64,000 nucleotides of DNA from a virus, in the IMG/VR virus record IMGVR_UViG_3300035670_000121, positions 21,616-85,615 of that record; one strand, 5' to 3'. Under the pieces are notes generated by a model. It was given only the letters and a program-made list of their open reading frames with translations. It had not been told where the DNA came from and did no database searches. The position numbers were made by a program, and so were the translations under genes. This document shows positions 1 through 64,000 of this stretch, piece by piece. Each line of letters opens with the position of its first letter. Within the stretch, counting starts at the first letter, position 1.

Positions 1-1
1 G

Positions 2-1927
2 CAGCCCAACTGGGGTTTTAATGGTCTTGGTTATATAGTATATAAAAGAACTTATGCTCGATTAAAAGATGATGGCAATACTGAAGAATGGTGGGAAACA
101 GTCGCTCGCTGTATTAATGGTGCTCAAAAAATCGGCGCTCAATATTCTCAAGAAGAAGCTGAACGTATTTATGATTATGTTTTTAATCTAAAGTGTAATT
201 TTGCTGGTAGAATGCTTTGGCAGCTTGGGACATCAACTGTTGATCGATTTGGAGCTAATTCTCTTCTTAATTGCTGGGCAACAGCAATGCGTGAACCAAA
301 AGCGTTTCTTTTTCTTTTTGAAAATCTAATGCTCGGTGGTGGTGTAGGTTATAGTATTCGTCGCGAAGATGTTCATGAGCTTCCTAAGATCAAGAAGGGA
401 GTTGTTGTTTCTCATGAAGCTACTAAAGATGCAGATTTTATTGTTCCTGATTCACGAGAGGGTTGGGTTAAGTTGCTAGCTAATGTTCTTGATGCTTTTT
501 ATGTAAATGGAAAGTCTTTTACATATTCTACTATTTTAATTCGTGGTTATGGAGAACTCATCAGAGGATTCGGCGGAAAAGCAAGTGGACCACAAATTCT
601 CATTGATGGAATTGAAAAGATCACAAAGATTTTCCAGAGTAGAGAAGGTAAAAAACTTCGTTCTATTGATGTACTTGATATTTGCAATATTATTGGAAGT
701 GTTGTGGTTGCTGGTAATGTAAGACGTTCAGCAGAAATCGCTCTTGGAGATCCTGACGATATTTTATATCTTCGCGCTAAAAACTGGAGTTCTGGTAACG
801 TTCCAAATTGGAGAGCAATGAGCAACAATACTATCTATGCCGATAATTTCGACCATATCATGGAAGAAGTATGGAAGAATGGATATGAAATAAACAAGCA
901 AACAGGATATGCTAATGGTGAGCCTTATGGTTTATTTAATCTTCCTCTTTCTCAAAAATATGGTCGTATTGTTGATGGCCCTATTAGCGAATCAAAATTG
1001 TATCCAACAGATGTAGATAATTGTGAAATGACTAATCCTTGTGCTGAAATTAGTCTTTCAAATTATGAATGTTGTAATCTTTGTGAATTGTATTTAAATA
1101 ATATTCAATCAAAAGAAGAACTAATTGACTGCGCAAAACTACTTTATAAAACACAAAAAGCTATCGCTGCACTTCCGTTTATTCATGAAGAAACAAATCG
1201 TATCGTTCACAAAAACATGCGTCTCGGTCTTGGCGTTACTGGTGTTTGCCAGTCTCTTGATAAGCTCGATTGGCTTAATGATTGTTATGTTGCTTTGCGT
1301 AAGTTTGATAAGCAATGGAGTAAGGAAAGAGGATGGCCCGAAAGCATCAAGCTTACCACAGTTAAGCCCAGCGGAACTTTGAGTTTGCTTGGTGGAGCTA
1401 CTCCGGGTGTTCATCCTGCATATAGCCAGTATTATATGCGCACTGTTCGCATGTCTAGCTCTGATGCTCTTGTTCAAATCTGCAAAGACATGGGATATCA
1501 TGTTGAGTATTTAATTAATTTTGACGGTACAGAAAACCATGATACCGTTGTTGTTTATTTTCCATGTGAAACTCCAGCAGGATCAATTCTTGCAAAAGAC
1601 ATGGATGTAATTAAGCAGCTCGACATGGTTAAGAAGCTTCAAACTGTTTGGTCTGATAACGCCGTATCAGTTACTGCATATTATAAGGAAGAAGAACTTG
1701 CCGCTCTACAAAACTGGCTAAAAGATAACTATGAAAAGAATATCAAGAGCGTTAGTTTCTTATTATTTAAAAATCACGGCTTTAAGCAAGCTCCATATCA
1801 AGAAATTGACGAAAAGTCATATCTAGCCGCTAAAGCTAAAGTTAAGCCATTAAGTGCTTTATCTATCAATTCTAATGAAATGTTAGATATGGCAGAATGT
1901 GCAGCAGGAATATGTCCTATTAGATAA
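2..1927 (+). CDS. nrdJ: Adenosylcobalamin-dependent (class II) ribonucleoside-triphosphate reductase, 5' end cut by window
   Basis: Reduces ribonucleoside triphosphates to dNTPs in the cytoplasm using vitamin B12. The frame is open from base 2, so the N-terminus lies outside the window; the visible part is 641 residues. Seen: the first active-site cysteine region (LLNCWATAMREP), a glycine-rich LMLGGGVGYSI segment, the NPCAEI motif that carries the thiyl-radical cysteine and the Glu of this family, a VKPSGTLSLLGG segment, and a C-terminal C-x4-C (CAAGIC) that would act as the swinging dithiol. This fits monomeric RTPR of the Lactobacillus leichmannii type. A hairpin terminator follows directly, so the gene ends its transcription unit. 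No intein or intron interrupts the visible part. Confidence 0.95.
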   Translation, partial: QPNWGFNGLGYIVYKRTYARLKDDGNTEEWWETVARCINGAQKIGAQYSQEEAERIYDYVFNLKCNFAGRMLWQLGTSTVDRFGANSLLNCWATAMREPKAFLFLFENLMLGGGVGYSIRREDVHELPKIKKGVVVSHEATKDADFIVPDSREGWVKLLANVLDAFYVNGKSFTYSTILIRGYGELIRGFGGKASGPQILIDGIEKITKIFQSREGKKLRSIDVLDICNIIGSVVVAGNVRRSAEIALGDPDDILYLRAKNWSSGNVPNWRAMSNNTIYADNFDHIMEEVWKNGYEINKQTGYANGEPYGLFNLPLSQKYGRIVDGPISESKLYPTDVDNCEMTNPCAEISLSNYECCNLCELYLNNIQSKEELIDCAKLLYKTQKAIAALPFIHEETNRIVHKNMRLGLGVTGVCQSLDKLDWLNDCYVALRKFDKQWSKERGWPESIKLTTVKPSGTLSLLGGATPGVHPAYSQYYMRTVRMSSSDALVQICKDMGYHVEYLINFDGTENHDTVVVYFPCETPAGSILAKDMDVIKQLDMVKKLQTVWSDNAVSVTAYYKEEELAALQNWLKDNYEKNIKSVSFLLFKNHGFKQAPYQEIDEKSYLAAKAKVKPLSALSINSNEMLDMAECAAGICPIR

Positions 1928-1933
1928 CCAAAG

Positions 1934-1962
1934 AGCCGCCGAAAGGCGGCTTTAATTTTTTC
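1934..1962 (+). terminator. Rho-independent terminator after nrdJ
   Basis: Perfect 7-bp stem AGCCGCC/GGCGGCT around a GAAA tetraloop, followed by a T-rich tail. It separates nrdJ from the next unit. Confidence 0.9.
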
Positions 1963-1979
1963 TAGGTATTGCTATTATA

Positions 1980-1995
1980 GTGTATAAATCTTTAT
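1980..1995 (+). promoter_or_regulatory. GTGTA-type (late-like) promoter motif
   Basis: GTGTATAAAT lies 16 bases before the ATG at 1996, just after a terminator. It matches the recurring GTGTAA(A/T)A motif of this genome, and TATAAAT resembles the T4 late consensus. Promoter role is inferred. Confidence 0.5.
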
Positions 1996-2469
1996 ATGGA
2001 TATAGTAGTAGATTTATCTAATTTGATTGCTAAAAAAAGACAAGGGCCTAAAAGCTCTGCTCAAACTCCAGCTAAATCTGAAGAAAAGAAAAAAGGTTCT
2101 AAAATAAATGAACCTGGTTCTGCTGGAACAACTCCTGATGCTAAAGAAAGAGCTAAAGAAGTATTAAAAAGAAAAGATGAGAAACAATTAGTAAGCAAAG
2201 CTGAAATTACATTTAGTGAAAAAGTAACTAATGCATTAAAAGAAAAAGTTAAAAATCATAATGCTAAACATTCAAAAAAAGTAACTTTATCACAGTTAAA
2301 AAAAGTTTACAGAAGAGGATTAGGAGCATTTAGTTCTAGTCATCGCCCCGGAAAATCTAGAGCACAATGGGCTATGGCAAGGGTAAATACGTTTTTAAGA
2401 ATGCAAGGTGGCGGTAAAGTAAAAGACGCTTATCGTCGCGCAGATCAAGATATCGCAAACAGTAAATAA
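1996..2469 (+). CDS. Conserved phage protein, DUF5824-like
   Basis: A 157-residue, lysine-rich soluble protein. Residues 1-75 are low-complexity and charged. The C-terminal part carries the block LKKVYRRGLGAFSSSHRPGK, then an AQWAMARVNTFL stretch and an AYRRADQDI end, which I recognise as the DUF5824-type domain of phage proteins. Its function is unknown; the basic, helical composition suggests nucleic-acid or capsid association, which is inference. It opens a new unit after the nrdJ terminator with a GTGTA motif just before the ATG. Confidence 0.8.
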   Translation: MDIVVDLSNLIAKKRQGPKSSAQTPAKSEEKKKGSKINEPGSAGTTPDAKERAKEVLKRKDEKQLVSKAEITFSEKVTNALKEKVKNHNAKHSKKVTLSQLKKVYRRGLGAFSSSHRPGKSRAQWAMARVNTFLRMQGGGKVKDAYRRADQDIANSK

Positions 2470-2472
2470 TTT

Positions 2473-2697
2473 ATGAAATACACAACAACAGCAACATCTG
2501 GCCCCGGATCAGGACCAACAACCGGACCAGTTAAACCCAAAACCACAACAAAACCTAGTACAACAACAGGTCCCGCAACTGGCCCCGGATCAGGACCAAC
2601 AACTGGGCCATCCAAATCCAAAACCACAACAAAACCTAGTACAACAACAGGTCCTGCAACAGGCCCAAATAGTACAACTGGCCCCAAAAAGAAGTAA
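2473..2697 (+). CDS. Small Gly-Pro-Thr-rich repeat protein
   Basis: 74 residues made almost entirely of G, P, T, S and K. It contains two 27-residue repeats (81-bp DNA repeats at 2500-2580 and 2581-2661) built on GPGSGPTTGP and KTTTKPSTTTGPAT, then a shorter third piece ending in KKK. It starts 3 bases after the previous stop and stops 2 bases before the next start, which supports the + strand reading over the antisense frame. No signal peptide is present. It is probably an extended linker or surface fibre-like peptide; no family was recognised. Confidence 0.6.
   Translation: MKYTTTATSGPGSGPTTGPVKPKTTTKPSTTTGPATGPGSGPTTGPSKSKTTTKPSTTTGPATGPNSTTGPKKK
2500..2661 (+). repeat. Two tandem 81-bp coding repeats
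   Basis: Two head-to-tail 81-bp units, nearly identical, encode the 27-residue Gly-Pro-Thr repeats of the surrounding gene. Differences are mainly in the VKPK/SKSK region and at third positions. Confidence 0.85.
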
Positions 2698-2699
2698 TC

Positions 2700-2837
2700 A
2701 TGAATGATAAAGTTGTAGATATTTATCATTTTGATGATTTTGATGAAGAAGATTTTGCGGCAGCTTTTTCTGATTTAAAAGAATTTGGTGTAAATGATGA
2801 TGAATTAAATTTAAATTATATAGAAGTAGAGGAATAA
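2700..2837 (+). CDS. Small acidic protein (45 aa)
   Basis: A 45-residue, strongly acidic frame starting MNDKVVDIYHFDDF and ending IEVEE. The stop is directly adjacent to the next ATG (2838), and the gene fits the gap exactly. Not recognised. It could be a small DNA-mimic or adaptor, but nothing specific supports that. Confidence 0.65.
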   Translation: MNDKVVDIYHFDDFDEEDFAAAFSDLKEFGVNDDELNLNYIEVEE

Positions 2838-3203
2838 ATGAATATCGTAACTAAACTTCTAACATATCAAAATCAAGTTAAAATTTTGCATTGGCAAACA
2901 ACGTCATACTCTGAACATAAATCATTAGGTGATTTATATGACGGCCTTTCTGAACATATCGATCAATTTGTTGAAGTGTTTATGGGTAAATATGGTAGAA
3001 TTGTAAGCCCATCAACATTTCATTTAATTCTCGAAAATTATAAAAATTTAGGTCCAATGTCCCTCATGAATGAGATGGAAACGTATTTGGTAAACGATGT
3101 GCCAACAATGTTAGACGCTAAGAAAGATACTGACTTGTTAAATATTAGAGATGAAATGTTAGCTGATGTAAATAAAACCAAGTATCTATTAACTTTAAAG
3201 TAA
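2838..3203 (+). CDS. Dps/ferritin-like phage protein (DUF5856-like)
   Basis: 121 residues. The N-terminal QVKILHWQTTSYSEHKSLG followed by YDGLSEHIDQFVEVFMGKYG resembles the first helices of Dps-type ferritin folds, including the His/Trp and Asp/Glu pattern of phage DUF5856 proteins. Cellular Dps binds DNA and detoxifies iron and peroxide; whether this short form keeps a ferroxidase site is unknown. A GAGG at 2828-2832 may serve as ribosome site. The 3' end overlaps the stop of a minus-strand homing endonuclease by 9 bases. Confidence 0.75.
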   Translation: MNIVTKLLTYQNQVKILHWQTTSYSEHKSLGDLYDGLSEHIDQFVEVFMGKYGRIVSPSTFHLILENYKNLGPMSLMNEMETYLVNDVPTMLDAKKDTDLLNIRDEMLADVNKTKYLLTLK

Positions 3204-3788
3204 TTTATAATTGGGATATTTCTTAGATAAAGCTTTTGCTAAAATAGCATGATGATTAGAGTTATGTTCTAAAGCTGCATGTCTGAGTGAGTTATAAACA
3301 ACTCCATCTATTTCAATTTTTGTACCTCTTGTTTGGCTCATCTTAAGTTTGGTTTCATTTGAATGAGTTAAACCAAACATTGGACCATTTGGATATTTTG
3401 TTTTGGCATTTTTTCTTCTTTTGTCTTTTAAATTTTTACAACAAGCAGCTTTTCTTGTGTTTTCGAGTTGCTTTTTTCTTATTTGTTCCTTAAAAGGATG
3501 ATTAGAAATCATATCTCCACCAGAAGCGTTTTTATTAATATTAAAAGCAGGTTTAAGCGTGTCTAAATAATATTGTTCTTTTTTCTTAACGTCGTCACAT
3601 AATTCTATTATTTCTAACCATAAAGTTTCTTCACCATATTTATTGAAATGTTGCTGCAACCAATAGTTTGAATGATTATTGTTTTTTAATTGAGACAAAT
3701 GCCTATTCCATCTTTTTTTAATATTGATAGAACTTCCTATATAAAAATCATTATTGATTTTGTTTTTTATTTTATAAACGCCTTTCAT
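3195..3788 (-). CDS. GIY-YIG homing endonuclease, free-standing
   Basis: 197 residues on the strand opposite to all neighbours. Residues 1-85 form a GIY-YIG domain: GVYKIKN, then DFYIGSS, the Arg in KKRWNRH, and a later Glu (E~73) and Asn as expected for the catalytic core. A NUMOD3-like GPMFGLTHSNETKLKMS segment and a C-terminal NUMOD-type DNA-binding region follow. It lies between two ordinary genes, not inside an intron, so it is a mobile free-standing element. A GTGTAAAAA motif sits 15 bases upstream of its ATG. Confidence 0.9.
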   Translation of the reverse strand: MKGVYKIKNKINNDFYIGSSINIKKRWNRHLSQLKNNNHSNYWLQQHFNKYGEETLWLEIIELCDDVKKKEQYYLDTLKPAFNINKNASGGDMISNHPFKEQIRKKQLENTRKAACCKNLKDKRRKNAKTKYPNGPMFGLTHSNETKLKMSQTRGTKIEIDGVVYNSLRHAALEHNSNHHAILAKALSKKYPNYKLL

Positions 3789-3803
3789 ATTTTATTTTTA
3801 CAC
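3789..3803 (-). promoter_or_regulatory. GTGTAA-type (late-like) promoter motif
   Basis: On the minus strand GTGTAAAAATAAAAT directly abuts the ATG of the GIY-YIG gene. It is the same motif as upstream of + strand genes, so the mobile gene seems to carry its own late-type promoter. Confidence 0.5.
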
Positions 3804-3841
3804 GAAGATGCAAAATATGGGATTTCACTTTTTCAAAAAAA

Positions 3842-3853
3842 GTGTAATAATAT
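3842..3853 (+). promoter_or_regulatory. GTGTAA-type (late-like) promoter motif
   Basis: GTGTAATAATAT directly precedes the ATG at 3854, divergent from the motif serving the endonuclease at 3788. Confidence 0.5.
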
Positions 3854-4723
3854 ATGTTAATGAATGTATATATTAATTTAAGCTCTGAAATACAAGGAGC
3901 AAAATTAAAAAAAGTATTAAATAAACCTTTTCGTACTCCCAAAGGACCGAAAAAATTTTCTGTTTATGTCAAAAATGACAAAGGAAATGTTGTTAAAGTA
4001 AATTTTGGTGATCCTAATATGGAAATCAAACGCGACGATCCGGCTCGTCGTAAGAGTTTTCGCGCTCGTCATCAATGCGACACAAATCCTGGACCTCGAT
4101 GGAAAGCAAAATACTGGAGCTGTAAATTTTGGCAAAGCAAAAAATCTGTTTCTGATTATCTTTCAAACGGTTGCATCAATGATATTATTCATCAATGGGA
4201 TGGCGAAACATTATGGGATCAAGAAGATTTATTGAAATTGATGCCATCTTTGGCTCAAGCTCCTGAAATAACAGAAGAAATAGAAGAAAATAATTCTGAA
4301 TTGATTGAAGAAAGTTATGAAATGGCTTTAGGTCAATTAGCTTATATTTCAGACTATTCAAAAGATTTACTTGAAAAACTCAGAGCAAATCCATCATATG
4401 CTTCTAAATTAGAACCTTGGGTACAAAGCAAAATTACATTAATGGAAGATTATTTATTTGCTGTACATAACTATATAATATATTCTCAAGAAGGTGGCCC
4501 ACACGAAAACAAAAACATGCAAGAAGGTATGCGTGTTTTAAATGTTAATGCCAGCTGTAAACATTTTGGCAGTGAAGGCATCATTAAAGAAATTAAAAAC
4601 TTAGACAACGACATGGGTCAAGTAATTGCATACGAAGTCACCAACAATGGATCTAATTTTAAAGAAGGTGATATTTTAACAAAAACAATCGATCAATTAA
4701 ATTTATTAGAAGGTACAAAATAA
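3854..4723 (+). CDS. Conserved three-part phage protein, possibly virion/scaffold associated
   Basis: 289 residues in three parts. The N-terminal ~100 residues form a conserved phage domain (KKFSVYVKNDKGNVVKVNFG, RARHQC, RWKAKYWSC). Residues ~155-210 are helical (ALGQLAYISDYSKDLLEKL). The C-terminal ~65 residues are beta-rich and KOW-like (GMRVLNVNASCKHFGSEGII, then KEGDILTKTIDQL). I know this modular arrangement from large myovirus genomes, often near prohead genes, but not its function. An alternative start at 3863 (ATGAATGT...) is possible. The next gene starts right after its stop. Confidence 0.75.
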   Translation: MLMNVYINLSSEIQGAKLKKVLNKPFRTPKGPKKFSVYVKNDKGNVVKVNFGDPNMEIKRDDPARRKSFRARHQCDTNPGPRWKAKYWSCKFWQSKKSVSDYLSNGCINDIIHQWDGETLWDQEDLLKLMPSLAQAPEITEEIEENNSELIEESYEMALGQLAYISDYSKDLLEKLRANPSYASKLEPWVQSKITLMEDYLFAVHNYIIYSQEGGPHENKNMQEGMRVLNVNASCKHFGSEGIIKEIKNLDNDMGQVIAYEVTNNGSNFKEGDILTKTIDQLNLLEGTK

Positions 4724-5344
4724 ATGAAAGCAAATTTAAAATTTAACAATAAACAGTTTATCGCAGAAGTTTCACTTTCAAATGTTTTAGAAACAGATGA
4801 AAATGAAATTCATAGTGCATATATGAGCGAATGCATGATGAATGATGCCATGTTTGTTAATACCGCTGGCATGTCAACAAGTGACGCTAAATATATGTGT
4901 GGTATGTCATACATGAAAAATCGTCCAATGCTGATGGAAGGCGCTGGCGAACTTAGCGAAAAACAAATGACATTACCAACAGCTATTAAAAAAGGCATTT
5001 TAAAACGTTATGAAAAAGCTGGAACTCTTTCAGAGGAAGGCAAGAAACAATTAATGAGTTTAAGTTCAACAGTTGAAATCGAAGTTAAAGATGAAGAAGA
5101 GAATGAAAATGAATCTGGTGATGAAGGCGAAAATGGCGAAAATGGCGAAAAAGAAGACATGCAAGAAATGCAGGCCGAACCAACCGCAGTTTTCGTTCAA
5201 GATCCTGCTCCAGCAAGCGGTGAAATCACTCCAAAAGCTGCTGAAGAAGGTCTTAAAATAGACGAGAAGCTGCAAAAAGAACAAGAAGCTGCTGCTCCTA
5301 AAAACCCTCAGTTGCAAAGCCCCACATTTAATTCAAAACTTTAA
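4724..5344 (+). CDS. Hypothetical phage protein with acidic low-complexity centre
   Basis: 206 residues. The N-terminal ~110 residues look folded, with a methionine-rich segment (AYMSECMMNDAMF, YMCGMSYMK). Residues ~115-150 are Glu/Gly/Asn-rich with a tandem ENGENGE repeat, and the tail is Ala/Pro/Gln-rich. Coupled to the upstream gene with no gap and closed by a terminator, so the pair forms one unit. The acidic, helix-prone composition is compatible with a scaffold or prohead core protein, but this is only inference. Confidence 0.7.
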   Translation: MKANLKFNNKQFIAEVSLSNVLETDENEIHSAYMSECMMNDAMFVNTAGMSTSDAKYMCGMSYMKNRPMLMEGAGELSEKQMTLPTAIKKGILKRYEKAGTLSEEGKKQLMSLSSTVEIEVKDEEENENESGDEGENGENGEKEDMQEMQAEPTAVFVQDPAPASGEITPKAAEEGLKIDEKLQKEQEAAAPKNPQLQSPTFNSKL

Positions 5345-5363
5345 TAACAATAAACAACATACA

Positions 5364-5389
5364 ACCGCTGGGAAACCAGCGGTTTTTTT
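5364..5389 (+). terminator. Rho-independent terminator
   Basis: 8-bp stem ACCGCTGG/CCAGCGGT with GAAA loop and a run of seven T. Confidence 0.92.
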
Positions 5390-5394
5390 GTATC

Positions 5395-5423
5395 TTGACA
5401 TCTTTACTGTTCTCTGTTATTGT
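5395..5423 (+). promoter_or_regulatory. Sigma70-like promoter, leaderless design
   Basis: TTGACA (5395-5400), 17-base spacer, TATTGT (5418-5423). The ATG at 5430 is 6 bases past the -10 box, where transcription should begin, so the mRNA would start at or next to the start codon. Confidence 0.75.
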
Positions 5424-5429
5424 TCTGTC

Positions 5430-5750
5430 ATGAATAAAAGACGGTTATTACAAAAACTGTTGTTTGCGCCTAATAAAAAGAATCCAAAATTCTGGCAGAA
5501 ACAATATTCTTTATTAAATAAATTACTTAAAGATTTTCCCGATATGAAATTCTGGGAAACTCATGAGTTTGATAAAGTAAATTGTCTAACTTTATTTCTA
5601 GCCGAAAGAAAGTATGAAATAACAGATAAATATAAATGGTTCCTTTTTCAACCTGAATTTAAGAATCCAGAAATAAACATAGGCGATAAAACGGGTGATG
5701 ATTATAATATAGAAAGCAAACCAAAAACAATTAAGCAATTTTTAAAATGA
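5430..5750 (+). CDS. Small conserved phage protein upstream of recombinase
   Basis: 106 residues, basic and aromatic-rich (NPKFWQKQYSLLNKLL, DFPDMKFWE). The ATG at 5430 is preferred over the upstream TTG at 5388 because that TTG lies before the promoter start point. Its 3' end overlaps the recombinase gene by 4 bases (ATGA), so the two are translationally coupled. I recall similar proteins next to UvsX/RecA genes in other phages; the role is unknown, perhaps a recombination accessory factor. Confidence 0.75.
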   Translation: MNKRRLLQKLLFAPNKKNPKFWQKQYSLLNKLLKDFPDMKFWETHEFDKVNCLTLFLAERKYEITDKYKWFLFQPEFKNPEINIGDKTGDDYNIESKPKTIKQFLK

Positions 5751-6922
5751 GTAGAAAATCAAAAGACGAATCAACTGAAGCAGGAAGTATATTAACTTCT
5801 CAAGAACAGCTTAAAAGCTTTCTTAAGCAGAATAAAGAGTCGCATTATAATTTTGAAGAAACTATAGATTATCGCGTATCTAGCGGTAGTTTAATTTTTG
5901 ACTATAAACTAGGTGGCGGTTTAGGCACTGGATTGCATCGTTTTGTAGGTATGAACGAAGGCGGCAAGACTAGTTGCGCTTTACAATTCATGAAGAATTT
6001 TCTAGATACTCAAAAAGACGGTAAAGGTTTTTATATTAAAGCCGAAGGACGATTGAGTAAGGAAATGATTGAAAGGTCTGGTGTTAAGTTTGTTTTTTCA
6101 GAAGATGAATGGGTAAAAGGTACTTGTTTTGTATTTGAATCTAATATTTATGAAACTGTATTTGATGCGCTCAGACTTCTAGTTGGTAAAAATGATGAAA
6201 AGAATAGGTATTTCTTTTTGTTAGATTCTGTAGATGGTCTTATCAGAAAAGGCGATTTAGATAAGACTTTTGAAGAATCTCAAAAGGTTGCTGGTGGAGC
6301 CGTTATTGCCGCTGACTTAATGAAGCGCATGTCTATTTCGCTTCAAAAGCGTGGGCATATATGCATATTTATTTCACAGGTTCGTGCAGATATCAAGCTA
6401 GATCCATATAGCAAAGCTCCAATTCGTCAAACCAGCGCGACTGGCGGTAATGCACTATTGCATTTTGCGAATTGGATTATTGAATTCGAACCTCGTTTTA
6501 AAGGCGATCTAATTCTACAAGATGAAAAAGCTAACTATGATGAATATAAGAATCCTTATATTGGTCATGTTGTAAAAATAACAGTTAAAAAGTCAACTAA
6601 CGAAAAGACAAATTCTGTTATCAAATATCCAATTAGATACGGTCGCAAAAACGGAACATCAAATTGGATAGAAAAGGAGATATTTGATTTTCTATTAATG
6701 TGGAATTTTGCTGAACAAAAAGGAGCTTGGATAAATTTCGAAGAAGACTTTTTAAACATTCTTAAGGATGCAGGTTTTACAGATTTTCCTGAAAAGATTC
6801 AAGGGTCTGCAAAATTTGAAAATCTAATGAATGATAATGAAGCTTTGAAGAAGTTTTTGTTTAAATATATCAGTGAAAATCTACTAAGCTTTGGCGATGG
6901 AATTTCTGACGCTGACCAATAA
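5747..6922 (+). CDS. RecA/UvsX-like recombinase
   Basis: 391 residues. ATP-dependent strand-exchange protein expected to coat single-stranded DNA and drive recombination-dependent replication and repair. Seen: Walker A GMNEGGKT (residues 68-75), a Walker B-type strand FFLLDSVD, and the ISQVRADI segment followed by the TGGNALLHFANWIIEF region typical of phage RecA-like recombinases. It is slightly longer than E. coli RecA (353). Overlaps by 4 bases with the upstream gene and by 26 with the downstream nuclease gene, showing an operon. Confidence 0.93.
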   Translation: MSRKSKDESTEAGSILTSQEQLKSFLKQNKESHYNFEETIDYRVSSGSLIFDYKLGGGLGTGLHRFVGMNEGGKTSCALQFMKNFLDTQKDGKGFYIKAEGRLSKEMIERSGVKFVFSEDEWVKGTCFVFESNIYETVFDALRLLVGKNDEKNRYFFLLDSVDGLIRKGDLDKTFEESQKVAGGAVIAADLMKRMSISLQKRGHICIFISQVRADIKLDPYSKAPIRQTSATGGNALLHFANWIIEFEPRFKGDLILQDEKANYDEYKNPYIGHVVKITVKKSTNEKTNSVIKYPIRYGRKNGTSNWIEKEIFDFLLMWNFAEQKGAWINFEEDFLNILKDAGFTDFPEKIQGSAKFENLMNDNEALKKFLFKYISENLLSFGDGISDADQ

Positions 6923-7304
6923 AAAGAAACGATGTAAAAATCTTAAACGATATATCATAGATTGGGATATAGATAGCAGAAGTAAGTTCCAAACCAGTGT
7001 TAAAAAGTTTGTTAAAAAATACTGGTTTGGAAATATTGTTTTTGAAGAATTTCCAATTGTTGGTACTCGTTTAACATTAGATTTTTATAACGCTAATAAA
7101 AAAATTGCTATAGAAGTGCAAGGAAGACAACATACACAATATGTTGAGTTCTTTCATCAAGATCGTATTAATTATCTTCATCAATTGAAAAGAGACCAGA
7201 TAAAAGAGCGGTTTTGTGAACTAAATAATATAAAACTTGTAACTATTTACGAAAACGATATAATAAATACGTATCTATTTGAGTCTCAGGGTGTAATATT
7301 ATAA
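6897..7304 (+). CDS. Vsr/PD-(D/E)XK-type endonuclease
   Basis: 135 residues. A restriction-endonuclease-like core is visible: LTLDFYNANKKIAIEVQG supplies the Asp and E-x-Q metal-binding pair, with the conserved GRQH after it and a C-terminal RDQIKERFCELNNIKLV helix-strand. Related phage proteins sit in recombination loci; likely substrates are branched or nicked DNA, but specificity is not readable. Start chosen at ATG 6897; a TTG at 6891 is the alternative. It overlaps the recombinase end by 26 bases. Confidence 0.8.
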   Translation: MEFLTLTNKKKRCKNLKRYIIDWDIDSRSKFQTSVKKFVKKYWFGNIVFEEFPIVGTRLTLDFYNANKKIAIEVQGRQHTQYVEFFHQDRINYLHQLKRDQIKERFCELNNIKLVTIYENDIINTYLFESQGVIL

Positions 7305-7309
7305 TATAA
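7291..7309 (+). promoter_or_regulatory. GTGTAA-type (late-like) promoter motif
   Basis: GTGTAATATTATAATATAA directly precedes the ATG at 7310, overlapping the last codons of the nuclease gene. Confidence 0.45.
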
Positions 7310-7567
7310 ATGAAAAAACAACCGTCAGGTGAAGATTTTAAGAACTTTAAAATTCCAGATAATTATTTTAATAAATTATATGAGTTCACTGGATCTGATG
7401 AATCTTCTAAAGGGTTTATTGTTGCATACGTATCACAAGACGGTTGTCCTATGATTTATACAAAAGTTGCAAGTCCTCTTGTAGAAATGGGTTTAATTAA
7501 GGCTATAGAAAAATATTTAAACGAAATCGATAACGCTGAAGAATCTATTGACATGTCTGGAGATTGA
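7310..7567 (+). CDS. Hypothetical phage protein (85 aa)
   Basis: 85 residues with a small mixed alpha/beta pattern (GFIVAYVSQDGCPMIYTKV, then a helix MGLIKAIEKYLNEID). I do not recognise a named family. The 3' end contains the -35 box of the helicase promoter. Position between recombinase and helicase suggests a replication or recombination accessory role, by context only. Confidence 0.7.
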   Translation: MKKQPSGEDFKNFKIPDNYFNKLYEFTGSDESSKGFIVAYVSQDGCPMIYTKVASPLVEMGLIKAIEKYLNEIDNAEESIDMSGD

Positions 7568-7576
7568 GGCTATACT
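7548..7576 (+). promoter_or_regulatory. Sigma70-like promoter, leaderless design
   Basis: TTGACA (7548-7553), 17-base spacer, TATACT (7571-7576). The helicase ATG at 7585 follows 8 bases after the -10 box, so a leaderless transcript is predicted. The -35 lies inside the previous gene. Confidence 0.8.
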
Positions 7577-7584
7577 GCTTCAAA

Positions 7585-9099
7585 ATGATATACTCTTACG
7601 ATTTAGAGACGCAGTTGTTAGCTGGTTTGATTAAATATCCAGATCGATACAGTGAGATAGCTTCATTTATAACAGAAAAAGATTTTTGGAGTGAGAGTTC
7701 TAAAATCAACAGAACTATATTTTTAGTTTTACGCCAAGCAATTGAGAATGGAGAAAAAATTGATGAAGTTGTAATTTCTCAACGTGTTAAAAACTACGGT
7801 ATTAGTTTTGAGGATAATATAAATCCCTCTGACTACATTGAGTCTCTATCACTTAAAAAGCTTTCTGCTGATTCTATTATTTCAGTAGCTAAAGAATTAA
7901 AGAAATATACTATTCGTCGAGAAATAGCTTTATGTGGTGCTGAAATAAATAAGAAGATGCGAGCTATATCAACTTCTGCTGATTATAGCTCGATCATTGA
8001 AGAAGCTGATAAGCTATACAATCAACAAATTAATCTCTACGAAACTGGTACAGATCAGCCAGAAAATATTTTCGATGAGATGGAACAATTGGTTGAAGAA
8101 CGAGGAAACAATCCTGTTACAGAGTTTGGTTTTGCTGGTCCACATCCTAAGCTTCAGGATATGTATGGATCTTTATTGAGGCCCGGAAATATAACTGTCA
8201 TAGTTGCTCGTTCTGGTGTTGGTAAAACTCAATTCTGTTTAGATTTTACCACTAAGGTTTCTGAACAATATTCTGTGCCTGTTCTTCATTTTGATAATGG
8301 AGAAATGAGTAAGGAAGAATTAATCTTTAGACAGTGCGCCGCAATGTCTAAGGTTCCGATGTATTTACTTGAAAGTGGAAATTGGAGAAAAGCTGGAACT
8401 GAAGTGGTGGAGAATGTTCGATCTGTCTGGAAAACTCTTAAGAACAGATATAAACATTTATATTACTATAATGTTGGTGGCATGACTGTTGACGCTCAAA
8501 TAAGCGTATTGAAAAGATTTTATTATTCTAAAATCGGTCGCGGTAATCCCATGATTTTTAGTTTCGATTATATTAAAACCACAACAGAAGCTAATAGTAA
8601 CAAAACTGAATGGCAGTTAGTTGGTGAAATGGTTGATAAATATAAAAGAACTATTCAAAGAGATATTAAATCTGACAAAGGTCCATGCATTTCAATGATG
8701 ACTTCTGTTCAGTCTAATCGTGCTGGTATCGTTACAAATAAACAAGCAGCAAATATTACAGATGATGAAAGCATTGTTTCGCTTTCTGATAGAATCACTC
8801 AGTTTTCATCGCACATGTTTATTCTTAGAAACAAAACATTCGATGAGCTACAAAGCGAACCGGGATTTGGAACTCATAAGCTAATTAATGTAAAAGCTCG
8901 CCATCTAGGAAAAGATATTGCTGGCGCTATCAATCCAGTAAAAATGGCAGATAACACATTAAAAAAGAACTTCGTGAATCTTGAAATTGCTAATTTCTGC
9001 GTTAACGAAAAAGGCGATTTACGTGACATTGTTGATTCTTTGACTGCAACAGCAACCGTAGCTAAAGATGGAGGTGATGATGTACCAGAACTTGACTGA
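7585..9099 (+). CDS. dnaB: DnaB-type replicative helicase
   Basis: 504 residues. Hexameric 5'-3' DNA helicase that would unwind the phage fork and load primase. Residues 1-120 match the DnaB N-terminal helical domain. The RecA-like motor carries Walker A ARSGVGKT (about 209-215), LHFDNGEM (H1a-like), and Walker B MIFSFDYIK; an AxHLGKD segment follows. Start set at ATG 7585 because the upstream TTG (7564) lies inside the promoter spacer. The 3' end overlaps the primase gene. Close to normal DnaB length, and not interrupted by an intein. Confidence 0.95.
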   Translation: MIYSYDLETQLLAGLIKYPDRYSEIASFITEKDFWSESSKINRTIFLVLRQAIENGEKIDEVVISQRVKNYGISFEDNINPSDYIESLSLKKLSADSIISVAKELKKYTIRREIALCGAEINKKMRAISTSADYSSIIEEADKLYNQQINLYETGTDQPENIFDEMEQLVEERGNNPVTEFGFAGPHPKLQDMYGSLLRPGNITVIVARSGVGKTQFCLDFTTKVSEQYSVPVLHFDNGEMSKEELIFRQCAAMSKVPMYLLESGNWRKAGTEVVENVRSVWKTLKNRYKHLYYYNVGGMTVDAQISVLKRFYYSKIGRGNPMIFSFDYIKTTTEANSNKTEWQLVGEMVDKYKRTIQRDIKSDKGPCISMMTSVQSNRAGIVTNKQAANITDDESIVSLSDRITQFSSHMFILRNKTFDELQSEPGFGTHKLINVKARHLGKDIAGAINPVKMADNTLKKNFVNLEIANFCVNEKGDLRDIVDSLTATATVAKDGGDDVPELD

Positions 9100-10180
9100 A
9101 AATTCCGCAGAAAGAATCGAAAAGATTCTTTTAGAACTTGGTTATAATTTAAATGATCGCGGTAAATATTGGCAAACAAATGCTGTTTATCGTAATGGAG
9201 ACAATAGAACTGCTTTGCAAATTTGGAAGGATACTGGAATCTGGAAAGATTTTGTAGCTAACACAACTTATCAACCATTTAAAAAGCTTATTGAATTAAG
9301 TTGTCAAGATGACATAAGGCTCAAAGAATTTTTTGAAGTAATCGAAGATAAAAATCATTGTTTTATAGATGTAATAAAAACTCCTAAAATGGAAGCTGAT
9401 CAATTTTTCAGTCATGATGAAGTTAAAACCTTACTTCCTCATTATCAATTCTACAATAATAAAAAAATATCTGATGATATATTAAAAACATATCGATCAG
9501 GATTTGCAATGTCAGGTAAAATGAATGGCAGATTTGTTTTTCCTGTTTTTGATGAAAATCAAAAAGTTATTGGATTGAGTGGCAGACACATGTTATGGAA
9601 AGAAAATTCAGCTTTTCCTAAATGGAAACATCTTGGTCGAAAAGCTAATTGGATATATCCAATAAATTTACCTTCTGATATTTTCAGTAAAACAATTGAA
9701 GAAAAGAAAGAAATAATACTTATTGAAGGTATTGGAGATAGTTTGGCGTTATCGCAACAAGGCTTATATAATCACCTTGTTGTTTTTGGTCTTGAAATCA
9801 GTTCAAAGCAGTTATCTTACTTGATGTCCTTATCATTAAATAAGATATATATATCAACAAACAACGATCAAGATAAAACAGATAATCGCGGACTTCTCGC
9901 AGCTATTAAGATATATTTAAAACTTATTAAGTACTTTGATATAAATAAAGTTGAGATTAGACTTCCTGTTGTTAAAGACTTTGGCGAAATGCTTGAAAAA
10001 GATATTAGTATCGATAAGTGGATCAACAAGAAAGTAAATAAAATCAGCCAAGTAGAATATATTCTTAAAGAATTGTATAATAATAAATCTGACAAGAAAA
10101 TTATTTCATTACTTGAAGATTATCTGGAACAATTAAATGTTGAAAGAAACGCTATCCGCCAGCAAGATCAAGACGCTTAA
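9080..10180 (+). CDS. DNA primase with Toprim domain
   Basis: 366 residues. Makes RNA primers for replication. Toprim signatures are clear: LIEGIGDSLAL (Glu ~216) and STNNDQD (Asp ~263 and ~265). The preceding GKMNGRFVFPVFD and VIGLSGRH match the DnaG core. The usual Cys zinc finger is not visible; instead the N-terminus has a KYWQTNAVYRNGDNRTALQI beta-hairpin-like region, so it may be a reduced zinc-binding domain. A GGAGG at 9070-9074 sits 5 bases before the ATG at 9080 and decides this start over 9068. One of few strong ribosome sites here. Confidence 0.88.
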   Translation: MYQNLTENSAERIEKILLELGYNLNDRGKYWQTNAVYRNGDNRTALQIWKDTGIWKDFVANTTYQPFKKLIELSCQDDIRLKEFFEVIEDKNHCFIDVIKTPKMEADQFFSHDEVKTLLPHYQFYNNKKISDDILKTYRSGFAMSGKMNGRFVFPVFDENQKVIGLSGRHMLWKENSAFPKWKHLGRKANWIYPINLPSDIFSKTIEEKKEIILIEGIGDSLALSQQGLYNHLVVFGLEISSKQLSYLMSLSLNKIYISTNNDQDKTDNRGLLAAIKIYLKLIKYFDINKVEIRLPVVKDFGEMLEKDISIDKWINKKVNKISQVEYILKELYNNKSDKKIISLLEDYLEQLNVERNAIRQQDQDA

Positions 10181-11174
10181 ATCTTGTTCTTGGTTATATT
10201 GGTGCAAGTATCCTTTAAAGCTTCCAGATAAAACAAACAGTGGAGCTTTAAAAGGAGAAATTGTGCATTTAGTTTTTGAATGTCTTGGCATCGATAGACA
10301 TAAAAAGCATTATGATCTTATTCTAAAAAAGAAAAATCCTTTTGCATCAAAAGCTGTCAAACGTCTTGTTTTAAAACACGTTAAGAATAAAAATATTTAT
10401 GAAGACGAGCATGTAGACGATATCAAAGAAATGATATATAAAGGTTTGCTTTATGATTTTTTTGGAAATAAGTTTGGTAAGCCTACAGAAGTCATTTCTG
10501 AAAAAGACTTTGAAATCGAAGTGAATGAAAATGATATAAAATACAAGATAAAAGGTTTCATCGATAAGCTTTTTATTTATGGTAATAACAGTGTTGTTTT
10601 AATACGCGATTTTAAAACTAATAAGAAAAAATACGAAGGCAAAGAAGTATCAGATAATTTACAAGATTATATGTATACTCTGGCTATTCGAAAGCTTTAC
10701 CCCAATCTTGAAAATATAAAGATGGAATTTTTGTTTTTAAAACAAGATTTAGATGTTGATGGTGTTATGGAAATGATACCTAAATCTAAATACGAACTAC
10801 TTGGATTTGAACACGAATTAACAGCTTATCAAAAATACGCTGATGGCTTTACTGAAAAAACCGCTATTTCAAATCTTGCATACAACCAAGGTATGCCAAA
10901 AGATGGCAGCTTTAGCGGTAAATTAATGTGTGGTTTTGCATCTAAGCCTAATGAATTAAAAAAAGATGGCAATCCTAAATGGTATTGTACATATAAGTTT
11001 CCTTTTCATTACTATAGTATTATTAATTCTGACAACAAAATTATAAAAAGCGCTTTCCAAAAAGAAGATTTGTTACAATATAAATTAAAAAACGATGAAA
11101 AAATTGTTAAAAAATACTATCAAGGATGCCCAGCATTTAATAAGAAAGACGAATTTGATCTTGACAATTTTTGA
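10137..11174 (+). CDS. Cas4/AddB-like iron-sulfur PD-(D/E)XK nuclease
   Basis: 345 residues. RecB-family nuclease core: LKGEIVHLVFE (His44, Glu48), IKGFIDKLFI (Asp143) and RDFKTNKK (Asp158, Lys160). Four cysteines that could hold a 4Fe-4S cluster flank the core as in Cas4/AddB: Cys17 near the N-terminus (KSCSWLYWC) and cysteines in MCGF, WYCTY and YQGCPAF near the C-terminus. Predicted to trim DNA ends for recombination or degrade host DNA. It overlaps the primase end by 44 bases in another frame, so it belongs to the replication operon. Confidence 0.87.
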   Translation: MLKETLSASKIKTLKSCSWLYWCKYPLKLPDKTNSGALKGEIVHLVFECLGIDRHKKHYDLILKKKNPFASKAVKRLVLKHVKNKNIYEDEHVDDIKEMIYKGLLYDFFGNKFGKPTEVISEKDFEIEVNENDIKYKIKGFIDKLFIYGNNSVVLIRDFKTNKKKYEGKEVSDNLQDYMYTLAIRKLYPNLENIKMEFLFLKQDLDVDGVMEMIPKSKYELLGFEHELTAYQKYADGFTEKTAISNLAYNQGMPKDGSFSGKLMCGFASKPNELKKDGNPKWYCTYKFPFHYYSIINSDNKIIKSAFQKEDLLQYKLKNDEKIVKKYYQGCPAFNKKDEFDLDNF

Positions 11175-11189
11175 TCGATAACATATATT
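11161..11189 (+). promoter_or_regulatory. Sigma70-like promoter, leaderless design
   Basis: TTGACA (11161-11166), 17-base spacer, TATATT (11184-11189). The ATG at 11199 lies 9 bases after the -10 box. The -35 overlaps the end of the nuclease gene. Confidence 0.78.
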
Positions 11190-11198
11190 CACTTGTAT

Positions 11199-11963
11199 AT
11201 GTTAGCTTTATTTAAGAGTTGCTATTCTATTGGTAAATCTATACTTACTTTAGATGATCCAAAGAAAACTTCGCCAGAGGGTTCTGACAGTATTTTTAAA
11301 ATTGCATTGGAAAACGATTTAAAAGAGATTATTCTGGTTGAGGATTCGTTGATTGGTTTTTTTGAAGCTTTTAAGAGATCAAAAGAGCTTAAGCTGAAAT
11401 TAATATTTGGATTAAGACTGTCGATGCGTAATTCTTCTTTGCCTGAAGACTCAGATAGTCAGCATAAAGTTATTATCTTTGCAAAAAATAGTGAAGGCTG
11501 CAAACTGCTAAATAAAATATATTCTAAAGCTTTTTGTGATTTTAGCGGTTTTTTGAATTATGAATCCCTTAAGGACTTATGGAATGACGATGATGTAAAA
11601 CTTGTTATTCCTTTTTATGATTCGTTTATACATGTTAATTCTTTATCTTTCGCAAATGCGATACCTGATTTCTCATTTACAAAGCCAACTTTCTTTTTAG
11701 AAGATAATGGTTTAGCGTTAGACATGCTTCTTCAAGAAAAGGTTTTAGAGTTTACAAAAAATAATAATTTTGAAACTCAAACGGCTAAAAGCATTTATTA
11801 TAAAAATAACGAAGATGTTGACGCTTTCATGACTTACAAGATTATTTGTAACAGAAGTCATGGAAAAGATCGGTCATTAGAAAAGCCTGAACTCGCTCAT
11901 TTTTGCAGCGATCAGTTTAGTTTTCAATCTTGGAAAAATAAAATTAATTATGGTCACTCTTAA
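11199..11963 (+). CDS. Stand-alone PHP-like domain of DNA polymerase III alpha, metal ligands lost
   Basis: 254 residues. Resembles the N-terminal PHP region of DnaE: a Ser-Ile-Gly segment after the first strand (FKSCYSIGKSILTL), EIILVEDSLIGFFEAF, a KLIFGLRLS strand and the later VIIFAKNSEGCKLLNKIYSKA block, typical of DnaE PHP insertions. The usual HxHT/HxHS metal-binding start is replaced by FKSCYS, so PHP phosphoesterase or proofreading activity is probably lost. It is separate from the polymerase core, which starts 1.7 kb downstream; it may bind it in trans. Start ATG 11199 fits the promoter better than TTG 11193. Confidence 0.8.
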   Translation: MLALFKSCYSIGKSILTLDDPKKTSPEGSDSIFKIALENDLKEIILVEDSLIGFFEAFKRSKELKLKLIFGLRLSMRNSSLPEDSDSQHKVIIFAKNSEGCKLLNKIYSKAFCDFSGFLNYESLKDLWNDDDVKLVIPFYDSFIHVNSLSFANAIPDFSFTKPTFFLEDNGLALDMLLQEKVLEFTKNNNFETQTAKSIYYKNNEDVDAFMTYKIICNRSHGKDRSLEKPELAHFCSDQFSFQSWKNKINYGHS

Positions 11964-12315
11964 AATTAACAATCAAAAAGAACAACTTGTTGCTTCTGAA
12001 GATATTAGTTCTGGAACAACTGTATTTGTTTCTAATTGGTTTGATCAGGAAACTAAGAATCCTTTTTATCTTCCTAAGTCAGAAATCAAGATACAAGATA
12101 AACCTTGTATTAGCACTGATGATCTATTTACTCCTGTATCGTTAACTAGCTTTGGTGAATACATCAAACCAGATGCTCAAAACTATAACACAACAGCTTT
12201 AATTGATTACAAAAACAAACAGGTTTCTTTTGTTGCGGTTAAAAACATTAAGAAAAACGACGAACTGGTTTATACTTTAAATATTAATTTTTTCCCTAAT
12301 GTTACGATTCAATAA
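11950..12315 (+). CDS. SET-domain-like small protein
   Basis: 121 residues. The N-terminal VASEDISSGTTVFV and C-terminal VAVKNIKKNDELVYTLN match the two conserved beta blocks that open and close SET methyltransferase domains (generic A.rdI..Ge..). The central NHS/C motif of active lysine methyltransferases is not present (KPDAQNYN instead), so activity is doubtful. It overlaps both neighbours (14 and 17 bases) and lies between two DNA polymerase parts. Its function in a polymerase locus is unclear; a modified binding module is the simplest idea. Confidence 0.6.
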   Translation: MVTLKINNQKEQLVASEDISSGTTVFVSNWFDQETKNPFYLPKSEIKIQDKPCISTDDLFTPVSLTSFGEYIKPDAQNYNTTALIDYKNKQVSFVAVKNIKKNDELVYTLNINFFPNVTIQ

Positions 12316-12928
12316 AGATCAAAAATATATTTGCTTTGATTTTGAAACTTGTCATCTCAATTTAGTCAATACAGACAATAAGCCTTGGCAATTAAGTTAT
12401 CTTATCGCAAAAGGCAATCAGATTATTAAAGAAGTAGATAATTATATTTATTGGCCTGATCTGAAATTGTCAGAAGGAGCTAAAGAGGTTACTCATTTTG
12501 ACGAAAGGCGGTATCATTCATTAGCTGCCGATCCCAAAGACATACTTTCTTCTTTTGAAGATTATATTTATGATAGCGACTATCTAATAGTAGGACAAAA
12601 TCTTCTTGGTTTTGACGTATACATACATAATATATACCGAAAACTTCTAGGTAAGTCGCCTGATTTTTCTTATGTTAAACGCATTCTCGATACAAATTGC
12701 ATCGCTAAAGCGATTAAAAAGAATATTAAACCACAAAAGGATTTAGACTTTACTTGTTGGCAGTATAGATTAAATGATTTCCGAGAAAAAGGATTAAAAA
12801 CAAGCATAAAAGCTCAATTAAAAGATTATAAGATTGATTTTGATGAGAGCATGTTGCATAATTCTATGTACGACGTTCAGATGAACTTCAAAATCTTTCA
12901 GAAGCAGCTTTGGCAAATCGAAATATGA
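12299..12928 (+). CDS. DEDDh 3'-5' exonuclease, proofreading type
   Basis: 209 residues. DnaQ-like exonuclease expected to proofread for the phage polymerase. ExoI motif CFDFETCHLN (Asp, Glu), ExoII VGQNLLGFDVYI (Asp) and ExoIII HNSMYDVQ (His and Asp five residues later) are in order and spacing. Its last codons overlap the polymerase start as ATGA (12925-12928), consistent with stoichiometric coupling of polymerase and exonuclease. Confidence 0.88.
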   Translation: MLRFNKDQKYICFDFETCHLNLVNTDNKPWQLSYLIAKGNQIIKEVDNYIYWPDLKLSEGAKEVTHFDERRYHSLAADPKDILSSFEDYIYDSDYLIVGQNLLGFDVYIHNIYRKLLGKSPDFSYVKRILDTNCIAKAIKKNIKPQKDLDFTCWQYRLNDFREKGLKTSIKAQLKDYKIDFDESMLHNSMYDVQMNFKIFQKQLWQIEI

Positions 12929-14685
12929 ATTTTTTACAAGATATTCAGAGTTATGACGACGCAATGTTGCCGGGTGTAAGATTGCCTCAAATATCAATCG
13001 ATAGTAAATATTATGATTTACTGAAGATTCCAACGTCTTCAGATAATTTTACTTTTCTTAAAACTTTATGCTATCGCAGTTTAGAGAATAAGAATCTAAA
13101 TAAGAAAGAGTATGTAGATAGATTAGAGATGGAGTTGCAGATTTTTCATGAACTTGATTTCGTTGATTATGTGTTACTGAATTGGGACATTCTTAATTTC
13201 TGTCACGAAAATAATATTCCAACTGGTCCCGGTCGAGGTAGCGCTGCGGGTTCATTGGTTTTGTTTTTGGTTGATGTCACTAAAGTAGATCCAATTCGAT
13301 ATGGACTTTTCTTTGAGCGATTTGTGAGTAAGTCTCGCGCAAAGAAGATTATCAAAAACGATATTACATATCTTGATGGCTCGCTATTGCCAGACGTAGA
13401 TAACGACATTAGTTATGATCGCAGAAGTGAGGTTATTAAATATATTGAAAACAAGCATTTTGGTAAAACTTCAAAAATCTTAACTCTTAATACTTTATCT
13501 AGTAAACTTTGTATCAAAGAGTGCGGTAAAATTGTTGGCGGTTATTCTGAAACGGAAGTAAACGAAATTAGCGATCTAATTCCAAAACAATTCGGTCGCG
13601 TTTTTGGCTTAGAAGAAGCCGCTAAGGAAAACGATAAGTTTAAAAAGTGGTGCGACGATAATCCTAAGCTATTTAAAATAGCTAAGAAAATTGAAGGCTT
13701 AAACAAGAATACTGGTGTTCATCCTTCTGGTATTGCTATTTCTTATTACAAGATAGATGAAGTTTGTCCTGTTCAGAAAACTTCAGATGGAGATTTAGTT
13801 AGCGGATATGATATGAATTATGTCGCTGAACTAATGGTAAAATTTGATGTTCTTGGATTAAGAACTTTAACTGTTGTTAATGAAGTATGCAAAATGTTGA
13901 ACATGGATATGACAAGTATCGATCCTGAAGATCCATTTATATATGAAAATTTGCAAAATCTAAAGACTCCTCAAGGTTTATTCCAAATTGAAGCTGATAC
14001 TAACTTTAAAGTCTGTAAAAAAGTTAGACCAAAGTCGCTTGAACAATTAAGCGCTGTTATTGCTATTGCTAGGCCGGGTGCATTAGATTTTGCTGATCAA
14101 TACGCCACTTATTCGGCGTCTACAATAGCGCAAGTAGTTCATGATTTTTTTCAAGAAGAATTATTATACACTGGTGGTATTCCTCTGTATCAAGAACAGT
14201 TAATGAAAATGGCTGTACGCTTAGGATTTACTCTGGATGAAGCTGAACAATTAAGACGTATTGTCGGCAAGAAGAAGGTAGACCAAATGCCTCAATGGCA
14301 AGGAAAAATTCGTCAAAAAGTCATTGAACAGAATCTTGATCCTGCTATTGGTGATGTATTATGGAAAGTTGCAGAAGATTCTGCCAATTATAGTTTTAAT
14401 AAATGTTTATTACCTGAAACCCTGGTTGAAACGAAATCTGGATTTAAATGTTTAAATGATGTCAAAAAAGGAGAAATGGTTTTAGCGTATGATGTTGATA
14501 ATGATAAAGATCATTATGTAGAAGTTGTAAACATTCATCAAAATGAAGTTGAAGTTTACGAAGTAGAAATGGAAGACGGAACAAAAATATCATGTTCTAT
14601 GGATCATAAGTTTCTATGTCAAGACAGAAAAATGCACACTCTTAGAGAAATAATTTCCCATAATTTAGAAATTATGTGTAAATAA
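12925..14685 (+). CDS. dnaE: DNA polymerase III alpha, N half, fused to split N-intein
   Basis: Residues 1-493 (to base 14403) are the palm, thumb and fingers of a bacterial C-family polymerase without PHP: GPGRGSAAGSLV, catalytic Asp pair in LLPDVDNDIS, third Asp in VKFDVLGLRTLT. The protein stops being polymerase after YSFNK; Cys at 14404 starts 93 residues of N-intein: block A (CLLPETLVET) and block B (GTKISCSMDHKFLC). It then ends, so the gene is broken at the conserved FNK/SHS site. The C half lies beyond an endonuclease gene (from 15619). Protein trans-splicing is needed to make a full polymerase. Start ATG 12925 is coupled to the exonuclease stop. Confidence 0.93.
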   Translation: MNFLQDIQSYDDAMLPGVRLPQISIDSKYYDLLKIPTSSDNFTFLKTLCYRSLENKNLNKKEYVDRLEMELQIFHELDFVDYVLLNWDILNFCHENNIPTGPGRGSAAGSLVLFLVDVTKVDPIRYGLFFERFVSKSRAKKIIKNDITYLDGSLLPDVDNDISYDRRSEVIKYIENKHFGKTSKILTLNTLSSKLCIKECGKIVGGYSETEVNEISDLIPKQFGRVFGLEEAAKENDKFKKWCDDNPKLFKIAKKIEGLNKNTGVHPSGIAISYYKIDEVCPVQKTSDGDLVSGYDMNYVAELMVKFDVLGLRTLTVVNEVCKMLNMDMTSIDPEDPFIYENLQNLKTPQGLFQIEADTNFKVCKKVRPKSLEQLSAVIAIARPGALDFADQYATYSASTIAQVVHDFFQEELLYTGGIPLYQEQLMKMAVRLGFTLDEAEQLRRIVGKKKVDQMPQWQGKIRQKVIEQNLDPAIGDVLWKVAEDSANYSFNKCLLPETLVETKSGFKCLNDVKKGEMVLAYDVDNDKDHYVEVVNIHQNEVEVYEVEMEDGTKISCSMDHKFLCQDRKMHTLREIISHNLEIMCK

Positions 14686-14689
14686 TAGT

Positions 14690-15637
14690 ATGAACAATGT
14701 TAAATATAATGATTCAATAAAATTCATATCTATTAATTATTTCGATATATGTCAGCTTGATGGAAAATCAAAAAAAGAAATAATTAATTTATTTCCTAAA
14801 AGGCAAGATGGTGCTTATTATTTGAATAAATTTATTAATTATATCGAAAAATATTATAAAATTTCAATTCAAGAATATGTATTTAAATATTTAAATATTA
14901 AATGGCCTACATGCCCAGTTTCAAAAGAAAAAGTTGGTTTTCGAGTTAACGGAAAAGGAATTTTCTTTTCAAAATTTAAAAAGGGTAAAGTTTGTAAAAA
15001 ATATTCTACAGCTTTTCAAAAAGCTTGCGAAAAATTTTCTCAAAATAGAAAAGGTAAAAACAATCCAATGTTCGGAAAAAAATCTTGGAATTCGGGTTTA
15101 TCAAAAGACTCTGACGCGAGAATAAAAAAAATATCCGACGAACGAAAAGGAATTGTTTTTAAGCAAACACATAAAAATAAACTCAAAGAAGCTAGAGCAA
15201 ATCATCCGTTAAAAGCTCGGCACGTCACTAAACATACTGATGAGTCTAAGAAAAAAATGAGAGAAGCCACTATTAATAGATGGCAAAAAGGTGATTTTAA
15301 TTTTAAAAAAACAAGTATAGAAAAAAAAGTTGAACAATGGTTGTTAGATAATAAGATCGATTTTCAATTTCAATATAATGTTGATTATTTTATAGCTGAT
15401 TTTGCTTGTTTGAATGAAAAAATCTTGATAGAATGCCAAGGTGATTTTTTTCATTGTAACCCTCATTTTGAAAAATATAAAAATCCAAAATATGAAGTTC
15501 AAAAGAGAAATGTTTTTCGAGATAAAATAAAAAAACAAAAATACAAGCAATTAGGTTGGAAACTTATAGAATTATGGGAATCAGATATTAATTCTGGCGA
15601 ATTTAAAAATATACTAAAATGCGAACTCAAAAAATAA
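14690..15637 (+). CDS. EDxHD/Vsr-like homing endonuclease inside fractured dnaE
   Basis: 315 residues, starting 4 bases after the N-intein stop and overlapping the C-intein gene by 19 bases. The middle has NUMOD3-like DNA-binding motifs (NNPMFGKKSWNSGLSKDS and a repeat near HTDESKKKMREA). The C-terminal ~100 residues form a Vsr-like nuclease: Glu in TSIEKKVEQWL, Asp in YFIADFACL, ECQGDFFHC, then a C-terminal GWKLIELWESDI. This matches the EDxHD family known from 'fractured genes' with split inteins. It presumably cuts intact dnaE alleles and spreads the break together with itself. Confidence 0.9.
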   Translation: MNNVKYNDSIKFISINYFDICQLDGKSKKEIINLFPKRQDGAYYLNKFINYIEKYYKISIQEYVFKYLNIKWPTCPVSKEKVGFRVNGKGIFFSKFKKGKVCKKYSTAFQKACEKFSQNRKGKNNPMFGKKSWNSGLSKDSDARIKKISDERKGIVFKQTHKNKLKEARANHPLKARHVTKHTDESKKKMREATINRWQKGDFNFKKTSIEKKVEQWLLDNKIDFQFQYNVDYFIADFACLNEKILIECQGDFFHCNPHFEKYKNPKYEVQKRNVFRDKIKKQKYKQLGWKLIELWESDINSGEFKNILKCELKK

Positions 15638-16806
15638 TTTCAATTAAATCTTTAGGAAAAAGAAAAACTTTAGATTTAGAAGTAAATCATAAAGATCATA
15701 ATTTTTATGCTGAAGGTCTTGTTTCGTCAAATTCACATTCCATAAGCTATGCTATTCTTGCGGCTTGGACGACTTACTTGAAGTTTAAACATCCAAAAGA
15801 ATTTTTTCTAGCTTTATTGAAGCTTTCTAAGTTTGAGCCTGATTCTCATAAAGAAATTAATAAAATATCAAAAGAGTTAATGTTTTTTGATATTGAATTG
15901 CTTCCTCCTGACTTAGCTAAATCTGCAATCGATTTTAATATTGAAGATAAGAATATTCGATTTGGATTAAATTCTATCAAAGGTGTTTCAGAAAAGACGC
16001 TTGAATCACTTCAGCAATTTAGAGAAACCAATACTCCTAATAAGTTCGATATCTTTATTACAGCTAAACAAGCTGGAATCAATATTGGCTTATTGTCTTC
16101 TCTGATTCAAGCTGGAACATTAAGCTCTTATACTCATCGTAGATCAAGATTGGTTCTCGAAGCTCAAACGTTTAATCTACTTACAGACAAAGAAAAGAAG
16201 TACGCTTATTCTATTGGAGATAAATATAATTACGATATTCTCACAATCGTTAGCGAATGTGCTTTTAAGAATAAGAATATAAATCAAGATGGTAAGCCAT
16301 TCATGTCAGATAAAAGAAAGGCGACCTTCAAGAAAAAGTACGATGAGTATAAGAAAATATATGATCAAAACAAGAATCATGAAAAATTTGCTAATTGGGT
16401 ATTCGAAAACAAACTGCTTGGTTATACTCCATCTATTAAACTGAAAACTGTTTTTGAACAACCTGAAGCTACTTTTACTGATACTTTAGAATTTCAATCT
16501 ACTTTAAAGAATGATTTAGTTAAAATTGTTGGAGTTGTAGATGATGTTTATAAAGGAAAGAGTAAAAAGAGTAATAATCAATTCTTTAGAATTGCTTTGA
16601 AAGATGAAGTTGGAACCGTGATGGGTTTATTTATGGATGGTGGAAAAAAAGCTCGTTTATCAGAGTATTTAGAAGATGGCTTAAAGATTCCAGAAAAAGA
16701 AAACATTGTAGTTTTTACTGGACGAAAAGGTGATGATGTGTTATGGATAGAGAACATTGCAATACTTGATGATAAAATCTATATGAAGCTATCTGACGTA
16801 GAATGA
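15619..16806 (+). CDS. dnaE: Split C-intein fused to DNA polymerase III alpha, C half
   Basis: Residues 1-38 are a C-intein: a KRKTLDLEVN strand, HNFYAEGLVSSN block F/G ending in Asn38 (bases 15730-15732), with Ser in place of the usual penultimate His as in cyanobacterial DnaE inteins. Ser39 (15733) is the +1 extein nucleophile and begins SHSISYAILAAWTTYLK, the direct continuation of the N half. The remaining 357 residues hold the rest of the fingers, the HhH region and an OB fold (LVKIVGVVDDVY, GTVMGLFMDGG). Spliced polymerase would have about 850 residues without the PHP part. Overlaps the Clp gene by 4 bases. Confidence 0.93.
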   Translation: MRTQKIISIKSLGKRKTLDLEVNHKDHNFYAEGLVSSNSHSISYAILAAWTTYLKFKHPKEFFLALLKLSKFEPDSHKEINKISKELMFFDIELLPPDLAKSAIDFNIEDKNIRFGLNSIKGVSEKTLESLQQFRETNTPNKFDIFITAKQAGINIGLLSSLIQAGTLSSYTHRRSRLVLEAQTFNLLTDKEKKYAYSIGDKYNYDILTIVSECAFKNKNINQDGKPFMSDKRKATFKKKYDEYKKIYDQNKNHEKFANWVFENKLLGYTPSIKLKTVFEQPEATFTDTLEFQSTLKNDLVKIVGVVDDVYKGKSKKSNNQFFRIALKDEVGTVMGLFMDGGKKARLSEYLEDGLKIPEKENIVVFTGRKGDDVLWIENIAILDDKIYMKLSDVE

Positions 16807-19211
16807 AAAATTTAAATCTTACACCAAGAGCGCAAAAGCTTATCAAAGAAGCCTTGAAAGTGGCTTTAGCGCATAGAAACATTAGAATCACGCATCTTCA
16901 TTTATTTAATGCGTTTCTAAATCTTAGCAATAATCAAATAGAAGAAGCTTTTCTGCAATTTGAATTAGATGTAGTTAAGATAAAAGAAAAATGCTCAAAG
17001 TTTATAGATGACAACTATTCTGTAACAAATAAAAAGAACAATAAGCCTTCTTTAGCTGATGCAGCTAAATCCATTTTTACTTGCGCCAAAGAAATATCAG
17101 CAAAATTTGATCATAAATACATTGGACTTGAACATATTTTTCTAGCTATGTTTGAGGTTCAATATGATTTATTTCAATTGTTTTTATCTAGTATAGATTT
17201 TAATTTCGAAAATATTGTAGACTATATCGAAAGCAAATTAGAAGAAGATGATTTGATGTCTATTAAAGAAGACATCTCAAAACCAGAACAAAAGATGTCA
17301 GAATCTTTTGATGCTAGAAAATATAAAACACTTAATACATATGCTTCCAGTCTCAATGCACAAGTAATTTCTGGTAAGATTAATAATCTTCATATTAATG
17401 AAGAATTAATTAAAAAGATATCTGAAGTTCTTTGTAGAAAGACAAAGAATAATCCTTTGATTGTGGGTGAAGCTGGTGTCGGAAAAACGGCTTTAGTCGA
17501 ATCGCTAGCTCAAGCTATTGTAAATAATCAATGCTCTGATCTATTAGGATTGAAGCAGATTTATACATTGGATATACCAATGATGATTGCAGGTTGTAAA
17601 TATAGAGGAGAATTCGAAGAAAAGATCAAGAACTTATTAAAAGAAATAGTAAATGATCCTTATATCATCTTATTCATCGATGAAATCCATACAATCATTG
17701 GCGCTGGAAATCCAGAAAATGGGCATGATGTCGCTAATATATTAAAGCCTTATTTAGCTAGAGGAGAAATCAGTTGTATTGGCGCGACTACTTTTGATGA
17801 ATATCGTAAAACAATAGCTGATGATCCTGCATTAAGTCGGCGTTTTCAAATGATCAAGATCGAAGAACCGACAAAAGAGCAGACTTTCGACTTGATTAAA
17901 AATATTAAGAAAGATTATGAAACTTATCACATTATTGAGTTTACAGATGATATATTAAAATTTATTATTAATACTGCTGAAAAATACATTGAAGGTAGAT
18001 TTCCAGATAAAGCTTTAGACATTATTGATCAAGTAGGATCTAAAGCTAAGTTAAAGAATTTTACTAAAACGCCAGAAATGATTAAGATCGAAAGTAAAAT
18101 CATGAAGGCTGCTAAAAAAGATAAAATTGCAAGTGAAAATCAATTTACTCCAAATATCCAATCTCTTTTATCAAAATATCAAGGAGTTGTTGAAAAATTG
18201 GTTAACAAATTAAAGAGTAAAAAATATAAGATTACCGAGGATGATGTTTTACAAGTCGTATCTGATAAAACTAATATTCCTTTTAATGATTTAAAAAAGC
18301 AAGATTTTGAAAAAGTTCAACAAGTCAAAAAAGAACTTCAAGATAATGTTGTAGGTCAAAGTGAACAAATAGATCAAATATATAAATGTTTGATACGCGC
18401 TAAAGCTGGTTTTCGCAATCAGAATAAGCCGATATGTTCAATGTTGTTTGCGGGGTCAACTGGAATCGGTAAAACGATGACAGCCAAACTTCTGGCAACT
18501 AATCTTTTTGTTAATAAAAACAATTTCATCTTTATCGATATGTCAGAATATGCTGATAAAACAGCTGTAAATAAACTAATTGGTTCTAATCCAGGTTATA
18601 TTGGTTTTGATAAAGGTGGTGTTTTAACAGAAAAAGTCAGAAAGAATCCATATTCTTTAATTTTATTTGATGAAATCCAAAAAGCAGATGAAGAAGTTTT
18701 ATTCTTATTATTACAAATACTAGAAGAAGGAAAATTATCTGACTCCTCTGGAAAGATAATTGATTTCTCTAATAGCATTATTGTAATGACCACTAATGTT
18801 GGCGCTCAAGCGGTAAATAATAATTCTATTGGATTTGTTACTGCTAAAAATTCTATAAAAACTGATATTTTAAGTTCAGTAAAAAAATATTTTCCTCCTG
18901 ACTTATTAAATAGGTTAGACGAAATAGTTGTATTTAATCCATTACAAGAGTCTCAAATCAAAGTTATCATCGAAAAAGAAATGAATCAGTTCAAAAAAGA
19001 ACTGAGCGCTAAAAATATTGACATTGATTATTCAGAAGAAGTTATAATGTATGTATTCAAGAAAATTCAGTTTGATAATTTTGGCGCTAGACAAGTAATT
19101 AAAACTATTCAGCGCGAAATTCAAACTTTAATTGCAGAAAAAATATTAGAGAATAAAGAAATTTCTAATATAAAAATTACTGTAAAAGATAATAATATTT
19201 GTGTAACATAA
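16803..19211 (+). CDS. Clp/Hsp100 AAA+ unfoldase (ClpA/ClpC type)
   Basis: 802 residues. Two-ring AAA+ unfoldase. The Clp N-domain repeat occupies ~1-145. AAA1 has Walker A GEAGVGKT and Walker [14 protein letters not shown]2 has GSTGIGKT and [10 protein letters not shown]. The linker between them is short, unlike the long coiled coil of ClpB, so ClpA/ClpC type. In AAA2, [11 protein letters not shown] places an IGF tripeptide where ClpA/ClpX carry the loop that docks on ClpP. No ClpP is in the window, so it may recruit the host peptidase to degrade chosen proteins. Starts within the polymerase stop (ATGA). Confidence 0.93.
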
Positions 19212-19215
19212 ATAT
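19201..19215 (+). promoter_or_regulatory. GTGTAA-type (late-like) promoter motif
   Basis: GTGTAACATAAATAT directly precedes the ATG at 19216. It contains ATAAATA, close to the T4 late core. It overlaps the last codons of the Clp gene. Confidence 0.5.
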
Positions 19216-19419
19216 ATGCCACTTCCCAAAGTTCGTAAGAAAGAGACAGAACAAGAATTTGTAAGTCGTTGCATGGGTGACGACATGATGAATAAGGACT
19301 TTAAAGATCAAAAGCAACGAGCTGCCGTTTGTTATTCTCAATTTAAAGTTAGAGAGCGTATGAAAGGCGAAGCTAGTTGGGACGATGTTAGAATGGGTGA
19401 TAGTTTAAATCTTTTATAA
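19216..19419 (+). CDS. Small conserved phage protein with [18 protein letters not shown] motif
   Basis: 67 residues starting [20 protein letters not shown], then [15 protein letters not shown]. This short block is widespread in phages, alone or at the N-terminus of prohead proteases and other virion-assembly proteins. Function unknown. It follows the Clp gene by 4 bases and is 1 base before the tubulin-like gene, with its own late-like motif. Confidence 0.78.
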
Positions 19420-19420
19420 T

Positions 19421-20569
19421 ATGAGCGAATATAATCCTCTTTACAATGTCAACGCAAACAATGATGGCAAAAACGATACATTCGATTTTGCTATGCCTGA
19501 CATTCCAGATCCAGTAGAACCAGCACAAGTCGAATTAAAAGATAAAGACGCTGTAGGTTTTAAGTTTGGTTTTATTGGAGCTGGTCAAGGAGGAAGTAAA
19601 CTAGCAGAAACCTTTTCTCAAATTGGTTATGCTAGAGTTGGCGTAATTAATACTGCTGATCAAGATTTAGCAACTATCAATGTTAAAAACAAGTTGAAGT
19701 TTGGCGAGCAACAAGGCGCTGGCAAAAATAGAGAGTTCGCCAAACAAGCATTTATTAATCACAAAGAAGATGTAGTTGATTTTATTAAACAGTCTGTTGG
19801 AACTGATATAGATCGTGTGTTTGCTGTTGTTGGAGCTGGCGGTGGCACTGGAGCTGGTGTTTGTTCAGAATTAGTTAAAACTCTTAAAGAATATCAAACA
19901 ACAGTCAAAGCTACATCTCCATACGTTGGATTGATATTGGCGTTACCTAAGCTATCTGAAGGTAAGAAGGTAAGTGAAAACGCTTATGCTACACTAAAAG
20001 AAGCTTGTAAATTAGTTGAAGATAAAATCGTTTCTCCATTAATTATTCTAGATAATGAAAAGATTAATAACTTATATCCTAAATTATCTGTAAATAAGTT
20101 CTGGCAAGTAGCAAATGCTAATATTTGTGCGTTATTTCATTTATTTAATAATATTATAACTAAAAATAGTCAATATAGTACATTTGATACAAATGATTTT
20201 CGTACTGTTTTAGATTCTGGTATTATGGTGTTTGGCGCAGCTAATATCACTGAATTTAAAAATGAAGCTGAAATTTCTAAAGCTGTTAGAGAAAATCTAA
20301 AGCGTAACGTTCTCTGTGGTGAATTAGATCTAGCTACTGGCAGTGTTGCTGCCGCTGTAGCAATCGGTGATGAAAAAACTCTAGATAGTATTCCTCAAGA
20401 ATATCTAGATAACGCTTTCAATCAATTAAATAGAACTCTAAAAACTAATAGCACAGTTCATCAAGGCATTTATAAAGGCGTTAAAGATGGTTTATCTATA
20501 TTTACTGCTATTGGTGGTATATCAACTCCAAATGGTAAATTAGAAGCGCTTCTAAAAGCTAGTCAATAA
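19421..20569 (+). CDS. FtsZ/tubulin-like GTPase
   Basis: 382 residues. Tubulin-superfamily GTPase expected to form dynamic filaments. GFIGAGQGGSKLAE opens the Rossmann-like GTP domain; the signature GAGGGTGAG (residues ~138-146) is intact; NTADQDL resembles the T3 region; and FDTNDFRTVLDSGIMVFG matches the T7 synergy-loop/H8 area that completes the GTP site of the next subunit. The first ~40 residues are a Pro/Asp/Asn-rich disordered tail. In jumbo phages PhuZ tubulin centres the phage nucleus or moves capsids; this one looks nearer to FtsZ in motifs, so the role could also be interference with host division. Confidence 0.88.
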   Translation: MSEYNPLYNVNANNDGKNDTFDFAMPDIPDPVEPAQVELKDKDAVGFKFGFIGAGQGGSKLAETFSQIGYARVGVINTADQDLATINVKNKLKFGEQQGAGKNREFAKQAFINHKEDVVDFIKQSVGTDIDRVFAVVGAGGGTGAGVCSELVKTLKEYQTTVKATSPYVGLILALPKLSEGKKVSENAYATLKEACKLVEDKIVSPLIILDNEKINNLYPKLSVNKFWQVANANICALFHLFNNIITKNSQYSTFDTNDFRTVLDSGIMVFGAANITEFKNEAEISKAVRENLKRNVLCGELDLATGSVAAAVAIGDEKTLDSIPQEYLDNAFNQLNRTLKTNSTVHQGIYKGVKDGLSIFTAIGGISTPNGKLEALLKASQ

Positions 20570-20586
20570 GTGTAATATTAAACATA
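20570..20586 (+). promoter_or_regulatory. GTGTAA-type (late-like) promoter motif
   Basis: GTGTAATATTAAACATA sits between two genes and directly before the ATG at 20587. Confidence 0.5.
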
Positions 20587-20811
20587 ATGAATAATAATTT
20601 CGTCCCATTTTGTACTTTTAATACTGGAACTACTATTAGTTGCCCAAGCGAAAGAAGCATATATGTCACTGCTGCTTTAGGTAGTATTAGCGGTAGTGCT
20701 GGTGTTGTTTCAGTCGGTGCTAATCAAGTTCTTCAGCCTTCTGTGCCTGTTAAATTTGATTCAAATATTAGTGGCGCTGCTCGTACAATTTTCTATTATA
20801 TTGCTGATTAA
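20587..20811 (+). CDS. Hypothetical beta-rich protein (74 aa)
   Basis: 74 residues, rich in Ser, Gly, Val and Thr, with the look of a small all-beta domain (YVTAALGSISGSAGVVSVGA). No Lys and only three Arg, unlike nucleic-acid-binding neighbours. It has its own late-like motif. It could be a small virion decoration or fibre-associated protein, which is only inference from composition and promoter type. Confidence 0.6.
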   Translation: MNNNFVPFCTFNTGTTISCPSERSIYVTAALGSISGSAGVVSVGANQVLQPSVPVKFDSNISGAARTIFYYIAD

Positions 20812-20850
20812 TTGGTAGAAATTTTGCTTCGCAAGACTTATCATCTTGCG

Positions 20851-21420
20851 ATGAATCTACAAATTTATAAGCCTAATTCGAAGAATACCGGCTGCGCTAT
20901 TAGTTTTCAAATTTCCCAAAAGAACGATCAAGAGCCTCAGTTCTACGTAAATTGTATTGCACAACATTCTTGGGACGAACAAAAGAAAACAGGTTCTTTT
21001 GCAGAGAGCAGGAATAATCCCGCAAAGACTATCGCCATCAAGTTCAATGAATTTGAACTTGGTGAAATAATTAACGCTTTTCAAACAAAAGCTAATTATT
21101 CTGCTTTTCATTCAAGCGAGTCAAACAAGACTCAAATTAAGTTTGGTCCATATGAAAAGAAGAAGGGTACTGGCGAATATACTGTGACTTATACAGCTTA
21201 TGGATTATCATTTATCAGAAATGGAGCTGATACGTTTAAGGTTCCACTTGAACCTGGCGAAATGGTTCGATTAGTAGCTTTCATCAATAAGTTTTATTCA
21301 TTGCTAGACGATACTCGAAAGATAGCTCCAAAGGGGGATTATAAGAATCAAGCTTCAAAAGCTCAAGCTCCAGCGCCAGCGAAGACCAATAAAGTTGAAA
21401 CTGAAGATTCTGAATTCTAA
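20851..21420 (+). CDS. Conserved viral protein, possible ssDNA-binding/PC4-like
   Basis: 189 residues from ATG 20851 (a TTG at 20812 is less likely). N-terminal MNLQIYKPNSKNTGCAISF, then AFHSSESNKTQIKFGPY and a LSFIRNGADTFKVPLEPGE segment form a beta-sheet and terminal helix; an Ala/Pro/Lys-rich tail and acidic end (TEDSEF) follow. Acidic tails are typical of phage ssDNA-binding proteins, and the fold pattern recalls PC4/Whirly-like proteins seen in large viruses. I cannot confirm a family. It overlaps the next gene by 1 base. Confidence 0.68.
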   Translation: MNLQIYKPNSKNTGCAISFQISQKNDQEPQFYVNCIAQHSWDEQKKTGSFAESRNNPAKTIAIKFNEFELGEIINAFQTKANYSAFHSSESNKTQIKFGPYEKKKGTGEYTVTYTAYGLSFIRNGADTFKVPLEPGEMVRLVAFINKFYSLLDDTRKIAPKGDYKNQASKAQAPAPAKTNKVETEDSEF

Positions 21421-23306
21421 TGCGTAAAAAAAGAATTCTTATTCATAGTAATCATTGCAAAATGTTTACCGGATTCGGTAAGCATAAGAAAAATTTGTTA
21501 AAATATTTGCACAACACAGGTAAATACGAAATCATTGAATTCAGTAATGGTTATCCGTGGTCTTCTGATGAGTTGCAGTATACTCCTTGGAAAAGCTATG
21601 GATCTTTACCTGATGATCCTGAACATCAAAAAGAAATAGCTAACGACGAAAGAAAAAAATCAACTGCTGGTTATGGCGGTGAAATGATTGATCGGGCTAT
21701 TTATGAATTAAAACCTGGTATTTATTTAGGAATAGAAGATATTTGGGGATTTAATGGATTTTTTGAAAAGCCTTGGTGGAACAAGATTCATTGTATTATA
21801 CATACAACACTAGATAGTTTGCCTATTTTGCCAGACGCTGTAAATGTCGCGTCTAAAATAAAAAATTATTTTGTATGGGCAAGTTTTGCAGAAAAAGCTT
21901 TACACAAATTAGGTCATACACATGTTAAAACAGTACATGGAACGTTAGATGTTAATAATTTCTATAGACTTCCAGACGATGCTCGTTCAAGACTTAGAAA
22001 ACATTTTAATCTAGAAAAAAGTTTTATAATTGGATTTGTATTTAGAAATCAACTAAGAAAATCAGTCCCTAATTTGCTTGATGGATTCAAAATGTTTGAT
22101 GAAGCAAATCCATCTGCTAACGCTAAATTATTATTGCATACATTTTGGAACGAAGGTTGGGATATTCATAGATTATTAAAAGAAAAGGACATTCCTCTTA
22201 ATAAAGTACTTACAACTTATTATTGTAAAAACTGTTACAATTATCATATCAAGCCATTTCAAGGGCAGATTTTAAAATGCGATTATTGTCAACATCCTAA
22301 TTCATGCGAAACAACAAATATTAAAAGTGGCGTAAATGAACAACAGTTGAATGAGATTTATAATTTAATGGATGTTTATTGCCATCCTTTTACAAGCGGT
22401 GGACAAGAAATACCTATTCAAGAAGCAAAACTTACTGAACTGATAACATTAGTAACTAATTATAGTTGTGGTGAAGATTCTTGTAGCTCTGAAAGCGGCG
22501 GCTTCCCTTTAGACTGGGCTGAATACCGAGAACCCGGTACTCAATTTATTAAAGCTTCAACACTACCTACAAGCATTAATGAAAAATTAAAAATGGTATA
22601 CGAAATGGCTTTTGATGAAAAAGTATTACTTGGTAAAAAATCACGTAACTATGTAATCAATAAATATAGTATTGAAATCGTAGGAAAATATTTTGAAGAT
22701 TTATTTGATTCATTTCCTGAAGTCGAATTTGATTATGAGAAAGTGGATATGACTCCAAATGCATATTTTGAACCCAACAATTCTTTAAATGATAAAGAAT
22801 GGATTGAGTCATTGTATGAAAATCTTTTAAAACGAAAAGATTCGTCTGGCGTTATTCATTGGTTGCAACGCTTGAAGACTGATTTAAAAAGACAAGATGT
22901 ATTAACTTATTTTAGAAAAGTTGCGCTATCAGAAATACAAAAAGCTGAATTTGAGAAAATGCTCAAAATTCTAAATGAAGATAAAAGTCTTAAGAAAATC
23001 GCTTATATTCAACCTGATGGAGCTGAAGAAGTTTTGATCGCTACATCAATTCTTCCTTCTATTCAAAAAGTTTATCCTGACCATAAAATTTATTTCTTTA
23101 CAAAAAGCGAGAATTTCGATTTAATAAATTCACATCCAAATGTTTATAAAACATTATCGTATTTTAATAAATTAGATGATCCTCTTTACCTAGAAGGAAA
23201 AGGCAATTTAAATAAATATTTTGATATTGTATTTGCTCCGTATTTATCAATTAGAAACAATTATTTTAGAAACGCTCAAGATATTTTAGAGTATCAAACA
23301 ACATGA
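21420..23306 (+). CDS. Multi-domain glycosyltransferase: GT4 - zinc ribbon - DUF4214 - GT9-like N part
   Basis: 628 residues. Residues 1-430 form a GT-B glycosyltransferase of the GT4 kind, with HPFTSGGQEIPIQEAK as the donor-binding E-x7-E region; a zinc ribbon is inserted (Cys269, 272, 287, 290). Residues ~455-500 match DUF4214 (IESLYENLLKRKDSSG). From ~525 a new Rossmann fold starts (AYIQPDGAEEVLIATSILPS), like the N-terminal half of GT9 heptosyltransferases. The matching C-terminal half seems to be in the next gene, which overlaps by 4 bases. Likely modifies virion or host surface glycans, or phage DNA. Confidence 0.82.
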   Translation: MRKKRILIHSNHCKMFTGFGKHKKNLLKYLHNTGKYEIIEFSNGYPWSSDELQYTPWKSYGSLPDDPEHQKEIANDERKKSTAGYGGEMIDRAIYELKPGIYLGIEDIWGFNGFFEKPWWNKIHCIIHTTLDSLPILPDAVNVASKIKNYFVWASFAEKALHKLGHTHVKTVHGTLDVNNFYRLPDDARSRLRKHFNLEKSFIIGFVFRNQLRKSVPNLLDGFKMFDEANPSANAKLLLHTFWNEGWDIHRLLKEKDIPLNKVLTTYYCKNCYNYHIKPFQGQILKCDYCQHPNSCETTNIKSGVNEQQLNEIYNLMDVYCHPFTSGGQEIPIQEAKLTELITLVTNYSCGEDSCSSESGGFPLDWAEYREPGTQFIKASTLPTSINEKLKMVYEMAFDEKVLLGKKSRNYVINKYSIEIVGKYFEDLFDSFPEVEFDYEKVDMTPNAYFEPNNSLNDKEWIESLYENLLKRKDSSGVIHWLQRLKTDLKRQDVLTYFRKVALSEIQKAEFEKMLKILNEDKSLKKIAYIQPDGAEEVLIATSILPSIQKVYPDHKIYFFTKSENFDLINSHPNVYKTLSYFNKLDDPLYLEGKGNLNKYFDIVFAPYLSIRNNYFRNAQDILEYQTT

Positions 23307-24496
23307 ATTTAGTAGATAAAATAGCTTTAGATTGTGGAGTTAAAGTTGGAAAACCTTATATAGATAGGCTATTCATGCCTTTGAAAAATCATGACTTTAT
23401 AATTTTTGATACAAGAAGTAAATATTCTCATGGCACATATGATTATTTTGGCGATGTATATGATATTATTCGCGCATATTTAAAACAAAATAATATTGAA
23501 ACATTTCAAATAGCAAATGAAAACTCTCCTCGTTTGCCTTGCGATAAATGTTTTGTAACAATAAATAAGAAGCAAGAAGCTTATCTAATATCAAAAGCTA
23601 AGTTAATTATTTCTAACGAAAATTATAGTTTATATTTCGCTTCAATACTAAATACTAAATCAATAGGATTATATTCTATTAATAATCCTAAAAACACTCA
23701 ACCTATCTGGAACAGAGATTCGCAAATCGTTTTAGAATCTTCAAGAGATGATAATTTACCCAGTTATGGTCAATTAGCAGAAAGCCCCAAAACAGTTAAT
23801 CTAATCGATCCATATCAAATTGCTAGAAATATTTTAAACTCACTAAATATAAAAAATGATTTAAATAAATTTGAATTAGTTCATCTAGGAAAAAATTTTA
23901 ATCAAAGAATTATCGAAGTAATACCAGATTTCACAGCTTCCGCAGAAGTATTAAAAGGAGCTTCAATCAATTTAAGATTAGATTACATAGACGATTTAAA
24001 TCAAAATGTATTTTATTATTGGTTAAGCAACAGAAAAGTAAATATTTTAACAAATAAAAATTTAAATATTAAATCTCTATTGCCATTTAAAAATAATATT
24101 ATTATGATAACAGTTATCATGTCAGATAATATTGATGAGACATTTTTAAAACAGTGCAAACAAAATGGTTTTCGCGTCAGACTTCATTGTCGAGAACCTG
24201 AAAAGATCAAAGATTATCAATATAAATTTTTTGATTGGAATATCGAAAAAGATTTTAAAACAGAATTAAAACTTAAAGGCTTTTCAAATATAAATGAAAA
24301 ATCTTTTTTTATTAGTTCAAAAGTATTAATTTCAAAAGGTAAACAATTTTCTTGTCGAGCTAATCAATTGCAAAACAAATTTCTTGACAAAACCCAAGAA
24401 ACTGTTATCTTCTCTGAAACGTTTGAAGAAGAGTTAGATTATTTTAAAATATACAATGAAAGAGAAGAATCAAGTTTCAATTCCTCAACAGCGTAA
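23303..24496 (+). CDS. GT9-like C-terminal part with an additional unknown domain
   Basis: 397 residues. The first ~170 residues look like the acceptor/donor half of a heptosyltransferase-type GT-B enzyme (DTRSKYSHGTYDYFG, then AYLISKAKLIISNENYSLYF and a SIGLYS strand), completing the fold begun at the end of the upstream protein. The C-terminal ~220 residues are not recognised; they have Rossmann-like strand-helix alternation (NIIMITVIMSDNI). The ATGA overlap suggests co-translation of two half-enzymes. It overlaps the following gene by 41 bases. Confidence 0.7.
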   Translation: MNLVDKIALDCGVKVGKPYIDRLFMPLKNHDFIIFDTRSKYSHGTYDYFGDVYDIIRAYLKQNNIETFQIANENSPRLPCDKCFVTINKKQEAYLISKAKLIISNENYSLYFASILNTKSIGLYSINNPKNTQPIWNRDSQIVLESSRDDNLPSYGQLAESPKTVNLIDPYQIARNILNSLNIKNDLNKFELVHLGKNFNQRIIEVIPDFTASAEVLKGASINLRLDYIDDLNQNVFYYWLSNRKVNILTNKNLNIKSLLPFKNNIIMITVIMSDNIDETFLKQCKQNGFRVRLHCREPEKIKDYQYKFFDWNIEKDFKTELKLKGFSNINEKSFFISSKVLISKGKQFSCRANQLQNKFLDKTQETVIFSETFEEELDYFKIYNEREESSFNSSTA

Positions 24497-25205
24497 TGCT
24501 TGGGGATTAATTGAAGGCATTAATTATATTAATAATGAAGATGGCTCTATTAACTGGAGAGCCATGGTTAAGCCTGATCATTTATTCCCTAATAAAGGAT
24601 GGTTTGAAACAAGAAAGCAAGTAGTACCAAATAACATTGAAGGATTAGGCGATCATCAACTCTTAATCAAGTTGGCTGGAATTAAAGAAGTAGCAAAGCT
24701 TCGTGGTTACAAATCAGTTAAGTACGATATTATTAAGTGTGAATCTAGTTATGTTGCAGTAAAATGCGGTATAACTTGGATTCCAAATTATGAAAGTCAA
24801 TATGAAAGTTATTATGAAGATGTGGCAAACGCTACGGTCAATAACACTACGGATTTTGCTGTCAAATTTTTGGAGACGATTGCAGCTAATCGCGCATTCA
24901 TTAGGGCTGTAAGAAACTTTCTTAACATTCATATTGTCGGCAGCGACGAAATTGATTCATCTAAAAAAGGAACTCCAGCCTTATTTGAAGAAGAAGCTGA
25001 AACTGCTTTACCCTCGTCTCAAAACATGCTAGAAAAAACAGCAAAAGCTCATGGTCTATCTAGCTTTGAAGAGTTTCAGGATTATTTAAGAAAAGCTTGG
25101 AAGATGAATGTTTATCGTAATGAAGAAACAAAAGTTTGGACTTCATACAGCGATATTCCTGCAAAAGAAGCTAGAATTTTAATGTCTATTATTAAAGATA
25201 AATAA
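24456..25205 (+). CDS. Conserved phage protein, candidate Rad52-like annealing protein
   Basis: 249 residues. Conserved core: LLIKLAGIKEVAKLRGYKSV, a beta strand SYVAVKCGITWIPN, then FLETIAANRAFIRAVRNFLN. The order strand-strand-helix with a basic AxxRAxxRAxRN helix resembles the core of Rad52/Sak-type single-strand annealing proteins, but similarity is faint and not proven. Residues ~195-249 form a separate helical piece ending in an acidic linker region (LFEEEAETALPSS). The setting, near dUTPase and recombination genes, agrees but does not decide. Confidence 0.65.
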   Translation: MKEKNQVSIPQQRNAWGLIEGINYINNEDGSINWRAMVKPDHLFPNKGWFETRKQVVPNNIEGLGDHQLLIKLAGIKEVAKLRGYKSVKYDIIKCESSYVAVKCGITWIPNYESQYESYYEDVANATVNNTTDFAVKFLETIAANRAFIRAVRNFLNIHIVGSDEIDSSKKGTPALFEEEAETALPSSQNMLEKTAKAHGLSSFEEFQDYLRKAWKMNVYRNEETKVWTSYSDIPAKEARILMSIIKDK

Positions 25206-25211
25206 TATAAA

Positions 25212-25652
25212 ATGCATAAGCAATATATTTCAATTCCTATTAAGAAGCTTTCTGACAAAGCTACTATTCCTAGTCAAGGCAGTACTGAAGCTGCTGGATA
25301 TGATCTTTATGCAGCTGAAAACGTAGTTGTTTATAGCTTGAGCCGAGCATTAATTAAGACAAATATTTCAATTGCAATCCCTGAAGGTTATTATGGACGA
25401 ATTGCCCCACGATCAGGGCTAGCTTATAAAAATGGAATTGATGTTTTAGCTGGTGTTATTGATTCAGATTATCGTGGCGATATAGGTGTTATTTTATTTA
25501 ATACGAGCACAACAAATGAGTTTCAAGTAAAAGCAGGCGATAGAATAGCTCAAATCATTATAGAAAAATGCCATAATGTTCATTGGGATTTAGAAGAAAA
25601 TCTAGATCAGACTAAAAGAGAACAGAAAGGATTCGGTAGTACCGGAGTATGA
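25212..25652 (+). CDS. dut: dUTPase
   Basis: 146 residues. Trimeric dUTP pyrophosphatase that yields dUMP for thymidylate synthesis and keeps uracil out of DNA. All five motifs are present: AAGYDLYAAE, PRSGLA, GVIDSDYRGDIGV, GDRIAQIIIEK and the C-terminal GFGSTGV that closes over the active site. Normal length. It overlaps the next gene by 4 bases and cooperates with dCMP deaminase and ThyX encoded further on. Confidence 0.96.
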   Translation: MHKQYISIPIKKLSDKATIPSQGSTEAAGYDLYAAENVVVYSLSRALIKTNISIAIPEGYYGRIAPRSGLAYKNGIDVLAGVIDSDYRGDIGVILFNTSTTNEFQVKAGDRIAQIIIEKCHNVHWDLEENLDQTKREQKGFGSTGV

Positions 25653-25927
25653 ACTTAAAACATATTAAAAAAATTATAGACAAGCAATTTAAGATTGCTG
25701 GTATTGATTTAAAGTATGAAGATGTTTGTAATAACCAGATACCTGAATGGTATAGAAAATTAACTTGTACTCAAGAGCAGAACGAAAAATGGAAGAATTG
25801 GACTCTTAAGTATATGAAAGATAAGCTTAAACTTACAAAAGATAAAGCTTATATTGAAACCTCATGGTTAAATTTAAATTACGGACTAAAAGTAAAAAAT
25901 AAAAAGAATGAAAATTCTAAAAAGTAA
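25649..25927 (+). CDS. Conserved hypothetical phage protein (92 aa)
   Basis: 92 residues, basic, mainly helical (WYRKLTCTQEQNEKWKNWTL) with a conserved-looking C-terminal SWLNLNYGLKVK. I have seen this type in several phage genomes but know no function. It overlaps dut by 4 bases and the following IMPDH/GMPR-like gene by 20 bases, so it sits inside the nucleotide metabolism operon. Confidence 0.72.
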   Translation: MNLKHIKKIIDKQFKIAGIDLKYEDVCNNQIPEWYRKLTCTQEQNEKWKNWTLKYMKDKLKLTKDKAYIETSWLNLNYGLKVKNKKNENSKK

Positions 25928-26870
25928 ATCCGTTTATTATGATGATGTAAATTTAATTGCGCAGCCATCAGAAATAATATCTAGATCGCACATTGAACGT
26001 GAACTTCACAGAATTATTGTTTCGCCAATGCAAGCTGTTGTTGGAAAAACATTTGCTCGAACTGCTTATAATTATGGCGTTTCTGTTGCGCTTCATAGAT
26101 TCTGCAAAATTAACGAATTAATTGAAACATTCAAATATGTCAATGAGAGCAATGATATAAGTAAAGGCAATAAAATTTGGTGTTCTATTGCTTTGAATGA
26201 TTATTCTTCTTTTGAAGCTTTATATGATAATGGCGCTAGAAATTTCATTATTGATATTGCTAATGGATATTTGAGTTCTGTTGATTCTATGATTAAGTGT
26301 TTGAATTATGATTATAAAGGCTCTGAAACTTCAATAATGGTAGGTAACGTTCATACTGAACAAGGTCTTAATTTATATAAAAATTATGATAATGTTTGGG
26401 TAAGAGTTGGAATTGGTCAAGGATCAGGTTGCACGACTAAAGATCAAACAGGCTACACAAGAGGTCAAATTACTGAAATTAGTGAATGTTATAATGATAG
26501 AGTTAATTCTAATAATATAATTGCAGATGGCGGAATTAAAAATGGTGGCGACGCAGCTAAAGCTTTTGGTGCGGGTGCTGACTATGTTATGATGGGTGGT
26601 TATTTCGCTAAAACAAATGAAGCACAAAATGTAATTGATGGTGTTTATCAATTTTGGGGTTCAGCGAGTAAAAAACAATTAGAGTTAAGCGGTAAGAAAA
26701 GAGATCACGCTGAAGGCAGAACTTACGATATTGATCAAACACAAATTGAACCCTTAAAGAATAAAATTGATGAATTATGGAGTGCTATTTCTTCTGCTGT
26801 TTCTTATTCAGGTTATAATAGTTTAAGTGAATTTATAGGAAGAGGGGTTTATGAAATCAAAGAAAGATAA
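25908..26870 (+). CDS. IMP dehydrogenase/GMP reductase family enzyme, GMPR-like
   Basis: 320 residues, TIM-barrel. The catalytic loop VRVGIGQGSGCTTK places Cys175 as the covalent nucleophile; IIADGGIKNGGDAAKAFGAGADYVMMGG forms the phosphate-binding region, and SGKKRDHAEGR resembles the mobile flap. No CBS domains, and the length matches GMP reductase (about 325-350) better than IMPDH (about 490). It would adjust IMP/GMP balance for nucleotide supply. A relative (IMPDH) is a known host of a split intein in fractured-gene phages; here it is intact. Confidence 0.88.
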   Translation: MKILKSKSVYYDDVNLIAQPSEIISRSHIERELHRIIVSPMQAVVGKTFARTAYNYGVSVALHRFCKINELIETFKYVNESNDISKGNKIWCSIALNDYSSFEALYDNGARNFIIDIANGYLSSVDSMIKCLNYDYKGSETSIMVGNVHTEQGLNLYKNYDNVWVRVGIGQGSGCTTKDQTGYTRGQITEISECYNDRVNSNNIIADGGIKNGGDAAKAFGAGADYVMMGGYFAKTNEAQNVIDGVYQFWGSASKKQLELSGKKRDHAEGRTYDIDQTQIEPLKNKIDELWSAISSAVSYSGYNSLSEFIGRGVYEIKER

Positions 26871-27132
26871 TCTCCTTTTTAATGCATGTAAAATACTTGA
26901 TACTGATTATGTAGATTATGGCGGCAAAATAACTCGTTGGGCCGATCCAGATAATAATTATTTAGATTGCAGTTGTGGTTGTAAATTTTTCAATCCATTA
27001 TATAATAATAGGTATGATGGAGCTGATATGGATTTTGGCGTTTGTTTAAATCCAAAAAGTAAAAGATATGGCTTGTTGACATTTGAGCATCAAGCAGGTT
27101 TTGGATGTTTCGAAATAGAAAAAATTAAATAA
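26851..27132 (+). CDS. Small cysteine-rich conserved protein
   Basis: 93 residues with a Cys cluster DCSCGCKFF, then GVCLNPKSKRYGLLTFEHQ and GFGCFE; five cysteines could bind zinc. A strong ribosome-binding site (AGAGGGG, 4 bases before ATG 26851) fixes the start. This family occurs in phages and bacterial genomes; the function is unknown. The next element, 1 base after its stop, is tRNA-Gln. Confidence 0.75.
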   Translation: MKSKKDNLLFNACKILDTDYVDYGGKITRWADPDNNYLDCSCGCKFFNPLYNNRYDGADMDFGVCLNPKSKRYGLLTFEHQAGFGCFEIEKIK

Positions 27133-27133
27133 C

Positions 27134-27208
27134 TGAGGCGTCGTATAACGGCTATTACTTCTGGTTTTGGCCCAGAAAATGGAGGTTCGATCCCTTCCGC
27201 CTCAGCCA
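27134..27208 (+). tRNA. tRNA-Gln (UUG)
   Basis: 7-bp acceptor TGAGGCG/CGCCTCA, anticodon stem TCTGG/CCAGA with loop TTTTGGC giving anticodon TTG, T-arm with TTCGATC loop, discriminator G and encoded CCA (27206-27208). It stands alone, away from the main tRNA cluster. Confidence 0.93.
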
Positions 27209-27214
27209 CTCTCA

Positions 27215-27418
27215 ATGCAAAATAAATTAGAAGAAATTAAAAAAATCGTTCAAGAACTATCTGACAATATCTATAATGTAAATACAGATCAAAAAACTGC
27301 ATTCATTATTAAAGAAATCGATAAGCTTGTTCAAAAATGTTATACTGAAATATATAATGTTACTGATACAAAATACCAATTAAATAGTGTAAGTGATAAA
27401 CATGGACACTGCTGCTAA
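27215..27418 (+). CDS. Small hypothetical protein (67 aa)
   Basis: 67 residues, helical (LEEIKKIVQELSDNIYNV, FIIKEIDKLVQKCY), ending DKHGHCC. ATG 27215 is chosen because longer in-frame starts would lie inside tRNA-Gln. It overlaps the next gene by 17 bases. Not recognised. Confidence 0.6.
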   Translation: MQNKLEEIKKIVQELSDNIYNVNTDQKTAFIIKEIDKLVQKCYTEIYNVTDTKYQLNSVSDKHGHCC

Positions 27419-27575
27419 AATAACGACTCCATGTATTAGAGTTTGTAAATTATTAAATGACGTTTGTTATGCTTGTCAAAGGACAAGACAAGAAATAACG
27501 AACTGGTCTTTCTATTCTGAAGATAAAAGAAAAGAAATAATGGAGGAATTAAATGAGCGCAGGAAAAGGAAGTAA
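27402..27575 (+). CDS. DUF1289-family zinc-binding-type peptide
   Basis: 57 residues matching DUF1289: TPCIRVCKLLNDVCYACQRT gives four cysteines in the family spacing, followed by the EEITxWS-like QEITNWSFYSEDKRKEIM helix. DUF1289 proteins are short bacterial proteins of unknown function, probably zinc- or Fe-S-binding. ATG 27402 preferred to GTG 27393. Its end contains GGAGG serving the next gene. Confidence 0.85.
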   Translation: MDTAAKITTPCIRVCKLLNDVCYACQRTRQEITNWSFYSEDKRKEIMEELNERRKRK

Positions 27576-27702
27576 ACCCAGAAACTGTTTCAGTAAAGAT
27601 TTTAAAAATAATTACGATTCAATTGATTGGAAAAACAAGGACAAACAATGCCCTACGAATACAAAGCAAAATTCAAAAAAGTCATCGATGGAGACACTTT
27701 AA
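27553..27702 (+). CDS. MSAGKG-type small phage peptide
   Basis: 49 residues beginning MSAGKGSKPRNCFSKDFKNN, a short motif conserved in many phages. GGAGG at 27543-27547 lies 5 bases before the ATG and supports it. It overlaps the DUF1289 gene (23 bases) and the nuclease gene (55 bases) in other frames, so three reading frames are stacked here. Function unknown. Confidence 0.78.
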   Translation: MSAGKGSKPRNCFSKDFKNNYDSIDWKNKDKQCPTNTKQNSKKSSMETL

Positions 27703-28100
27703 TATTAGATATTGATTTGGGTTTCAATATTGTATTATCTAATCAAACTGTAAGATTGATTGGTATCGATACTCCAGAAAGCCGTTCTAAAGACAAGATA
27801 GAAAAAATCTTTGGAATTCTTAGTAAAAAAGCTGTCGAAGAATTCATGAAAGCGGAAGATAAATTAATTATTCAAACTGTTTTTAATGACGACAATGAAG
27901 ATAAATTTGGTAGAATACTTGGTAAAATAATTACTTCTAGCAAAGTATGCTTGAATGATTGGTTGATTGATCATAATTATGCTGTTCTATACAAAGGCGA
28001 AAATAAAGAATTAGTTAAACAAGCTCATTTAAAAAATAGAAAAACTTTAATAGATAATAAGATAGTACAAATATCATATGCTGAAGCTGGAATAATTTAG
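27648..28100 (+). CDS. Staphylococcal-nuclease-like thermonuclease
   Basis: 150 residues. SNase fold: FKKVIDGDTLILDIDLGF, catalytic Arg/Asp/Glu in VRLIGIDTPESR, and the second catalytic Arg in DKFGRILGKI. Ca2+-dependent nuclease that could degrade host DNA or RNA, or process phage intermediates. ATG 27648 with an AAGGA eight bases upstream is preferred over TTG 27627. No signal peptide, so it acts in the cytoplasm. A terminator follows. Confidence 0.9.
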   Translation: MPYEYKAKFKKVIDGDTLILDIDLGFNIVLSNQTVRLIGIDTPESRSKDKIEKIFGILSKKAVEEFMKAEDKLIIQTVFNDDNEDKFGRILGKIITSSKVCLNDWLIDHNYAVLYKGENKELVKQAHLKNRKTLIDNKIVQISYAEAGII

Positions 28101-28131
28101 TTTATAAATATATAATAAGCGTGAAGAAACG

Positions 28132-28160
28132 AAGACAAGATTAATTTCTTGTCTTTTTTT
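28132..28160 (+). terminator. Rho-independent terminator
   Basis: 8-bp stem AAGACAAG/CTTGTCTT, 8-base loop, then seven T. Ends the 21-28 kb operon. Confidence 0.88.
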
Positions 28161-28168
28161 ATTTTAAA

Positions 28169-28182
28169 GTGTAAATAAATTT
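28169..28182 (+). promoter_or_regulatory. GTGTAA-type (late-like) promoter motif
   Basis: GTGTAAATAAATTT lies directly before the ATG of a virion protein and right after a terminator, so a promoter is required here. This is the clearest example of the motif. Confidence 0.6.
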
Positions 28183-29472
28183 ATGGCTGAATTATTCGCA
28201 ACTCAAGCGCCTCAAAATGTAAATTGTACTCTTATTTACGATAAAACAAGAGAATTTTATCGACCTTTTACGAATTTTGATTTTGCTGGTGGACAAGCTG
28301 GTGTTGATGCTTTCGGTAGACAAAGAGTATCAAATCCAGAAATGATATTTAACACTAAACAGATATTTGATAATCAGCCTTTATATTTTGATGATATTCA
28401 AGAAAGTGGCTCTGGCACGACTTCAACATATGATAAAAATAGAGCATCAAGCACATTAGCCGTATCAGCTAATACAACTGGTAAAAGAACGCGACAAACA
28501 TTTATGCGTTTTAATTATCAGTCAGGTAAAGCGCAATTAATTTTTATAACTGGTATTTTAAAAAAATCAGGTGGCGGTACAGGAATAACTACTAGGATGG
28601 GTTATTTCGATGATCAAAACGGTATATTTTTACAAAGATCTGGTTCAACCGTTGGTATTGTTTTAAGATCTTATATAGATGGTTCTGTTTCTGATACGAT
28701 TGTCACACAGTCTAATTGGAATATAGATCAAATGCAAGGTAATGGACCAAGCGGCGTAGAATTAGATTTCAGTAAAACTCAAATTTTAGTTATAGATTTT
28801 GAATGGTTAGGAGTTGGCAGAGTTAGAATTGGTTTTAATGTAGACGGGGTTACATATTATTGCCATGAATTTTTAAATGCTAATAATAAAACAGGAGTTT
28901 ATATGTCAACTCCTAATTTGCCTGTTAGATATCAAATTGAGAATAACGGTTCTGGTGTTGCTTCATCTATTGAATGTATTTGTTGTGCTGTTATTAGTGA
29001 AGGTGGACGCGAAGAAGTTGCAACAAATGGATATATATCAACAAATGGAACTTCAGTAGAAGCTACAAAAACATATTTAAATGCGATTTTAGCGATTAGA
29101 TTAAAAACTGGTTATGTTGGCACTACAGTTGATATTCTAGATTTAAGTTTAATTACAACAAGTAATGACAATTATGAATGGAAATTAGTTTTAAATCCAT
29201 CAGGCATAAATGGTTTAAACTATTCTAGTATCGACAACAGTAGTTTGGAATATGCTATTGCGCCTAATCAAACTCATATATCAGGAGGTTATGCTATGGC
29301 TGGTGGTTACGCTCAAGCTAAAACTGATATTCAAGCCGATTCACTCAAATCTTTATTAAAATTAGGTTCATCAATTACGGGATTAAGAGATCAATTAGTT
29401 TTAGCTTGTTATCCTCTCGGGTCTTCTAATTCTGTAGTTTATGGAGGTTTAAATTATAGAGAATTTAATTAA
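28183..29472 (+). CDS. Phage virion structural protein
   Basis: 429 residues, beta-rich. The series FGRQRVSNPE, RTRQTFMRFNYQSGKAQL, GYFDDQNGIFLQRSG, FEWLGVGRVRIGF, LPVRYQIEN and AVISEGGREE is a widely shared block in structural proteins of large tailed phages and some giant viruses, probably part of a fibre or neck. Gly/Ser-rich loops and lack of a signal peptide fit a virion protein. Single-gene unit between a terminator and the next promoter motif. Confidence 0.8.
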   Translation: MAELFATQAPQNVNCTLIYDKTREFYRPFTNFDFAGGQAGVDAFGRQRVSNPEMIFNTKQIFDNQPLYFDDIQESGSGTTSTYDKNRASSTLAVSANTTGKRTRQTFMRFNYQSGKAQLIFITGILKKSGGGTGITTRMGYFDDQNGIFLQRSGSTVGIVLRSYIDGSVSDTIVTQSNWNIDQMQGNGPSGVELDFSKTQILVIDFEWLGVGRVRIGFNVDGVTYYCHEFLNANNKTGVYMSTPNLPVRYQIENNGSGVASSIECICCAVISEGGREEVATNGYISTNGTSVEATKTYLNAILAIRLKTGYVGTTVDILDLSLITTSNDNYEWKLVLNPSGINGLNYSSIDNSSLEYAIAPNQTHISGGYAMAGGYAQAKTDIQADSLKSLLKLGSSITGLRDQLVLACYPLGSSNSVVYGGLNYREFN

Positions 29473-29491
29473 TCTATTTGATTAATTTTTT

Positions 29492-29505
29492 GTGTAAAAG
29501 TTTGT
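29492..29505 (+). promoter_or_regulatory. GTGTAA-type (late-like) promoter motif
   Basis: GTGTAAAAGTTTGT precedes the GTG start at 29506. Confidence 0.42.
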
Positions 29506-30462
29506 GTGCATAGGTATCTTTATATAGCTTTAAGCTGTATTATTTTAAGCGGATGCGCCGTACTTCGCGGCACTAAAGCTAATACAGCCAGTCAAACAGC
29601 TATTATCAAAGAAGAGAAAAAAGCTTTAGATATCGATAAAGCTATTCAAAATAATTCCAATGAACAGTTAAAACAAACCGCTGCTTATGCATACGGAGTA
29701 GGCTACTCATTAAATCAAGTCCAGAATCCTTCTGTTGAAGTTATAACAGCAGGCAGAATGAACGACAGAGTAGTTGCAATAGTCGGCGCTCCAAATTTAA
29801 AAGAAAGTGAAAGAATCCGCAAATTAGTCGATTATTTAAATTCCGAAATAGACAACGAACGATCTAAAGGAGAAAAAATACTAATAGAAAAAGATAAAGA
29901 AATAACCGGGCTTCAAACACAAAAAAATGAATTAGAAAAAAATTACGATGCGCAAATAGAAAAATTAATCGCACAATCCAAAGAAGTAGCTAAAAAATCA
30001 GACGAAAAACAAACCACTCTAGATTCGATGAGTGGTCTTATGGGTTTAAATGCTGTATTTTGGGGACTTAAAAAATTTTTTTTTACAACATTAACTTGGA
30101 TAGTTATATTTGCAATTATATTCTTAATTTTAAGAATCGCTTCAGCAACCAATCCGATAGCTGCTGCTGCATTTTCCATTTTTAATATTATAGGTTCATT
30201 TATAATTAATTTATTCAAAACACTCACGCCTCAAGCTTTTGGTCTATGTAATCTTGTTAAAAGTAATGACATGGTTAAATATAAAATCACATTAACTAAA
30301 ATAGTTGATGTGATTCAAGAATTTAAAACGAAAGAAGATCAGAAAGATGGCGACGAGTTCAGCTTGAATGAATTTTTAACAAAATTATCAATTGATATGG
30401 ATCAATCTGATAAAAACACTGTAAATGAAATTTTAATAGAAGAAAAGTGGAAAAAATCTTAA
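29506..30462 (+). CDS. Membrane lipoprotein with coiled coil and C-terminal membrane segments
   Basis: 318 residues, GTG start. An N-terminal lipoprotein signal ends in the lipobox LSGC (Cys17). Residues ~95-170 are a charged coiled coil (KGEKILIEKDKEITGLQTQ). Hydrophobic segments follow at ~187-210 and ~215-240, then an acidic cytoplasm-like tail. A protein with a lipid anchor at one end and membrane helices at the other could span the periplasm, as spanin-like proteins do, but this is inference. Upstream of a PAS membrane protein, 9 bases apart. Confidence 0.7.
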   Translation: MHRYLYIALSCIILSGCAVLRGTKANTASQTAIIKEEKKALDIDKAIQNNSNEQLKQTAAYAYGVGYSLNQVQNPSVEVITAGRMNDRVVAIVGAPNLKESERIRKLVDYLNSEIDNERSKGEKILIEKDKEITGLQTQKNELEKNYDAQIEKLIAQSKEVAKKSDEKQTTLDSMSGLMGLNAVFWGLKKFFFTTLTWIVIFAIIFLILRIASATNPIAAAAFSIFNIIGSFIINLFKTLTPQAFGLCNLVKSNDMVKYKITLTKIVDVIQEFKTKEDQKDGDEFSLNEFLTKLSIDMDQSDKNTVNEILIEEKWKKS

Positions 30463-30471
30463 TATTTTAAA

Positions 30472-31074
30472 ATGAGTGGTTTATCTTTTTTATATAATCA
30501 TTTAGGCGATATTGCCAGTTTTTTAACTTCAACAGGTATGATTTATCTTTTTATATGTAAAGCTATGAAAAGATTGCAACCATATACCGATCTAACCGAT
30601 CATGTTGATAGTATAAATTCAGAAATCAAAGATATTAAAAAAGAATTAACAAATAATTCTGGAACTTCATTAAAAGATTTAGTTAGCAATATAAGAGTAG
30701 ATGTTAAATCCAACACTGAATTAACAACTACTATTTTAAATAGACAAAGATGGATGTTAGATAATCGCTCAGAACCAATTTTTGAAACAAATAAAGAAGG
30801 TAAATTCACTTGGGTTAATGATTCTTTTATTAGATTAACAGATCGTGGATTTAAAGATTTAAAAGATAATAACTGGATAAATATTTTACACGAAGATGTT
30901 AGAAGCGATGTGACTAAAGATTGGTATTTAGCTTTACAAACAGCAAGAAATTTCGAACACACAGTAAAAATTACAGATGGTAAAAATAATTGTTTTCAAG
31001 CTAAAATAATAGCTCATAGACAAGAAGATGGAAATTATATTGGCACATTAAATAATATAGTTAAAAATAATTAA
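30472..31074 (+). CDS. Membrane-anchored PAS-domain protein
   Basis: 200 residues. One membrane helix at ~12-32 (IASFLTSTGMIYLFICKAM), a short coiled coil to ~95, then a PAS domain at ~98-198: SEPIFETNKEGKFTWVNDSF, the helix after it, and HRQEDGNYIGTLNNI as the last strands. No kinase, HD or GGDEF output domain is present, so it may act as a sensor or adaptor. Possibly regulates lysis timing given the neighbouring lipoprotein; this is a guess from context. Confidence 0.75.
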   Translation: MSGLSFLYNHLGDIASFLTSTGMIYLFICKAMKRLQPYTDLTDHVDSINSEIKDIKKELTNNSGTSLKDLVSNIRVDVKSNTELTTTILNRQRWMLDNRSEPIFETNKEGKFTWVNDSFIRLTDRGFKDLKDNNWINILHEDVRSDVTKDWYLALQTARNFEHTVKITDGKNNCFQAKIIAHRQEDGNYIGTLNNIVKNN

Positions 31075-31082
31075 GAAAATTA

Positions 31083-31110
31083 TTGCAATCCTCATCGATT
31101 CTGATAACAT
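31083..31110 (+). promoter_or_regulatory. Sigma70-like promoter, leaderless design (weak)
   Basis: TTGCAA (31083-31088), 16-base spacer, TAACAT (31105-31110), with the HNH gene ATG 6 bases after the -10 box. Confidence 0.45.
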
Positions 31111-31116
31111 GCAGTC

Positions 31117-31710
31117 ATGTCGGGTTATGCTAATCAGATAACCACTTTATTATTAGATAATTCTTTTTTACCTTATTCGTTCTTAACAGGGCGAGCAGCA
31201 TTCATTCATTTAATTAAAAATAATATTAAATGTTTTGATGCTTCAGAAAATATCGTAGATAATAATTTTGAATGGTTTAGAAACGAAGGGCTTTCATTCT
31301 ATGAAGATCAGCCTTTTTTAACTTCGAAAGATAAGATTTGGTTCATTCCCACCATTGCAGTTATCAAGAAAAGTTTTTTCTATAATAGAAAAAGAATGCC
31401 GCGCACTCTCAACATTCAAAAATTATGTTTGATTTTTGATTATACTTGTCAAATTTGTTATGAAAGATTTGATAAAAGCCAGCTAACAATCGAACATCTA
31501 TTTCCTAAAAGCAAAGGCGGAACAAAAGAATTAGAAAACATTACTTTAACTTGTCATAAATGCAATCAGATTAAAAAAGATATATATCCTTTCTTGAATG
31601 TTAAGAATGAATCTATATCATCTGTACCAATGCCTATACCAGTTCTTCCTACTAAACCTACTAAAATAAGAGAAGAATGGCGCAAATACTTTCTATATAA
31701 GAAATTATAG
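31117..31710 (+). CDS. HNH endonuclease
   Basis: 197 residues. The C-terminal half is an HNH nuclease: CQICYERF, LTIEHLFPKSKGGTKELEN and TCHKCNQIKK supply two zinc-binding CxxC pairs, the catalytic His and the Asn. The N-terminal ~95 residues are unassigned and probably bind DNA. It looks like a free-standing homing or restriction-type endonuclease; IscB-like HNH layout (CxxC...EH...N...CxxC) is standard. The next gene starts 1 base after its stop. Confidence 0.85.
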   Translation: MSGYANQITTLLLDNSFLPYSFLTGRAAFIHLIKNNIKCFDASENIVDNNFEWFRNEGLSFYEDQPFLTSKDKIWFIPTIAVIKKSFFYNRKRMPRTLNIQKLCLIFDYTCQICYERFDKSQLTIEHLFPKSKGGTKELENITLTCHKCNQIKKDIYPFLNVKNESISSVPMPIPVLPTKPTKIREEWRKYFLYKKL

Positions 31711-31711
31711 T

Positions 31712-31897
31712 ATGAACGTTTCAGAATTCGAAAGAACAAAACCAACAATCACATTAAAGAAAATTAATAATTTAATTTCTTTGATTGATGATGAAAGAGA
31801 AAAAACAGAAAATCTCTATAAAGACAGAGTTAAAAGCTTAGAAAAAATTAATGATATGCTTAAAGATTTGAAGAATAGTTTCAAAAAGGGTGAATAA
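31712..31897 (+). CDS. Small coiled-coil protein (61 aa)
   Basis: 61 residues, highly charged helix (ISLIDDEREKTENLYKDRVK). It overlaps the next start by 1 base. No family recognised. Confidence 0.6.
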   Translation: MNVSEFERTKPTITLKKINNLISLIDDEREKTENLYKDRVKSLEKINDMLKDLKNSFKKGE

Positions 31898-32550
31898 TGA
31901 GCTATCTTCAAGCAAATATACCAATACAATCAGCTTATCTTGATAAATCTTTTTTGAAAAATGAAGAAGCTGGTACGATTGATGAATATTTGCCTGTAGA
32001 AATATTTTCTATCACTTCTATTCCAAGAAGGTGTTTATTATTTAATGTAATGAGTGAATACGGCGCTCAATTTACAAGAGTGCCAATTCAATATTTAAAA
32101 AATAAACTGAATTGCGCAACTATTTATCCATTGGATTGGATACAATTATGGGATAGTTTCAGTTATTATTTCAATATAATAAGATTTGACTATTTGAAAA
32201 ACAGCAATGCTTATATAATTCTTAAAAATAAAGAAAAGATTGTAGGCAAATATGTTTTTACTATTGATTGGTGCAATAGCGAAGAATACAATTTAGGTTA
32301 TTCAGAAGTTCAAGGTGGTCATAAATTAGCTCATGTATTTTGGGGCGAAAATGGACAAATGTTCGCTCAACCTAGCAATAGATGTTTATTCAGAGATTCT
32401 GGCGCTTGGATTTCTAAAAAGTTGCCTGATGATTTTAAAACATGGAAAGTTTTCTCAAAAGAATTTACTTGTGAAGGTAATGCATATAAATGGACTGCTG
32501 GTGATGATGAATTAATGTTTTATGAATTTGACAGAGACAAGATTAACTAA
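31897..32550 (+). CDS. Conserved hypothetical phage protein (217 aa)
   Basis: 217 residues, Trp/Tyr-rich and beta-rich. The N-terminal VEIFSITSIPRRCLLFNVMS and the C-terminal GGHKLAHVFWGENGQMFAQP and NRCLFRDSGAW stretches look conserved. I recognise the type from large phages without a function. It overlaps the dCMP deaminase gene by 29 bases, so the two are co-expressed. Confidence 0.7.
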   Translation: MSYLQANIPIQSAYLDKSFLKNEEAGTIDEYLPVEIFSITSIPRRCLLFNVMSEYGAQFTRVPIQYLKNKLNCATIYPLDWIQLWDSFSYYFNIIRFDYLKNSNAYIILKNKEKIVGKYVFTIDWCNSEEYNLGYSEVQGGHKLAHVFWGENGQMFAQPSNRCLFRDSGAWISKKLPDDFKTWKVFSKEFTCEGNAYKWTAGDDELMFYEFDRDKIN

Positions 32551-33025
32551 ATCAGAATATGGTTGTTATCTAGCTTTAGCTGCTAGATCAAGATCAGAAG
32601 ATCCACATACGCAAGTTGGAACAGTGCTTTTTGATGAAGACTGGCGAACTGTTTCAACTGGTTTCAATGGTTTTGCTCCTCAATTAATACCGCATGATGA
32701 TATAATTCAAAACAGACCATTAAAGTCCGATTTAATTAATCACGCTGAAATAAATGCTATTTTATACTCCTCTCGCCAACCGTATTACGCTTGTATGGTT
32801 TATAGCCCATGTATTCACTGCGCCAAAACAATCGCGGCTTCTAAAATAAAAGAAATTTATTTTCTTAAGCAATACAGGAAGTCCAATAGTGAAACACTTG
32901 ATGTCAAATATATGGATATTTTTAATTTTTCAGGAATAAAATACAATCAACTATCTATTGATAGTTTAAACAAGATTTTATTTTGGATAGATAAGGATAA
33001 AGAATTTATCAAATCTTTAATATGA
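32522..33025 (+). CDS. dCMP deaminase
   Basis: 167 residues. Zinc-dependent deamination of dCMP to dUMP, feeding ThyX. Zinc and catalytic residues: His74 and Glu76 in HAEINAI, Cys97 and Cys100 in SPCIHC. The GTVLFDEDWRTVSTGFNGF strand region is typical. Length is standard. The start lies inside the previous gene and the stop overlaps the next by 4 bases. Confidence 0.92.
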   Translation: MNLTETRLTKSEYGCYLALAARSRSEDPHTQVGTVLFDEDWRTVSTGFNGFAPQLIPHDDIIQNRPLKSDLINHAEINAILYSSRQPYYACMVYSPCIHCAKTIAASKIKEIYFLKQYRKSNSETLDVKYMDIFNFSGIKYNQLSIDSLNKILFWIDKDKEFIKSLI

Positions 33026-33213
33026 CGGCCAAAAATTTATATTTAAAAACAGGAAAATTTTTAAAAGATGAATCGAATAAAATAATGCGTAAACTTATTC
33101 ATTCAAAAGATAAAAAAACTTTAAATCAAGCTAGAAAAGAATTAGCCGCAATACGACGACGAATAGCTATCGAAATCGAATTACTAGAGAAGTTTAGTGA
33201 AGAAAATGATTGA
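33022..33213 (+). CDS. Small basic helical protein (63 aa)
   Basis: 63 residues, Lys/Arg-rich helices (RKELAAIRRRIAIEIELLEK). Coupled to the deaminase by ATGA. Not recognised; it could be a small nucleic-acid-binding factor. Confidence 0.6.
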   Translation: MTAKNLYLKTGKFLKDESNKIMRKLIHSKDKKTLNQARKELAAIRRRIAIEIELLEKFSEEND

Positions 33214-33237
33214 CACGACATGGGTTTCTGATATTAT
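33210..33237 (+). promoter_or_regulatory. Sigma70-like promoter with short leader
   Basis: TTGACA (33210-33215), 16-base spacer, TATTAT (33232-33237). The ATG is at 33271, giving a ~27-base leader that itself contains TATAAATAC before the ATG, like a T4 late core, so the gene may have both early and late starts. Confidence 0.65.
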
Positions 33238-33270
33238 TGGCCTCGTTAGCGTTACAACTATATAAATACT

Positions 33271-33594
33271 ATGAATAATAATGAAAAGCAGAGTGACTGG
33301 AAGAAAAGAGAAAAAGGCGCTTTTTGGAAAAAAACAAAAGGAAGCACCACTTATTTGACAGGTTATCTTTCAGTAACCGATCCTTTTGGAAATGTAATTA
33401 AAGAGCGTGTGATTATGTTTTCAAACAAAACAAAGACTAATGAAAACGCTCCTGATTTTATTCTATATAAATCTGAAGATCAAAATACAGAAAATGAGCC
33501 AAAGGCTGTCGCTGCAAAGCCAAAGCCTGTAAAGAAGGAGGTTAAGCAGCCGGAACCATCAAATGACGATGAGATTCCTGAAATCACAGATTAA
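33271..33594 (+). CDS. Conserved small phage protein with WKKREKGAFWKK motif
   Basis: 107 residues. The N-terminal ~75 residues (SDWKKREKGAFWKK, TYLTGYLSVTDPFGNVIKE, RVIMFSNKTK, APDFILYKSED) form a small conserved beta domain common in phages and in bacterial DUF736-like proteins. A Lys/Pro-rich linker and acidic tail follow. Function unknown. Monocistronic between promoter 33210 and terminator 33601. Confidence 0.75.
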   Translation: MNNNEKQSDWKKREKGAFWKKTKGSTTYLTGYLSVTDPFGNVIKERVIMFSNKTKTNENAPDFILYKSEDQNTENEPKAVAAKPKPVKKEVKQPEPSNDDEIPEITD

Positions 33595-33600
33595 GTAGTT

Positions 33601-33624
33601 AGCCCCCAGAAATGGGGGTTTTTT
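33601..33624 (+). terminator. Rho-independent terminator
   Basis: Stem CCCCCA/TGGGGG with GAAA loop and six T. The T-run abuts the ATG of the next gene (33625), so that gene has no space for its own promoter and must rely on read-through. Confidence 0.9.
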
Positions 33625-34095
33625 ATGATCAAAATCGAAAATTATAAATTGTTTGTTAACTCGAAAGATTTTGAATATTTAGTAAAAAAAGCAGAAATAG
33701 AATTAGCAGGTAGTAAATTACCATATTCAGAATCTTTAAAAAAATATCTTAAAAAATGTATAAATGATGAATCAATATTAGTATTATATGAAAATGAGTT
33801 GCCTATTGGTTTTTATATCATATATATTAACAATAGAAGAGTTGAATTAAGTTTTACTTATATAGTATCTCAATACAGGAATAAAGGTTACAGCCATGAA
33901 TTACGAATAGCTGCAATCGAAAAGTTCAAAGACAAATACGATAAAATTGAAACTTATATATTAAAAAACAATATAGCATCGCTAAAAGGACTAGAAAAAC
34001 TTTTAGAAATATATAAACCTCAATATGAAAAAAAACAAATTGTTGATCAATTCGGGAACCAATCATATCACTTTATCATACAAGGATTTAAATAA
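33625..34095 (+). CDS. GNAT-family acetyltransferase
   Basis: 156 residues. GNAT motif A is visible as YIVSQYRNKGYSHELRIAA (acetyl-CoA pyrophosphate loop, Q-x-x-x-K-G-x type), preceded by IGFYIIYINN and followed by ILKNNIASLKGLEKL (motif B). Transfers an acyl group from CoA to an unknown acceptor. The start codon follows a terminator immediately. It overlaps the citrate-synthase-like gene by 71 bases in another frame, so the two acyl-CoA-type proteins form a pair. Confidence 0.78.
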   Translation: MIKIENYKLFVNSKDFEYLVKKAEIELAGSKLPYSESLKKYLKKCINDESILVLYENELPIGFYIIYINNRRVELSFTYIVSQYRNKGYSHELRIAAIEKFKDKYDKIETYILKNNIASLKGLEKLLEIYKPQYEKKQIVDQFGNQSYHFIIQGFK

Positions 34096-34717
34096 ATCGT
34101 TTAATGATTTTGCAATAGATAAATTAAGCAGTAAAAAGTTAACAAAAAACGAGAAAAAACTATTGAATTTTATTTTAAATATTTTGCATACATATGATAT
34201 AAACGAATTGATGCCAGCTAGTTCAATGATCGCTTTTATGATGGGAGGTTGCGGTTTAGATTATCCACAGGTATTATCTTCAGCTATAAATTCTTTTGGC
34301 GGTAATCATTTTTGTTTTACAAAGATGGCCGAATTCATGATTAATAATTTTACTACTCATGAGGATTATTATCCAGGTTTTGGACATCCAATATTTAAAG
34401 ATAAAGATCCAAGAGTAGAAGCTATTTTGCAAAAAATGAAATCATTAAATATTAAAAGTCCAACAGTGAATAAGTGTTTAAATTTTTCAAAACAAAAAAA
34501 ATTAATTTTAAATATAGGCGGTGTTTCTGTTGCTATATTATTAGATCTAGGTTTCGATAAATATACGGTGAATTATTTTCCTATTATTTCTAGAATGCTG
34601 GGAATAACTCTTATTTATAAAAAAATAAAGCAAAACAAATTAAGATTTGCTACGTCTTTAGATAATATAGACAAATATAAAAATTTATTTCAGCATTCAA
34701 GCCTTGACAATGTTTAA
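34025..34717 (+). CDS. Citrate-synthase/citryl-CoA-lyase-like protein, catalytic Asp replaced
   Basis: 230 residues, similar to the large domain of citrate synthase or the citryl-CoA lyase domain of ATP-citrate lyase. SAINSFGGNHFCF holds His95 (the first catalytic His position), GFGHPIFKDKDPR holds His121, and LILNIGGVSVAILLDLGF leads to TVNYFP, where enzymes have the catalytic Asp (VDFY); here it is Asn183. Much shorter than citrate synthase (about 430). With Asp to Asn, normal condensation is unlikely; it may cleave, bind or sense acyl-CoA. Paired with the GNAT gene. Confidence 0.75.
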   Translation: MKKNKLLINSGTNHITLSYKDLNKSFNDFAIDKLSSKKLTKNEKKLLNFILNILHTYDINELMPASSMIAFMMGGCGLDYPQVLSSAINSFGGNHFCFTKMAEFMINNFTTHEDYYPGFGHPIFKDKDPRVEAILQKMKSLNIKSPTVNKCLNFSKQKKLILNIGGVSVAILLDLGFDKYTVNYFPIISRMLGITLIYKKIKQNKLRFATSLDNIDKYKNLFQHSSLDNV

Positions 34718-34732
34718 CTTTCTTGATAAGGT
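34704..34732 (+). promoter_or_regulatory. Sigma70-like promoter, leaderless design
   Basis: TTGACA (34704-34709), 17-base spacer, weak TAAGGT -10 (34727-34732); ATG 34741 lies 8 bases after it. Confidence 0.5.
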
Positions 34733-34740
34733 TCATACCT

Positions 34741-35691
34741 ATGAAGCTTGGACTAGTTTGTATCTCTGAACTTTTGCGTGAAAAATCTCCCGAGTTGAAG
34801 TTCAAAACCATGACTCGCACTCAGTTCCTTAAGAAAGATAGAGAAGAGTCTATACAAGAACTTTCGCGTAGAATTTCGCATAATCTAACTGTTACAATTG
34901 AAACAATCAAACACTGCAAAGAGATAGGAATTAAACACTATCGCATTTCTTGTAAGTTGTTTCCTCTTATAACCGATCCAACTCTTAAACTCGACCTAAG
35001 TCTTTTTCCTTATTTCAATGTAATTGAGCAAAAGTTAATTGAAATTGGCAGAACCGCCAAGGAATTAAATATATCCGTTTCAGTTCATCCTGATCAGTTT
35101 GTTGTGCTTGGTTCTGAATCAGATGATATTTGCGCTAATTCCATACGTGAATTAAATTTTCATGCTTGGGTGTTAGATATGATGCGTATGCCACAGGATT
35201 TTACTTGTCCGATTAATATTCATCCTAGTTTGTCAAATTTTTCTAGCGCTGAGAATTTTGTTAAGAAATTTATTCTTAACTTTTTTCAATGCGATATTGG
35301 TGTTAGAAACCGTTTGGTATTAGAAAATGAAGATAAAGGATTTTGGAATTGTTCTAATCTTTATGAATATTTTCATTTATTCATGAAGGCTTCGTATACA
35401 TTTCATATTCCATTGACTTTGGATAATTTGCATGATGAGTGCAATCCTAGTTATGATGTAGAAGGTAAGGTTATTCCTTATCAGAAACACTATATGAAAT
35501 TTTATCAAACTTGGCCTGTTCCTCCTGTATTTCATTGGAGCGAAGGGATTAATGGAACACTTAAACATGCAGATAAACTAACGATTCCTCCTCCAGACAT
35601 GGGATTAGATTGCACTTATGAAATTGAAGTAAAAAAGAAAGATAAAGGGTTCTTACAATTTCTTCCAAAAAAATCAGCTATTGCTATTTAA
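34741..35691 (+). CDS. uvsE: UV damage endonuclease UvdE/UvsE
   Basis: 316 residues. TIM-barrel endonuclease that nicks 5' of UV photoproducts (pyrimidine dimers, 6-4 products). Family motifs in order: MKLGLVCISE, HYRISCKLFPL, VSVHPDQFVVLGS, PINIHPS, RLVLENEDKG, LTLDNLHDE and FHWSEG, which supply the three-metal site His/Glu/Asp ligands. Length is normal. Start at ATG 34741 because TTG 34723 would precede the transcript start. Suggests a virus exposed to sunlight. Confidence 0.95.
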   Translation: MKLGLVCISELLREKSPELKFKTMTRTQFLKKDREESIQELSRRISHNLTVTIETIKHCKEIGIKHYRISCKLFPLITDPTLKLDLSLFPYFNVIEQKLIEIGRTAKELNISVSVHPDQFVVLGSESDDICANSIRELNFHAWVLDMMRMPQDFTCPINIHPSLSNFSSAENFVKKFILNFFQCDIGVRNRLVLENEDKGFWNCSNLYEYFHLFMKASYTFHIPLTLDNLHDECNPSYDVEGKVIPYQKHYMKFYQTWPVPPVFHWSEGINGTLKHADKLTIPPPDMGLDCTYEIEVKKKDKGFLQFLPKKSAIAI

Positions 35692-35720
35692 AATGTTTAA
35701 CATTTATATATTATTATATA

Positions 35721-35900
35721 ATGAAAAGCGTTACAATTAAGATTGGTGATGATGATTTGACTGATTTAGCTAATATTTTTAAAAATGAGGCTTCATTTAA
35801 GCCTATGGCTAAAGAAGATCGTTTGATTATTCAAATTCTAAAACAAGTTTTAGACAATCCTAAAAATGAGATTATCGAGGCACAAGTTATCGATTCATGA
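35721..35900 (+). CDS. Small hypothetical protein (59 aa)
   Basis: 59 residues (MKSVTIKIGDDDLTDLANIF then a helix RLIIQILKQVLDNP). A TATATTATTATATA stretch directly precedes the ATG. Its stop overlaps the next start as ATGA. Not recognised. Confidence 0.65.
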   Translation: MKSVTIKIGDDDLTDLANIFKNEASFKPMAKEDRLIIQILKQVLDNPKNEIIEAQVIDS

Positions 35901-36175
35901 AGGCTAAATTAAATATAGTCGGCTCAAATGAAGGCGGATCTTTTTTAAAAGAATATCAAGATCAAATTGTTAACATTGAGAGTTTATATAAAAATATTGA
36001 AGCTAACGCTCCACCACTTGGAATACTCAGAACAGAAAATAATAAACAATTAAGCATTCAATTAATAGATATTAGATTTATCCAAGAATCTATTTATATA
36101 CAATGCTTTGTTATGAAAGAAGATGATAGCAAAGGCGGTAAAGTTCTGATTCAATTAAAACCTATCGGTGAATAA
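35897..36175 (+). CDS. Hypothetical phage protein (92 aa)
   Basis: 92 residues, beta-rich (LGILRTENNKQLSIQLIDIR, YIQCFVMKEDD, KVLIQLKPIGE). Coupled by ATGA to the upstream gene and abutting the downstream one. Not recognised. Confidence 0.62.
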   Translation: MKAKLNIVGSNEGGSFLKEYQDQIVNIESLYKNIEANAPPLGILRTENNKQLSIQLIDIRFIQESIYIQCFVMKEDDSKGGKVLIQLKPIGE

Positions 36176-36475
36176 ATGTTTCCAGAAATCAAGAGTATTT
36201 TTGAGAAATATGATGATCATGTTTTTATAGTATCTGTTAAAATTGACGATATAAAAGCTTATGACAGTTTAGACTGTTTAAAAAATATAATGTTTCTTGA
36301 TATTATATCAGAATTATTATCAAACGATGAAATTAAATATATTTTAAATGATGATTTCAAATACGAAGTCGCAAAACAACTAATTTTAGAGAATTTACGA
36401 TTCTATAAATTACAAGAATATATAATTTTAGTTCTTAAAATAAATAAACTCCCCGAAATAACAGAAAACTCTTGA
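36176..36475 (+). CDS. Hypothetical phage protein (99 aa)
   Basis: 99 residues, acidic and helical (LDIISELLSNDEIKYILNDD). Starts directly after the previous stop. The -35 box of the next promoter overlaps its stop codon. Not recognised. Confidence 0.62.
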   Translation: MFPEIKSIFEKYDDHVFIVSVKIDDIKAYDSLDCLKNIMFLDIISELLSNDEIKYILNDDFKYEVAKQLILENLRFYKLQEYIILVLKINKLPEITENS

Positions 36476-36500
36476 CTTTTACATAAACATACAATATACT
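36472..36500 (+). promoter_or_regulatory. Sigma70-like promoter
   Basis: TTGACT (36472-36477), 17-base spacer, TATACT (36495-36500); start point near 36507, giving a ~40-base leader that carries an inverted repeat. Confidence 0.72.
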
Positions 36501-36510
36501 TTACCCGAAT

Positions 36511-36528
36511 TTTGTACGATTGTACAAA
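36511..36528. promoter_or_regulatory. 7-bp inverted repeat in leader, possible operator
   Basis: TTTGTAC-GATT-GTACAAA is perfectly symmetric and sits just downstream of the predicted start point of the promoter at 36472, a typical place for a repressor site. It could also be a small RNA hairpin. Confidence 0.4.
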
Positions 36529-36546
36529 TACATAAAAACTAAATAT

Positions 36547-36807
36547 ATGAATGAGACTGCTACTATTACTCAACCTGTTGTCTTGTTGAATGCTATCACC
36601 AAGGCGACGCCTGAACAAATCGACACGCTGTGGTCGATTCTAAAGTATAAGGAGATCGGCATCTATCGAAAGATCAAGTGTATGAGTTCTGTGCTTGGTT
36701 TGAATTTTGATTCAGTGGTTACTGATCTTCCAAAAGATGAAAATGGCAGAATTCTAGATTTTAAGACTCGCCATTTGATTCATGATGTTCTAATCAAGAA
36801 TTCCTAA
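36547..36807 (+). CDS. Hypothetical early-type protein (86 aa)
   Basis: 86 residues (LNAITKATPEQIDTLWSILK, then KCMSSVLGLNFDSVV). ATG 36547 chosen over TTG 36520, which lies in the inverted repeat. G+C and codon use are higher than in most neighbours, similar to the 51.4-52.4 kb genes. Not recognised. Confidence 0.68.
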   Translation: MNETATITQPVVLLNAITKATPEQIDTLWSILKYKEIGIYRKIKCMSSVLGLNFDSVVTDLPKDENGRILDFKTRHLIHDVLIKNS

Positions 36808-36809
36808 TA

Positions 36810-37001
36810 ATGAATAAAAGATATATTGTTCGTGATAAGGACGGCGCATATCAGTCTGCTTATAATCTATCCTTTGGTAAGGATAAGGCTTATGATTGGG
36901 CTTTGCAATGTGCTAAGTCTATTAATGGAATAATTTATTATTCAGAAGGAGAAAATACAAAAGAACAAGAGGTGTATAGGGCACCTGATCCTAAAAAGTA
37001 G
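36810..37001 (+). CDS. Hypothetical phage protein (63 aa)
   Basis: 63 residues (MNKRYIVRDKDGAYQSAYNL, YDWALQCAKSINGIIYYSEG), a small strand-helix-strand pattern seen in many tiny phage proteins. Follows the previous stop by 2 bases. Confidence 0.65.
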   Translation: MNKRYIVRDKDGAYQSAYNLSFGKDKAYDWALQCAKSINGIIYYSEGENTKEQEVYRAPDPKK

Positions 37002-37021
37002 AAGTAGGACTAGGAAGGTTT

Positions 37022-37050
37022 GCGGTCATCCTTAAAACCGCTTTTGTTTT
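37022..37050 (+). terminator. Weak hairpin terminator candidate
   Basis: GCGGT/ACCGC stem with a 10-base loop followed by CTTTTGTTTT. The stem is short, so partial termination only. Confidence 0.45.
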
Positions 37051-37056
37051 ATTCAA

Positions 37057-37203
37057 ATGAAGAAGTGTGATATCTGTCGTAAAGAGACGACTTTATTAGA
37101 GGATCTTGATTATTGTTCTGTTTGCACAGATTGTTTAATAGAAATTGAAGATACAAATAAGCAAGACGATTTATTCAAAGATATACAAATAAATGAAGAA
37201 TAA
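37057..37203 (+). CDS. Small zinc-ribbon protein (48 aa)
   Basis: 48 residues with CDICRKE then YCSVCTDC, giving CxxC...CxxC as in a zinc ribbon, and an acidic tail. Ends at a strong bidirectional terminator. Similar in design to the small protein at 51023. Function unknown; likely a protein- or nucleic-acid-binding module. Confidence 0.68.
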   Translation: MKKCDICRKETTLLEDLDYCSVCTDCLIEIEDTNKQDDLFKDIQINEE

Positions 37204-37230
37204 AAAACCCCGCAATCGCGGGGTTTTGTT
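37204..37230. terminator. Bidirectional terminator
   Basis: Perfect 10-bp stem AAAACCCCGC/GCGGGGTTTT with AATC loop, A-run on the left and T-run on the right. Serves the + strand gene ending at 37203 and the minus-strand gene ending at 37236. Confidence 0.93.
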
Positions 37231-37235
37231 TTTTC

Positions 37236-37427
37236 TTATTTGTGATTTTCTTTTTTTGGATGATCTTGGCGATCTGGATGTACTTTTCTAGGACCATGAC
37301 GCTTTTTGCGTTTTCCTTCTTGTTTTTGTTCTTTGTTTGGTTTTTTATGTTCTTGATTTTGTTTAGGTTCGTCAGCGAATAAATTTGCTGAAAATAATAA
37401 AGCGATTATAAATATGATGTATTTCAT
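37236..37427 (-). CDS. Small secreted basic protein
   Basis: 63 residues. A typical Sec signal peptide (MKYIIFIIALLFSANLFA) precedes a mature part of ~45 residues made almost wholly of Lys, Arg, His, Gln, Glu and Pro. It is on the opposite strand, ends at a bidirectional terminator and has a TATAATATATTAT stretch directly before the ATG. Export plus strong positive charge suggests it interacts with the periplasm or envelope (LPS, peptidoglycan, nucleic acid). No family recognised. Confidence 0.65.
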   Translation of the reverse strand: MKYIIFIIALLFSANLFADEPKQNQEHKKPNKEQKQEGKRKKRHGPRKVHPDRQDHPKKENHK

Positions 37428-37492
37428 ATAATATATTATACATAGTTATTTTATAAAAAGAAAAACTTTTACAATTCCTTTACAAAAAATAT

Positions 37493-38071
37493 ATGAATGA
37501 TGTATTTACAGATATTTATCTGAAAAAAGAATGGCAACAAATAATAGGAACTTTTTCTGGTCCCGGCGCTTCATTAGAATGCTCAAGTCCATATTTAGAT
37601 TTTTTGCAAAATTTTATTAAAGATAATAATATTAAATCTATCTTAGATATCGGATGTGGCGATTTTAATTTGATGCAACATCTAAATTTTGAAAATTTAA
37701 ATTATAAAGGCGTTGATGTCGTTCAATTTTTAGTGGAAGAAAATAATAAAAAATATTCAAAATCAAATATAAAATTTGAGCATAAAGATTTAACTACACA
37801 AAAAGAGACAGAAATTTATGATCTGATTTTAATTAAAGATGTATTTCAGCATCTTTCGTTCAAAAATATTTTTCTTATATTAGAAAACATTAAAGGTAAA
37901 AATATATTGATTTCTAATGATTATTACAAGAATTATAATTTAGATATAGATGATGGCGGTTGGAGATATGTTGATATGTCATATCAACCTTTTAATTTGA
38001 AAGGTGACTATATTTTTCAGTGGCCTGTTTTAAGCACTACTAAAAAAGTATTTCATTATAAAAATGAATAA
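37493..38071 (+). CDS. Class I SAM-dependent methyltransferase
   Basis: 192 residues. ILDIGCGDFNLMQHL is motif I (SAM-binding), NYKGVDVVQ the acidic strand 2, and YDLILIKDVFQHLSF motif IV. The substrate is not readable; no DPPY-type DNA motif is present. It overlaps a beta-helix surface protein gene by 8 bases, suggesting glycan or virion-surface methylation. Confidence 0.83.
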   Translation: MNDVFTDIYLKKEWQQIIGTFSGPGASLECSSPYLDFLQNFIKDNNIKSILDIGCGDFNLMQHLNFENLNYKGVDVVQFLVEENNKKYSKSNIKFEHKDLTTQKETEIYDLILIKDVFQHLSFKNIFLILENIKGKNILISNDYYKNYNLDIDDGGWRYVDMSYQPFNLKGDYIFQWPVLSTTKKVFHYKNE

Positions 38072-39323
38072 AAACACTCCAGAATACTACGGTTATACTA
38101 TAGGTCAAAATATAGTACCATATATTAATAAATGTATCGATGAAAATGGCGAATGTTATGTTTCAGAAGGTGAACATGTTTTTGGTCGCAATGATGAAGA
38201 ATGGCATAAAGGTCATGTTTGGTCTGATAGTTGTATAACATGGGGTTGGAATAGGCATCATAATATTAAGTTAATTGGTGCTGGTCATGGTAAAACAATT
38301 TTCAAATTAATAGATAAAGTAAATAGTAGAAATTTATTTGGAACACCTGATCCAATTATTCACATGTTATCAACAAATTATGACGTTAGTTGCGATAATA
38401 ATTTAATAGAAGGTATAACATTTGATGGCAATTACCAAAACAATCATGATATTAGTACTGTTTGCGCGATGAGGATTCGCGGTTCTAATAATACAGTAAA
38501 AAATTGTCGATTTATCAATTTTGGTGTTGGCGATAAATCAGATCATGAATGTTTTCAAGTCTTTTGTGTAGGATATGGTAAATTAGACGAAGGTTCTAAA
38601 ATATTAAATAACATATTTGAATCTGTCGGCAAAAAGAAAAATAGCAAACAAGGGCATTGTCCCGAAAATACATTTGTTGCAGTTGGCGGCAAAGCGCCAC
38701 AAATAAAATATAATACATTTAAAAACTGCGAATTTGATACAGTAAATCAACAAAGTCCATTACATGCGATTACAATTGCTGATTCTTTAAATGCAGAAAT
38801 AACAGATAATATATTTGAAAACTTTCAAGGTAATTGCATTTACATAGATAGTTGGAAAAATAAAAATGCTGTAATAGTGAACAACCGTGGTACAAATATA
38901 TGGATTTTTATAGCTCTTACGTGTCAGTATTGGCAAAATCAAGATCAAATTAGTTACAGTGAAGATTTTTGCATAGAAAACAATGAAGTTGTTTTAAGCA
39001 ATGGGGATGTATATTATCAATGGGACCGGCAACCAATTGCGTCTGTGTTTTTTGCTTATAACCATGACCCTCAATTAAATATTAATATACATACAGGATT
39101 CAAAAATGTTATTGCAAAAGATAATAAAATCACTTTAGGCCATCGAATAATTAATGGCACTGTTGAAGCAAGCAATGTTTTGAAATGTTATTGGGGATAT
39201 ATGGCAAGTACTGATAAAATCCTATTGACAAACAATCAAATTTTCAGTAATATACCTAAACCAATTGAGAAGCTATCTATCTTTAGAAGATTTATTAATT
39301 GGTTATTAAATATATTCAAATAA
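38064..39323 (+). CDS. Right-handed beta-helix protein, tail-spike/pectate-lyase-like
   Basis: 419 residues. Repeated short strands with N-x-F/I patterns (NNLIEGITFDGN, NNTVKNCRFINF, KILNNIFESVG, IKYNTFKNCEF, AEITDNIFENF) define a parallel beta-helix as in tailspikes and polysaccharide lyases. No signal peptide. The C-terminus ends with a basic amphipathic helix (RRFINWLLNIFK). Possibly a glycan-degrading or glycan-binding virion protein. The ATGA overlap with the methyltransferase indicates joint expression. Confidence 0.8.
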   Translation: MNKNTPEYYGYTIGQNIVPYINKCIDENGECYVSEGEHVFGRNDEEWHKGHVWSDSCITWGWNRHHNIKLIGAGHGKTIFKLIDKVNSRNLFGTPDPIIHMLSTNYDVSCDNNLIEGITFDGNYQNNHDISTVCAMRIRGSNNTVKNCRFINFGVGDKSDHECFQVFCVGYGKLDEGSKILNNIFESVGKKKNSKQGHCPENTFVAVGGKAPQIKYNTFKNCEFDTVNQQSPLHAITIADSLNAEITDNIFENFQGNCIYIDSWKNKNAVIVNNRGTNIWIFIALTCQYWQNQDQISYSEDFCIENNEVVLSNGDVYYQWDRQPIASVFFAYNHDPQLNINIHTGFKNVIAKDNKITLGHRIINGTVEASNVLKCYWGYMASTDKILLTNNQIFSNIPKPIEKLSIFRRFINWLLNIFK

Positions 39324-39325
39324 TT

Positions 39326-39799
39326 ATGAAGAGACTAATCGCACTACTATCTATTATTACTGCACTCACGGCCAACGCTTTGGATTTCTCCATTGTTGGA
39401 AGTGGAAACACTCAAACTCAAGGACCAACTACGCCAACACAGTTTGCTACTGGTCTTCGTTTCGAAACTTTTGTTACTGATGCTATTAGCATTGGCGCTG
39501 TTCAATCGTTTGGATTGACTGCTGTTGATAATGTATTGTTTAATACTGAAGTATTTACTGCTTACAATATTAACTATACAATTTTTGGAATGAAGAATAC
39601 TGTATTCGCTGGCGGCGATGTTAATCTAGCTTATGGCGATGGAACTCAAAGCGCGTGGAAAGCTGGACCAATTCTAGGCAATCGATTTTTCCTAACTGAT
39701 AATACTTATATTCTCGCCCAAGCTGCTTACGATGTAGCTTTGAATGGCGTATCGAATAATCAGGTTCGATATACGTTAGGTTTGGCTTTTAGATTTTAA
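39326..39799 (+). CDS. Predicted outer-membrane beta-barrel protein
   Basis: 157 residues from ATG 39326. Sec signal peptide MKRLIALLSIITALTANA, then alternating hydrophobic/polar strands (GLRFETFVTDAISIGAVQSF, NTVFAGGDVNLAYGDG, NTYILAQAAYDVAL) and a final RYTLGLAFRF, whose terminal Phe and alternating pattern match the BAM recognition signal. About eight strands would fit. Phage barrels of this kind may remodel the outer membrane or block superinfection; the exact role is unknown. Ends at a strong terminator. Confidence 0.8.
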   Translation: MKRLIALLSIITALTANALDFSIVGSGNTQTQGPTTPTQFATGLRFETFVTDAISIGAVQSFGLTAVDNVLFNTEVFTAYNINYTIFGMKNTVFAGGDVNLAYGDGTQSAWKAGPILGNRFFLTDNTYILAQAAYDVALNGVSNNQVRYTLGLAFRF

Positions 39800-39827
39800 T
39801 TAGAATAATCTAAAAAATTTGTGTATT

Positions 39828-39859
39828 ATCCAGTAGGGGCCAAACCCTACTGGATTTTT
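39828..39859 (+). terminator. Rho-independent terminator
   Basis: 11-bp stem ATCCAGTAGGG/CCCTACTGGAT, 6-base loop and T-run. Confidence 0.92.
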
Positions 39860-39863
39860 ATTT

Positions 39864-42800
39864 ATGAAATGGGTTAAATTCCTGATAGTTAGTTTATTTC
39901 TTGTTTTTAATTTATATTCGCAAGTCATAACAAATACTGCTACATTATATTCTAACGTTACTCAAGCAGATAATAGTGTTATAACAGTTCCTATTCCTAT
40001 AACTATTGTTAGAACTAATGGAAGAATTGCCGAATTGTCATTAAATATTAGTAACGTTTCTCAAAATGCAAAACAAATCAATTTAAGAGTATATGAATTA
40101 ATTTATACCACAAATGTTGTTGAGACACCGCTAACAAATTCTACTACTACTGGAGATACAACAGGTGGAAGTACTGGAGACACAACAGGTGGTACAGGCA
40201 GCACAGATGGTGGAACAACAAGTGGAGATACTGGAGGTACAACAGGTGGAACTACAGGAGGTACAACTGGAGGATCAACAACTGGTTCTACTGGCGGAAG
40301 CACAGGCGGCACAACTGGAGGAGGAACAACATCAACAAATTATGTATATGTAACAAATAGTGTTACATTAAACGTAACTTTACAAACTCAAACTGGGACA
40401 ACAAATGACGTACAGATACCCGCTCAAACTGTTTGGCATAATGATCAATTAGAAAATATATTATTTGATATAACGAGCCTTCCACCTGATGCAATTATAT
40501 TGAGATTTAGAATATTAGATTATATTTATGATGAAAACGGTAATCTAGTAGGACCACAAGGATCAGGTACAAATAGCGGAGGAAGTGGAACTGGAGGATC
40601 TGGAACTGGTACAGGTGGAAGTGATACTGGATCTGGAGATTCAGGAACTGGCGGTGCGGATTCTGGGGGCGGATCGACAAGTCCACCATCAGCAGATACT
40701 ATACAATTTCCAGTAGAAGTACTTGGTGCTGATCAACACACAGAAGAATTTAAATTAGTTCTTAATGATAATTTAAATGATATCTACGGCGCAAGATTCA
40801 CTATACACGGTTTAGGATTTACAAATAAAGCTTCGGTTAGTATTAATGGATCACAATGGATTCCATTAAATAACAGAACGGTTATATTTCCAAGAAAATT
40901 TGAAAGAATATGGGTCGGAATTGGCGGTTTTCAAAACACATTAACAATGGTATTACCATTTGCCAGTAACAACATTATTCCTAGCGTAACTAATACGATT
41001 AAATTTAAGTTTAATGATATCACAAAACAAACCGTTGGATATAGAGTATTAAATGCTGATATTGTAAGAAGACAGGATACCGCTGAAAAAGAATATACAT
41101 TTGGACATCTTACAGGCAGGTTTTATACAAATACAGTTTATAACTACACGCCTACAACACTTGCTACAACCAAGGTTATTGATGATCCTAAAAATTGGAC
41201 ACCAGCATCAAGTGATCCTGTTGTGATTAATCAAGGAAAAGATTTATGGTTTAACGGTGATATTTCAGAGCGAGGAGTTGCTTTAAATGCTAAGTGTGGT
41301 GATTGTCATTTTACAGACGGATATGATTTGAAGTATTTCAATTATAGTGATAAATCAATTATAGCACGAAGTAAATATCATGGTTTGAGCGAGCAACAAG
41401 GTTTAGCATTAGCATCTTATATTCGTAGTTTGGATGTGCCATATCAAGAAAAAGGCAGACCTTGGAATCCACTTTATCAACCCGGACCCGGCATGAGTAC
41501 TGTGCCAATTGACAATTGGGCTGCTGGTGCAGGCATGGATTGGGTATTAGATGATGATATAAAATCATTTAATTATATTTTTCCTAACGGAACACAAGAT
41601 GGAATTGTATACAATGGTGTAGTTCAACCAATAGACATAAACAAAGCATACAACATTCATGAAATACCAATTGCAATGCAACTGCCAGATTGGAATCATT
41701 GGTTGCCTAAAGTTCATTTGAAAGATAGTGCGCCTGAAATCTGGGATTGGAGTTTGACGAAAGATGGTGGCAGTGGTCGTAGATTCTTTGATTGGTTTAT
41801 GGGTAGTATACCAAAAGATCAAGGAATGAAAGGTCTTGTTCAAATAATGAGATCATATGGAGAAAATACTGGTTATCAGTTGGTTCACATGGATCAATTC
41901 TTTCAGAAGAAATATTTTGATGCTGGAAAACGAATTCAATACATGAATGACATAAGAATGGCGTATCGTCATTGGGTAACCGTAAGAACATTAGAAATCA
42001 TGCAAAAATGGAAGATGCAAGATTTGGGTCATGATATTCTTGAAGATAATGCTAATACAAGAGATCAATGGGGAGAAAGAGGAGCAAGATCATATATTGA
42101 TTTAGGTAAGTTAGATAAAATCAAAGCACAATTTGGTAACAGTTATACGAATGTATTCAATGATAGAAGATGGTTTGCGAACAGTTTGCCTTTCCATCTA
42201 GCTCCACACATTGGAAATCTTGTAGCAGTGACGGATCAAAACGATCCTAATTTCACTTATGAACCTTATGGTGATCAGTCTCCACAATGGTATCAACTAC
42301 AAATGTATCTTGATGATAGCAATAGAATGCCAGAATATAACATAATTGATTGGGGATATTTACATAACTTCTTGTGGGGAGCAACAAGTCAATGGGGACA
42401 ATTAGCAAACTACAGTTTATATACAGGTAAACACAATGCTTTACAATTCATAAACACTTTAAAATCATATGAAGCATATGCATTTAATGGAGATTACAAA
42501 GGTTTGCTTGAAGGGCTTTTAGATGATCATCATCCGCACATAAGATTATTTGGAGGTACTGTTCTTTTACATGCCGATAGTTCAAGTGCAAATAAATTTA
42601 ATGAGTTCACAATGCATTATATTGATGCGTTACATACAAAAGAAAAGAAAGACATGATGGTCGGCATGTACAATCAAATACATAAAATACAAATAGATGT
42701 ATTAGAACAAAATCCACAAATTGCAGACTATAATAATCTTACAATGTCTGAAAACTTTTTAAGATATATGGGTGGTGATCCAAATCTAATTCAAAGATTT

Positions 42801-42890
42801 GTTAATTTTAGAAAATCAAAATGGCCTAATGATACTTGGACAAGTCAGATCAAACATCTTTGGCCTCAACCATTCTATCCTGCTTTGTAA
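39864..42890 (+). CDS. Large secreted multidomain protein with c-type cytochrome motif
   Basis: 1008 residues. Signal peptide 1-19 (MKWVKFLIVSLFLVFNLYSQ). Two related beta domains (~22-90 and ~160-232) are separated by Gly/Thr/Ser-rich linkers (~95-155 and ~240-282). A third beta domain spans ~285-450. A heme-c site follows: NAKCGDCHFTDGYD places Cys478, Cys481 and His482 as CxxCH, with KDLWFNGD before and GLALASYIRSLD after, as in single-heme cytochrome c domains; Met545 or Met557 regions (GPGM, GAGMDW) might give the distal ligand. The last ~430 residues, Trp-rich and helical, are unassigned. Periplasmic heme attachment would need the host Ccm system. The unit stands alone after a terminator. 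Confidence 0.85.
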   Translation: MKWVKFLIVSLFLVFNLYSQVITNTATLYSNVTQADNSVITVPIPITIVRTNGRIAELSLNISNVSQNAKQINLRVYELIYTTNVVETPLTNSTTTGDTTGGSTGDTTGGTGSTDGGTTSGDTGGTTGGTTGGTTGGSTTGSTGGSTGGTTGGGTTSTNYVYVTNSVTLNVTLQTQTGTTNDVQIPAQTVWHNDQLENILFDITSLPPDAIILRFRILDYIYDENGNLVGPQGSGTNSGGSGTGGSGTGTGGSDTGSGDSGTGGADSGGGSTSPPSADTIQFPVEVLGADQHTEEFKLVLNDNLNDIYGARFTIHGLGFTNKASVSINGSQWIPLNNRTVIFPRKFERIWVGIGGFQNTLTMVLPFASNNIIPSVTNTIKFKFNDITKQTVGYRVLNADIVRRQDTAEKEYTFGHLTGRFYTNTVYNYTPTTLATTKVIDDPKNWTPASSDPVVINQGKDLWFNGDISERGVALNAKCGDCHFTDGYDLKYFNYSDKSIIARSKYHGLSEQQGLALASYIRSLDVPYQEKGRPWNPLYQPGPGMSTVPIDNWAAGAGMDWVLDDDIKSFNYIFPNGTQDGIVYNGVVQPIDINKAYNIHEIPIAMQLPDWNHWLPKVHLKDSAPEIWDWSLTKDGGSGRRFFDWFMGSIPKDQGMKGLVQIMRSYGENTGYQLVHMDQFFQKKYFDAGKRIQYMNDIRMAYRHWVTVRTLEIMQKWKMQDLGHDILEDNANTRDQWGERGARSYIDLGKLDKIKAQFGNSYTNVFNDRRWFANSLPFHLAPHIGNLVAVTDQNDPNFTYEPYGDQSPQWYQLQMYLDDSNRMPEYNIIDWGYLHNFLWGATSQWGQLANYSLYTGKHNALQFINTLKSYEAYAFNGDYKGLLEGLLDDHHPHIRLFGGTVLLHADSSSANKFNEFTMHYIDALHTKEKKDMMVGMYNQIHKIQIDVLEQNPQIADYNNLTMSENFLRYMGGDPNLIQRFVNFRKSKWPNDTWTSQIKHLWPQPFYPAL

Positions 42891-42899
42891 AAATATAGC

Positions 42900-42928
42900 T
42901 TGACAAAACAATTGTTTTTGCTTATTAT
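42900..42928 (+). promoter_or_regulatory. Sigma70-like promoter, leaderless design
   Basis: TTGACA (42900-42905), 17-base spacer, TATTAT (42923-42928); ATG 42935 is 6 bases downstream. Confidence 0.78.
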
Positions 42929-42934
42929 TTTTGC

Positions 42935-43174
42935 ATGTTCGTATTCGAAAAATTAGGCAACGATAGATACGTTATAAAGTCACACGAAAGAATAAATGGC
43001 CGTCTTCTGAAAGATGATGACGGCTATTTTTATTACTGGCCTGAATTTAGAAATGAAAAGTGCTGGGACGCACTAACCATGAAAGTGATTGCCAAAAAAC
43101 TAGATGAATTAAATAAAGATTGGGATCGCGAATTAAATTCTAATTTTATTTCTAAAATAAAAATTATTGCATGA
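42935..43174 (+). CDS. Small early protein, paralogue of the gene at 61867
   Basis: 79 residues. DDDGYFYYWPEF and the C-terminal KVIAKKLDELNKDWDRELN align with DVDGFFYLWIED and ELADKLDKLNREWDIKI of the 75-residue protein at 61867-62094. A strand-rich N part and one amphipathic helix. Function unknown. Coupled by ATGA to a 34-residue membrane peptide. Confidence 0.72.
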   Translation: MFVFEKLGNDRYVIKSHERINGRLLKDDDGYFYYWPEFRNEKCWDALTMKVIAKKLDELNKDWDRELNSNFISKIKIIA

Positions 43175-43275
43175 TTTTTATGGATGAGTTTACATATAGA
43201 ATATCTACAGAATTAATTTATACTGTTTTTGCTTTATATGTGCTCTTCGTAATATATATTAAAAAGAAAAAATAA
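43171..43275 (+). CDS. Single-pass membrane micropeptide (34 aa)
   Basis: 34 residues: short polar N-terminus, one hydrophobic helix (LIYTVFALYVLFVIYI) and a KKKK end, as in small membrane proteins with a cytoplasmic C-terminus. Starts inside the previous stop (ATGA). Function unknown. Confidence 0.55.
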   Translation: MIFMDEFTYRISTELIYTVFALYVLFVIYIKKKK

Positions 43276-43278
43276 GCG

Positions 43279-43306
43279 TTGACTTTTCAGAGTTTTCTGA
43301 TATATT
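43279..43306 (+). promoter_or_regulatory. Sigma70-like promoter, leaderless design
   Basis: TTGACT (43279-43284), 16-base spacer, TATATT (43301-43306); ThyX ATG 43314 is 7 bases downstream. Confidence 0.75.
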
Positions 43307-43313
43307 GATTTAA

Positions 43314-44018
43314 ATGATTAACGAGAAAAACAATAATAAAGTTGAACTAATTGGTTTTTACGGTAATGATCAAATTCATGCTTGTTCAGCTTGGACTTCT
43401 ACAAGTAGAGATCTTTCAGATGAAAAAGTTAATAGAATTCCTAAGCTTCTTAAAATGTTGGCTGATGCGGGGCATCATACTCCTTTTGAAAAGTCTAGCC
43501 TACATTTCTTGGTGGACACTGATATTGCTAGCCACATTCATATCATTAAGCATCGTGTCGGTGTATCTGTTAATGGAGAATCTGCTCGTTATAAGGAAAT
43601 AAAAGAAGATAAATATTTGATTCCTGATGATTGGAAAGGCATCAAATGCACCGCTATAGGTGCTACTACGGGAATAGGTGGTCTTTTTAGTGAAGACTTA
43701 GAAGGTATTGATTGGTCAATAATTTTAAGCGAATATACTAAAATCGGAAATTTACTTTATCATGCTTCTTTCAAAGATCTTGAACCAGTTTTAGGTCGTA
43801 AGCGAGCTAAAGAATCGGCGCGTTATTTTAAAACTTATGGCTCTCAAATTCAAGCTGATGTTATGTTTAATTGGCGCAGCTTTTATCACTTCTTAAGTCT
43901 TCGGAATAAAGAAGACGCTCAAAAAGAAATCAGAGAAATCGCCGCGCACATGCTTCATTTAGTAAAGAGTATCGAAGGCAATCCTTTTCAACACACAATT
44001 GCTGCTTTTGGTCTATGA
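43314..44018 (+). CDS. thyX: Flavin-dependent thymidylate synthase ThyX
   Basis: 234 residues. Converts dUMP to dTMP using FAD, NADPH and methylene-tetrahydrofolate. The ThyX signature RHRxxSxNxxSxR appears as KHRVGVSVNGESAR, with Lys in place of the first Arg and one extra residue before Ser, so it is a variant. SLHFLVDTDIASHIHIIKHR precedes it and ADVMFNWRSFYHFLSLR near the end matches the dUMP-binding region. Tetramer expected. Coupled by ATGA to the next gene. Works with dCMP deaminase and dUTPase in this window. Confidence 0.93.
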   Translation: MINEKNNNKVELIGFYGNDQIHACSAWTSTSRDLSDEKVNRIPKLLKMLADAGHHTPFEKSSLHFLVDTDIASHIHIIKHRVGVSVNGESARYKEIKEDKYLIPDDWKGIKCTAIGATTGIGGLFSEDLEGIDWSIILSEYTKIGNLLYHASFKDLEPVLGRKRAKESARYFKTYGSQIQADVMFNWRSFYHFLSLRNKEDAQKEIREIAAHMLHLVKSIEGNPFQHTIAAFGL

Positions 44019-44269
44019 CAATACAAGAAGTAAAAGAATCATACGGTTCTGAATTATTGACAATGGATGGTTATGATGACTGCATTGAAGGTATTGTAAC
44101 GCGAGTCAATCAAGTTCCATTTATTATTTATAATTACGAAAAAGTAATTACTAAATTGATGAAACAAGGTATGACTTATCATGAAGCTGTAGACTTTCAC
44201 GAATTTAATCAAGCTTGTGTTTGGATTGGTGAAAGCACACCAGCTTTTTTACATAAGATAGATGAGTAA
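44015..44269 (+). CDS. Conserved small phage protein
   Basis: 84 residues: LLTMDGYDDCIEGIVTR, VPFIIYNYEKVITKLMKQGM, EAVDFHEFNQACVWIGESTP. This block is common in phage and bacterial proteins of unknown function. Stop and next start share one base (TAATG). Confidence 0.75.
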   Translation: MTIQEVKESYGSELLTMDGYDDCIEGIVTRVNQVPFIIYNYEKVITKLMKQGMTYHEAVDFHEFNQACVWIGESTPAFLHKIDE

Positions 44270-45039
44270 TGAAGATTTATCTACCAGTTATTTGTTATAA
44301 TCATACTGTATTGTCTCATTATATGTTTAGTATAATGAGATTAATATTTGAGGGACAAAAGAAAAACATATCATTCAGTTTAGACTGTATTTATTTTGAT
44401 AGTTTAATCGCAAGAGCAAGAAACGCCGCAGCCGCGAATTTTGTTAATAAAATGGATTGCGATTATATGATGTTTATAGATACAGATATTTCTTTTGAGC
44501 CAAAAAGCTTTTTTTCTTTAATTAATAGAAATAAAGATGTTATATCTGGTTTATATCCTAAAAAATATATCAGTGCTGAAAAATTAAGTAAACTTGTTTT
44601 ACTAAATGGCCCGATTCTTCCTGATAATTATAATCAATTATGTACAGATTTTGCTACAGAGATTAATCTAAAGAAAGAGCCACAACAAGTTGAAGAAGTT
44701 AATTATGCAGCAACTGGTTTTATGCTTATCAAAAAGAAAGCTTTATTAGATATAATTAAAAAGCGTCCAGATATTAGTTACAAAAATGATATTGATGGTT
44801 ATGCTAGCTATGGCGATACTTTTTATGATTTATTTCCATGCAAAATAAATACTCAAACAAAAAAGTATGAGGCTGAAGATTATGGTTTTTGCGATCTATA
44901 TAGAAGTGTTGGCGGCAAACTTTATGTAGATACAACATGCGAGCTTACGCATTATGGCTGGAAGGGGTATGAAGGAAATTATCATCAACAATCTATAATT
45001 TTTAATCGTGAACCTAGTTATCTGCCTACCCGGAAATAA
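44269..45039 (+). CDS. GT-A glycosyltransferase-like protein
   Basis: 256 residues. DCIYFDSLIARARNAAAANF (nucleotide-sugar loop) and DYMMFIDTDISFEPKSFF with a DxD metal site (Asp-Thr-Asp) define a GT-A fold. Later YAATGFMLIKK and EAEDYGFCDLYR resemble the acceptor side with the catalytic base. Overlaps the next, similar gene by 32 bases. Substrates unknown: virion glycans or phage DNA hydroxymethyl bases are options. Confidence 0.8.
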   Translation: MKIYLPVICYNHTVLSHYMFSIMRLIFEGQKKNISFSLDCIYFDSLIARARNAAAANFVNKMDCDYMMFIDTDISFEPKSFFSLINRNKDVISGLYPKKYISAEKLSKLVLLNGPILPDNYNQLCTDFATEINLKKEPQQVEEVNYAATGFMLIKKKALLDIIKKRPDISYKNDIDGYASYGDTFYDLFPCKINTQTKKYEAEDYGFCDLYRSVGGKLYVDTTCELTHYGWKGYEGNYHQQSIIFNREPSYLPTRK

Positions 45040-45655
45040 TTTTTCGGGCGCTTTTCTTGATAGTTTTTTGCAGTTTTATAATTGGTGTTCTATCAATAAT
45101 ATTAATGCTATCATATCTCGTAGATATGAATGTAATATATATTATGTTAGAAATATGTGCCTTGGTGGTGATAGCACGAAAGGTGAAAATCAAAAACCTT
45201 GGCAAGGCAAAGTTAATTATGATTACATGTTGTGGATAGATAGCGATATTATTTTTCATCCAAATGATTTTATTAAACTATATAATCTCAAAAAAGAAAT
45301 CGCGTCTGGATTATATTTTATGCAAAATGGTCAACAGTTTGCTACAGTTCAAGATTGGAACGAAAAAACTTTTGAAGAAACTGGCAGATTTGAATTTTTA
45401 ACACAGGAATATTTAAAAAATCAAAATAAACCTTTTATTGTTGACTATACAGGATTTGGTTTTATACTGATAAAAAATGGCGTTTTTGAAAAACTAAAAT
45501 ACCCGTGGTTCAGACCAATATGGAAAAAGTTTGGCAATGTAACTGAGTTCACAATGGAAGATGTAGCTTTTTGTCATTTAGTTAAAGAATTGAATCTCGA
45601 TGTTTGGGTACATCCAGAAGTAATTGTGAAACACGAAAAGAAAATTTTATTATAA
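45008..45655 (+). CDS. GT-A glycosyltransferase-like protein
   Basis: 215 residues, GTG start. YYVRNMCLGGD, YDYMLWIDSDIIFHPNDF (DxD), DYTGFGFILIKNGVFEKL and TMEDVAFCHLVKEL give the same GT-A layout as the upstream gene, so the pair may derive from duplication or act in sequence. The start is inside the previous gene; no closer ATG gives the conserved first strand. Confidence 0.8.
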   Translation: MNLVICLPGNNFSGAFLDSFLQFYNWCSINNINAIISRRYECNIYYVRNMCLGGDSTKGENQKPWQGKVNYDYMLWIDSDIIFHPNDFIKLYNLKKEIASGLYFMQNGQQFATVQDWNEKTFEETGRFEFLTQEYLKNQNKPFIVDYTGFGFILIKNGVFEKLKYPWFRPIWKKFGNVTEFTMEDVAFCHLVKELNLDVWVHPEVIVKHEKKILL

Positions 45656-45853
45656 ATGAGCAAGTACAAGTATACAATTAAAATTCATCTTGTAAAAGAT
45701 TTTGAAGAGTTGCAGAATATTTTGAATGACTATGGTCAATCGGGCCGTCGTGTTTTTCGTGTAGAAAAAATGGATCATTGTATTTACGAAGGTGGCACTT
45801 GCAAATATGTAGTTTATTTAGAAGAGAGAATAAAAAAAACTAAAAATGGATAA
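45656..45853 (+). CDS. Small hypothetical protein (65 aa)
   Basis: 65 residues, ferredoxin-like strand-helix-strand pattern (KYTIKIHLVKDFEELQNIL, GRRVFRVEKMD, KYVVYLEERI). Starts directly after the previous stop and overlaps the next gene by 8 bases. Not recognised. Confidence 0.66.
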   Translation: MSKYKYTIKIHLVKDFEELQNILNDYGQSGRRVFRVEKMDHCIYEGGTCKYVVYLEERIKKTKNG

Positions 45854-46043
45854 TTCACCAGTTAATATCGTTATCGTTTCTGAAAAAGAAGAGAAGAAAT
45901 ATCATCGCCTAAAGGAAAAAGAAAACATGCAAGTTGGCGATTTAGTTCATATTGTTAATGATAAATACGCTTTAATAAATGAAGGCTGTATACTTGCAAA
46001 GAAAAAAGCTTCTGAAAACGATAAAATACTAAGAAAGAAATGA
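45846..46043 (+). CDS. Small hypothetical protein (65 aa)
   Basis: 65 residues, charged, with a small beta segment MQVGDLVHIVNDKYALIN and Lys-rich ends. Not recognised. Confidence 0.6.
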   Translation: MDNSPVNIVIVSEKEEKKYHRLKEKENMQVGDLVHIVNDKYALINEGCILAKKKASENDKILRKK

Positions 46044-46089
46044 ATTTAATTTTAACAATAAAATAATGTTAGATTTCTAAGCTAAGATC

Positions 46090-46103
46090 GTGTAATATAA
46101 AGT
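46090..46103 (+). promoter_or_regulatory. GTGTAA-type (late-like) promoter motif
   Basis: GTGTAATATAAAGT abuts the GTG start of the LAGLIDADG gene. Confidence 0.5.
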
Positions 46104-46913
46104 GTGCAAAACACAAATTATTATAATTATTTTTTTGATTCCAGTAAAATAACTAAAGAAATAGCTTATACATTAGGTTTAATGTGGGCGGATGGATATA
46201 TTTATCCTAGACAAAATAGTATTTCCATAACATGCATCAAATCCGATTTAGATGATGTTACTGATGTTATAACAAAAACAGCTAATTGGAAAAAATATAT
46301 AAGAAAAGCTAAAGGAGTAAGAAAAGAACAATTAACATTTATGATTCACAATAAAAATTTTTGTGAATTATTGGCTGAATATAAGTATGTTTCAAAAAAA
46401 TATGATTCTGCCAATGCAATAATAAAAATTATTCCTATTGAATTACAAAAATACTGGTGGCGAGGTTTTTTAGATGGAGATGGATGCATTTATACAACTA
46501 AGAATTATCAAGTTTTTTTTACTTCAGCTTTAAATCAGGATTGGAGTTTCATTGATCTTTTACCAATAAAAGTCAATTGGAAAATTATTAAAAAAGAAAC
46601 CAATAAAGGAAGTTACTCTCGAAGATTATTGAATAATAAAAAAGATTGTTTGATTTTATTAAATTATATTTATGATGATTATGAAAATGATAAAATAGGT
46701 TTCACTAGAAAGTATGCTAAATTTTTAGAAGTGAAAAAACAAAAAATTAAAAAATTTCGCGGTAAAGGATATTATCTCAATAAAAAAGTAAATAAATGGT
46801 GCGCTAGAATAACTATTAACAATAAAGAAATAGCTTTAGGATATTTTAAAACAGAAGATGAAGCTAAAAAAGCTGTTTTGAATAAAAGAAAAGAATTAAT
46901 TTTAAAAAAATGA
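46104..46913 (+). CDS. LAGLIDADG homing endonuclease with C-terminal AP2 domain
   Basis: 269 residues. Two LAGLIDADG helices: YTLGLMWADGYIY (~20-32) and WWRGFLDGDGCIYT (~118-131), each ending in the metal-binding Asp. The last ~50 residues are an AP2/ERF DNA-binding domain: GKGYYLNKKVNKWCARITIN, IALGYFKTEDEAKKA. Free-standing monomeric homing endonuclease with its own late-like motif. GTG start at 46104 is uncertain. Overlaps the cREC gene by 4 bases. Confidence 0.9.
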   Translation: MQNTNYYNYFFDSSKITKEIAYTLGLMWADGYIYPRQNSISITCIKSDLDDVTDVITKTANWKKYIRKAKGVRKEQLTFMIHNKNFCELLAEYKYVSKKYDSANAIIKIIPIELQKYWWRGFLDGDGCIYTTKNYQVFFTSALNQDWSFIDLLPIKVNWKIIKKETNKGSYSRRLLNNKKDCLILLNYIYDDYENDKIGFTRKYAKFLEVKKQKIKKFRGKGYYLNKKVNKWCARITINNKEIALGYFKTEDEAKKAVLNKRKELILKK

Positions 46914-47257
46914 AAAACAAAAGACCTTATTATATATTTTTAGATGATGAGCGTTTTCCAAAAGACGTAAAATGGACAAAGATTCCTGATTTACATTGGA
47001 CAGTTATAAGAAATTATAGTAATTTTAAAGTACTTATAGAGTTAAAAGGCTATTTACCAGAATTTATTTCTTTTGATCATGATTTGGCAGACTATTCCAA
47101 ATATACAGAAAAAACTGGGTATGATTGTGCAAAATGGTTAATTCAATATTGTTCAGAAAATAATTTAAAAATACCAGATTATACTGTGCATTCTTTAAAT
47201 CCTATCGGCGCAAAAAATATTATTAATTTATTAGAAAGTTATAAACAATATGCATAA
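46910..47257 (+). CDS. cREC-like receiver-fold protein
   Basis: 115 residues: YYIFLDDERFP, then ISFDHDLADYSKYTEKTGYD, CAKWLIQYC, and TVHSLNPIGAKNI. This motif order (DDxR, S-D-H-D-L, TGYD, HSxNP) fits the 'cyclic phosphate-processing receiver' family predicted to act on 2',3'-cyclic phosphate ends in RNA repair. Enzymatic role is a family-level prediction. Starts in the stop of the LAGLIDADG gene and overlaps a lipoprotein gene by 8 bases. Confidence 0.72.
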   Translation: MKNKRPYYIFLDDERFPKDVKWTKIPDLHWTVIRNYSNFKVLIELKGYLPEFISFDHDLADYSKYTEKTGYDCAKWLIQYCSENNLKIPDYTVHSLNPIGAKNIINLLESYKQYA

Positions 47258-47468
47258 GATTTTATTATTGTTTATACCTATATTTTGTTCCGGTTGTCTT
47301 GTTTTTTTAAGATATCATTTTGAAGATGCTCTTAATAACTTACCGCCAAATTATAAACTAATCAGATTAACAAATACTTATATTGATTATAGTTTATATG
47401 GTACTAATTATCGGGCTTATTATACAGGCGATGAAGGTAAAATATATAAAACGCTTATTTTGAAATAA
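47250..47468 (+). CDS. Small lipoprotein (72 aa)
   Basis: 72 residues. The signal peptide MHKILLLFIPIFCSGC ends in a lipobox (CSGC, acylated Cys16), and a short tyrosine-rich domain follows (YIDYSLYGTNYRAYYTGDEG). Phage lipoproteins of this size often block superinfection at receptors or act as Rz1-type spanins; neither is shown. It ends convergently with a minus-strand membrane protein (14-base overlap). Confidence 0.68.
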   Translation: MHKILLLFIPIFCSGCLVFLRYHFEDALNNLPPNYKLIRLTNTYIDYSLYGTNYRAYYTGDEGKIYKTLILK

Positions 47469-47655
47469 AATCATTATCTTTAGCATCAGAATCTACAGAC
47501 TTTTGACCGAAATACCAACCAACAGCAGCCATAACTAAACTATTTAAAGCTTCGTTTTTAATTTCTAAAAAAACTGTGGTCGAAAAAATAACTATTAGTG
47601 TAAATACAATTATCGCTCTTACTGAAACTCCACCTATATTAGATTCGTTATTCAT
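47455..47655 (-). CDS. Small membrane protein, holin-like or phage DUF
   Basis: 66 residues from the minus-strand ATG at 47655. Two membrane segments: VSVRAIIVFTLIVIFSTTVF and LVMAAVGWYFGQK, with a charged C-terminus (SVDSDAKDNDF). The LV..VVGFYFGQK ending is a recurrent pattern of tiny phage membrane proteins. A GTGTAATAAA motif is directly upstream on the minus strand. A holin role is possible but unproven. Confidence 0.7.
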   Translation of the reverse strand: MNNESNIGGVSVRAIIVFTLIVIFSTTVFLEIKNEALNSLVMAAVGWYFGQKSVDSDAKDNDFISK

Positions 47656-47669
47656 AAATTTTATTACAC
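47656..47669 (-). promoter_or_regulatory. GTGTAA-type (late-like) promoter motif
   Basis: Minus-strand GTGTAATAAAATTT directly before the ATG at 47655. Confidence 0.52.
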
Positions 47670-47670
47670 C

Positions 47671-47898
47671 ATGACTGATCAAAGATACAATGAATTAATG
47701 TCAGAAAAAGATGTAGAAATAACCGACAAAGAATTTAATGATGGCTGGCATTTTTGTATAGATTGGGACGGCCAACTTGTTGGTCCGGGTATGCATTCTA
47801 TGCAGTTTTGTCGCTGTAAAGGCGTAAACAAATCAAAACATAAAGAAATTTATAGCAAGATACCCGATCAAGGTTATTTAGAAGATTGGGCATCTTAA
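47671..47898 (+). CDS. Conserved small phage protein
   Basis: 75 residues: FNDGWHFCIDWDGQLVGPGM then FCRCKGVNK. The DG.HFC.DWDG..V and C.C pattern is common in small phage proteins and may bind zinc. Starts divergently from the membrane protein, 16 bases away. Function unknown. Confidence 0.72.
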   Translation: MTDQRYNELMSEKDVEITDKEFNDGWHFCIDWDGQLVGPGMHSMQFCRCKGVNKSKHKEIYSKIPDQGYLEDWAS

Positions 47899-48038
47899 AC
47901 AAAATCTGGATATATCTTAAAAACATCTAGATACCAGAAATCAAAACTTAAAAATCTAAAATCATCGTCGCAACCACAGTTTTTTGCGATGTATGATTTT
48001 TTTATTGTATATTCTTCTTGACAGTACTCGCAGAACAT
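47895..48038 (-). CDS. Small cysteine-motif protein (47 aa)
   Basis: 47 residues from minus-strand ATG 48038: MFCEYCQEEYTIKKSYIAKN then CGCDDDF. CxxC plus CxC suggests a zinc knuckle. TATAGT lies next to the ATG with TCGACT 16 bases further upstream on the same strand, a leaderless-type promoter. Convergent with the + gene (4-base overlap). Could be spurious. Confidence 0.5.
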   Translation of the reverse strand: MFCEYCQEEYTIKKSYIAKNCGCDDDFRFLSFDFWYLDVFKIYPDFV

Positions 48039-48065
48039 ACTATATTCTAACCTGCAAAAGAGTCG

Positions 48066-48094
48066 AATAGTGAACAATATTGTTACAAATATAC
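48066..48094. repeat. Intergenic repeat element, copy 1
   Basis: AATAGTGAACAATATTGTTACAAATATA; the core AACAATATTGTT is a perfect 12-bp palindrome. A second copy is at 50945-50972 (24 of 28 positions alike), also in a divergent intergenic region. Possible operator. Confidence 0.5.
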
Positions 48095-48142
48095 AACAAA
48101 TCGTATTTGACTCTTATAAATTAATATTTATTATATAATATT

Positions 48143-48364
48143 ATGAACTTTCAAATGGCTAATTTCGTAAAAAATCTATTAAAAGAAAGCTGTTCTTTAA
48201 ATAGATTGGCTGAAGAATTTTATAATAAATTTGGTTCAACTGAATATTGTAAAGGTCCAACAGGACATTATTATGTCCGAGGAAAAAAGCTGCCACAATT
48301 TTCGACTTTTGATGGTAACGATATAAAAACTACTGCTTCTTCGATTTTAAACGAGCGGTTATGA
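48143..48364 (+). CDS. Hypothetical phage protein (73 aa)
   Basis: 73 residues (FVKNLLKESCSLNRLAEEFY, GPTGHYYVRGKKLPQFSTFD). Preceded by the A/T-rich TATATAATATT. Overlaps the deaminase gene by 4 bases. Not recognised. Confidence 0.65.
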   Translation: MNFQMANFVKNLLKESCSLNRLAEEFYNKFGSTEYCKGPTGHYYVRGKKLPQFSTFDGNDIKTTASSILNERL

Positions 48365-48765
48365 AGAAAAAGGTTTTAAAAAAAGCTGTTAATATAGCTC
48401 ATGCGATGTGTCCGAGTATGCGTAAAAACGGATTACGCGCATCTCATGTTGCTTTTCTAGTAAAGAAAAACAGAATAGTAAAAATCGGTTGGAATAAACC
48501 AAAAACAAATCCAAATAGCGAAAAATATCCGTATATTGGTGCTACTGGTGAAAAGATAACTGTAAATACTCACGCGGAGTTAGATGTAATACTGAAGGCG
48601 AACGAGGAGGATTTATCTGATCACGAAATTGTTGTTTTAAGAGTTGACGGCGAGGGAAAATTGAATAATAGTAAGCCCTGCAATGGTTGCTCGCATCTGA
48701 TAAAACAATTTTCAATTAAAAAAATTTACTACTCAAATTCTAAAGGAGAAATCTCTAATATTTAA
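48361..48765 (+). CDS. Cytidine/deoxycytidylate-deaminase-fold protein
   Basis: 134 residues. Zinc-site residues His71 and Glu73 in NTHAELDVIL and Cys107/Cys110 in KPCNGCSHL, with RASHVAFLVKKNRIVKIGWN as the first strands. Second deaminase of the window, shorter than the one at 32522 and without its dCMP-specific insert, so its substrate may differ (a cytidine, a modified base or an RNA). Translationally coupled to the gene upstream. Confidence 0.82.
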   Translation: MKKKVLKKAVNIAHAMCPSMRKNGLRASHVAFLVKKNRIVKIGWNKPKTNPNSEKYPYIGATGEKITVNTHAELDVILKANEEDLSDHEIVVLRVDGEGKLNNSKPCNGCSHLIKQFSIKKIYYSNSKGEISNI

Positions 48766-48768
48766 TAT

Positions 48769-48990
48769 ATGAACAAAGATCTATTTTATAATCGGCCATA
48801 TCCTGTTAAGTCTGATGATTTGAAGTATGACGGAAAGAATATTATCATTCCTTCTTATTATACTTCTATTCTTCTTGATTATCTAAAGACAACTGATACT
48901 CATGACATGAATGATGCTGATAAGGAAGATTTTAAAGCTTTTAAAAATTTCTTGTACGATGTTCAAGAGTATAAAAATAAAGGAAATTAA
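48769..48990 (+). CDS. Hypothetical phage protein (73 aa)
   Basis: 73 residues (DDLKYDGKNIIIPSYYTSIL, helix ADKEDFKAFKNFLYDVQEY). Ends 1 base into the next start. Not recognised. Confidence 0.65.
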   Translation: MNKDLFYNRPYPVKSDDLKYDGKNIIIPSYYTSILLDYLKTTDTHDMNDADKEDFKAFKNFLYDVQEYKNKGN

Positions 48991-49673
48991 TGAAAGAGAT
49001 TTTAGTATTTGCTCATAATTATTTAGTTAATGATTGGTTTGATATTGTACAAGATCAATTGAATTTACTTTTAAGTAAAGGTTTGTATAATGCTTCGCAT
49101 AAAATATATTATTGTGCATACAGTTCAGATTTGTTTCAAATTTATAAATTCATTGACTTAATTAAGAAGCTTGATACTAAAAATAAAATAAATATTATTG
49201 TGCATCCATATAATGATGGTGAAAAAAACACTATCATACTGCTACAAGAAATTTGTAAATCTTATGAAAACGCATTTGTCTTATATTATCACGCAAAAGG
49301 AGTTACATCAATTGTTCATTGTGATAGAGTTCGCAGAAATATTAAATCATGGCGTGAAATGTTGAATTATTTCAATATAGAAAAATGGGAATCATCTGTT
49401 TTATCGTTGAATAATCATGATGTTTTTGGTGTGATGCGTGGAGAATTTTCGTATCCAAATACCAGTGAAATTAAAACAATATATCCAGGAAATTTTTGGT
49501 GGGCAAGATCAAGTCATATTAATAAATTACCAGATGTTAAACAATTAAACAATCATTCAGATTTAGAATCTTTAATAACATCTATTCCTCATAGCTGGGC
49601 TAATGCTGATATGAGTTATGCAGGTAATATATACGAGCGTTATTTTGATCCTCAAGAGTATAGAAACGATTAA
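48990..49673 (+). CDS. Glycosyltransferase-like protein
   Basis: 227 residues. ILVFAHNYLVNDWFDIVQDQ, FVLYYHAKGVTSI, KSWREMLNYFNIEKWESSVL, HDVFGVMRGEF and GNFWWARSSHINKLP are the conserved blocks of a glycosyltransferase-type family found in phages and polysaccharide loci. The classic DxD is absent in that form, so activity is assumed. Belongs with the glycosyltransferases at 44-45.6 kb. Confidence 0.75.
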   Translation: MKEILVFAHNYLVNDWFDIVQDQLNLLLSKGLYNASHKIYYCAYSSDLFQIYKFIDLIKKLDTKNKINIIVHPYNDGEKNTIILLQEICKSYENAFVLYYHAKGVTSIVHCDRVRRNIKSWREMLNYFNIEKWESSVLSLNNHDVFGVMRGEFSYPNTSEIKTIYPGNFWWARSSHINKLPDVKQLNNHSDLESLITSIPHSWANADMSYAGNIYERYFDPQEYRND

Positions 49674-49678
49674 AAATT

Positions 49679-50269
49679 ATGGGTCTTTACGATACTATTA
49701 AATGTAAATATTCACTTCCCATGCCAGATGATCCTAAAGGATATTCTGGTTCTGAATATTTCCAAACTAAAGATTTAGATTGTTGTCTCGGATATTATGA
49801 AATTCGAGAAGACGGTGTTTTATGGAGCGAGCATCGAGAAAGTGAATATGTAGCAGGAAATCCTAAAGGGAAAAGCTTGATGGAAAAATTAGGTCGAATC
49901 GAAACTAAAAATAGTTGGTTCGAGCCTGATTATTTTCATGGTACAATAGAAATGTATGATTATATTGATCATGACAATAGCAAAGATTTCGATTATTTCA
50001 TTTCTTATGAAATACAATTTGATAAAGGAACTGTAAAAAATATCAGATTGTTAAATTTCGAAGCCACTCCTAATCAAAAAAGAAAAGAAAAAGATAAGAT
50101 TTTTAACGAAAATCTGCGTAAAGATTACGAGTTTCGGCAGACTAAAAAATATAAATACATTTACGCGCCATATAATAAAGCAATAAGATATATTTTTAAA
50201 AAAATATATAATATTAGTAGTAAAATACCTTCATTGATATTAAAATTAGAAAATAAAATATCATTATGA
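49679..50269 (+). CDS. Conserved MGLYDTIKCKY-type phage protein
   Basis: 196 residues. MGLYDTIKCKYSLPMPDDP, FQTKDLDCCLGYYEIREDG and the later VKNIRLLNFE form a known phage hypothetical family; the role is unknown. The C-terminal ~70 residues are basic and helical (KRKEKDKIFNENLRKDYEF). Overlaps the next gene by 4 bases. Confidence 0.76.
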   Translation: MGLYDTIKCKYSLPMPDDPKGYSGSEYFQTKDLDCCLGYYEIREDGVLWSEHRESEYVAGNPKGKSLMEKLGRIETKNSWFEPDYFHGTIEMYDYIDHDNSKDFDYFISYEIQFDKGTVKNIRLLNFEATPNQKRKEKDKIFNENLRKDYEFRQTKKYKYIYAPYNKAIRYIFKKIYNISSKIPSLILKLENKISL

Positions 50270-50601
50270 AATTTAAAAACTTCGAAGATGTAGAATATGA
50301 ATTAATATTCGCAATACCAAAGTTTAGTCGTGCTGTGGAAGGTTTGTGCGATAGTCCAGATACAGAGAGACCACAAATAATTGTAGATCCGCAGCTATTA
50401 AAAAGAAGAAAGCTTAATGTCCTTATAGAAGAGGTTTTTCACGCTCATCTATATGATTTGCCTGAATGGAAAGCTAGAAAATTTGCTGCTAATTTAGGTA
50501 AATTGATTTATAGCACTTTCATGGCAGAACCTTCAAGAAGGTGTGCCCGTAGAAAGCCAAGGAAGCGGAGGCTGAACAACAGGAGGAGTGATTTGATTTA
50601 A
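50266..50601 (+). CDS. Protein with degenerate HExxH-like motif
   Basis: 111 residues. LNVLIEEVFHAHLYDLPEW aligns with the phage LIHEALHA metallopeptidase-like motif but the first His is Glu (EEVFH), so a canonical zinc site is lost. Before it, PQIIVDPQL. The Arg-rich last ~25 residues are antisense to the C-terminus of the minus-strand gene and may be non-functional extension: the two genes overlap convergently by 69 bases. Confidence 0.6.
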   Translation: MKFKNFEDVEYELIFAIPKFSRAVEGLCDSPDTERPQIIVDPQLLKRRKLNVLIEEVFHAHLYDLPEWKARKFAANLGKLIYSTFMAEPSRRCARRKPRKRRLNNRRSDLI

Positions 50602-50892
50602 AATCTGTTGACCTGCACCGCTTTCAAATGCATTTTTTTGATCTTGTCCAATTGTATCCCAAACCCAAGTAAGTACTTGATTCTCAGTTAGATTTGCGTA
50701 AGGAATAAACTCTCCTGTATTTAGTGGCACCGAAGTGCAAGAATAAACTCTGCCATTAAAAGGACCGCCGCTTACTCCAGAGTAGTATGACAAACAATCC
50801 CAATGGACTGTAAAAACATAATCAACATATCCACTGAAATCGGGATAACAATCCATTGCGCCTACTCTCCATGTATAACCGATATCGCTCAT
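50533..50892 (-). CDS. Conserved phage protein with Trp-rich domain
   Basis: 119 residues: YTWRVGAMDCYPDFSGYVDY, VHWDCLSYYSG, FIPYANLTENQVLTWVWDTI, and a Pro-rich end PPLPWL. This block is conserved in structural or unknown proteins of many phages. Minus strand, with a GTGTATATTTTTT motif before the ATG. Convergent overlap with the + gene. Confidence 0.75.
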   Translation of the reverse strand: MSDIGYTWRVGAMDCYPDFSGYVDYVFTVHWDCLSYYSGVSGGPFNGRVYSCTSVPLNTGEFIPYANLTENQVLTWVWDTIGQDQKNAFESGAGQQILNQITPPVVQPPLPWLSTGTPS

Positions 50893-50911
50893 ATTTATAA
50901 AAAATATACAC
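50893..50911 (-). promoter_or_regulatory. GTGTA-type (late-like) promoter motif
   Basis: Minus-strand GTGTATATTTTTTATAAAT directly precedes the ATG at 50892 and ends in TATAAAT. Confidence 0.5.
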
Positions 50912-50944
50912 TATATTAATTGATAAATAGAAAAATTAAAGCTC

Positions 50945-50972
50945 AATAGTGAGCGATATACTTACAAATATA
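50945..50972. repeat. Intergenic repeat element, copy 2
   Basis: Second copy of the 28-base element at 48066 (AATAGTGAGCGATATACTTAC then AAATATA); the dyad is imperfect here. Located between the divergent genes at 50892 and 51023. Confidence 0.5.
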
Positions 50973-51022
50973 TAGATTTTCTAATAAACAACAGTATAAT
51001 ATTTCACATTTATAAATACTAA

Positions 51023-51211
51023 ATGTATTTTTATTTATTAAATATGAAAAAATGTTTATACTGTGAAGAATATATAGACACTGAGAACGATGATTTCCAA
51101 AAGGTAGGCAAAAAAATTATTTGTGCTTTTTGCTATGAAGATTATGCAGATGAATTAGATAATTTCGGCGCAGAAGATGATGATATAGAAGAAGAGAATG
51201 AAGATAATTAA
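51023..51211 (+). CDS. Small zinc-ribbon protein with acidic tail
   Basis: 62 residues. KKCLYCEEYID and CAFCYEDYADE give CxxC...CxxC; the last 20 residues are nearly all Asp/Glu/Asn. TATAAATAC ends 3 bases before the ATG at 51023, a T4-late-like core. ATG 51044 is an alternative start. Same design as the 48-aa protein at 37057. Confidence 0.68.
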   Translation: MYFYLLNMKKCLYCEEYIDTENDDFQKVGKKIICAFCYEDYADELDNFGAEDDDIEEENEDN

Positions 51212-51240
51212 AAATATATTCTCTTTATTATTATTTATAA

Positions 51241-51256
51241 GTGTAAATATATATAG
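51241..51256 (+). promoter_or_regulatory. GTGTAA-type (late-like) promoter motif without an ORF
   Basis: GTGTAAATATATATAG stands in a 230-base gene-free stretch and is followed by two hairpins and a terminator, not by a start codon. Confidence 0.48.
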
Positions 51257-51350
51257 CGCAAAATAAAACTGGTCCAACTTTTTTTCAAAAGTTCCAGTAA
51301 AGCCTCATAGCGCATTCATCACCTGTGTTTTGAAAGTGAGGCTTCTTTTT
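51257..51350 (+). ncRNA. Candidate small noncoding RNA
   Basis: No ORF. Hairpin 1: ACTGG-(TCC bulge)-AACTTTT, TTTC loop, AAAAGTTCCAGT (51268-51298), a 12-bp stem. Hairpin 2: AAGCCTCA/TGAGGCTT (51299-51344) with a 30-base loop and a T-run, i.e. a terminator. With the upstream motif this predicts a ~95-nt structured transcript. No family recognised. Confidence 0.5.
51299..51350 (+). terminator. Long-loop Rho-independent terminator
   Basis: 8-bp stem AAGCCTCA/TGAGGCTT, 30-base loop, then CTTTTT. Confidence 0.7.
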
Positions 51351-51363
51351 CCCCAAAAGTAGC

Positions 51364-51377
51364 AAAATCGCGATTTT
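51364..51377. promoter_or_regulatory. 14-bp perfect palindrome, possible operator
   Basis: AAAATCGCGATTTT, perfectly symmetric, 28 bases before the -35 box of the next promoter. Confidence 0.4.
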
Positions 51378-51404
51378 AGGCCGTTTTTTGAAGATTTTTA
51401 CCTG

Positions 51405-51432
51405 TTGACAAACCTAAAAAACCTGATACTCT
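51405..51432 (+). promoter_or_regulatory. Sigma70-like promoter with extended -10, leaderless design
   Basis: TTGACA (51405-51410), 16-base spacer ending in TGA, TACTCT (51427-51432); ATG 51442 is 9 bases downstream. Confidence 0.65.
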
Positions 51433-51441
51433 GATCACCGT

Positions 51442-51687
51442 ATGCTGAACACCGAAAAGAAACTGCGTGGCCGCCCCAAGGGAGCCACTTCTTGTATCAA
51501 CATCACTTTGGGAGATCTTCTCTCAAAGATTGGCACCAATCCTGCTACTGAGATTCAGGTCGGCAGGACGTGGCTTGCAAAGTTCAACGTCGTTGACGTT
51601 GAGACTAACAAGGAAGTCGATGAGCTTCCTGAGAACATCAAGCAGCAGCTAGAAGAGAACTCTAAGGTCGAGTTTGTCATTAGCTGA
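51442..51687 (+). CDS. Small AT-hook-type DNA-binding candidate
   Basis: 81 residues. The N-terminal KKLRGRPKGA contains an AT-hook core RGRP, a minor-groove DNA-binding motif; the remainder (TLGDLLSKIG, WLAKFNVVDVE) is mixed alpha/beta. Higher G+C and different codon choice than most of the window. Only 2 bases separate it from the RuvB-like gene, so it may act with it on DNA. Confidence 0.65.
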   Translation: MLNTEKKLRGRPKGATSCINITLGDLLSKIGTNPATEIQVGRTWLAKFNVVDVETNKEVDELPENIKQQLEENSKVEFVIS

Positions 51688-51689
51688 TC

Positions 51690-52613
51690 ATGTTTGATTC
51701 ACTAGTGGGTCAAGTGGAAGTAAAGCGTAAGCTGGCGTTCTATGCGTCAGCTTACGCAACTTCTCGCACCGTACCGTTTCTCAACTTTATCGGTGCTCGC
51801 GGTTTGGGCAAGACGAATTTTGTTCGTGCTTTCTCGAAATCGCTGCTGGATAGCAATGGACAGAAAAAGCCATTGCTTGAGATTAACAGTTCAAGCATCA
51901 AATCTTCTGCACATTTCTTTGAGCAGATTTTTATTAATCATGTTCAAGATAAAGAAGTTGTGCTGTTTTTTGATGAGTGCCACTGTCTTCCTGAGAATTT
52001 AGTATTTGCTTTTCTTACAATTCTAAATACAGAAGAAGGAAATGTTAAGCATTATAATCATGGCGACAATCTTTTTGTTTTTGATTTTACAAAAATAAAT
52101 ATATTGTTTGCAACTACTGAATCAGATAAGATCTTTCTACCACTGAGAGATAGATTAACTACAATAGAATTTGCTGATTATTCTAATAATGAATTAGAGC
52201 ATATTTTTAAGTTGAATCTTCCTCAGATTGAAATTGATAATGATGCGCTTGCAATGCTGGCTGATACTTCAAGGGGAAATGCACGGTCATGCGTTCTCCG
52301 GGCCAAGGAAGTAGCATTGTATTGCAAAAACTACAACGTCAAGAAGTTTACTATTGACGACGCCAAGAAGTTGGTTTATATTCTCGGCATACTACCTCAC
52401 GGTTTGAACCGGATTGAGTGGCAGATACTAAATATTTTGCGTCAAAATGGACATTGTTCTTTGTCTGCTTTGGCTGCAAAAACAGGTTTGTCACGCACTG
52501 CGATTCAAAAAGACCATGAGTTGTTTTTGATTAAGAAAAATTTAATCCACATTGATGGACTTAGAATGCTAACTACAAGCGGTGCAAAAGTTCTTCTAGA
52601 AAATAAAGTATAA
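51690..52613 (+). CDS. RuvB-like AAA+ ATPase
   Basis: 307 residues. Starts MFDSLVGQVEVKRKL as RuvB, with Walker A GARGLGKT, Walker B VVLFFDECH, sensor 1 FATTES, arginine-finger region PLRDRL, sensor 2 near SRGNARSCVLRA and a winged helix (GLNRIEWQILNILRQNGHCS). RuvB drives Holliday junction branch migration; no RuvA or RuvC is nearby, so it may pair with host RuvA or serve as a different AAA+ loader. The 5' part shares the G+C-richer codon use of the gene upstream, the 3' part does not. Confidence 0.87.
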   Translation: MFDSLVGQVEVKRKLAFYASAYATSRTVPFLNFIGARGLGKTNFVRAFSKSLLDSNGQKKPLLEINSSSIKSSAHFFEQIFINHVQDKEVVLFFDECHCLPENLVFAFLTILNTEEGNVKHYNHGDNLFVFDFTKINILFATTESDKIFLPLRDRLTTIEFADYSNNELEHIFKLNLPQIEIDNDALAMLADTSRGNARSCVLRAKEVALYCKNYNVKKFTIDDAKKLVYILGILPHGLNRIEWQILNILRQNGHCSLSALAAKTGLSRTAIQKDHELFLIKKNLIHIDGLRMLTTSGAKVLLENKV

Positions 52614-52619
52614 TTTATT

Positions 52620-52922
52620 ATGATTGTTCAATATATTCACGATCCAAAAAAGAATAAGCTGCGTGGCGTTCTTGTGGCAAGACGACCAATGGAAAATAAT
52701 TTTCCAATTATTAGTTGGTCATACACAAACGTAAAAGCTGGTGATCGCTTTGACAAGATTCGCGGTTATAATATTGCAGTTTGTCGTTTTACGACGAAAA
52801 CCAATGCGGTAATTCCGCATCATGTTAAAAAAGTGTGTAATAATTTTAAGAAAAGAGTTGCAAAATACTATAAAGTAGATATAAATAGTATTAATATTGT
52901 TGGTAAGGGTGAGAATTTTTAG
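52620..52922 (+). CDS. Conserved hypothetical phage protein (100 aa)
   Basis: 100 residues: KNKLRGVLVARRPM, ISWSYTNVKAGDRFDKIRGY, NIAVCRFTTK, then a basic helix. A conserved phage type (GVLVA..., GWS, F.K..G..IA..R) with unknown function. Last protein gene before the tRNA cluster. Confidence 0.7.
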   Translation: MIVQYIHDPKKNKLRGVLVARRPMENNFPIISWSYTNVKAGDRFDKIRGYNIAVCRFTTKTNAVIPHHVKKVCNNFKKRVAKYYKVDINSINIVGKGENF

Positions 52923-52928
52923 TTAGTG

Positions 52929-53003
52929 GCCTCCTAAGCATAGGCAGCGATGCAGGGGTTTTGTAAACCTCAGAGTTCGGCGCAAGCCCGGAAGGAGGCT
53001 CCA
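52929..53003 (+). tRNA. tRNA-Thr (UGU)
   Basis: Acceptor GCCTCCT/AGGAGGC, anticodon stem GGGGT/ACCTC (one G-T), loop TTTGTAA with anticodon TGT, T stem TTCGG/CCGGA, discriminator T and encoded CCA. The T loop (CGCAAGC) lacks the usual TT at 54-55. Confidence 0.88.
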
Positions 53004-53017
53004 CTTCAAAAAATCGC

Positions 53018-53046
53018 TTGACAAGTGTGTGTGTTTGATGTAGAGT
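53018..53046 (+). promoter_or_regulatory. Sigma70-like promoter of tRNA
   Basis: TTGACA (53018-53023), 17-base spacer, TAGAGT (53041-53046), 23 bases before a CAU tRNA. Confidence 0.75.
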
Positions 53047-53069
53047 TAGTGCGTTGAAAGTGAGTTAGT

Positions 53070-53146
53070 AGCAGGTTGGAGAAGTAGTCTATCTCGTCAC
53101 GCTCATAACGTGAAGATCGCTGGTGCAAATCCAGCACCTGCTCCCA
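53070..53146 (+). tRNA. tRNA-Met (CAU), initiator-like
   Basis: Acceptor AGCAGGT/ACCTGCT, D stem GAGA/TCTC, anticodon stem TCACG/CGTGA, loop CTCATAA (CAT), T stem GCTGG/CCAGC, encoded CCA. The body (TGGAG.AG, CTCGTC, GCTCATAAC, GAAG.TCG, CAAATCC) follows bacterial initiator tRNA more than elongator tRNA, but the three G-C pairs of the anticodon stem are absent and 1:72 is a weak A-U instead of a mismatch. Confidence 0.88.
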
Positions 53147-53158
53147 AATTTTTCTCTC

Positions 53159-53187
53159 TTGACAGAGGCAATATTCTAAGATAGAGT
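53159..53187 (+). promoter_or_regulatory. Sigma70-like promoter of tRNA-Lys
   Basis: TTGACA (53159-53164), 17-base spacer, TAGAGT (53182-53187), followed by a boxA-like element. Confidence 0.78.
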
Positions 53188-53193
53188 ATTGAA

Positions 53194-53205
53194 GTTCTTT
53201 AAAAT
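53194..53205 (+). promoter_or_regulatory. boxA-like antitermination motif
   Basis: GTTCTTTAAAAT between promoter and tRNA-Lys. Close to bacterial rRNA-leader boxA (TGCTCTTTAACA). Repeated at 54346 and 54476. Confidence 0.5.
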
Positions 53206-53279
53206 GGGATCGAAGCATTAAAGTGATGCAATGGTCTTTTAAACCATAGAAGAGGGAGCGTTACCCTCCGGTCCTACCA
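53206..53279 (+). tRNA. tRNA-Lys (UUU)
   Basis: Acceptor GGGATCG/CGGTCCT with two G-T pairs, anticodon stem ATGGT/ACCAT, loop CTTTTAA (TTT), T stem GAGGG/CCCTC, discriminator A and encoded CCA. Own promoter and boxA-like leader. Confidence 0.92.
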
Positions 53280-53306
53280 ATTTATTTTTGTTCTTTTTAT
53301 AATTAC

Positions 53307-53578
53307 GGGCCTTTAGCTTAATGGTTAAAGCAGCGAACTCATTTAATAAAAGTGCCTTATAGAAGAAATTCTATATTGAATCGCGTCAAAGTCGGTGAAA
53401 CCTAAACTACAAATAGTAGGCAATACCGAGCCAAGCTGTAGAAATACAGAAGGTGTAGAGACTTGACGGCGCGTTCCTAAAGTAGAAATACTATGGAAGT
53501 GGTAAAGTCCAGAGAGAATAGAAATATTCACAAATCCGAATTCGTTGAGTGAAGGTTCAAATCCTTCAAGGCCCCCCA
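53307..53578 (+). tRNA. tRNA-Ile2-type (CAU) with group I intron
   Basis: Exons 53307-53342 and 53539-53578. Spliced product: acceptor GGGCCTT/AAGGCCC, D stem GCTT/AAGC, anticodon stem GCGAA/TTCGT, loop CTCATAA, T stem GAAGG/CCTTC, encoded CCA. The sequence around GCGAACTCATAA resembles tRNA-Ile2, whose C34 is modified to lysidine to read AUA, more than tRNA-Met. The intron follows the T of CAT. Confidence 0.9.
53343..53538 (+). ncRNA. Group I intron in tRNA(CAU), Azoarcus-like
   Basis: 196 nt, no ORF. 5' site after T in CAT and last base G. P1: exon CAT plus TT pair with AAGTG, with the T-G wobble at the splice site; the internal guide GTG for CAT is the same as in the Azoarcus tRNA-Ile intron. 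Conserved core R-like GTGTAGAGACTTGACGG (53456 region) and S-like GGTAAAGTCCAGAG form P7. Expected to self-splice. Confidence 0.87.
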
Positions 53579-53580
53579 TT

Positions 53581-54255
53581 TTATTCTGTTCTTTTACATT
53601 TTGAATCAATAATATTTGTTATTATATCTACAAATTTTTGAACTCTGTCTGGTTTGAAATAAGAAATACTAGATACATCAATAATGCATAATTCTATATT
53701 CCGTTCTAAACAAGCTTGAAATTTTCTTTGATCATTATTTTGTGTTCTTAAAAGTTTTTCTTTACCATAAATAGGTTCATAATGAAAAATACCATTTAAT
53801 TCAAAAGCTAATTTCAAATCAGGAATATAAATATCTAACTCAGAATTAATAGTATCAATTCTATTAAAATGAAATTCTAAATCAGGATAACGATTTGGTA
53901 AAATTTCAGATAAATAAATTTCAAATTTAGATCTTCTACAACCATGAGTTTTATGAGTGTTGTTGTATGTTGCGGCGCATGATCTGTTACAAAAAGAATT
54001 TGGATGCCTTCGATGTTCTCCTGCTACTTTGAAAAATTCACTTCCGCATTGCTTGCATTCAACTTTAATTTTTGTAATTTGTTTAATACCTTGGCATTTA
54101 TTCGAACAATAATGTTTTGTTTGATTCTTTAATTTAAGATCGCTTTTTATTTGAGCTTGTCTTCTTTTAAAAATTTTTTGACAAGAATCGCATTTAACAT
54201 CTAAAAGATCCATTGATTTATAATTAGAAATTTGATCTATAGAAATTAATAACAT
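53581..54255 (-). CDS. Vsr/EDxHD-like homing endonuclease with zinc fingers
   Basis: 224 residues from minus-strand ATG 54255. N-terminal zinc fingers: KCDSCQKIF with HYCSNKCQ, and VECKQCGSEF with SFCNRSC. The C-terminal nuclease: Glu in SKFEIYLSEIL, SELDIYIPDLKLAFELNG, FHYEPIYGKEK and QNNDQRKF, similar in layout to the enzyme in the dnaE break. It lies between two tRNA genes, next to an intron-containing tRNA, and TATATAATATATATT precedes its ATG. Target unknown. Confidence 0.85.
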   Translation of the reverse strand: MLLISIDQISNYKSMDLLDVKCDSCQKIFKRRQAQIKSDLKLKNQTKHYCSNKCQGIKQITKIKVECKQCGSEFFKVAGEHRRHPNSFCNRSCAATYNNTHKTHGCRRSKFEIYLSEILPNRYPDLEFHFNRIDTINSELDIYIPDLKLAFELNGIFHYEPIYGKEKLLRTQNNDQRKFQACLERNIELCIIDVSSISYFKPDRVQKFVDIITNIIDSKCKRTE

Positions 54256-54310
54256 AATATATATTATATACATGATAAGATTCGAAATGTGAAATTCAAA
54301 TCTTTTGATG

Positions 54311-54339
54311 TTGACAAGAGCAAGTTTTCAGAGTAGATT
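54311..54339 (+). promoter_or_regulatory. Sigma70-like promoter of tRNA-Ile
   Basis: TTGACA (54311-54316), 17-base spacer, TAGATT (54334-54339). Confidence 0.75.
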
Positions 54340-54345
54340 GTTCGT

Positions 54346-54356
54346 GTTCTTTAAAT
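54346..54356 (+). promoter_or_regulatory. boxA-like antitermination motif
   Basis: GTTCTTTAAAT between the promoter at 54311 and tRNA-Ile. Confidence 0.5.
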
Positions 54357-54431
54357 GCATCTGTAGCTCAATTTCAGAGCCAACTCTTTATAAGGGTTAG
54401 GTTGCGCGTGAGAGTCGCGCCAGATGCACCA
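54357..54431 (+). tRNA. tRNA-Ile (UAU)
   Basis: Acceptor GCATCTG/CAGATGC, D stem GCTC/GAGC, anticodon stem AACTC/GGGTT, loop TTTATAA (TAT), T stem GCGCG/CGCGC, discriminator A, encoded CCA. Reads AUA directly, unlike most bacteria that use lysidine-modified CAU. Confidence 0.92.
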
Positions 54432-54440
54432 ATTTTTCCC

Positions 54441-54469
54441 TTGACAAAGGGCGTATCCAATAGTAGGAT
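54441..54469 (+). promoter_or_regulatory. Sigma70-like promoter of tRNA-Leu
   Basis: TTGACA (54441-54446), 17-base spacer, TAGGAT (54464-54469). Confidence 0.75.
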
Positions 54470-54475
54470 ATGTAC

Positions 54476-54487
54476 GTTCTTTAAAAT
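54476..54487 (+). promoter_or_regulatory. boxA-like antitermination motif
   Basis: GTTCTTTAAAAT, 12 bases before tRNA-Leu. Confidence 0.5.
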
Positions 54488-54499
54488 TGAAGGTTCTGT

Positions 54500-54781
54500 C
54501 GGGCAGTGGCGAAATGGCAGACGCATTATTACGGTGCATTTATAGCGAAAGCTATATCTAAACGGTGTAAATTCGGCGAACGGTTTAACCTCCCAACGCC
54601 GAGCGAAATCTCGAAAGAGAGACGTGTAGAGACTATAATCACCCATCTAAAGTAGTAATACTAAGATGAAGGCATAGTCCAGACTACAAACAGAGAAATC
54701 TGGTAACGAAAGTTATAGTAGTACGCAGACTTAAAATCTGAAGGTAGAAATACCGTAGGGATTCGAGTTCCCTCTGCCCGA
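54500..54781 (+). tRNA. tRNA-Leu (UAA) with group I intron in anticodon stem
   Basis: Exons 54500-54526 and 54726-54781. Spliced: acceptor CGGGCAG/CTGCCCG, D stem GCG/CGC, anticodon stem TCAGA/TCTGA, loop CTTAAAA (TAA), long variable arm GGTA-GAAA-TACC, T stem AGGGA/TCCCT. CCA is not encoded (ACAG follows). Only joining T at position 27 to CAGA restores the five-pair anticodon stem, which places the intron between nucleotides 27 and 28. Confidence 0.88.
54527..54725 (+). ncRNA. Group I intron in tRNA-Leu(UAA)
   Basis: 199 nt, no ORF. Exon GCAT pairs with intron GTGC in P1 with T-G at the 5' splice site; last base is G. P2-type hairpin TATAGC-GAAA-GCTATA, and core GTGTAGAGACTATAA with GGCATAGTCCAGAC pair as P7. 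The insertion site in the stem differs from the anticodon-loop site of the cyanobacterial tRNA-Leu intron. Confidence 0.85.
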
Positions 54782-54801
54782 CAGAGCCTTTAATTTATAA
54801 A

Positions 54802-54890
54802 TTTTGCAGCAATGAGGGCAGTCGTCACTAAGACGTAGCTTAAGGTAGCCAGTGAAAAGCCTCTCGGAAAGGATCTGGTAGAAATCAGGA
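54802..54890 (+). repeat. Structured RNA domain, copy A
   Basis: TTTTGCAGCAATGA then GGGCAGT, hairpin CGTC-ACTAA-GACG and TAGCTTAAGG. The same order recurs 194 bases downstream (copy B), with compensating changes in the hairpin. Confidence 0.55.
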
Positions 54891-54995
54891 CATTTAATTA
54901 GCGTAAAGTAGATGATGCTTTTCGAATCATCCGAGCTAAAGTATGTCGATATCTGATTGGGAACACATTAAGCACTGAACAACCTGATCTGCAAT

Positions 54996-55084
54996 TTTTG
55001 CAGCAATGACGGGAGTCGGTAATTGACCGTAGTTTGGGGCGCTGGAAATTCCGGGCACCAGACAACTCAGCGACGTGATCTGCA
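54996..55084 (+). repeat. Structured RNA domain, copy B
   Basis: TTTTGCAGCAATGA then GGGAGT, hairpin CGGT-AATTG-ACCG and TAGTTTGGGG, then CTGG/CCAG. The hairpin bases differ from copy A but remain paired, evidence for RNA function. Confidence 0.55.
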
Positions 55085-55351
55085 AAAAAACATACAGTGC
55101 GCCCAAGCGATCTTGTTTTGAGTCGCTTTACACTGAGCAAAAAATGGGCATTTAGTTCTTTTATAATAATTTTTAGGTTCAACCGCTAATGAAAGGTGTC
55201 ACCTATTGGTTTAGGGGATGGACACTGCGGATCGGAAAATAACCAATACACCGCATGAACCTAAAATTTCTTGCTAGAAGGAGAAAGAGGCTCATGCCTC
55301 TGTCCTGTAAGTTTTTAAATAAACGAGAAAGGCACTTTTAGCAAGATTAAT

Positions 55352-55427
55352 GCCCCGATGATGAAATTGGATATCATGTTTCGCTTCTAACGAAAACTTC
55401 CAGATTCGAGTTCTGGTCGGGGTGCCA
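55352..55427 (+). tRNA. tRNA-Arg (UCU)
   Basis: Acceptor GCCCCGA/TCGGGGT (first pair G-T), D stem GAT/ATC, anticodon stem TTTCG/CGAAA, loop CTTCTAA (TCT), T stem CCAGA/TCTGG with TTCGAGT loop, encoded CCA. Confidence 0.92.
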
Positions 55428-55434
55428 CTTTAAC

Positions 55435-55509
55435 TCTAGAGTATTTCAATGGTAGAAAAGCGAACTGTTAATTCGTTAGTTGGAAGTTCGAGTCTTCCCT
55501 CTAGAGCCA
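55435..55509 (+). tRNA. tRNA-Asn (GUU)
   Basis: Acceptor TCTAGAG/CTCTAGA, D stem TTTC/GAAA, anticodon stem GCGAA/TTCGT, loop CTGTTAA (GTT), T stem GGAAG/CTTCC with TTCGAGT loop, discriminator G, encoded CCA. Confidence 0.93.
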
Positions 55510-55513
55510 ATTT

Positions 55514-55659
55514 TTATTCGATGTCAGCAGGCTCACTATGCTGAAAAAAGATATATTAGTTCGAAATAATATAGTCGTGGAGAGTGAGTGGGTTAATTTA
55601 TATGCAAATATAAATAATAATAAGCTTCTAGAGCTTTCCCTTAAACCAACATCGAATAA
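55514..55659 (+). ncRNA. Structured intergenic RNA between tRNA-Asn and tRNA-Tyr
   Basis: No ORF. An 11-bp closing helix TTATTCGATGT/ACATCGAATAA encloses three further helices: CTCACT/AGTGAG, ATATTA/TAATAT and AAGCT/AGCTT. The arrangement is that of a multibranched RNA of about 146 nt within the tRNA transcript. No known family recognised. Confidence 0.55.
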
Positions 55660-55662
55660 TTC

Positions 55663-55744
55663 GGGAGTATCGTATAGCAGCAATTACAGGAGACTGTAAA
55701 TCTCCCGGCGCAAGCCTACATAGGTGCAAGTCCTATTGCTCCCA
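55663..55744 (+). tRNA. tRNA-Tyr (GUA)
   Basis: Acceptor GGGAGTA/TGCTCCC, D stem GTA/TAC, anticodon stem GGAGA/TCTCC, loop CTGTAAA (GTA), long variable arm with GGC-GCAA-GCC, T stem ATAGG/CCTAT. CCA is not encoded (A then T-run). Confidence 0.9.
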
Positions 55745-55754
55745 TTTTTCTTTT

Positions 55755-55943
55755 ATGAAATCATCTACAGCTACATTAATTAAAGCATTAGATATACTAT
55801 CTAATGAAATACAATCAGAAGATGGTGTTGCTAATGCTGCATTAGCTGAAGCGGCAGATAGACTAAAAATGCTTGACAAGCGTGTTATTGAACTAGAAGA
55901 TACGATATATAATGTAATCAAGCAACTGGAAGAAATTCAATAA
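55755..55943 (+). CDS. Conserved small phage protein (62 aa)
   Basis: 62 residues, one long helix: IQSEDGVANAALAEAADRLK is a block shared by many phage early proteins. Function unknown. First protein gene after the tRNA cluster. The antisense frame over the same bases has no such similarity. Confidence 0.75.
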   Translation: MKSSTATLIKALDILSNEIQSEDGVANAALAEAADRLKMLDKRVIELEDTIYNVIKQLEEIQ

Positions 55944-55945
55944 AA

Positions 55946-56143
55946 TTGAACATTCATGTTCCAGAAGAGATAAGAAAAAAATATCCACATATAGAATTTC
56001 GCGGTAAACTTAAACGAATTAAGAATCGCGATGTTCTTGTTGCGTTTAATCCTGCATTAAATACTACATTTCATTATTCTTTTCAAGAAGATTTTTTTTG
56101 GTTCGCGGGTCAGATACCTGATTATATTTTAGATGTCACATAA
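55946..56143 (+). CDS. Small hypothetical protein (65 aa), TTG start
   Basis: 65 residues (YPHIEFRGKLKRIKNRDVLV, TFHYSFQEDFFWFAGQIPDY). TTG at 55946 is the only start giving a complete frame. Beta-rich. Not recognised. Confidence 0.6.
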   Translation: MNIHVPEEIRKKYPHIEFRGKLKRIKNRDVLVAFNPALNTTFHYSFQEDFFWFAGQIPDYILDVT

Positions 56144-56168
56144 GAAACATTATACTATTTAATGTTTC
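56144..56168. promoter_or_regulatory. 9-bp inverted repeat
   Basis: GAAACATTA-TACTATT-TAATGTTTC is perfectly symmetric and contains TATACT. It could be an operator over a promoter for the next gene or a hairpin. Confidence 0.42.
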
Positions 56169-56192
56169 ATATACTGAACAATATTTATTTAA

Positions 56193-56288
56193 ATGATTAA
56201 TTTTGTAGTTTGGCTGAGTATTTTCTTGCTTCTTCTTGCTGTTGCGATTACTGTTTTGTTCGACGAAGATGACGATCATGAAAATTAA
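56193..56288 (+). CDS. Single-pass membrane micropeptide (31 aa)
   Basis: 31 residues: hydrophobic helix FVVWLSIFLLLLLAVAITVL-like segment (residues ~4-22) and an acidic DEDDDHEN tail. Preceded by ATATTTATTTAA. Overlaps the next gene by 11 bases. Function unknown. Confidence 0.5.
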   Translation: MINFVVWLSIFLLLLAVAITVLFDEDDDHEN

Positions 56289-56520
56289 TGCTATTCAATG
56301 CCCTTCTTGCGGCGATATCGTTTTCAGCCGCGCACGTCACGATATGCGATGGTGTAATTGTGGCGAAGTTGCCATAGATGGCGGTTTCGATTATGCTAAA
56401 GTCAGTTATTTAACTTCTTCTCCTAAACGAGTTGAGATTGAAGTAAATGCTACAAAAGCTGAACTATATAATGATTGGAATAATCGTATTGATAATTTTG
56501 GTTTAATTAAAAATAAATAA
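56278..56520 (+). CDS. Zinc-ribbon phage protein (80 aa)
   Basis: 80 residues from ATG 56278. AIQCPSCGDIVFSRARHDMR and WCNCGEVAIDGGFDYAK give CxxC...CxC, a recurrent phage zinc-ribbon family. The rest is a small alpha/beta part. Function unknown, perhaps binding nucleic acid. Confidence 0.78.
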   Translation: MKINAIQCPSCGDIVFSRARHDMRWCNCGEVAIDGGFDYAKVSYLTSSPKRVEIEVNATKAELYNDWNNRIDNFGLIKNK

Positions 56521-56525
56521 TTAGA

Positions 56526-56765
56526 ATGACAAGCAGTAATTATAGTTCTTTTAAAAAGAGACTTGACAACATCATCTCAAGTCTTGATTCTATCAAGGAA
56601 GATATCGAACACGCTGGAGGTTTTCAGACCGACACGATGAGTGAAGAATTCCTTGACAACATGGAGAGCGCGGTGATAAGTTTGCAGGACTGCATGGACA
56701 ATTTAGAGTCTGATGAAGCAGTAAAATCCTATAAAGATTCAGATGAAAATCCAGACGTATATTAA
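56526..56765 (+). CDS. Helical early protein (79 aa)
   Basis: 79 residues, acidic and helical (RLDNIISSLDSIKEDIEHAG, LDNMESAVISLQDCMDNLES). Overlaps the next gene by 23 bases. Not recognised. Confidence 0.65.
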   Translation: MTSSNYSSFKKRLDNIISSLDSIKEDIEHAGGFQTDTMSEEFLDNMESAVISLQDCMDNLESDEAVKSYKDSDENPDVY

Positions 56766-56946
56766 AAAACTACAACAGATTGCAAAAAATAATCCAGATG
56801 CAATTGTTATTTATTCGTCAGATGAAGAAGGAAATAGTTTCAACGAAGTGTTGCGCGAGCCAGAAGTAATTTACTACAATCGCGAAGAACGAGAGATTAA
56901 TGATGTTAAATATGATGGTTTTGTGACTGCTGTTTGTATCAACTAA
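56743..56946 (+). CDS. Small early protein (67 aa)
   Basis: 67 residues: helix KIQTYIKKLQQIAKNNPDA then strand IVIYSSDEEGNSFNEV, a common phage pattern (helix, then a D-x-E-G-N turn). Function unknown. Confidence 0.7.
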   Translation: MKIQTYIKKLQQIAKNNPDAIVIYSSDEEGNSFNEVLREPEVIYYNREEREINDVKYDGFVTAVCIN

Positions 56947-56960
56947 ATACTATATACATT

Positions 56961-57143
56961 ATGCTTAATAAAGAACAAATGTTTATTGTTCACGAATTCA
57001 TTGACAAGAATGCAACTAAAAATGTTTGGAACGTCAGTGATGAATTGATTAAAATGGTTTTTGAAGTTGTAGACGCGCAAGACTCTAATCAAATCAAATT
57101 GCTTGACGAGAAGCTGAAAGCACTGCAAGCTATTCCAGCATGA
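56961..57143 (+). CDS. Small early protein (60 aa)
   Basis: 60 residues from ATG 56961, helical (LNKEQMFIVHEFIDKN, LIKMVFEVVDAQDSNQIKLL). TAAATACTATATAC precedes the ATG. Overlaps the next start by 4 bases. Not recognised. Confidence 0.65.
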   Translation: MLNKEQMFIVHEFIDKNATKNVWNVSDELIKMVFEVVDAQDSNQIKLLDEKLKALQAIPA

Positions 57144-57289
57144 TCATGATTACTATCTACAAAGATTTGCATAACGAGTACAGTCTTTCCTATCTAGTTG
57201 CAAAAAATAATGAGCACAATGATATGTATCAGTTCGTTAAATTTCATCTAGAAGATTGGGAAGTCGGCCAATACATGGGTGGTAATTAA
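57140..57289 (+). CDS. Small early protein (49 aa)
   Basis: 49 residues (MIMITIYKDLHNEYSLSYLV, QFVKFHLEDWEVG). Starts in the previous stop (ATGA). Not recognised. Confidence 0.6.
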   Translation: MIMITIYKDLHNEYSLSYLVAKNNEHNDMYQFVKFHLEDWEVGQYMGGN

Positions 57290-57295
57290 TACCGC

Positions 57296-57323
57296 TTGAC
57301 AAGTGAAGTTTTTGCTCTATACT
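57296..57323 (+). promoter_or_regulatory. Sigma70-like promoter
   Basis: TTGACA (57296-57301), 16-base spacer, TATACT (57318-57323); leader of about 16 bases to ATG 57346. Confidence 0.78.
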
Positions 57324-57345
57324 GTACCCACAACAATAAAAAATT

Positions 57346-57789
57346 ATGGGACTTGATTCTTATTTGAGTGTGACTGTTAGCGTTGATAAAAGAGATGCAA
57401 ACTATCAGAAAGTAATTGATACTTTGCGTATCAAACCTGATCGAAGTGCTTCTTGGGTAGACGTTAATCATAATGTAGCTTATTGGCGAAAAGCTAATGC
57501 TATTCATTCTTGGTTTGTAAAGAATGTTCAAGATGGTGTTGATGATTGTCGCAAGGCTTTTGTATCGCGAGATCAACTAGAAAAACTTGTAGATCTTTGT
57601 ATTGATGTTAAAAACAATAAATTAAAGCCTGAAAATAGTTTGCCTACACAATCTGGCTTCTTCTTTGGATCCACAGAATATGACGATTATTATACGCGAG
57701 ATCTTGAATATACTATTGATGTCATATCTAGTATTTTAATGAATCCTGATTATAAAGAAGCAGATTTTTATTACCGATCTAGCTGGTAA
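57346..57789 (+). CDS. Conserved MGLDSYL-type phage protein
   Basis: 147 residues. MGLDSYL, VAYWRKANAIHSWFVKNVQD, LPTQSGFFFGSTEYDDYY and a terminal YYRSSW match a widespread phage and prophage hypothetical family. Function unknown; often among early genes. Has its own strong promoter. Confidence 0.82.
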   Translation: MGLDSYLSVTVSVDKRDANYQKVIDTLRIKPDRSASWVDVNHNVAYWRKANAIHSWFVKNVQDGVDDCRKAFVSRDQLEKLVDLCIDVKNNKLKPENSLPTQSGFFFGSTEYDDYYTRDLEYTIDVISSILMNPDYKEADFYYRSSW

Positions 57790-57797
57790 TTAATACA

Positions 57798-58469
57798 ATG
57801 AAATTGCTTGATCTATTTTGTTGTGCTGGCGGCGCTGGCATGGGTTATAATAAAGCTGGTTTTGATGTTACTGGTGTTGATATTAAAGATCAGCCTAATT
57901 ATCCTTTTACATTCATTAAAAATGATGTAATGGAAGTATTACAAGATAAAGATTTCTTGTCTCAATTCGATGTAATACATGCCTCGCCACCTTGTCAAGG
58001 TTATAGCAAAGCAACAAAAGATGATTCAGTTTATGTTCATTATTCTCAAGGCAAGCAAACTCCTAAACTGATTGAACCAGTTAGAAATGCTTTGATTCAG
58101 ACTGGTAAATACTATATTATTGAAAACGTTGTTGGCGCAAAGAATGATTTGATTGAGCCGTTTTATTTGACTGGATTTATGTTTGATCTGCCGATTGAAC
58201 GTAAAAGATTTTTTGAAACAAATTTTCCAGTCAAACAACCTGAAGCAAAAGCAAAGCGAGGCTTTACTAAAAAATACGCTGAAAAGAATAACATAGATTA
58301 TCGCGATATGAGCGTTACTGGAAAGTCTCGTCGCAAAGGCTCGATTGATGTATGGCGCAAAGTCATGGAAATGCCTTGGGCTGGTCGCGGTTGGGAGTTG
58401 ACAGAGGCTATACCTCCAGCATATACTCACTACATCGGTGAGCAACTGAAGGTGCATCTGAAAAATTAA
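57798..58469 (+). CDS. DNA cytosine-C5 methyltransferase
   Basis: 223 residues, shorter than typical C5 enzymes (300+). Motif I DLFCCAGGAGMG, motif IV ASPPCQGYS with the catalytic Cys, motif VI IIENV, and a C-terminal GEQLKVHL helix. The target recognition region between motifs VIII and IX is very short. It may protect phage DNA from restriction, act as an orphan enzyme, or be specific for a short site. No cognate restriction enzyme was seen. Confidence 0.9.
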   Translation: MKLLDLFCCAGGAGMGYNKAGFDVTGVDIKDQPNYPFTFIKNDVMEVLQDKDFLSQFDVIHASPPCQGYSKATKDDSVYVHYSQGKQTPKLIEPVRNALIQTGKYYIIENVVGAKNDLIEPFYLTGFMFDLPIERKRFFETNFPVKQPEAKAKRGFTKKYAEKNNIDYRDMSVTGKSRRKGSIDVWRKVMEMPWAGRGWELTEAIPPAYTHYIGEQLKVHLKN

Positions 58470-58511
58470 ACAATTGATTTTTAAGAAATTGAAAGTAAAA
58501 TAAGAGGCAAA

Positions 58512-58540
58512 TTGACGGCATTTTGGTATCTTGCTAGTTA
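58512..58540 (+). promoter_or_regulatory. Sigma70-like promoter without ORF
   Basis: TTGACG (58512-58517), 17-base spacer, TAGTTA (58535-58540). Only ~75 bases without an ORF separate its start point from the terminator at 58591, so it may drive a short RNA. Confidence 0.4.
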
Positions 58541-58590
58541 GACATCTGCCTGCGGCGTAATCAAATAAAATCGCTGCCTTTTAATTTCTT

Positions 58591-58621
58591 ACCCTTACTT
58601 ATAAAACAGTAAGGGTTTTTT
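58591..58621. terminator. Bidirectional terminator
   Basis: 9-bp stem ACCCTTACT/AGTAAGGGT, 8-base loop, T-run on the + side. Between the methyltransferase region and the end of the minus-strand HNH gene. Confidence 0.85.
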
Positions 58622-59318
58622 AATATTTATCATTCTTTGACAAATTATCTTCAGCCCAAAGAGGTTGAAGATTCGTGTAGTGAACAGCTTGTAATAGTTG
58701 TTCTTTATCCGTTAAATCAAATGAACTTAATGGTTTTATATGATCAATATGCCAACCATAAAATCCATGATTTTCCCAAGACATTCCGGGTTTGAATTTG
58801 GATTCTAAATAAACTTTAAGTTCATCTATACTACAGCCTAAATCTTTTACAGCACTACCAGATTTATAATTACCTCTCAAAGCAGATTTCAATCTTGATC
58901 GTAATGAACGAGACAGTCTAGCATTAACATTTTTTTTATTAGCATAATATTGTTTTCTTTTCTCATTAATTTTATCTCTGTTATTATTATAATAAATTTT
59001 TTTTTGCGTTTTTTCTTGTTCTTTGTTTATAGATCGCCAAATTTCTTTTCGTAATTTCACTTTCTCTTTATTGGCTTCAACATAAGCTTTTCCCCATTTT
59101 TTTATCTTATCTTTATTAGCTTCGCGCCAAACTTTGTTCACTGTTTTTACTTTATCTTTATTAGCTTTACGATAATCTTTAGCATATTTATTTGCTTTAT
59201 TTTTATTAAGCTTACGATAAATTCTTTGATAGATCTTCCATCTCAATTTCTTATCAGTAATATTTTTCCAACTGTTTAAAGTTAAATCATTACCTTCCAA
59301 TGAAAATTCGAGTTGCAT
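58620..59318 (-). CDS. HNH endonuclease with Lys-rich repeats
   Basis: 232 residues on the minus strand. Residues ~30-130 are repeats of the type YRKANKDKVK / EANKDKIK. The nuclease at the C-terminus has LGCSIDELKVYLESKF, GMSWENHG, WHIDHIKPLSSFDL (catalytic HIDH), and NLQPLWAEDNLSK. This is a known phage HNH type, free-standing and probably mobile. An A/T-rich TATAATATTATCAA precedes the ATG. Confidence 0.88.
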   Translation of the reverse strand: MQLEFSLEGNDLTLNSWKNITDKKLRWKIYQRIYRKLNKNKANKYAKDYRKANKDKVKTVNKVWREANKDKIKKWGKAYVEANKEKVKLRKEIWRSINKEQEKTQKKIYYNNNRDKINEKRKQYYANKKNVNARLSRSLRSRLKSALRGNYKSGSAVKDLGCSIDELKVYLESKFKPGMSWENHGFYGWHIDHIKPLSSFDLTDKEQLLQAVHYTNLQPLWAEDNLSKNDKY

Positions 59319-59365
59319 TTGATAATATTATAATTTTTCATTTCCTAAATTAAAGAAAAAATTTC

Positions 59366-59393
59366 TTGACTTCTTCAAACCATATCTTATACT
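59366..59393 (+). promoter_or_regulatory. Sigma70-like promoter, leaderless design
   Basis: TTGACT (59366-59371), 16-base spacer, TATACT (59388-59393); ATG 59399 is 5 bases downstream. Confidence 0.78.
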
Positions 59394-59398
59394 AAGCC

Positions 59399-59758
59399 AT
59401 GTTTAAATTCAGAGTCTGGGATAAGAAAAAAAATAAGTATTTAGATAATAGTTATGCACAAGCTATTACAAATAATGGTAAACTAATTATTGGCGACAGT
59501 GATTACTATACTTCATTTACAAATACAAATGAAGATGACTATATTGTAGAATATTGTACCGGATATAAGTCTATAAATAATGAAGATATTTATGTAAATG
59601 ACTACATTGAGTATAAGCTAGGTTTGAAAATGGTTCGCGGGCGAGTTGTCTATGATCACTTTGCATATTATGTTGCCGAGATTCGCGGTGGTTATATGCA
59701 ATTTACTCAGCAAAATTATACAATAATTGGTAATTATAATACAAATCCTGTTAATTAA
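59399..59758 (+). CDS. YopX-like phage protein 1
   Basis: 119 residues. MFKFRVWDKKKNKYL start, CTGYKSINNEDIYVNDYI, and IIGNYNTNP end are the YopX family blocks (FRxWD, YTGLxDxNGxxIYEGDI, GNIxENPEL). YopX proteins are hexadecameric phage proteins of unknown role. First of four in this window and the most divergent in the central motif. Confidence 0.88.
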   Translation: MFKFRVWDKKKNKYLDNSYAQAITNNGKLIIGDSDYYTSFTNTNEDDYIVEYCTGYKSINNEDIYVNDYIEYKLGLKMVRGRVVYDHFAYYVAEIRGGYMQFTQQNYTIIGNYNTNPVN

Positions 59759-59764
59759 TAAAAT

Positions 59765-59986
59765 ATGAAAGCAAAATTAGAGTACAATTTGCCCGAGGAT
59801 CAATCGCTGTTTGATGCTGCCTGTAAGGCAACTGATATGCGGAGCGCCGTTTCTGATTTCGATAATGAGCTTAGAAATTGGATAAAGCACGGCCACGATT
59901 TTAAGAATGCCGACGATGCTTTAGAGAAGGTTCGAGAGTCTTTGTATGTTTACTTAAATAGTTATGGTATAAATATACATGAGTAA
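59765..59986 (+). CDS. Conserved small phage protein (73 aa)
   Basis: 73 residues: AVSDFDNELRNWIKHGHDF and LEKVRESLYVYLNSYGI. This helix pattern (E/DFDxxLR...K) is common in phage early genes. Overlaps the next gene by 8 bases. Function unknown. Confidence 0.74.
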   Translation: MKAKLEYNLPEDQSLFDAACKATDMRSAVSDFDNELRNWIKHGHDFKNADDALEKVRESLYVYLNSYGINIHE

Positions 59987-60335
59987 TTACATATTCAGAA
60001 TTTGGGATAAAGAAGCTCAAAAATATGTAATGACCGGCGCACTTTACGGATGTGAAGGTGTTGCCGGTTTATCTACTTATTTCAATCGTAAAACACATAT
60101 TGTACAACAATTTAGTGGCTTGACTGATGTAAATGGTGAGAAGATTTTTGAAGGCGATGTATTAAAATATGGAACCAAATTAGGCATTGTTAATTTCACT
60201 TATGGATGTTTTTATGTTGACAATCTTGCATTGAATGAGTTTATTTGTAATGAAATTTCTGCTTCAATGGATTATCCGTGGATTGAATTAGAAAAATTTG
60301 GTAATGTATTAGAACATCCACAATTAATTAAATGA
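59979..60335 (+). CDS. YopX-like phage protein 2
   Basis: 118 residues: YIFRIWDKEAQKYV, VQQFSGLTDVNGEKIFEGDV, then GIVNFTYGCFYVD and GNVLEHPQL. Clear YopX. Overlaps the next gene by 4 bases. Confidence 0.88.
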   Translation: MSNYIFRIWDKEAQKYVMTGALYGCEGVAGLSTYFNRKTHIVQQFSGLTDVNGEKIFEGDVLKYGTKLGIVNFTYGCFYVDNLALNEFICNEISASMDYPWIELEKFGNVLEHPQLIK

Positions 60336-60577
60336 ATAAAGATCAAAAATTTATAATGTGCGACTGTCATAGTCACGCTCTTGTTGTTGAAAGATTTGAT
60401 GACGAAGAAGAAGTTTATATTGCATTATTTGAGCGCAGATTAGATGGCAGAAAGCTGTCATTTATAGAACGAATCAAATGGTGTTGGCAAATTCTTAGAC
60501 ATGGTAATCCTTGGAATGATTTGATTGTTTTAAATAAGGAAAAGCAAAAAGAACTTGCTGAATTTTTAAATCATTAA
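60332..60577 (+). CDS. Conserved small phage protein (81 aa)
   Basis: 81 residues: FIMCDCHSHALVVERFDDEE, YIALFERR, then a helix RIKWCWQILRHGNPWNDLIV. CxCHxH may bind metal. A recurring phage hypothetical. Starts in the previous stop. Confidence 0.74.
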   Translation: MNKDQKFIMCDCHSHALVVERFDDEEEVYIALFERRLDGRKLSFIERIKWCWQILRHGNPWNDLIVLNKEKQKELAEFLNH

Positions 60578-60578
60578 T

Positions 60579-60929
60579 ATGAGTGACCGTTTTAAATTCA
60601 GAATATTTTCTTTTTTAGAAAAGTCTTTCTATTTTTTCTCTATTGGAGATTGTGAAGATGGTTATCCTCAAGGCATTGCTGGTGGAGTTAGTGAAATTCA
60701 ACAATATACAGGTTGTCACGATTCATCCAACAAAGACATTTATGAAGGTGACATTGTTAAGTGGGGTAATTTAAATTATATTGTAGAATGGAATCATACA
60801 GCTTATAAATGGCAAGGCAGATGTCCATATTATCATCCATATAATCATCCAACTACAGAACATTTTAGAGACTTAATGAATGGTGTTATTGTTGGTAATA
60901 TTTTTGAGAACAAAGAATTATTAAGTTAA
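60579..60929 (+). CDS. YopX-like phage protein 3
   Basis: 116 residues: FKFRIFSFLEKSFYFF (FRxWD changed to FRIFS), IQQYTGCHDSSNKDIYEGDI, VGNIFENKEL. YopX family with a divergent N-terminus. Confidence 0.87.
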   Translation: MSDRFKFRIFSFLEKSFYFFSIGDCEDGYPQGIAGGVSEIQQYTGCHDSSNKDIYEGDIVKWGNLNYIVEWNHTAYKWQGRCPYYHPYNHPTTEHFRDLMNGVIVGNIFENKELLS

Positions 60930-60930
60930 T

Positions 60931-61146
60931 ATGAATAAAAGTGTTACTGAATTGTGTGCCGATTATCCCAATTTGGCAGAATATATTGTTCAATTGGAGA
61001 AACGAGAAAATAAACTTCTTAGAATTTTATATATGATTCGTAGTGGGAATGCTCCCCTATATGACTCTGATGACGCTATTAATTTTCAAAACGAAGTGGA
61101 TGATATACTTGACCCGTGGATTAGAAAAAATATTAATAAAGTATGA
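60931..61146 (+). CDS. Small helical protein (71 aa)
   Basis: 71 residues (LAEYIVQLEKRENKLLRILY, AINFQNEVDDILDPW). Between YopX genes, ATGA-coupled to the next. Not recognised. Confidence 0.65.
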   Translation: MNKSVTELCADYPNLAEYIVQLEKRENKLLRILYMIRSGNAPLYDSDDAINFQNEVDDILDPWIRKNINKV

Positions 61147-61589
61147 ATAACCGATTTAAATTTAGAGTGTGGGATAAAATGAGATTACAATTCATTTATC
61201 CTCATAATGACAATCAACAACACTTTATCATTGATTTAAATGGACGCTTCCATAATTTACAAAATGGTAGCGGTGGTGAGGATTATGTAATCCAACAATA
61301 TACAGGTTTAAATGATAAAAACAATAATCCTATTTTTGAAGGTGATATTGTTTCATTTTCATATAGAGCAAGCGAACACGATATAGAAGAAGAAATCGGT
61401 AAAGTGTTCTTTTCTGAGGGTATCTTTTATTTCGGCAAAAGTTTATTTGCTTCTAATGACAGTAATTTTATTACTGAGTCAATTAAAGTAATTGGCAATA
61501 TTTTTAATCCACCCTGCAACTTCGATGCGAACAACGAGTGTTTGATTTGCGATGATATTATTGATAATTGTCAGTTTAAAAATAAATAA
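61143..61589 (+). CDS. YopX-like phage protein 4
   Basis: 148 residues: RFKFRVWDKMRLQFIYP, IQQYTGLNDKNNNPIFEGDI, IKVIGNIFNPP, then a C-terminal extension with four cysteines (CNFDANNECLICDDIIDNCQ). The most canonical of the four copies; the Cys-rich tail is unusual. Confidence 0.9.
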   Translation: MNNRFKFRVWDKMRLQFIYPHNDNQQHFIIDLNGRFHNLQNGSGGEDYVIQQYTGLNDKNNNPIFEGDIVSFSYRASEHDIEEEIGKVFFSEGIFYFGKSLFASNDSNFITESIKVIGNIFNPPCNFDANNECLICDDIIDNCQFKNK

Positions 61590-61591
61590 CC

Positions 61592-61864
61592 ATGAAATAT
61601 AAAGTTACATATTATGATTATGATACTGATTCAACGATAACTAAAAATTGTATTAATATTGATTATAATACAAATGATAAAACTTTCAGTTTTTATCCAG
61701 TAGATGATCCTCCTCGCATTTATAAATCTGTTATTATAGACCATCCAACAGTTAGTATTTGTCAAAATGATCGTGGGCTTAGAATTACTGTAGATGGTTA
61801 TCAATGTATAAAATCAGGTGGCTATTGGAAAACAAAAACAATTATTGAAAGCGTAAATAAATAG
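61592..61864 (+). CDS. Hypothetical beta-rich early protein (90 aa)
   Basis: 90 residues (YKVTYYDYDTDSTITKNC, FSFYPVDDPPRIYKSVIID, TVSICQNDRGLRITVDGYQ). Looks like a small beta sandwich. Not recognised. Confidence 0.66.
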   Translation: MKYKVTYYDYDTDSTITKNCINIDYNTNDKTFSFYPVDDPPRIYKSVIIDHPTVSICQNDRGLRITVDGYQCIKSGGYWKTKTIIESVNK

Positions 61865-61866
61865 TC

Positions 61867-62094
61867 ATGAGTTCATTTAAATATAAAAAAGTAAAAGATT
61901 ATAAGGTTGAAGTTAGAACTAAAAATAATATTCTAGTTGCAACGATGGAAGAAGATGTAGATGGATTTTTTTATTTGTGGATTGAAGACGTGAATGGAGC
62001 TTGGCATTCACAAATTCTGCGCGAACTTGCAGATAAGCTTGACAAACTCAACAGAGAGTGGGATATTAAGATCCAACAAGATATTGGAAAGTAA
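61867..62094 (+). CDS. Small early protein, paralogue of the gene at 42935
   Basis: 75 residues. DVDGFFYLWIED and LADKLDKLNREWDIKIQ align with the 79-residue protein at 42935. Function unknown. Confidence 0.72.
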   Translation: MSSFKYKKVKDYKVEVRTKNNILVATMEEDVDGFFYLWIEDVNGAWHSQILRELADKLDKLNREWDIKIQQDIGK

Positions 62095-62096
62095 TT

Positions 62097-62399
62097 ATGA
62101 CTGATTCAGAAATCAATAAAACTATTGCTGAATATATTCAATGGAAGCCAGCAATCATTCCAAGAGACATGACTGGTAAGCCATTTGAAGGATGGGATAT
62201 TCCGCCTGATTATTGCAATAATTTAAATGAAATGCATGAGGCGGAGAAAATGCTAACAGCAGAACAAGCACGTTCCTATGACAAAGAACTTCAAAAGATT
62301 GGCTTTAGAAACCGTTTAGCTGGCGCATTTTGGTTGTGGCACTTTTCGGCAGCATGGAAAGCTGAAGCATTTCTAAAAACTATCGGTAAATGGAAATAA
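62097..62399 (+). CDS. Conserved 'IAEYIQW...LNEMHEAE' phage protein
   Basis: 100 residues: NKTIAEYIQWKP, PPDYCNNLNEMHEAEKMLT, then WKAEAFLKTIGKWK. This is a frequent phage early family (PDY..DLNAMHEAE, RAEAFLxTIGKW). Function unknown. Confidence 0.82.
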   Translation: MTDSEINKTIAEYIQWKPAIIPRDMTGKPFEGWDIPPDYCNNLNEMHEAEKMLTAEQARSYDKELQKIGFRNRLAGAFWLWHFSAAWKAEAFLKTIGKWK

Positions 62400-62403
62400 T
62401 AAT

Positions 62404-62622
62404 ATGAATGAATCTGAACTACTATCTATACTTCGCGATTCTAAATTTAAAAAAGAGTTGACGGCCAAAAAAACCGCCGAATTAGTTGAGGATAAAAAAT
62501 ATGTTGTTACTGGTTTTGTAGTAACAGATAAAAATGGTGATGTTGGTATAATTGATAAATCTGCTGTTAGATGGCTTGACAAGCATGATTTTTTTAGTAT
62601 GATGCATGAATATGAACAATAA
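62404..62622 (+). CDS. Small early protein (72 aa)
   Basis: 72 residues: basic helical N part (LLSILRDSKFKKELTAKKTA), then KYVVTGFVVTDKNGDVGIID and a short WLDKHDFFSMM helix, a strand-rich early-protein pattern. The promoter of the next gene lies inside its 3' end. Confidence 0.7.
   Translation: MNESELLSILRDSKFKKELTAKKTAELVEDKKYVVTGFVVTDKNGDVGIIDKSAVRWLDKHDFFSMMHEYEQ
62576..62603 (+). promoter_or_regulatory. Sigma70-like promoter, leaderless design
   Basis: TTGACA (62576-62581), 16-base spacer, TATGAT (62598-62603); ATG 62612 is 8 bases downstream, ATG 62606 only 2. Confidence 0.65.
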
Positions 62623-62866
62623 AGAAATACAATTTAGCGCCGAAAAGCTAATTGAAAGCGTTCAATCTTTTGCAAAAGATTTAGTAAGTTTAAATAATCA
62701 AAACTACTACATGGAAAAAGAGATAAATGAATTACAAAAATACAAATCATTTGTAAAATCATTGTTGAATCCTGATGAATATGGTCACGCTGTAACTGCT
62801 GAAGTGCGCGATCAAGCACGAATTTTGCTGGGTATGAAGCCAGTTGAAAGTAAATTAAAGAAATAA
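62612..62866 (+). CDS. Small helical early protein (84 aa)
   Basis: 84 residues from ATG 62612, chosen because ATG 62606 would precede the predicted transcript start. Long helices (AEKLIESVQSFAKDLVSL, MEKEINELQKYKSFVKSL) and a C-terminal VRDQARILLGMKP. Not recognised. Confidence 0.66.
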   Translation: MNNKEIQFSAEKLIESVQSFAKDLVSLNNQNYYMEKEINELQKYKSFVKSLLNPDEYGHAVTAEVRDQARILLGMKPVESKLKK

Positions 62867-62867
62867 T

Positions 62868-63335
62868 ATGACCCCCGAACGCCAACAATATCTAATCAAA
62901 ACTTTTCCTAAGATTTATACAGATAGCGGCGAAAATACGCCATTTAATCTGTTTCATTTTGAATGTGATGATGGTTGGTTTTTAATTCTAGTTAGACTTA
63001 GCCAATACATTCAAAAATATATTGATCAAAATAATGAATGGGCAGTTAAATATCCAGATCAATATAAAATAGTGCCCCAAGTTAAAGCTTTACAGATTAA
63101 AGAAAAGTTTGGTTCGTTGCGATATTATTTTACTGGTGGTGATGAACATATTTCTGCTATTGTAAGTTTTGTAGAATATAGTAGCAGTTTTACTTGTGAA
63201 ACTACTGGTAAAACAGAAGATGTTGGGCGCAATAAAAAAGGCTGGATTAAAACTCATCATGTCAGTCTAGCTCGCGGCAATGATTTTAATTTTATTGATG
63301 ATGAAGAACTTCGCAAGCTATATCTTTCCAAATAA
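62868..63335 (+). CDS. Conserved phage protein (155 aa)
   Basis: 155 residues. FHFECDDGWFLILVRLSQYI, QIKEKFGSLRYYFTGGDEH, VEYSSSFTCETTGK and KKGWIKTHHVSLA are the blocks of a widespread phage hypothetical family (GDGW, VKEKFGxLRFY, S...CExxG). Function unknown. Confidence 0.8.
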   Translation: MTPERQQYLIKTFPKIYTDSGENTPFNLFHFECDDGWFLILVRLSQYIQKYIDQNNEWAVKYPDQYKIVPQVKALQIKEKFGSLRYYFTGGDEHISAIVSFVEYSSSFTCETTGKTEDVGRNKKGWIKTHHVSLARGNDFNFIDDEELRKLYLSK

Positions 63336-63342
63336 AAAGTTT

Positions 63343-63370
63343 TTGACTTCCCACCAAAAACCTGTAGAAT
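63343..63370 (+). promoter_or_regulatory. Sigma70-like promoter, leaderless design
   Basis: TTGACT (63343-63348), 16-base spacer, TAGAAT (63365-63370); ATG 63380 is 9 bases downstream. Confidence 0.75.
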
Positions 63371-63379
63371 GTTTCCACG

Positions 63380-63574
63380 ATGAATGATTACCGAACTGAA
63401 GCTGAGAACGAATTGGCCGCTTATACTGCTTATGAACAAGTCCGGGCTGGCATAAACATTGGAACGGTGCTTAAGAATCTGGGTCGTTACGATCAGGGTG
63501 TTGTGGACGCTGCTACTGGTGCTGGCAAGCCTAAACCTACAGTCAAGAAAGCCAAGAAAGCCAAGAAAAAGTAA
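63380..63574 (+). CDS. Small protein with Lys/Ala-rich histone-like tail
   Basis: 64 residues: N-terminal helices (TEAENELAAYTAYEQVRAGI, VLKNLGRYDQG) and a tail PKPTVKKAKKAKKK that resembles H1-like or nucleoid-protein tails. Likely binds nucleic acid by charge. Own leaderless promoter; the next promoter follows 10 bases after the stop. Confidence 0.68.
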   Translation: MNDYRTEAENELAAYTAYEQVRAGINIGTVLKNLGRYDQGVVDAATGAGKPKPTVKKAKKAKKK

Positions 63575-63583
63575 AAAAAGCGG

Positions 63584-63611
63584 TTGACTTCTTCTGTGGT
63601 TGGTGTACACT
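63584..63611 (+). promoter_or_regulatory. Sigma70-like promoter, leaderless design
   Basis: TTGACT (63584-63589), 16-base spacer, TACACT (63606-63611); ATG 63621 is 9 bases downstream. Confidence 0.75.
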
Positions 63612-63620
63612 ATTTTCACG

Positions 63621-64000
63621 ATGAAGACAAATCATACTTATTATTTTGACTTTACAGTTTCCAATGAAAAAGAGAGTCAAGAAACTCTACAGGAGTTAAC
63701 AGATGAAATTTTCGGTAATCGTGGCAGTGTAGAGATTGTTGAGAAGTTATTTGATATTACATTTGCTTCTGGTATTGAGAATGGCAGGCTGATCTTCTTG
63801 AATTTGGATGGTGAAGATAGTGAAAATGATTATTTGATGAATAAGTATGACGGCAAGGTTTTGTTGACTACACCGCCATTAGATCATCAAACAAATAAGC
63901 CATTCGCCAAAACCAAACTCACTTTCAAGATTGAAACGAAAGAGATTGATAATGGATTTGTTGAGGTAACGGGGTTTATTAACTCCAAAATCAGAAATAC
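63621..64000 (+). CDS. Hypothetical early protein, 3' end cut by window
   Basis: 126 residues visible, open to the right edge. MKTNHTYYFDFTVSNEKESQ, then FDITFASGIENGRLIFLNLD and KLTFKIETKEIDNGFVEV; beta-rich and acidic. Higher G+C than most neighbours. Not recognised. Confidence 0.7.
   Translation, partial: MKTNHTYYFDFTVSNEKESQETLQELTDEIFGNRGSVEIVEKLFDITFASGIENGRLIFLNLDGEDSENDYLMNKYDGKVLLTTPPLDHQTNKPFAKTKLTFKIETKEIDNGFVEVTGFINSKIRN

What the first reader, a model, noticed from the sequence alone, without database searches (positions are those of the whole stretch)
12925..16806. DNA polymerase III alpha broken by a split intein with a Vsr-like homing endonuclease in the break
Seen: the polymerase reading frame ends at FNK followed by Cys and a ~93-residue N-intein, then stops; a separate 315-residue EDxHD/Vsr-like endonuclease gene follows; then a 38-residue C-intein ending SSN joined to SHSISYA, the exact continuation of the polymerase. 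Known: this 'fractured gene' layout was described by Dassa and colleagues (2009) from environmental sequences. The junction FNK/SHS is three residues past the cyanobacterial DnaE intein site. Unlike chromosomal cases, replication of a phage would depend wholly on trans-splicing. The C-intein has Ser instead of penultimate His.
Basis: partly seen in the sequence, partly recalled or inferred. Interest (0 to 1): 0.85.

Follow-up and report, generated by a model that had tools for sequence, protein, structure and literature searches.

The report
Split-intein homing cassette in phage polymerase
A mobile element has cut a phage's DNA polymerase gene into two genes whose protein products are predicted to stitch themselves back together; a near-identical phage without it, and some forty relatives in other phages, show how such elements jump, swap or lose their DNA-cutting enzyme, and sometimes rejoin.

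Summary
At 12925-16806 a pol III alpha (DnaE) gene runs to ...YSFNK, then Cys and a 93-aa N-intein, a stop, a 315-aa Vsr-like/EDxHD endonuclease ORF, then a 38-aa C-intein ending SSN joined to SHSISYA. Profiles and fold comparison confirm both intein halves (closest: Npu DnaE, gp41-1) and the nuclease (closest: I-Bth0305I, Vsr). This is the known 'fractured gene' arrangement; the cassette is a new member of it. New here: (1) L002, about 95% identical, has the exact empty site; the 1,329-bp insertion is flanked upstream by about 350-390 bp of foreign sequence (23% vs 1.4% divergence), the footprint of a recent homing event. (2) Forty-two further non-redundant inteins at this site, nearly all ending Ser-Asn, are split with Vsr-like, LAGLIDADG, GIY-YIG or HNH endonucleases, split with none, or contiguous; one split/contiguous pair is 96-100% identical in the intein halves. 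(3) Acidobacteriota chromosomes have the same site broken, some with halves over 0.7 Mb apart. Corrections: the site is four residues past the cyanobacterial one, penultimate Ser is a family trait, and chromosomal cases depend on splicing too. Splicing and cleavage are inferred, not shown.

The parts
12925..14403 (+). N-extein: pol III alpha (DnaE-type) NTPase/palm plus most of the fingers, 493 aa; motifs PDVDND and KFDVLGL present
   Evidence: PF07733 E=6.7e-61, PF17657 E=1.5e-29; motifs
14014..14403 (.). co-converted tract upstream of the insertion (ML change point 349 nt from the junction, last dense differences near 390)
   Evidence: 22.6% divergence from L002 inside vs 1.4% outside, 0 of 1000 permutations; no fetched locus matches it above 79.2%
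14404..14682 (+). N-intein, 93 aa, Cys1, block B S-M-D-H; stop TAA 14683-14685
   Evidence: TIGR01445 above cut-off; PDB profile E=2.5e-12 to a DnaE intein; AF2 pLDDT 86.9, TM 0.81 to 4lx3_A
14690..15637 (+). Vsr-like (EDxHD family) putative homing endonuclease, 315 aa, weak NUMOD3 motif
   Evidence: TIGR00632 E=1.7e-6; 3r3p profile E=2.6e-5; Foldseek 3r3p TMt 0.78, Vsr 1cw0 E=1.5e-4; NUMOD3 E=0.0013
15619..15732 (+). C-intein, 38 aa, own ATG, ends Ser-Ser-Asn; overlaps the endonuclease gene end by 19 nt (15619-15637)
   Evidence: TIGR01443 above cut-off; gp41-1 6qaz_A E=9.2e-6; C-intein start lies within the endonuclease 3' end in Vsr-bearing relatives too
15733..16806 (+). C-extein: remainder of pol III alpha, 357 aa, begins SHSISYA (+1 Ser)
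   Evidence: HHH_6 E=4.6e-15; PRK05673 and TIGR00594 resume where the N-part stopped
15733..15747 (.). short right-hand part of the converted tract (five synonymous wobble differences in 15 nt)
14404..15732 (+). whole mobile cassette, 1329 bp, absent from the empty site of L002 (7479|7480); GC 25.8% vs 32.8% in the exteins
11193..11963 (+). PHP domain of the polymerase as a separate gene (context)
   Evidence: PF02811 E=4.2e-6; also separate in empty-site relatives
12299..12928 (+). DnaQ-like 3'-5' exonuclease gene just upstream (context)
   Evidence: PF00929 E=2.1e-6

Best explanation
The 1,329-bp insertion is a mobile split-intein cassette. The N-half of the polymerase is translated with the N-intein and stops; the endonuclease is translated separately; the C-intein plus the polymerase C-half starts from an ATG inside the endonuclease gene's 3' end. 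The intein halves associate into a Hint fold and trans-splice (Cys1 attack, transfer to Ser+1, Asn cyclisation) to give the 850-aa core, which works with the separate PHP and exonuclease proteins (splicing inferred). The Vsr-like nuclease cuts the conserved uninterrupted DNA encoding YSFNK|SHSISYA in a co-infecting phage, and repair copies the cassette with some flank (cleavage inferred; the footprint of a recent event is read directly).
For: Both intein halves and the nuclease by profile and fold. Exact empty site in a near-identical phage. Conversion tract: change point 349 nt, 22.6% vs 1.4% divergence, 0/1000 permutations; 56 synonymous vs 11 nonsynonymous codon differences in the 390-nt tract. 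Intein presence needs 7 changes on the polymerase tree, all forced by starred branches. L015/L096: polymerase flanks saturated at silent sites (pS 0.82) while N-intein, nuclease and C-intein have dS 0.57/0.53/0.38 and dN/dS 0.05-0.07: the cassette moved as a unit and both nuclease and intein are under constraint. L086 has lost most of the nuclease gene relative to L085 but keeps intact intein halves and exteins, and six loci are split without a full nuclease gene, so the intein is kept for splicing. Contiguous inteins occur at the same site.
Against: No biochemical evidence. The donor phage was not found (best match to the tract 79%). Ordinary phage recombination or a chimeric assembly could also leave a divergent flank. 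The nuclease has only weak matches to curated families, and its non-catalytic region is modelled at low confidence (pTM 0.38).
Confidence: 0.9

Rival explanations
1. The two polymerase pieces work as separate subunits without splicing; the intein halves are decayed relics of a former element.
For: The phage already carries its PHP domain and exonuclease as separate proteins, and a phage gene split by a homing endonuclease into two working peptides is reported for a ribonucleotide reductase (cited in PMC10448857).
Against: Cys1, block-B His, C-terminal Ser-Asn and +1 Ser are conserved across the family; intein dN/dS is about 0.06-0.09; the halves persist where the nuclease gene is lost; contiguous inteins at the same site must splice in cis.
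Confidence: 0.04
2. The insertion with its divergent flank is a chimeric metagenome assembly joining pieces of two co-occurring phages.
For: The window comes from one assembled virus record, and the sequence switches identity sharply 350-390 nt upstream and 15 nt downstream of the insertion.
Against: The same three-gene layout at the same codon recurs in independent metagenomes; a chimera would need two switches within about 1.7 kb that keep every frame intact and return to the same L002-like genome.
Confidence: 0.04
3. The cassette arrived by general homologous recombination between phages, not by endonuclease-driven homing; the nuclease is a passenger.
For: A divergent flank alone does not prove cleavage; several relatives lack a nuclease and yet are scattered on the polymerase tree.
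Against: The nuclease is under strong purifying selection in the one recent transfer measured (dN/dS 0.05); the tract is short and abuts the insertion; at least four unrelated nuclease families occupy the same break.
Confidence: 0.1

Closest known systems
Fractured genes with split inteins and Vsr-like endonucleases (Dassa et al. 2009, NAR 37:2560; paper not held here, content recalled)
   Same: Conserved DNA-metabolism gene broken by a split intein with a free-standing, often Vsr-like endonuclease gene between the halves; mostly phage.
   Different: I could not check whether DnaE is among their eight enzyme types. The empty-site sister, conversion tract, nuclease loss with retained intein, and re-fused copies are read here from many relatives.
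Split PolB intein with HNH endonuclease in Pseudomonas jumbo phage MIJ3 (PMC6892783)
   Same: Phage replicative polymerase in two genes with split-intein halves and a nuclease gene between.
   Different: Family B polymerase, HNH nuclease, different intein.
Cyanobacterial DnaE split inteins (Npu, Ssp)
   Same: Same polymerase family, Hint fold TM 0.81, C-intein also ends Ser-Asn, insertion in the same conserved loop.
   Different: Site is four residues upstream (FAEY|C in L118); +1 residue there is Cys (established knowledge); halves are far apart with no nuclease.
I-Bth0305I, EDxHD homing endonuclease (PDB 3r3p)
   Same: Best sequence and fold match of the nuclease domain.
   Different: I-Bth0305I is encoded in a group I intron; here the gene lies between split-intein halves.
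Fractured nrdA in cultured Campylobacter phages (e.g. CP20)
   Same: Related N-intein (47% over 73 aa) at the end of one nrdA gene, C-intein at the start of the next.
   Different: Ribonucleotide reductase; intervening ORFs not recognised.

Membership tests
Fractured gene (split intein plus endonuclease) | One enzyme coding region continued exactly across two genes | tested here: met
   Flanks join to the uninterrupted gene of L002 at one codon boundary
Fractured gene (split intein plus endonuclease) | N- and C-intein on the two pieces | tested here: met
   TIGR01445 and TIGR01443 above cut-off; PDB profiles
Fractured gene (split intein plus endonuclease) | Free-standing endonuclease gene between the pieces | tested here: met
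   ORF 14690-15637
Fractured gene (split intein plus endonuclease) | Trans-splicing of the two products | not testable with these tools
   needs co-expression
Class 1 intein (Hint domain) | Hint fold | tested here: met
   N-half AF2 pLDDT 86.9, TM 0.81 to Npu DnaE; C-half by sequence profile only
Class 1 intein (Hint domain) | Cys/Ser1, block-B His, terminal Asn, +1 Ser/Cys/Thr | tested here: met
   C1 and H68 invariant among 15; Asn38 invariant; +1 Ser in the window
Class 1 intein (Hint domain) | Penultimate His (common, not universal, so not defining) | tested here: not met
   Ser in 42 of 43 members; Npu DnaE also has Ser
EDxHD / Vsr-like homing endonuclease | Vsr-type nuclease fold | tested here: met
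   3r3p TMt 0.78, 1cw0 E=1.5e-4
EDxHD / Vsr-like homing endonuclease | Conserved catalytic acidic residues and His | tested here: met
   D237, E248, D278 invariant in 9; His of GDFFH in 8 of 9. The leading Glu (TSIE) is not conserved in all
EDxHD / Vsr-like homing endonuclease | Site-specific cleavage of the empty allele | not testable with these tools
   the conversion tract is indirect evidence
Cyanobacterial DnaE split intein | Insertion at Y|CFN | tested here: not met
   Insertion at FNK|SHS, four residues downstream

The most novel reading that the evidence does not exclude
The FNK|SHS site of DnaE is a long-lived intein niche in which gene fracture is reversible and repeated: split inteins exchange endonucleases of at least four families, lose them and persist as two adjacent genes, re-fuse into one gene, or drift apart on a chromosome. 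Phage fractured inteins of this kind would be the source of the dispersed, endonuclease-free split DnaE of Acidobacteriota, and possibly a model for the origin of the cyanobacterial one.
Probability: 0.35. Interest if true: 0.8.

Novelty: new member of a known kind. Interest (0 to 1): 0.62.

Why it matters
The cassette itself is one more fractured gene, but its neighbours make an open question testable: how do split inteins arise, lose their endonuclease and become permanent? There is a near-identical phage pair with and without the element and a readable conversion tract, a sister pair with intact and deleted endonuclease gene, a sister pair split versus contiguous, and cellular chromosomes with the same site fractured, adjacent without endonuclease, or dispersed. 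It also offers a set of natural Ser-Asn-ending split inteins, some nearly identical in cis and trans form, useful for protein ligation, and a replicative polymerase whose assembly appears to depend on splicing.

Tried and rejected
Idea that the family is always split: rejected after the wider scan found contiguous inteins. Idea that penultimate Ser marks a damaged intein: rejected. Search for the donor of the converted tract among all fetched loci: nothing above 79%. A second co-conversion tract in the L015/L027 pair: not visible, divergence is even along the flank. Ribosome-binding sites for the C-half: this phage has Shine-Dalgarno-like motifs before only 2 of 43 starts (background 4.8%), so no inference was made. 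Another polymerase or intein: no PolA or PolB in the record; no further intein in the window. Reading Dassa et al. 2009: not held.

Full report
CHECKING THE OBSERVATION. The polymerase frame from ATG 12925 encodes 493 aa with the pol III alpha NTPase and finger domains (PF07733 E=6.7e-61; PF17657 E=1.5e-29) and the motifs PDVDND and KFDVLGL, ending DSANYSFNK. It continues with Cys and a 93-aa stretch that scores above the curated cut-off of the intein N-terminal model (27.5 vs 24.5 bits) and then a TAA. The ORF 14690-15637 scores E=1.7e-6 to Vsr. The ORF from ATG 15619 begins with 38 aa that pass the intein C-terminal model (19.5 vs 15.6 bits), ends SSN, and continues SHSISYA as pol III alpha; the pol III models resume at essentially the model position where the first part stopped (TIGR00594 749 and 749; PRK05673 751 and 752).

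WHAT THE PIECES ARE. A profile of 15 related N-inteins hits DnaE inteins best in the PDB (E=2.5e-12), and gp41-1 at 1.9e-9; the C-intein profile hits gp41-1 (9.2e-6) and Npu DnaE. The AF2 model of the N-half (pLDDT 86.9) matches Npu DnaE at TM 0.81. The nuclease profile's best PDB match is the EDxHD homing endonuclease I-Bth0305I (3r3p, 2.6e-5); its model (catalytic part well predicted, rest not) matches 3r3p (TMt 0.78) and Vsr. Invariant D237, E248 and D278 and a near-invariant His fit a Vsr-type active site.

A RECENT HOMING EVENT. L002, from another IMG/VR record, is 95.8% and 95.0% identical on the two sides and has the exact empty site; the window differs by a 1,329-bp insertion between the codons for K and S. 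Immediately upstream the two phages differ at 22.6% of positions for about 350 nt (dense differences to about 390), against 1.4% beyond, with 0 of 1000 permutations as extreme; downstream five wobble differences sit in the first 15 nt. Differences in the tract are mostly silent (56 synonymous, 11 nonsynonymous codons). L002's tract is closer to the rest of its clade (83.9% to L003) than the window's is (78.9%), so the window's tract is the imported one. The donor was not found.

MOBILITY IN RELATIVES. Among 75 polymerases, 63 with the empty site, presence of the intein requires seven changes, all forced by well-supported branches. L015 and L096 carry nearly the same cassette (N-intein dS 0.57, nuclease 0.53, C-intein 0.38; dN/dS 0.05-0.07) in polymerases saturated at silent sites.

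MANY STATES AT ONE SITE. The viral scans and the genome scan gave 43 non-redundant inteins at this site, window included. Of these, 22 are split with a Vsr-like gene; 5 with LAGLIDADG and 1 with a degenerate LAGLIDADG; 1 with GIY-YIG on the opposite strand; 1 with an unidentified opposite-strand ORF; 2 have an HNH domain fused in frame to the N-intein with the C-intein still a separate gene; 6 are split without a full endonuclease gene; 5 are contiguous (families confirmed by Pfam for representatives). L086 has lost the 5' two-thirds of the nuclease gene still intact in its sister L085. L083, L086 and L110 keep the last codons of a Vsr-like gene, which run into the C-intein start; in the window that overlap is 19 nt. 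Contiguous forms fall in four places on the intein tree, at least three of them forced. L164 (contiguous) is sister to L161 (split, Vsr-like) at 99/93; N-half 259/270 nt and C-half 111/111 nt are identical while the flanking 600 nt are 71% and 62% identical. As L161/L164 sit with split relatives, re-fusion after nuclease deletion is the simpler reading; the reverse is not excluded.

CELLULAR COUNTERPARTS. The genome scan found the same site broken in Acidobacteriota. L112, L114, L116, L117 and L120 have N-intein, an intervening stretch with an ORF, and C-intein; the ORF of L112 is LAGLIDADG by Pfam, others resemble it. Four of these genomes have no second pol III finger domain. In G023 the halves are adjacent with no endonuclease ORF. 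In G039, G044 and G035 the two halves lie about 1.44, 1.43 and 0.72 Mb apart on one contig; in G061, G057 and G072 they are on different contigs. G039's largest contig has the size I recall for Chloracidobacterium thermophilum chromosome 1, an identification from memory. Literature searches of the held library found no report.

MECHANISM. Shown: the anatomy, the conservation, the empty site, the conversion tract, transfer of the cassette between distant polymerases, loss of nuclease with retained intein. Inferred: trans-splicing to an 850-aa core, cleavage of the empty site, translation of the C-half from within the nuclease gene's end, dependence of the phage on splicing.

KNOWN OR NEW. The arrangement is that of 'fractured genes' (Dassa 2009, recalled; cited in PMC6892783). 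A published phage analogue is the split PolB with HNH endonuclease in MIJ3. The window's cassette is a new member of that kind; the reversible states and the Acidobacteriota series appear new to me but could not be checked against subscription literature.

Noticed in passing
L112, L114, L116, L117, L120, L288/L290, L282-L287, L289, L291-L295: Acidobacteriota chromosomal dnaE broken by a split intein at the same FN(K/R)|SHS site: with an ORF (LAGLIDADG in L112) between the halves, adjacent with none (G023), or with the halves 0.7-1.4 Mb apart (G039, G044, G035).
   Followed up: partly
L088:16-5579: A DnaE broken by two split inteins, at MAGPGRG|SAGG (C-intein ending AVHN) with a 277-aa nuclease-like ORF 548-1381, and at YSFNK|SHA with a Vsr-like ORF, plus a further gene break holding a DnaQ-like exonuclease: at least four polymerase pieces.
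   Followed up: partly
L161 and L164: Nearly identical intein halves, split with a Vsr-like gene in one phage and contiguous in the other, in polymerases whose flanks are only 62-71% identical.
   Followed up: yes
L097 and L136: HNH/NUMOD4 endonuclease fused in frame to the N-intein while the C-intein is still a separate gene.
   Followed up: partly
window 6888-7304: Free-standing 138-aa Vsr-like nuclease ORF between a RecA-like and a DnaB-like gene; also inside the collinear L002 region. May be a replication nuclease rather than a homing endonuclease.
   Followed up: partly
window 11193-12928: PHP domain, a weak SET-domain match (PF00856 E=6e-4, below cut-off) and a DnaQ-like exonuclease as separate genes just before the polymerase; PHP and exonuclease are separate in relatives too.
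   Followed up: partly
window 16803-20569: ClpA/ClpB-like ATPase (16803-19211) followed by an FtsZ/tubulin-like protein (19421-20569; TIGR00065 E=1.6e-19).
   Followed up: no
window, + strand ATG ORFs of 150 aa or more: Shine-Dalgarno-like motifs precede only 2 of 43 starts, no more than background; suggests a host with non-SD initiation such as Bacteroidota.
   Followed up: no
L126 (Campylobacter phage CP20): Cultured phage with nrdA broken by a related split intein and two intervening unannotated ORFs; a possible laboratory system.
   Followed up: partly

What the first reader, a model, noticed from the sequence alone, without database searches (positions are those of the whole stretch)
39864..42890. 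Phage gene for a 1008-residue exported protein with a c-type cytochrome heme site
A signal peptide, repeated beta domains on Gly/Thr-rich linkers, a CGDCH heme-c motif in cytochrome-like context and a large unknown C-terminal domain. Heme c attachment happens outside the inner membrane, so the protein would act in the periplasm or at the cell surface of infected cells. Cytochromes c are very unusual phage cargo. It is a monocistronic unit after a strong terminator. Possible roles: keeping respiration going, extracellular electron transfer, or a host-derived adhesive surface protein.
Basis: partly seen in the sequence, partly recalled or inferred. Interest (0 to 1): 0.78.

Follow-up and report, generated by a model that had tools for sequence, protein, structure and literature searches.

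The report
Phage-carried exported cytochrome c protein
A large bacterial virus carries a gene for a secreted heme-binding protein from an undescribed bacterial family; the same family turns up in at least four other, unrelated phage lineages and, in bacteria, often beside genes for breaking down or building polysaccharides, so it probably alters the sugar coat of the infected cell.

Summary
ORF 39864-42890 (1008 aa) has a signal peptide, two tandem beta repeats on Gly/Thr-rich linkers and one CGDCH site, which contains its only two cysteines. Single-sequence searches (Pfam, NCBIfam, PHROGs, PDB, phages) found nothing. Iterative searching gave about 60 relatives in Verrucomicrobiota, Bacteroidota, Acidobacteriota, Myxococcota, Bdellovibrionota and Burkholderiales. 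All share a CBM-like beta domain, a one-heme cytochrome c domain (CxxCH invariant; likely distal ligand H506, 97% conserved) and a conserved C-terminal domain of unknown fold. The 'large unknown C-terminal domain' is therefore part of an undescribed family.

Relatives occur in at least four further phage lineages with terminase or portal genes. A tree needs at least four separate phage-cell changes. Purifying selection, phage-like codon usage and two other phage assemblies argue against a chimera.

Respiration or electron export is not supported. Sulfatases, glycosidases, glycosyltransferases, beta-helix proteins and carbohydrate-binding fusions point to an exported, polysaccharide-directed redox protein. 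Its catalytic role is inferred, not shown. Phage-borne cytochrome c genes have scant precedent (soxD with degraded motifs; Borg elements).

The parts
39864..42890 (+). Gene for the 1008-aa exported cytochrome c family protein
39864..39923 (+). Putative Sec signal peptide (MKWVKFLIVSLFLVFNLYSQ)
   Evidence: inspection of the translation; 88% aa identity over the first 67 residues in phage G793
39921..40151 (+). N-terminal beta repeat 1 (residues 20-96)
   Evidence: self-alignment E 1e-6
40152..40337 (+). Gly/Thr/Ser-rich linker 1
   Evidence: sequence
40338..40559 (+). N-terminal beta repeat 2 (residues 159-232)
40560..40688 (+). Gly/Ser-rich linker 2
   Evidence: sequence
40689..41138 (+). Start of the family: beta domain (..FPVEVLG..ASVSING..GIGG..NTIKFKFN..GYRVL), CBM-like by alignment
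   Evidence: A2 alignment; 17 of 35 members weakly match Pfam CBM-like PL4 domain III, best 2e-5
41226..41444 (+). Mono-heme cytochrome c domain
41295..41309 (+). CGDCH heme c attachment motif (residues 478-482)
   Evidence: 100% conserved in 58 rows
41379..41381 (+). H506, predicted distal heme ligand (inferred)
   Evidence: 97% conserved in 58 rows
41454..41702 (+). Family signature segment GRPWNP.YQPGPG ... QLPDWNHW
41736..42887 (+). Conserved C-terminal domain of unknown fold
   Evidence: W770, W809, Y810, D829, Y832 at least 97% conserved
39828..39855 (+). Intrinsic terminator hairpin between the barrel gene and the cytochrome gene
   Evidence: present in G793
39326..39799 (+). Small exported outer-membrane-barrel-like protein, 157 aa
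   Evidence: signal peptide and C-terminal F by inspection; 97% identical in G793
38064..39323 (+). Beta-helix (pectate-lyase-like) protein, 419 aa, assigned by inspection; no significant Pfam hit
   Evidence: 89% identical in G793

Best explanation
The gene encodes an exported mono-heme c-type cytochrome of an undescribed family that phages have picked up repeatedly. SHOWN by sequence: family membership, invariant heme site, presence in several independent phage lineages, purifying selection. INFERRED: (1) the Sec pathway exports the protein and the host's cytochrome c maturation system attaches heme at CGDCH, with H482 and H506 as axial ligands. (2) The N-terminal beta repeats and the CBM-like domain anchor it to a cell-surface or extracellular polysaccharide. 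(3) The heme passes electrons to or from the C-terminal domain, or a partner enzyme, that oxidatively modifies or cleaves this polysaccharide, as secreted carbohydrate-binding cytochromes such as Cellvibrio Cbp2D/E are thought to do. (4) In infection it acts with the co-encoded beta-helix protein and small barrel to remodel or loosen the host's surface or matrix polysaccharide, helping progeny to leave and spread or changing the surface against other phages. Steps 1-2 are likely, step 3 moderately likely, step 4 speculative.
For: Family: CxxCH, G-DL, S, GRPWxP-QP, PDW--W, WY and other residues invariant or nearly so across 58 rows from six phyla and phages; the phage copy keeps them. Phage carriage: G000; close relative G793; 173-kb G001 sharing the gene end at 97% nt while most of the rest is 65-75% identical or unalignable; G008/G009, G010, G011 and G792 with terminase and mostly portal genes. 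At least 4 phage-cell changes on the tree. Selection: 8 synonymous to 1 non-synonymous change, omega 0.02 (window vs G001); omega about 0.1 (G008 vs G009). Polysaccharide link: Ochrovirga locus with 3 paralogues, sulfatases, GH95, GH3 and a GH99-like gene; Tamlana copy near GH92; Verrucomicrobiota copy near sulfatase and pectate-lyase genes; copies in Bacteroidota and Acidobacteriota glycan-synthesis clusters; fusions to CBM_4_9, Malectin, Laminin_G_3; beta-helix with K1-lyase C-terminal domain directly upstream in G008, its homologue likewise in G009, and a beta-helix two genes upstream in the window. Precedent for secreted CBM-cytochromes: PMC8981238, PMC12542752.
Against: No biochemical evidence of heme or activity. 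The Pfam cytochrome c model is only reached at E 0.06 at best, by 3 of 35 members. Burkholderia, Myxococcus and several Acidobacteria copies have no obvious carbohydrate genes nearby, so the context argument rests on part of the family. The CBM-like match is weak and absent for the window copy itself. No LPMO or other redox partner was identified in the phage. Signal peptides, the beta-helix and the barrel were judged by eye.
Confidence: 0.5

Rival explanations
1. Virion or tail-associated adhesin: the protein is a host-recognition appendage, with the cytochrome and CBM-like domains used for binding.
For: In G008, G009, G010 and G792 the gene lies among structural genes next to beta-helix or tail-fibre-like proteins that also carry signal peptides. 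In the window it follows a beta-helix gene.
Against: A Sec signal peptide would send the protein out of the cytoplasm, where tails assemble. Invariant CxxCH and H506 under strong purifying selection imply heme chemistry. Cellular members are exported enzyme-like proteins with T9SS tails or lipoprotein signals.
Confidence: 0.2
2. Surface-conversion or superinfection-exclusion moron: exported protein plus small barrel change the host surface to block other phages.
For: Own transcription unit after a terminator, adjacent exported barrel-like protein, exchange between distant phages, glycan-synthesis genes in the same phage (by eye).
Against: Does not by itself explain a conserved heme site and a conserved C-terminal domain. 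Compatible with the main reading as a consequence of it.
Confidence: 0.12
3. One reading: keeps respiration going or drives extracellular electron transfer during infection.
For: Heme c site and export. A PHROG named 'ferredoxin' also lies in the phage at 31897-32550.
Against: Single heme; no multiheme, porin-cytochrome or oxidase partners found in the record. Family neighbours, where informative, are carbohydrate genes.
Confidence: 0.06
4. Assembly chimera with host DNA or a decaying acquired gene.
For: At least four contigs (G001, G793, G011, L048) end inside the gene, so assemblers struggle there.
Against: Codon usage matches the phage; left junction reproduced in G793; omega 0.02; intact ORF; no cellular relative above about 36% overall.
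Confidence: 0.03

Closest known systems
Cellvibrio japonicus Cbp2D/Cbp2E (CBM plus X183/X132 c-type cytochrome domains, LPMO electron donors)
   Same: Secreted, multi-domain, single-CxxCH cytochrome domains joined by linkers to carbohydrate-binding and FN3-type domains; polysaccharide context.
   Different: No sequence relationship to the solved CjX183 domain seen with the family profile. Cbp2D also carries YceI-like and DUF1587 domains, not matched here. Never reported in phages to my knowledge.
Planctomycete-specific cytochromes (PSCyt1-3/PSD) of Verrucomicrobia and Planctomycetes
   Same: Unknown-function c-type cytochromes, CBM fusions, sulfatase and pectin-lyase neighbours (He et al. 2017, PMC5615132).
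   Different: No Pfam match to any PSCyt/PSD domain in the window protein or the 35-member set; different conserved motifs.
RoxA/RoxB rubber oxygenases and diheme cytochrome c peroxidases (from memory)
   Same: Large secreted c-type heme enzymes in myxobacteria and Burkholderiales.
   Different: Those have two CxxCH motifs; this family has one. No PDB chain of that kind matched the profile at E up to 10.
Phage-encoded soxC/soxD auxiliary metabolic genes (Kieft et al. 2021, PMC8190135)
   Same: A c-type cytochrome gene on phage genomes.
   Different: Two phage contigs only, one lacking the first and both lacking the second cytochrome motif; sulfur oxidation, not this family.

Membership tests
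c-type cytochrome | CxxCH heme attachment motif, conserved in the family | tested here: met
   CGDCH at 478-482; 100% of 58 rows
c-type cytochrome | Export across the inner membrane | tested here: inconclusive
   Clear signal peptide by inspection; relatives have lipoprotein or T9SS signals; no predictor or experiment
c-type cytochrome | Second axial ligand | tested here: inconclusive
   H506 97% conserved, no conserved Met; ligation itself not testable
c-type cytochrome | Match to a known cytochrome c profile | tested here: not met
   No Pfam/NCBIfam hit for the window protein; best member E 0.06 to Cytochrom_C
c-type cytochrome | Covalently bound heme | not testable with these tools
   needs expression
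Phage auxiliary/moron gene | On bona fide phage DNA with cellular homologues, under purifying selection | tested here: met
Phage auxiliary/moron gene | Independent transcription unit | tested here: inconclusive
   Terminator confirmed, promoter not
Cbp2D-type X183 cytochrome | Sequence homology to CjX183 | tested here: not met
   Family profile finds no such PDB chain at E up to 10
Cbp2D-type X132 cytochrome | Sequence homology to X132 | not tested
   No X132 sequence or model at hand
Planctomycete-specific cytochromes | Pfam PSCyt/PSD domains | tested here: not met
RoxA / diheme peroxidase | Two CxxCH motifs | tested here: not met
   One CxxCH in the window protein and in every full-length member listed

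The most novel reading that the evidence does not exclude
A new heme c-dependent class of extracellular polysaccharide-oxidising enzyme, taken up independently by several phage lineages as an oxidative matrix- or capsule-opening tool that complements hydrolytic and lyase depolymerases.
Probability: 0.2. Interest if true: 0.88.

Novelty: new variant of a known kind. Interest (0 to 1): 0.62.

Why it matters
Phages are known to carry photosynthesis, sulfur and carbon genes, but an intact exported c-type cytochrome family recurring across unrelated phages has, as far as the searched libraries show, not been described. The family is also absent from Pfam, NCBIfam and PHROGs, so about 60 proteins across six phyla now have a definable common core and a testable prediction: polysaccharide-linked redox chemistry with one heme. 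If phages use oxidative chemistry on host matrices, that would be a new route through biofilm and capsule.

Tried and rejected
Single-sequence searches (Pfam, NCBIfam, PHROGs, PDB, INPHARED phages) gave nothing; the breakthrough was a partial hit on a Caballeronia megaplasmid. A two-sequence alignment failed in viral contigs but worked in genome contigs. Profile search of the PDB gave only a chance hit. Considered and rejected: RoxA-type rubber oxygenase (one CxxCH, no PDB match); PSCyt (no Pfam match); chance CxxCH (invariant across the family); host contamination (codon usage, G793 and G001 junctions). I first read G793 as evidence that beta-helix, barrel and cytochrome gene move as a cassette. 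G793 proved to be a 95%-identical sibling phage with the same locus, so only the G001 match is evidence of exchange between distant phages. The literature library holds no paper I could find on this family; absence there is weak evidence.

Full report
OBSERVATION. The ORF at 39864-42890 is intact and encodes 1008 residues. It begins with a Sec-type signal peptide, followed by two diverged tandem beta repeats (E 1e-6 to each other) on Gly/Thr/Ser-rich linkers. It contains a single CGDCH, whose two cysteines are the only ones in the protein. The window is bases 21616-85615 of an 85,615-base IMG/VR virus record. The record carries phage-type RNR, DnaB, DNA polymerase, ThyX, a Clp-like protease, a virion structural protein and tail-fibre-like genes. 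A strong terminator ends 8 nt before the start codon.

FAMILY. No curated library or PDB search recognises the protein. tblastn against plasmids found a Caballeronia protein with 46% identity over residues spanning the heme site. An alignment of the two found 42 loci in GTDB species genomes; samples of Bacteroidota and Verrucomicrobiota genomes found 15 of 395 (about 11 convincing) and 3 of 387. The family is thus broad but patchy. Across 58 rows, CxxCH, G486, D488, L489, S495, Y519, G531, P533, W534, P536, Q539, P540, G555, G557, P608, W613, W809, Y810 and Y832 are invariant and H506 is 97% conserved; no Met is conserved. I infer a one-heme cytochrome c domain with probable His/His ligation. 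It lies between a beta domain that weakly resembles polysaccharide-lyase-4 domain III (CBM-like; 17 of 35 members, best 2e-5) and a roughly 380-residue C-terminal domain of unknown fold. The family profile matches no solved structure.

PHAGE CARRIAGE. (a) G793, 73.6 kb, is a sibling phage (90-95% identical, syntenic). It has the same beta-helix, barrel, terminator and first 67 residues of the gene before its contig ends. (b) G001, 173 kb, is only distantly related (24 of the window record's proteins detectable). Its contig begins inside the gene and shares the last 95 codons at 97% nt identity, with homology ending 3 bases past the stop; this indicates recent exchange between distant phages. 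(c) G008 (2257-aa protein) and G009 (2044-aa protein; the second assembly L048 differs at 1 of 9444 bases). (d) G010 (925 aa). (e) G792 (721 aa). (f) G011, whose contig ends both lie in the gene, flanking the heme region. G008, G009, G010, G011 and G792 encode terminase large subunits, and G009, G010 and G011 also portals. On a 58-row tree the five full phage copies need at least four separate changes between phage and cell. The window copy pairs, on a long branch, with a Verrucomicrobiota protein (97/89). Purifying selection is strong: 8 synonymous to 1 non-synonymous difference (window vs G001), omega about 0.1 (G008 vs G009, dS near saturation). Codon usage is that of the phage.

FUNCTIONAL CONTEXT. 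Ochrovirga pacifica has three paralogues on one contig with sulfatases, GH95, GH3, a GH99-like gene and a flavin/FMN/4Fe-4S redox protein. Tamlana fucoidanivorans has its copy near GH92. A Verrucomicrobiota copy lies near sulfatases and a pectate-lyase-like protein. Several Bacteroidota and Acidobacteriota copies lie in glycan-synthesis clusters. Fusions include Malectin, Laminin_G_3, Big and CBM_4_9 domains and T9SS sorting tails. In G008 the neighbour directly upstream is a beta-helix protein with a K1-lyase C-terminal domain, and G009 has its homologue in the same place; in the window a beta-helix-like gene lies two genes upstream, separated only by the barrel gene. Burkholderia, myxobacterial and several acidobacterial copies lack such neighbours, so the link is suggestive rather than universal.

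MECHANISM. Shown: family, conserved heme site, phage carriage, selection. Inferred: export, heme loading by the host, polysaccharide anchoring, and redox action on polysaccharide alone or with a partner. Cellvibrio Cbp2D/E is the closest functional analogue: secreted, CBM-bearing, single-CxxCH cytochrome domains required for cellulose use and able to reduce LPMOs (PMC8981238, PMC12542752). In infection the likely benefit is remodelling of the host's surface or matrix polysaccharide; this last step is speculative.

NOVELTY. In the libraries searched, phage-borne c-type cytochromes are limited to soxD on two contigs with degraded motifs (PMC8190135); Borg elements of archaea (PMC11208441, listed, not read) are a non-phage parallel from general knowledge. 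The recurrence of one undescribed exported cytochrome family across several phage lineages is new as far as I could test.

Noticed in passing
window 12910-16806: The DnaE-type DNA polymerase gene is split in two with an ORF between (14690-15637) and an intein-like junction (...YAEGLVSSNS); the sibling phage G793 has an uninterrupted 855-aa gene here and lacks about 1.3 kb. Looks like a split intein with a homing endonuclease.
   Followed up: partly
L047, L049, L050, L098 and G009 (L074-L076): Many beta-helix and tail-fibre-like proteins in these phages begin with clear signal peptides, which is odd for parts that should assemble in the cytoplasm.
   Followed up: partly
L002 start, L102 end, L051/L068 both contig ends, L048 end: At least four independent phage contigs end inside the cytochrome gene, suggesting a mosaic or multi-variant stretch that breaks assembly.
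   Followed up: partly
L049 9246-10383: A 379-aa insertion in the C-terminal family domain, absent from L047 and the other members, without Pfam match; its start is confirmed by a second assembly (L048).
   Followed up: partly
L047 8479-10299: The G008 cytochrome protein continues into a CBM_4_9 domain inside a possibly TIM-barrel glycosidase-like region (the latter by eye only).
   Followed up: partly
window 31897-32550: Strong match (2e-42) to a PHROG named ferredoxin.
   Followed up: no
window 29506-30462: Lipoprotein with weak matches to Cor superinfection exclusion and spanin PHROGs.
   Followed up: no
window 19421-20569: Tubulin/FtsZ-like protein, weak match to PhuZ (E 0.003).
   Followed up: no
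G000 upstream of the window (L052) and window 1-200: About 12 kb of glycosyltransferase, nucleotide-sugar epimerase and aminotransferase-like genes (by eye): a phage-borne surface-glycan synthesis cluster.
   Followed up: no
window 59399-62400 versus L002 2000-5000: YopX-like small ORFs shared at 82-99% nt identity with the otherwise distant G001; a second hotspot of exchange.
   Followed up: partly
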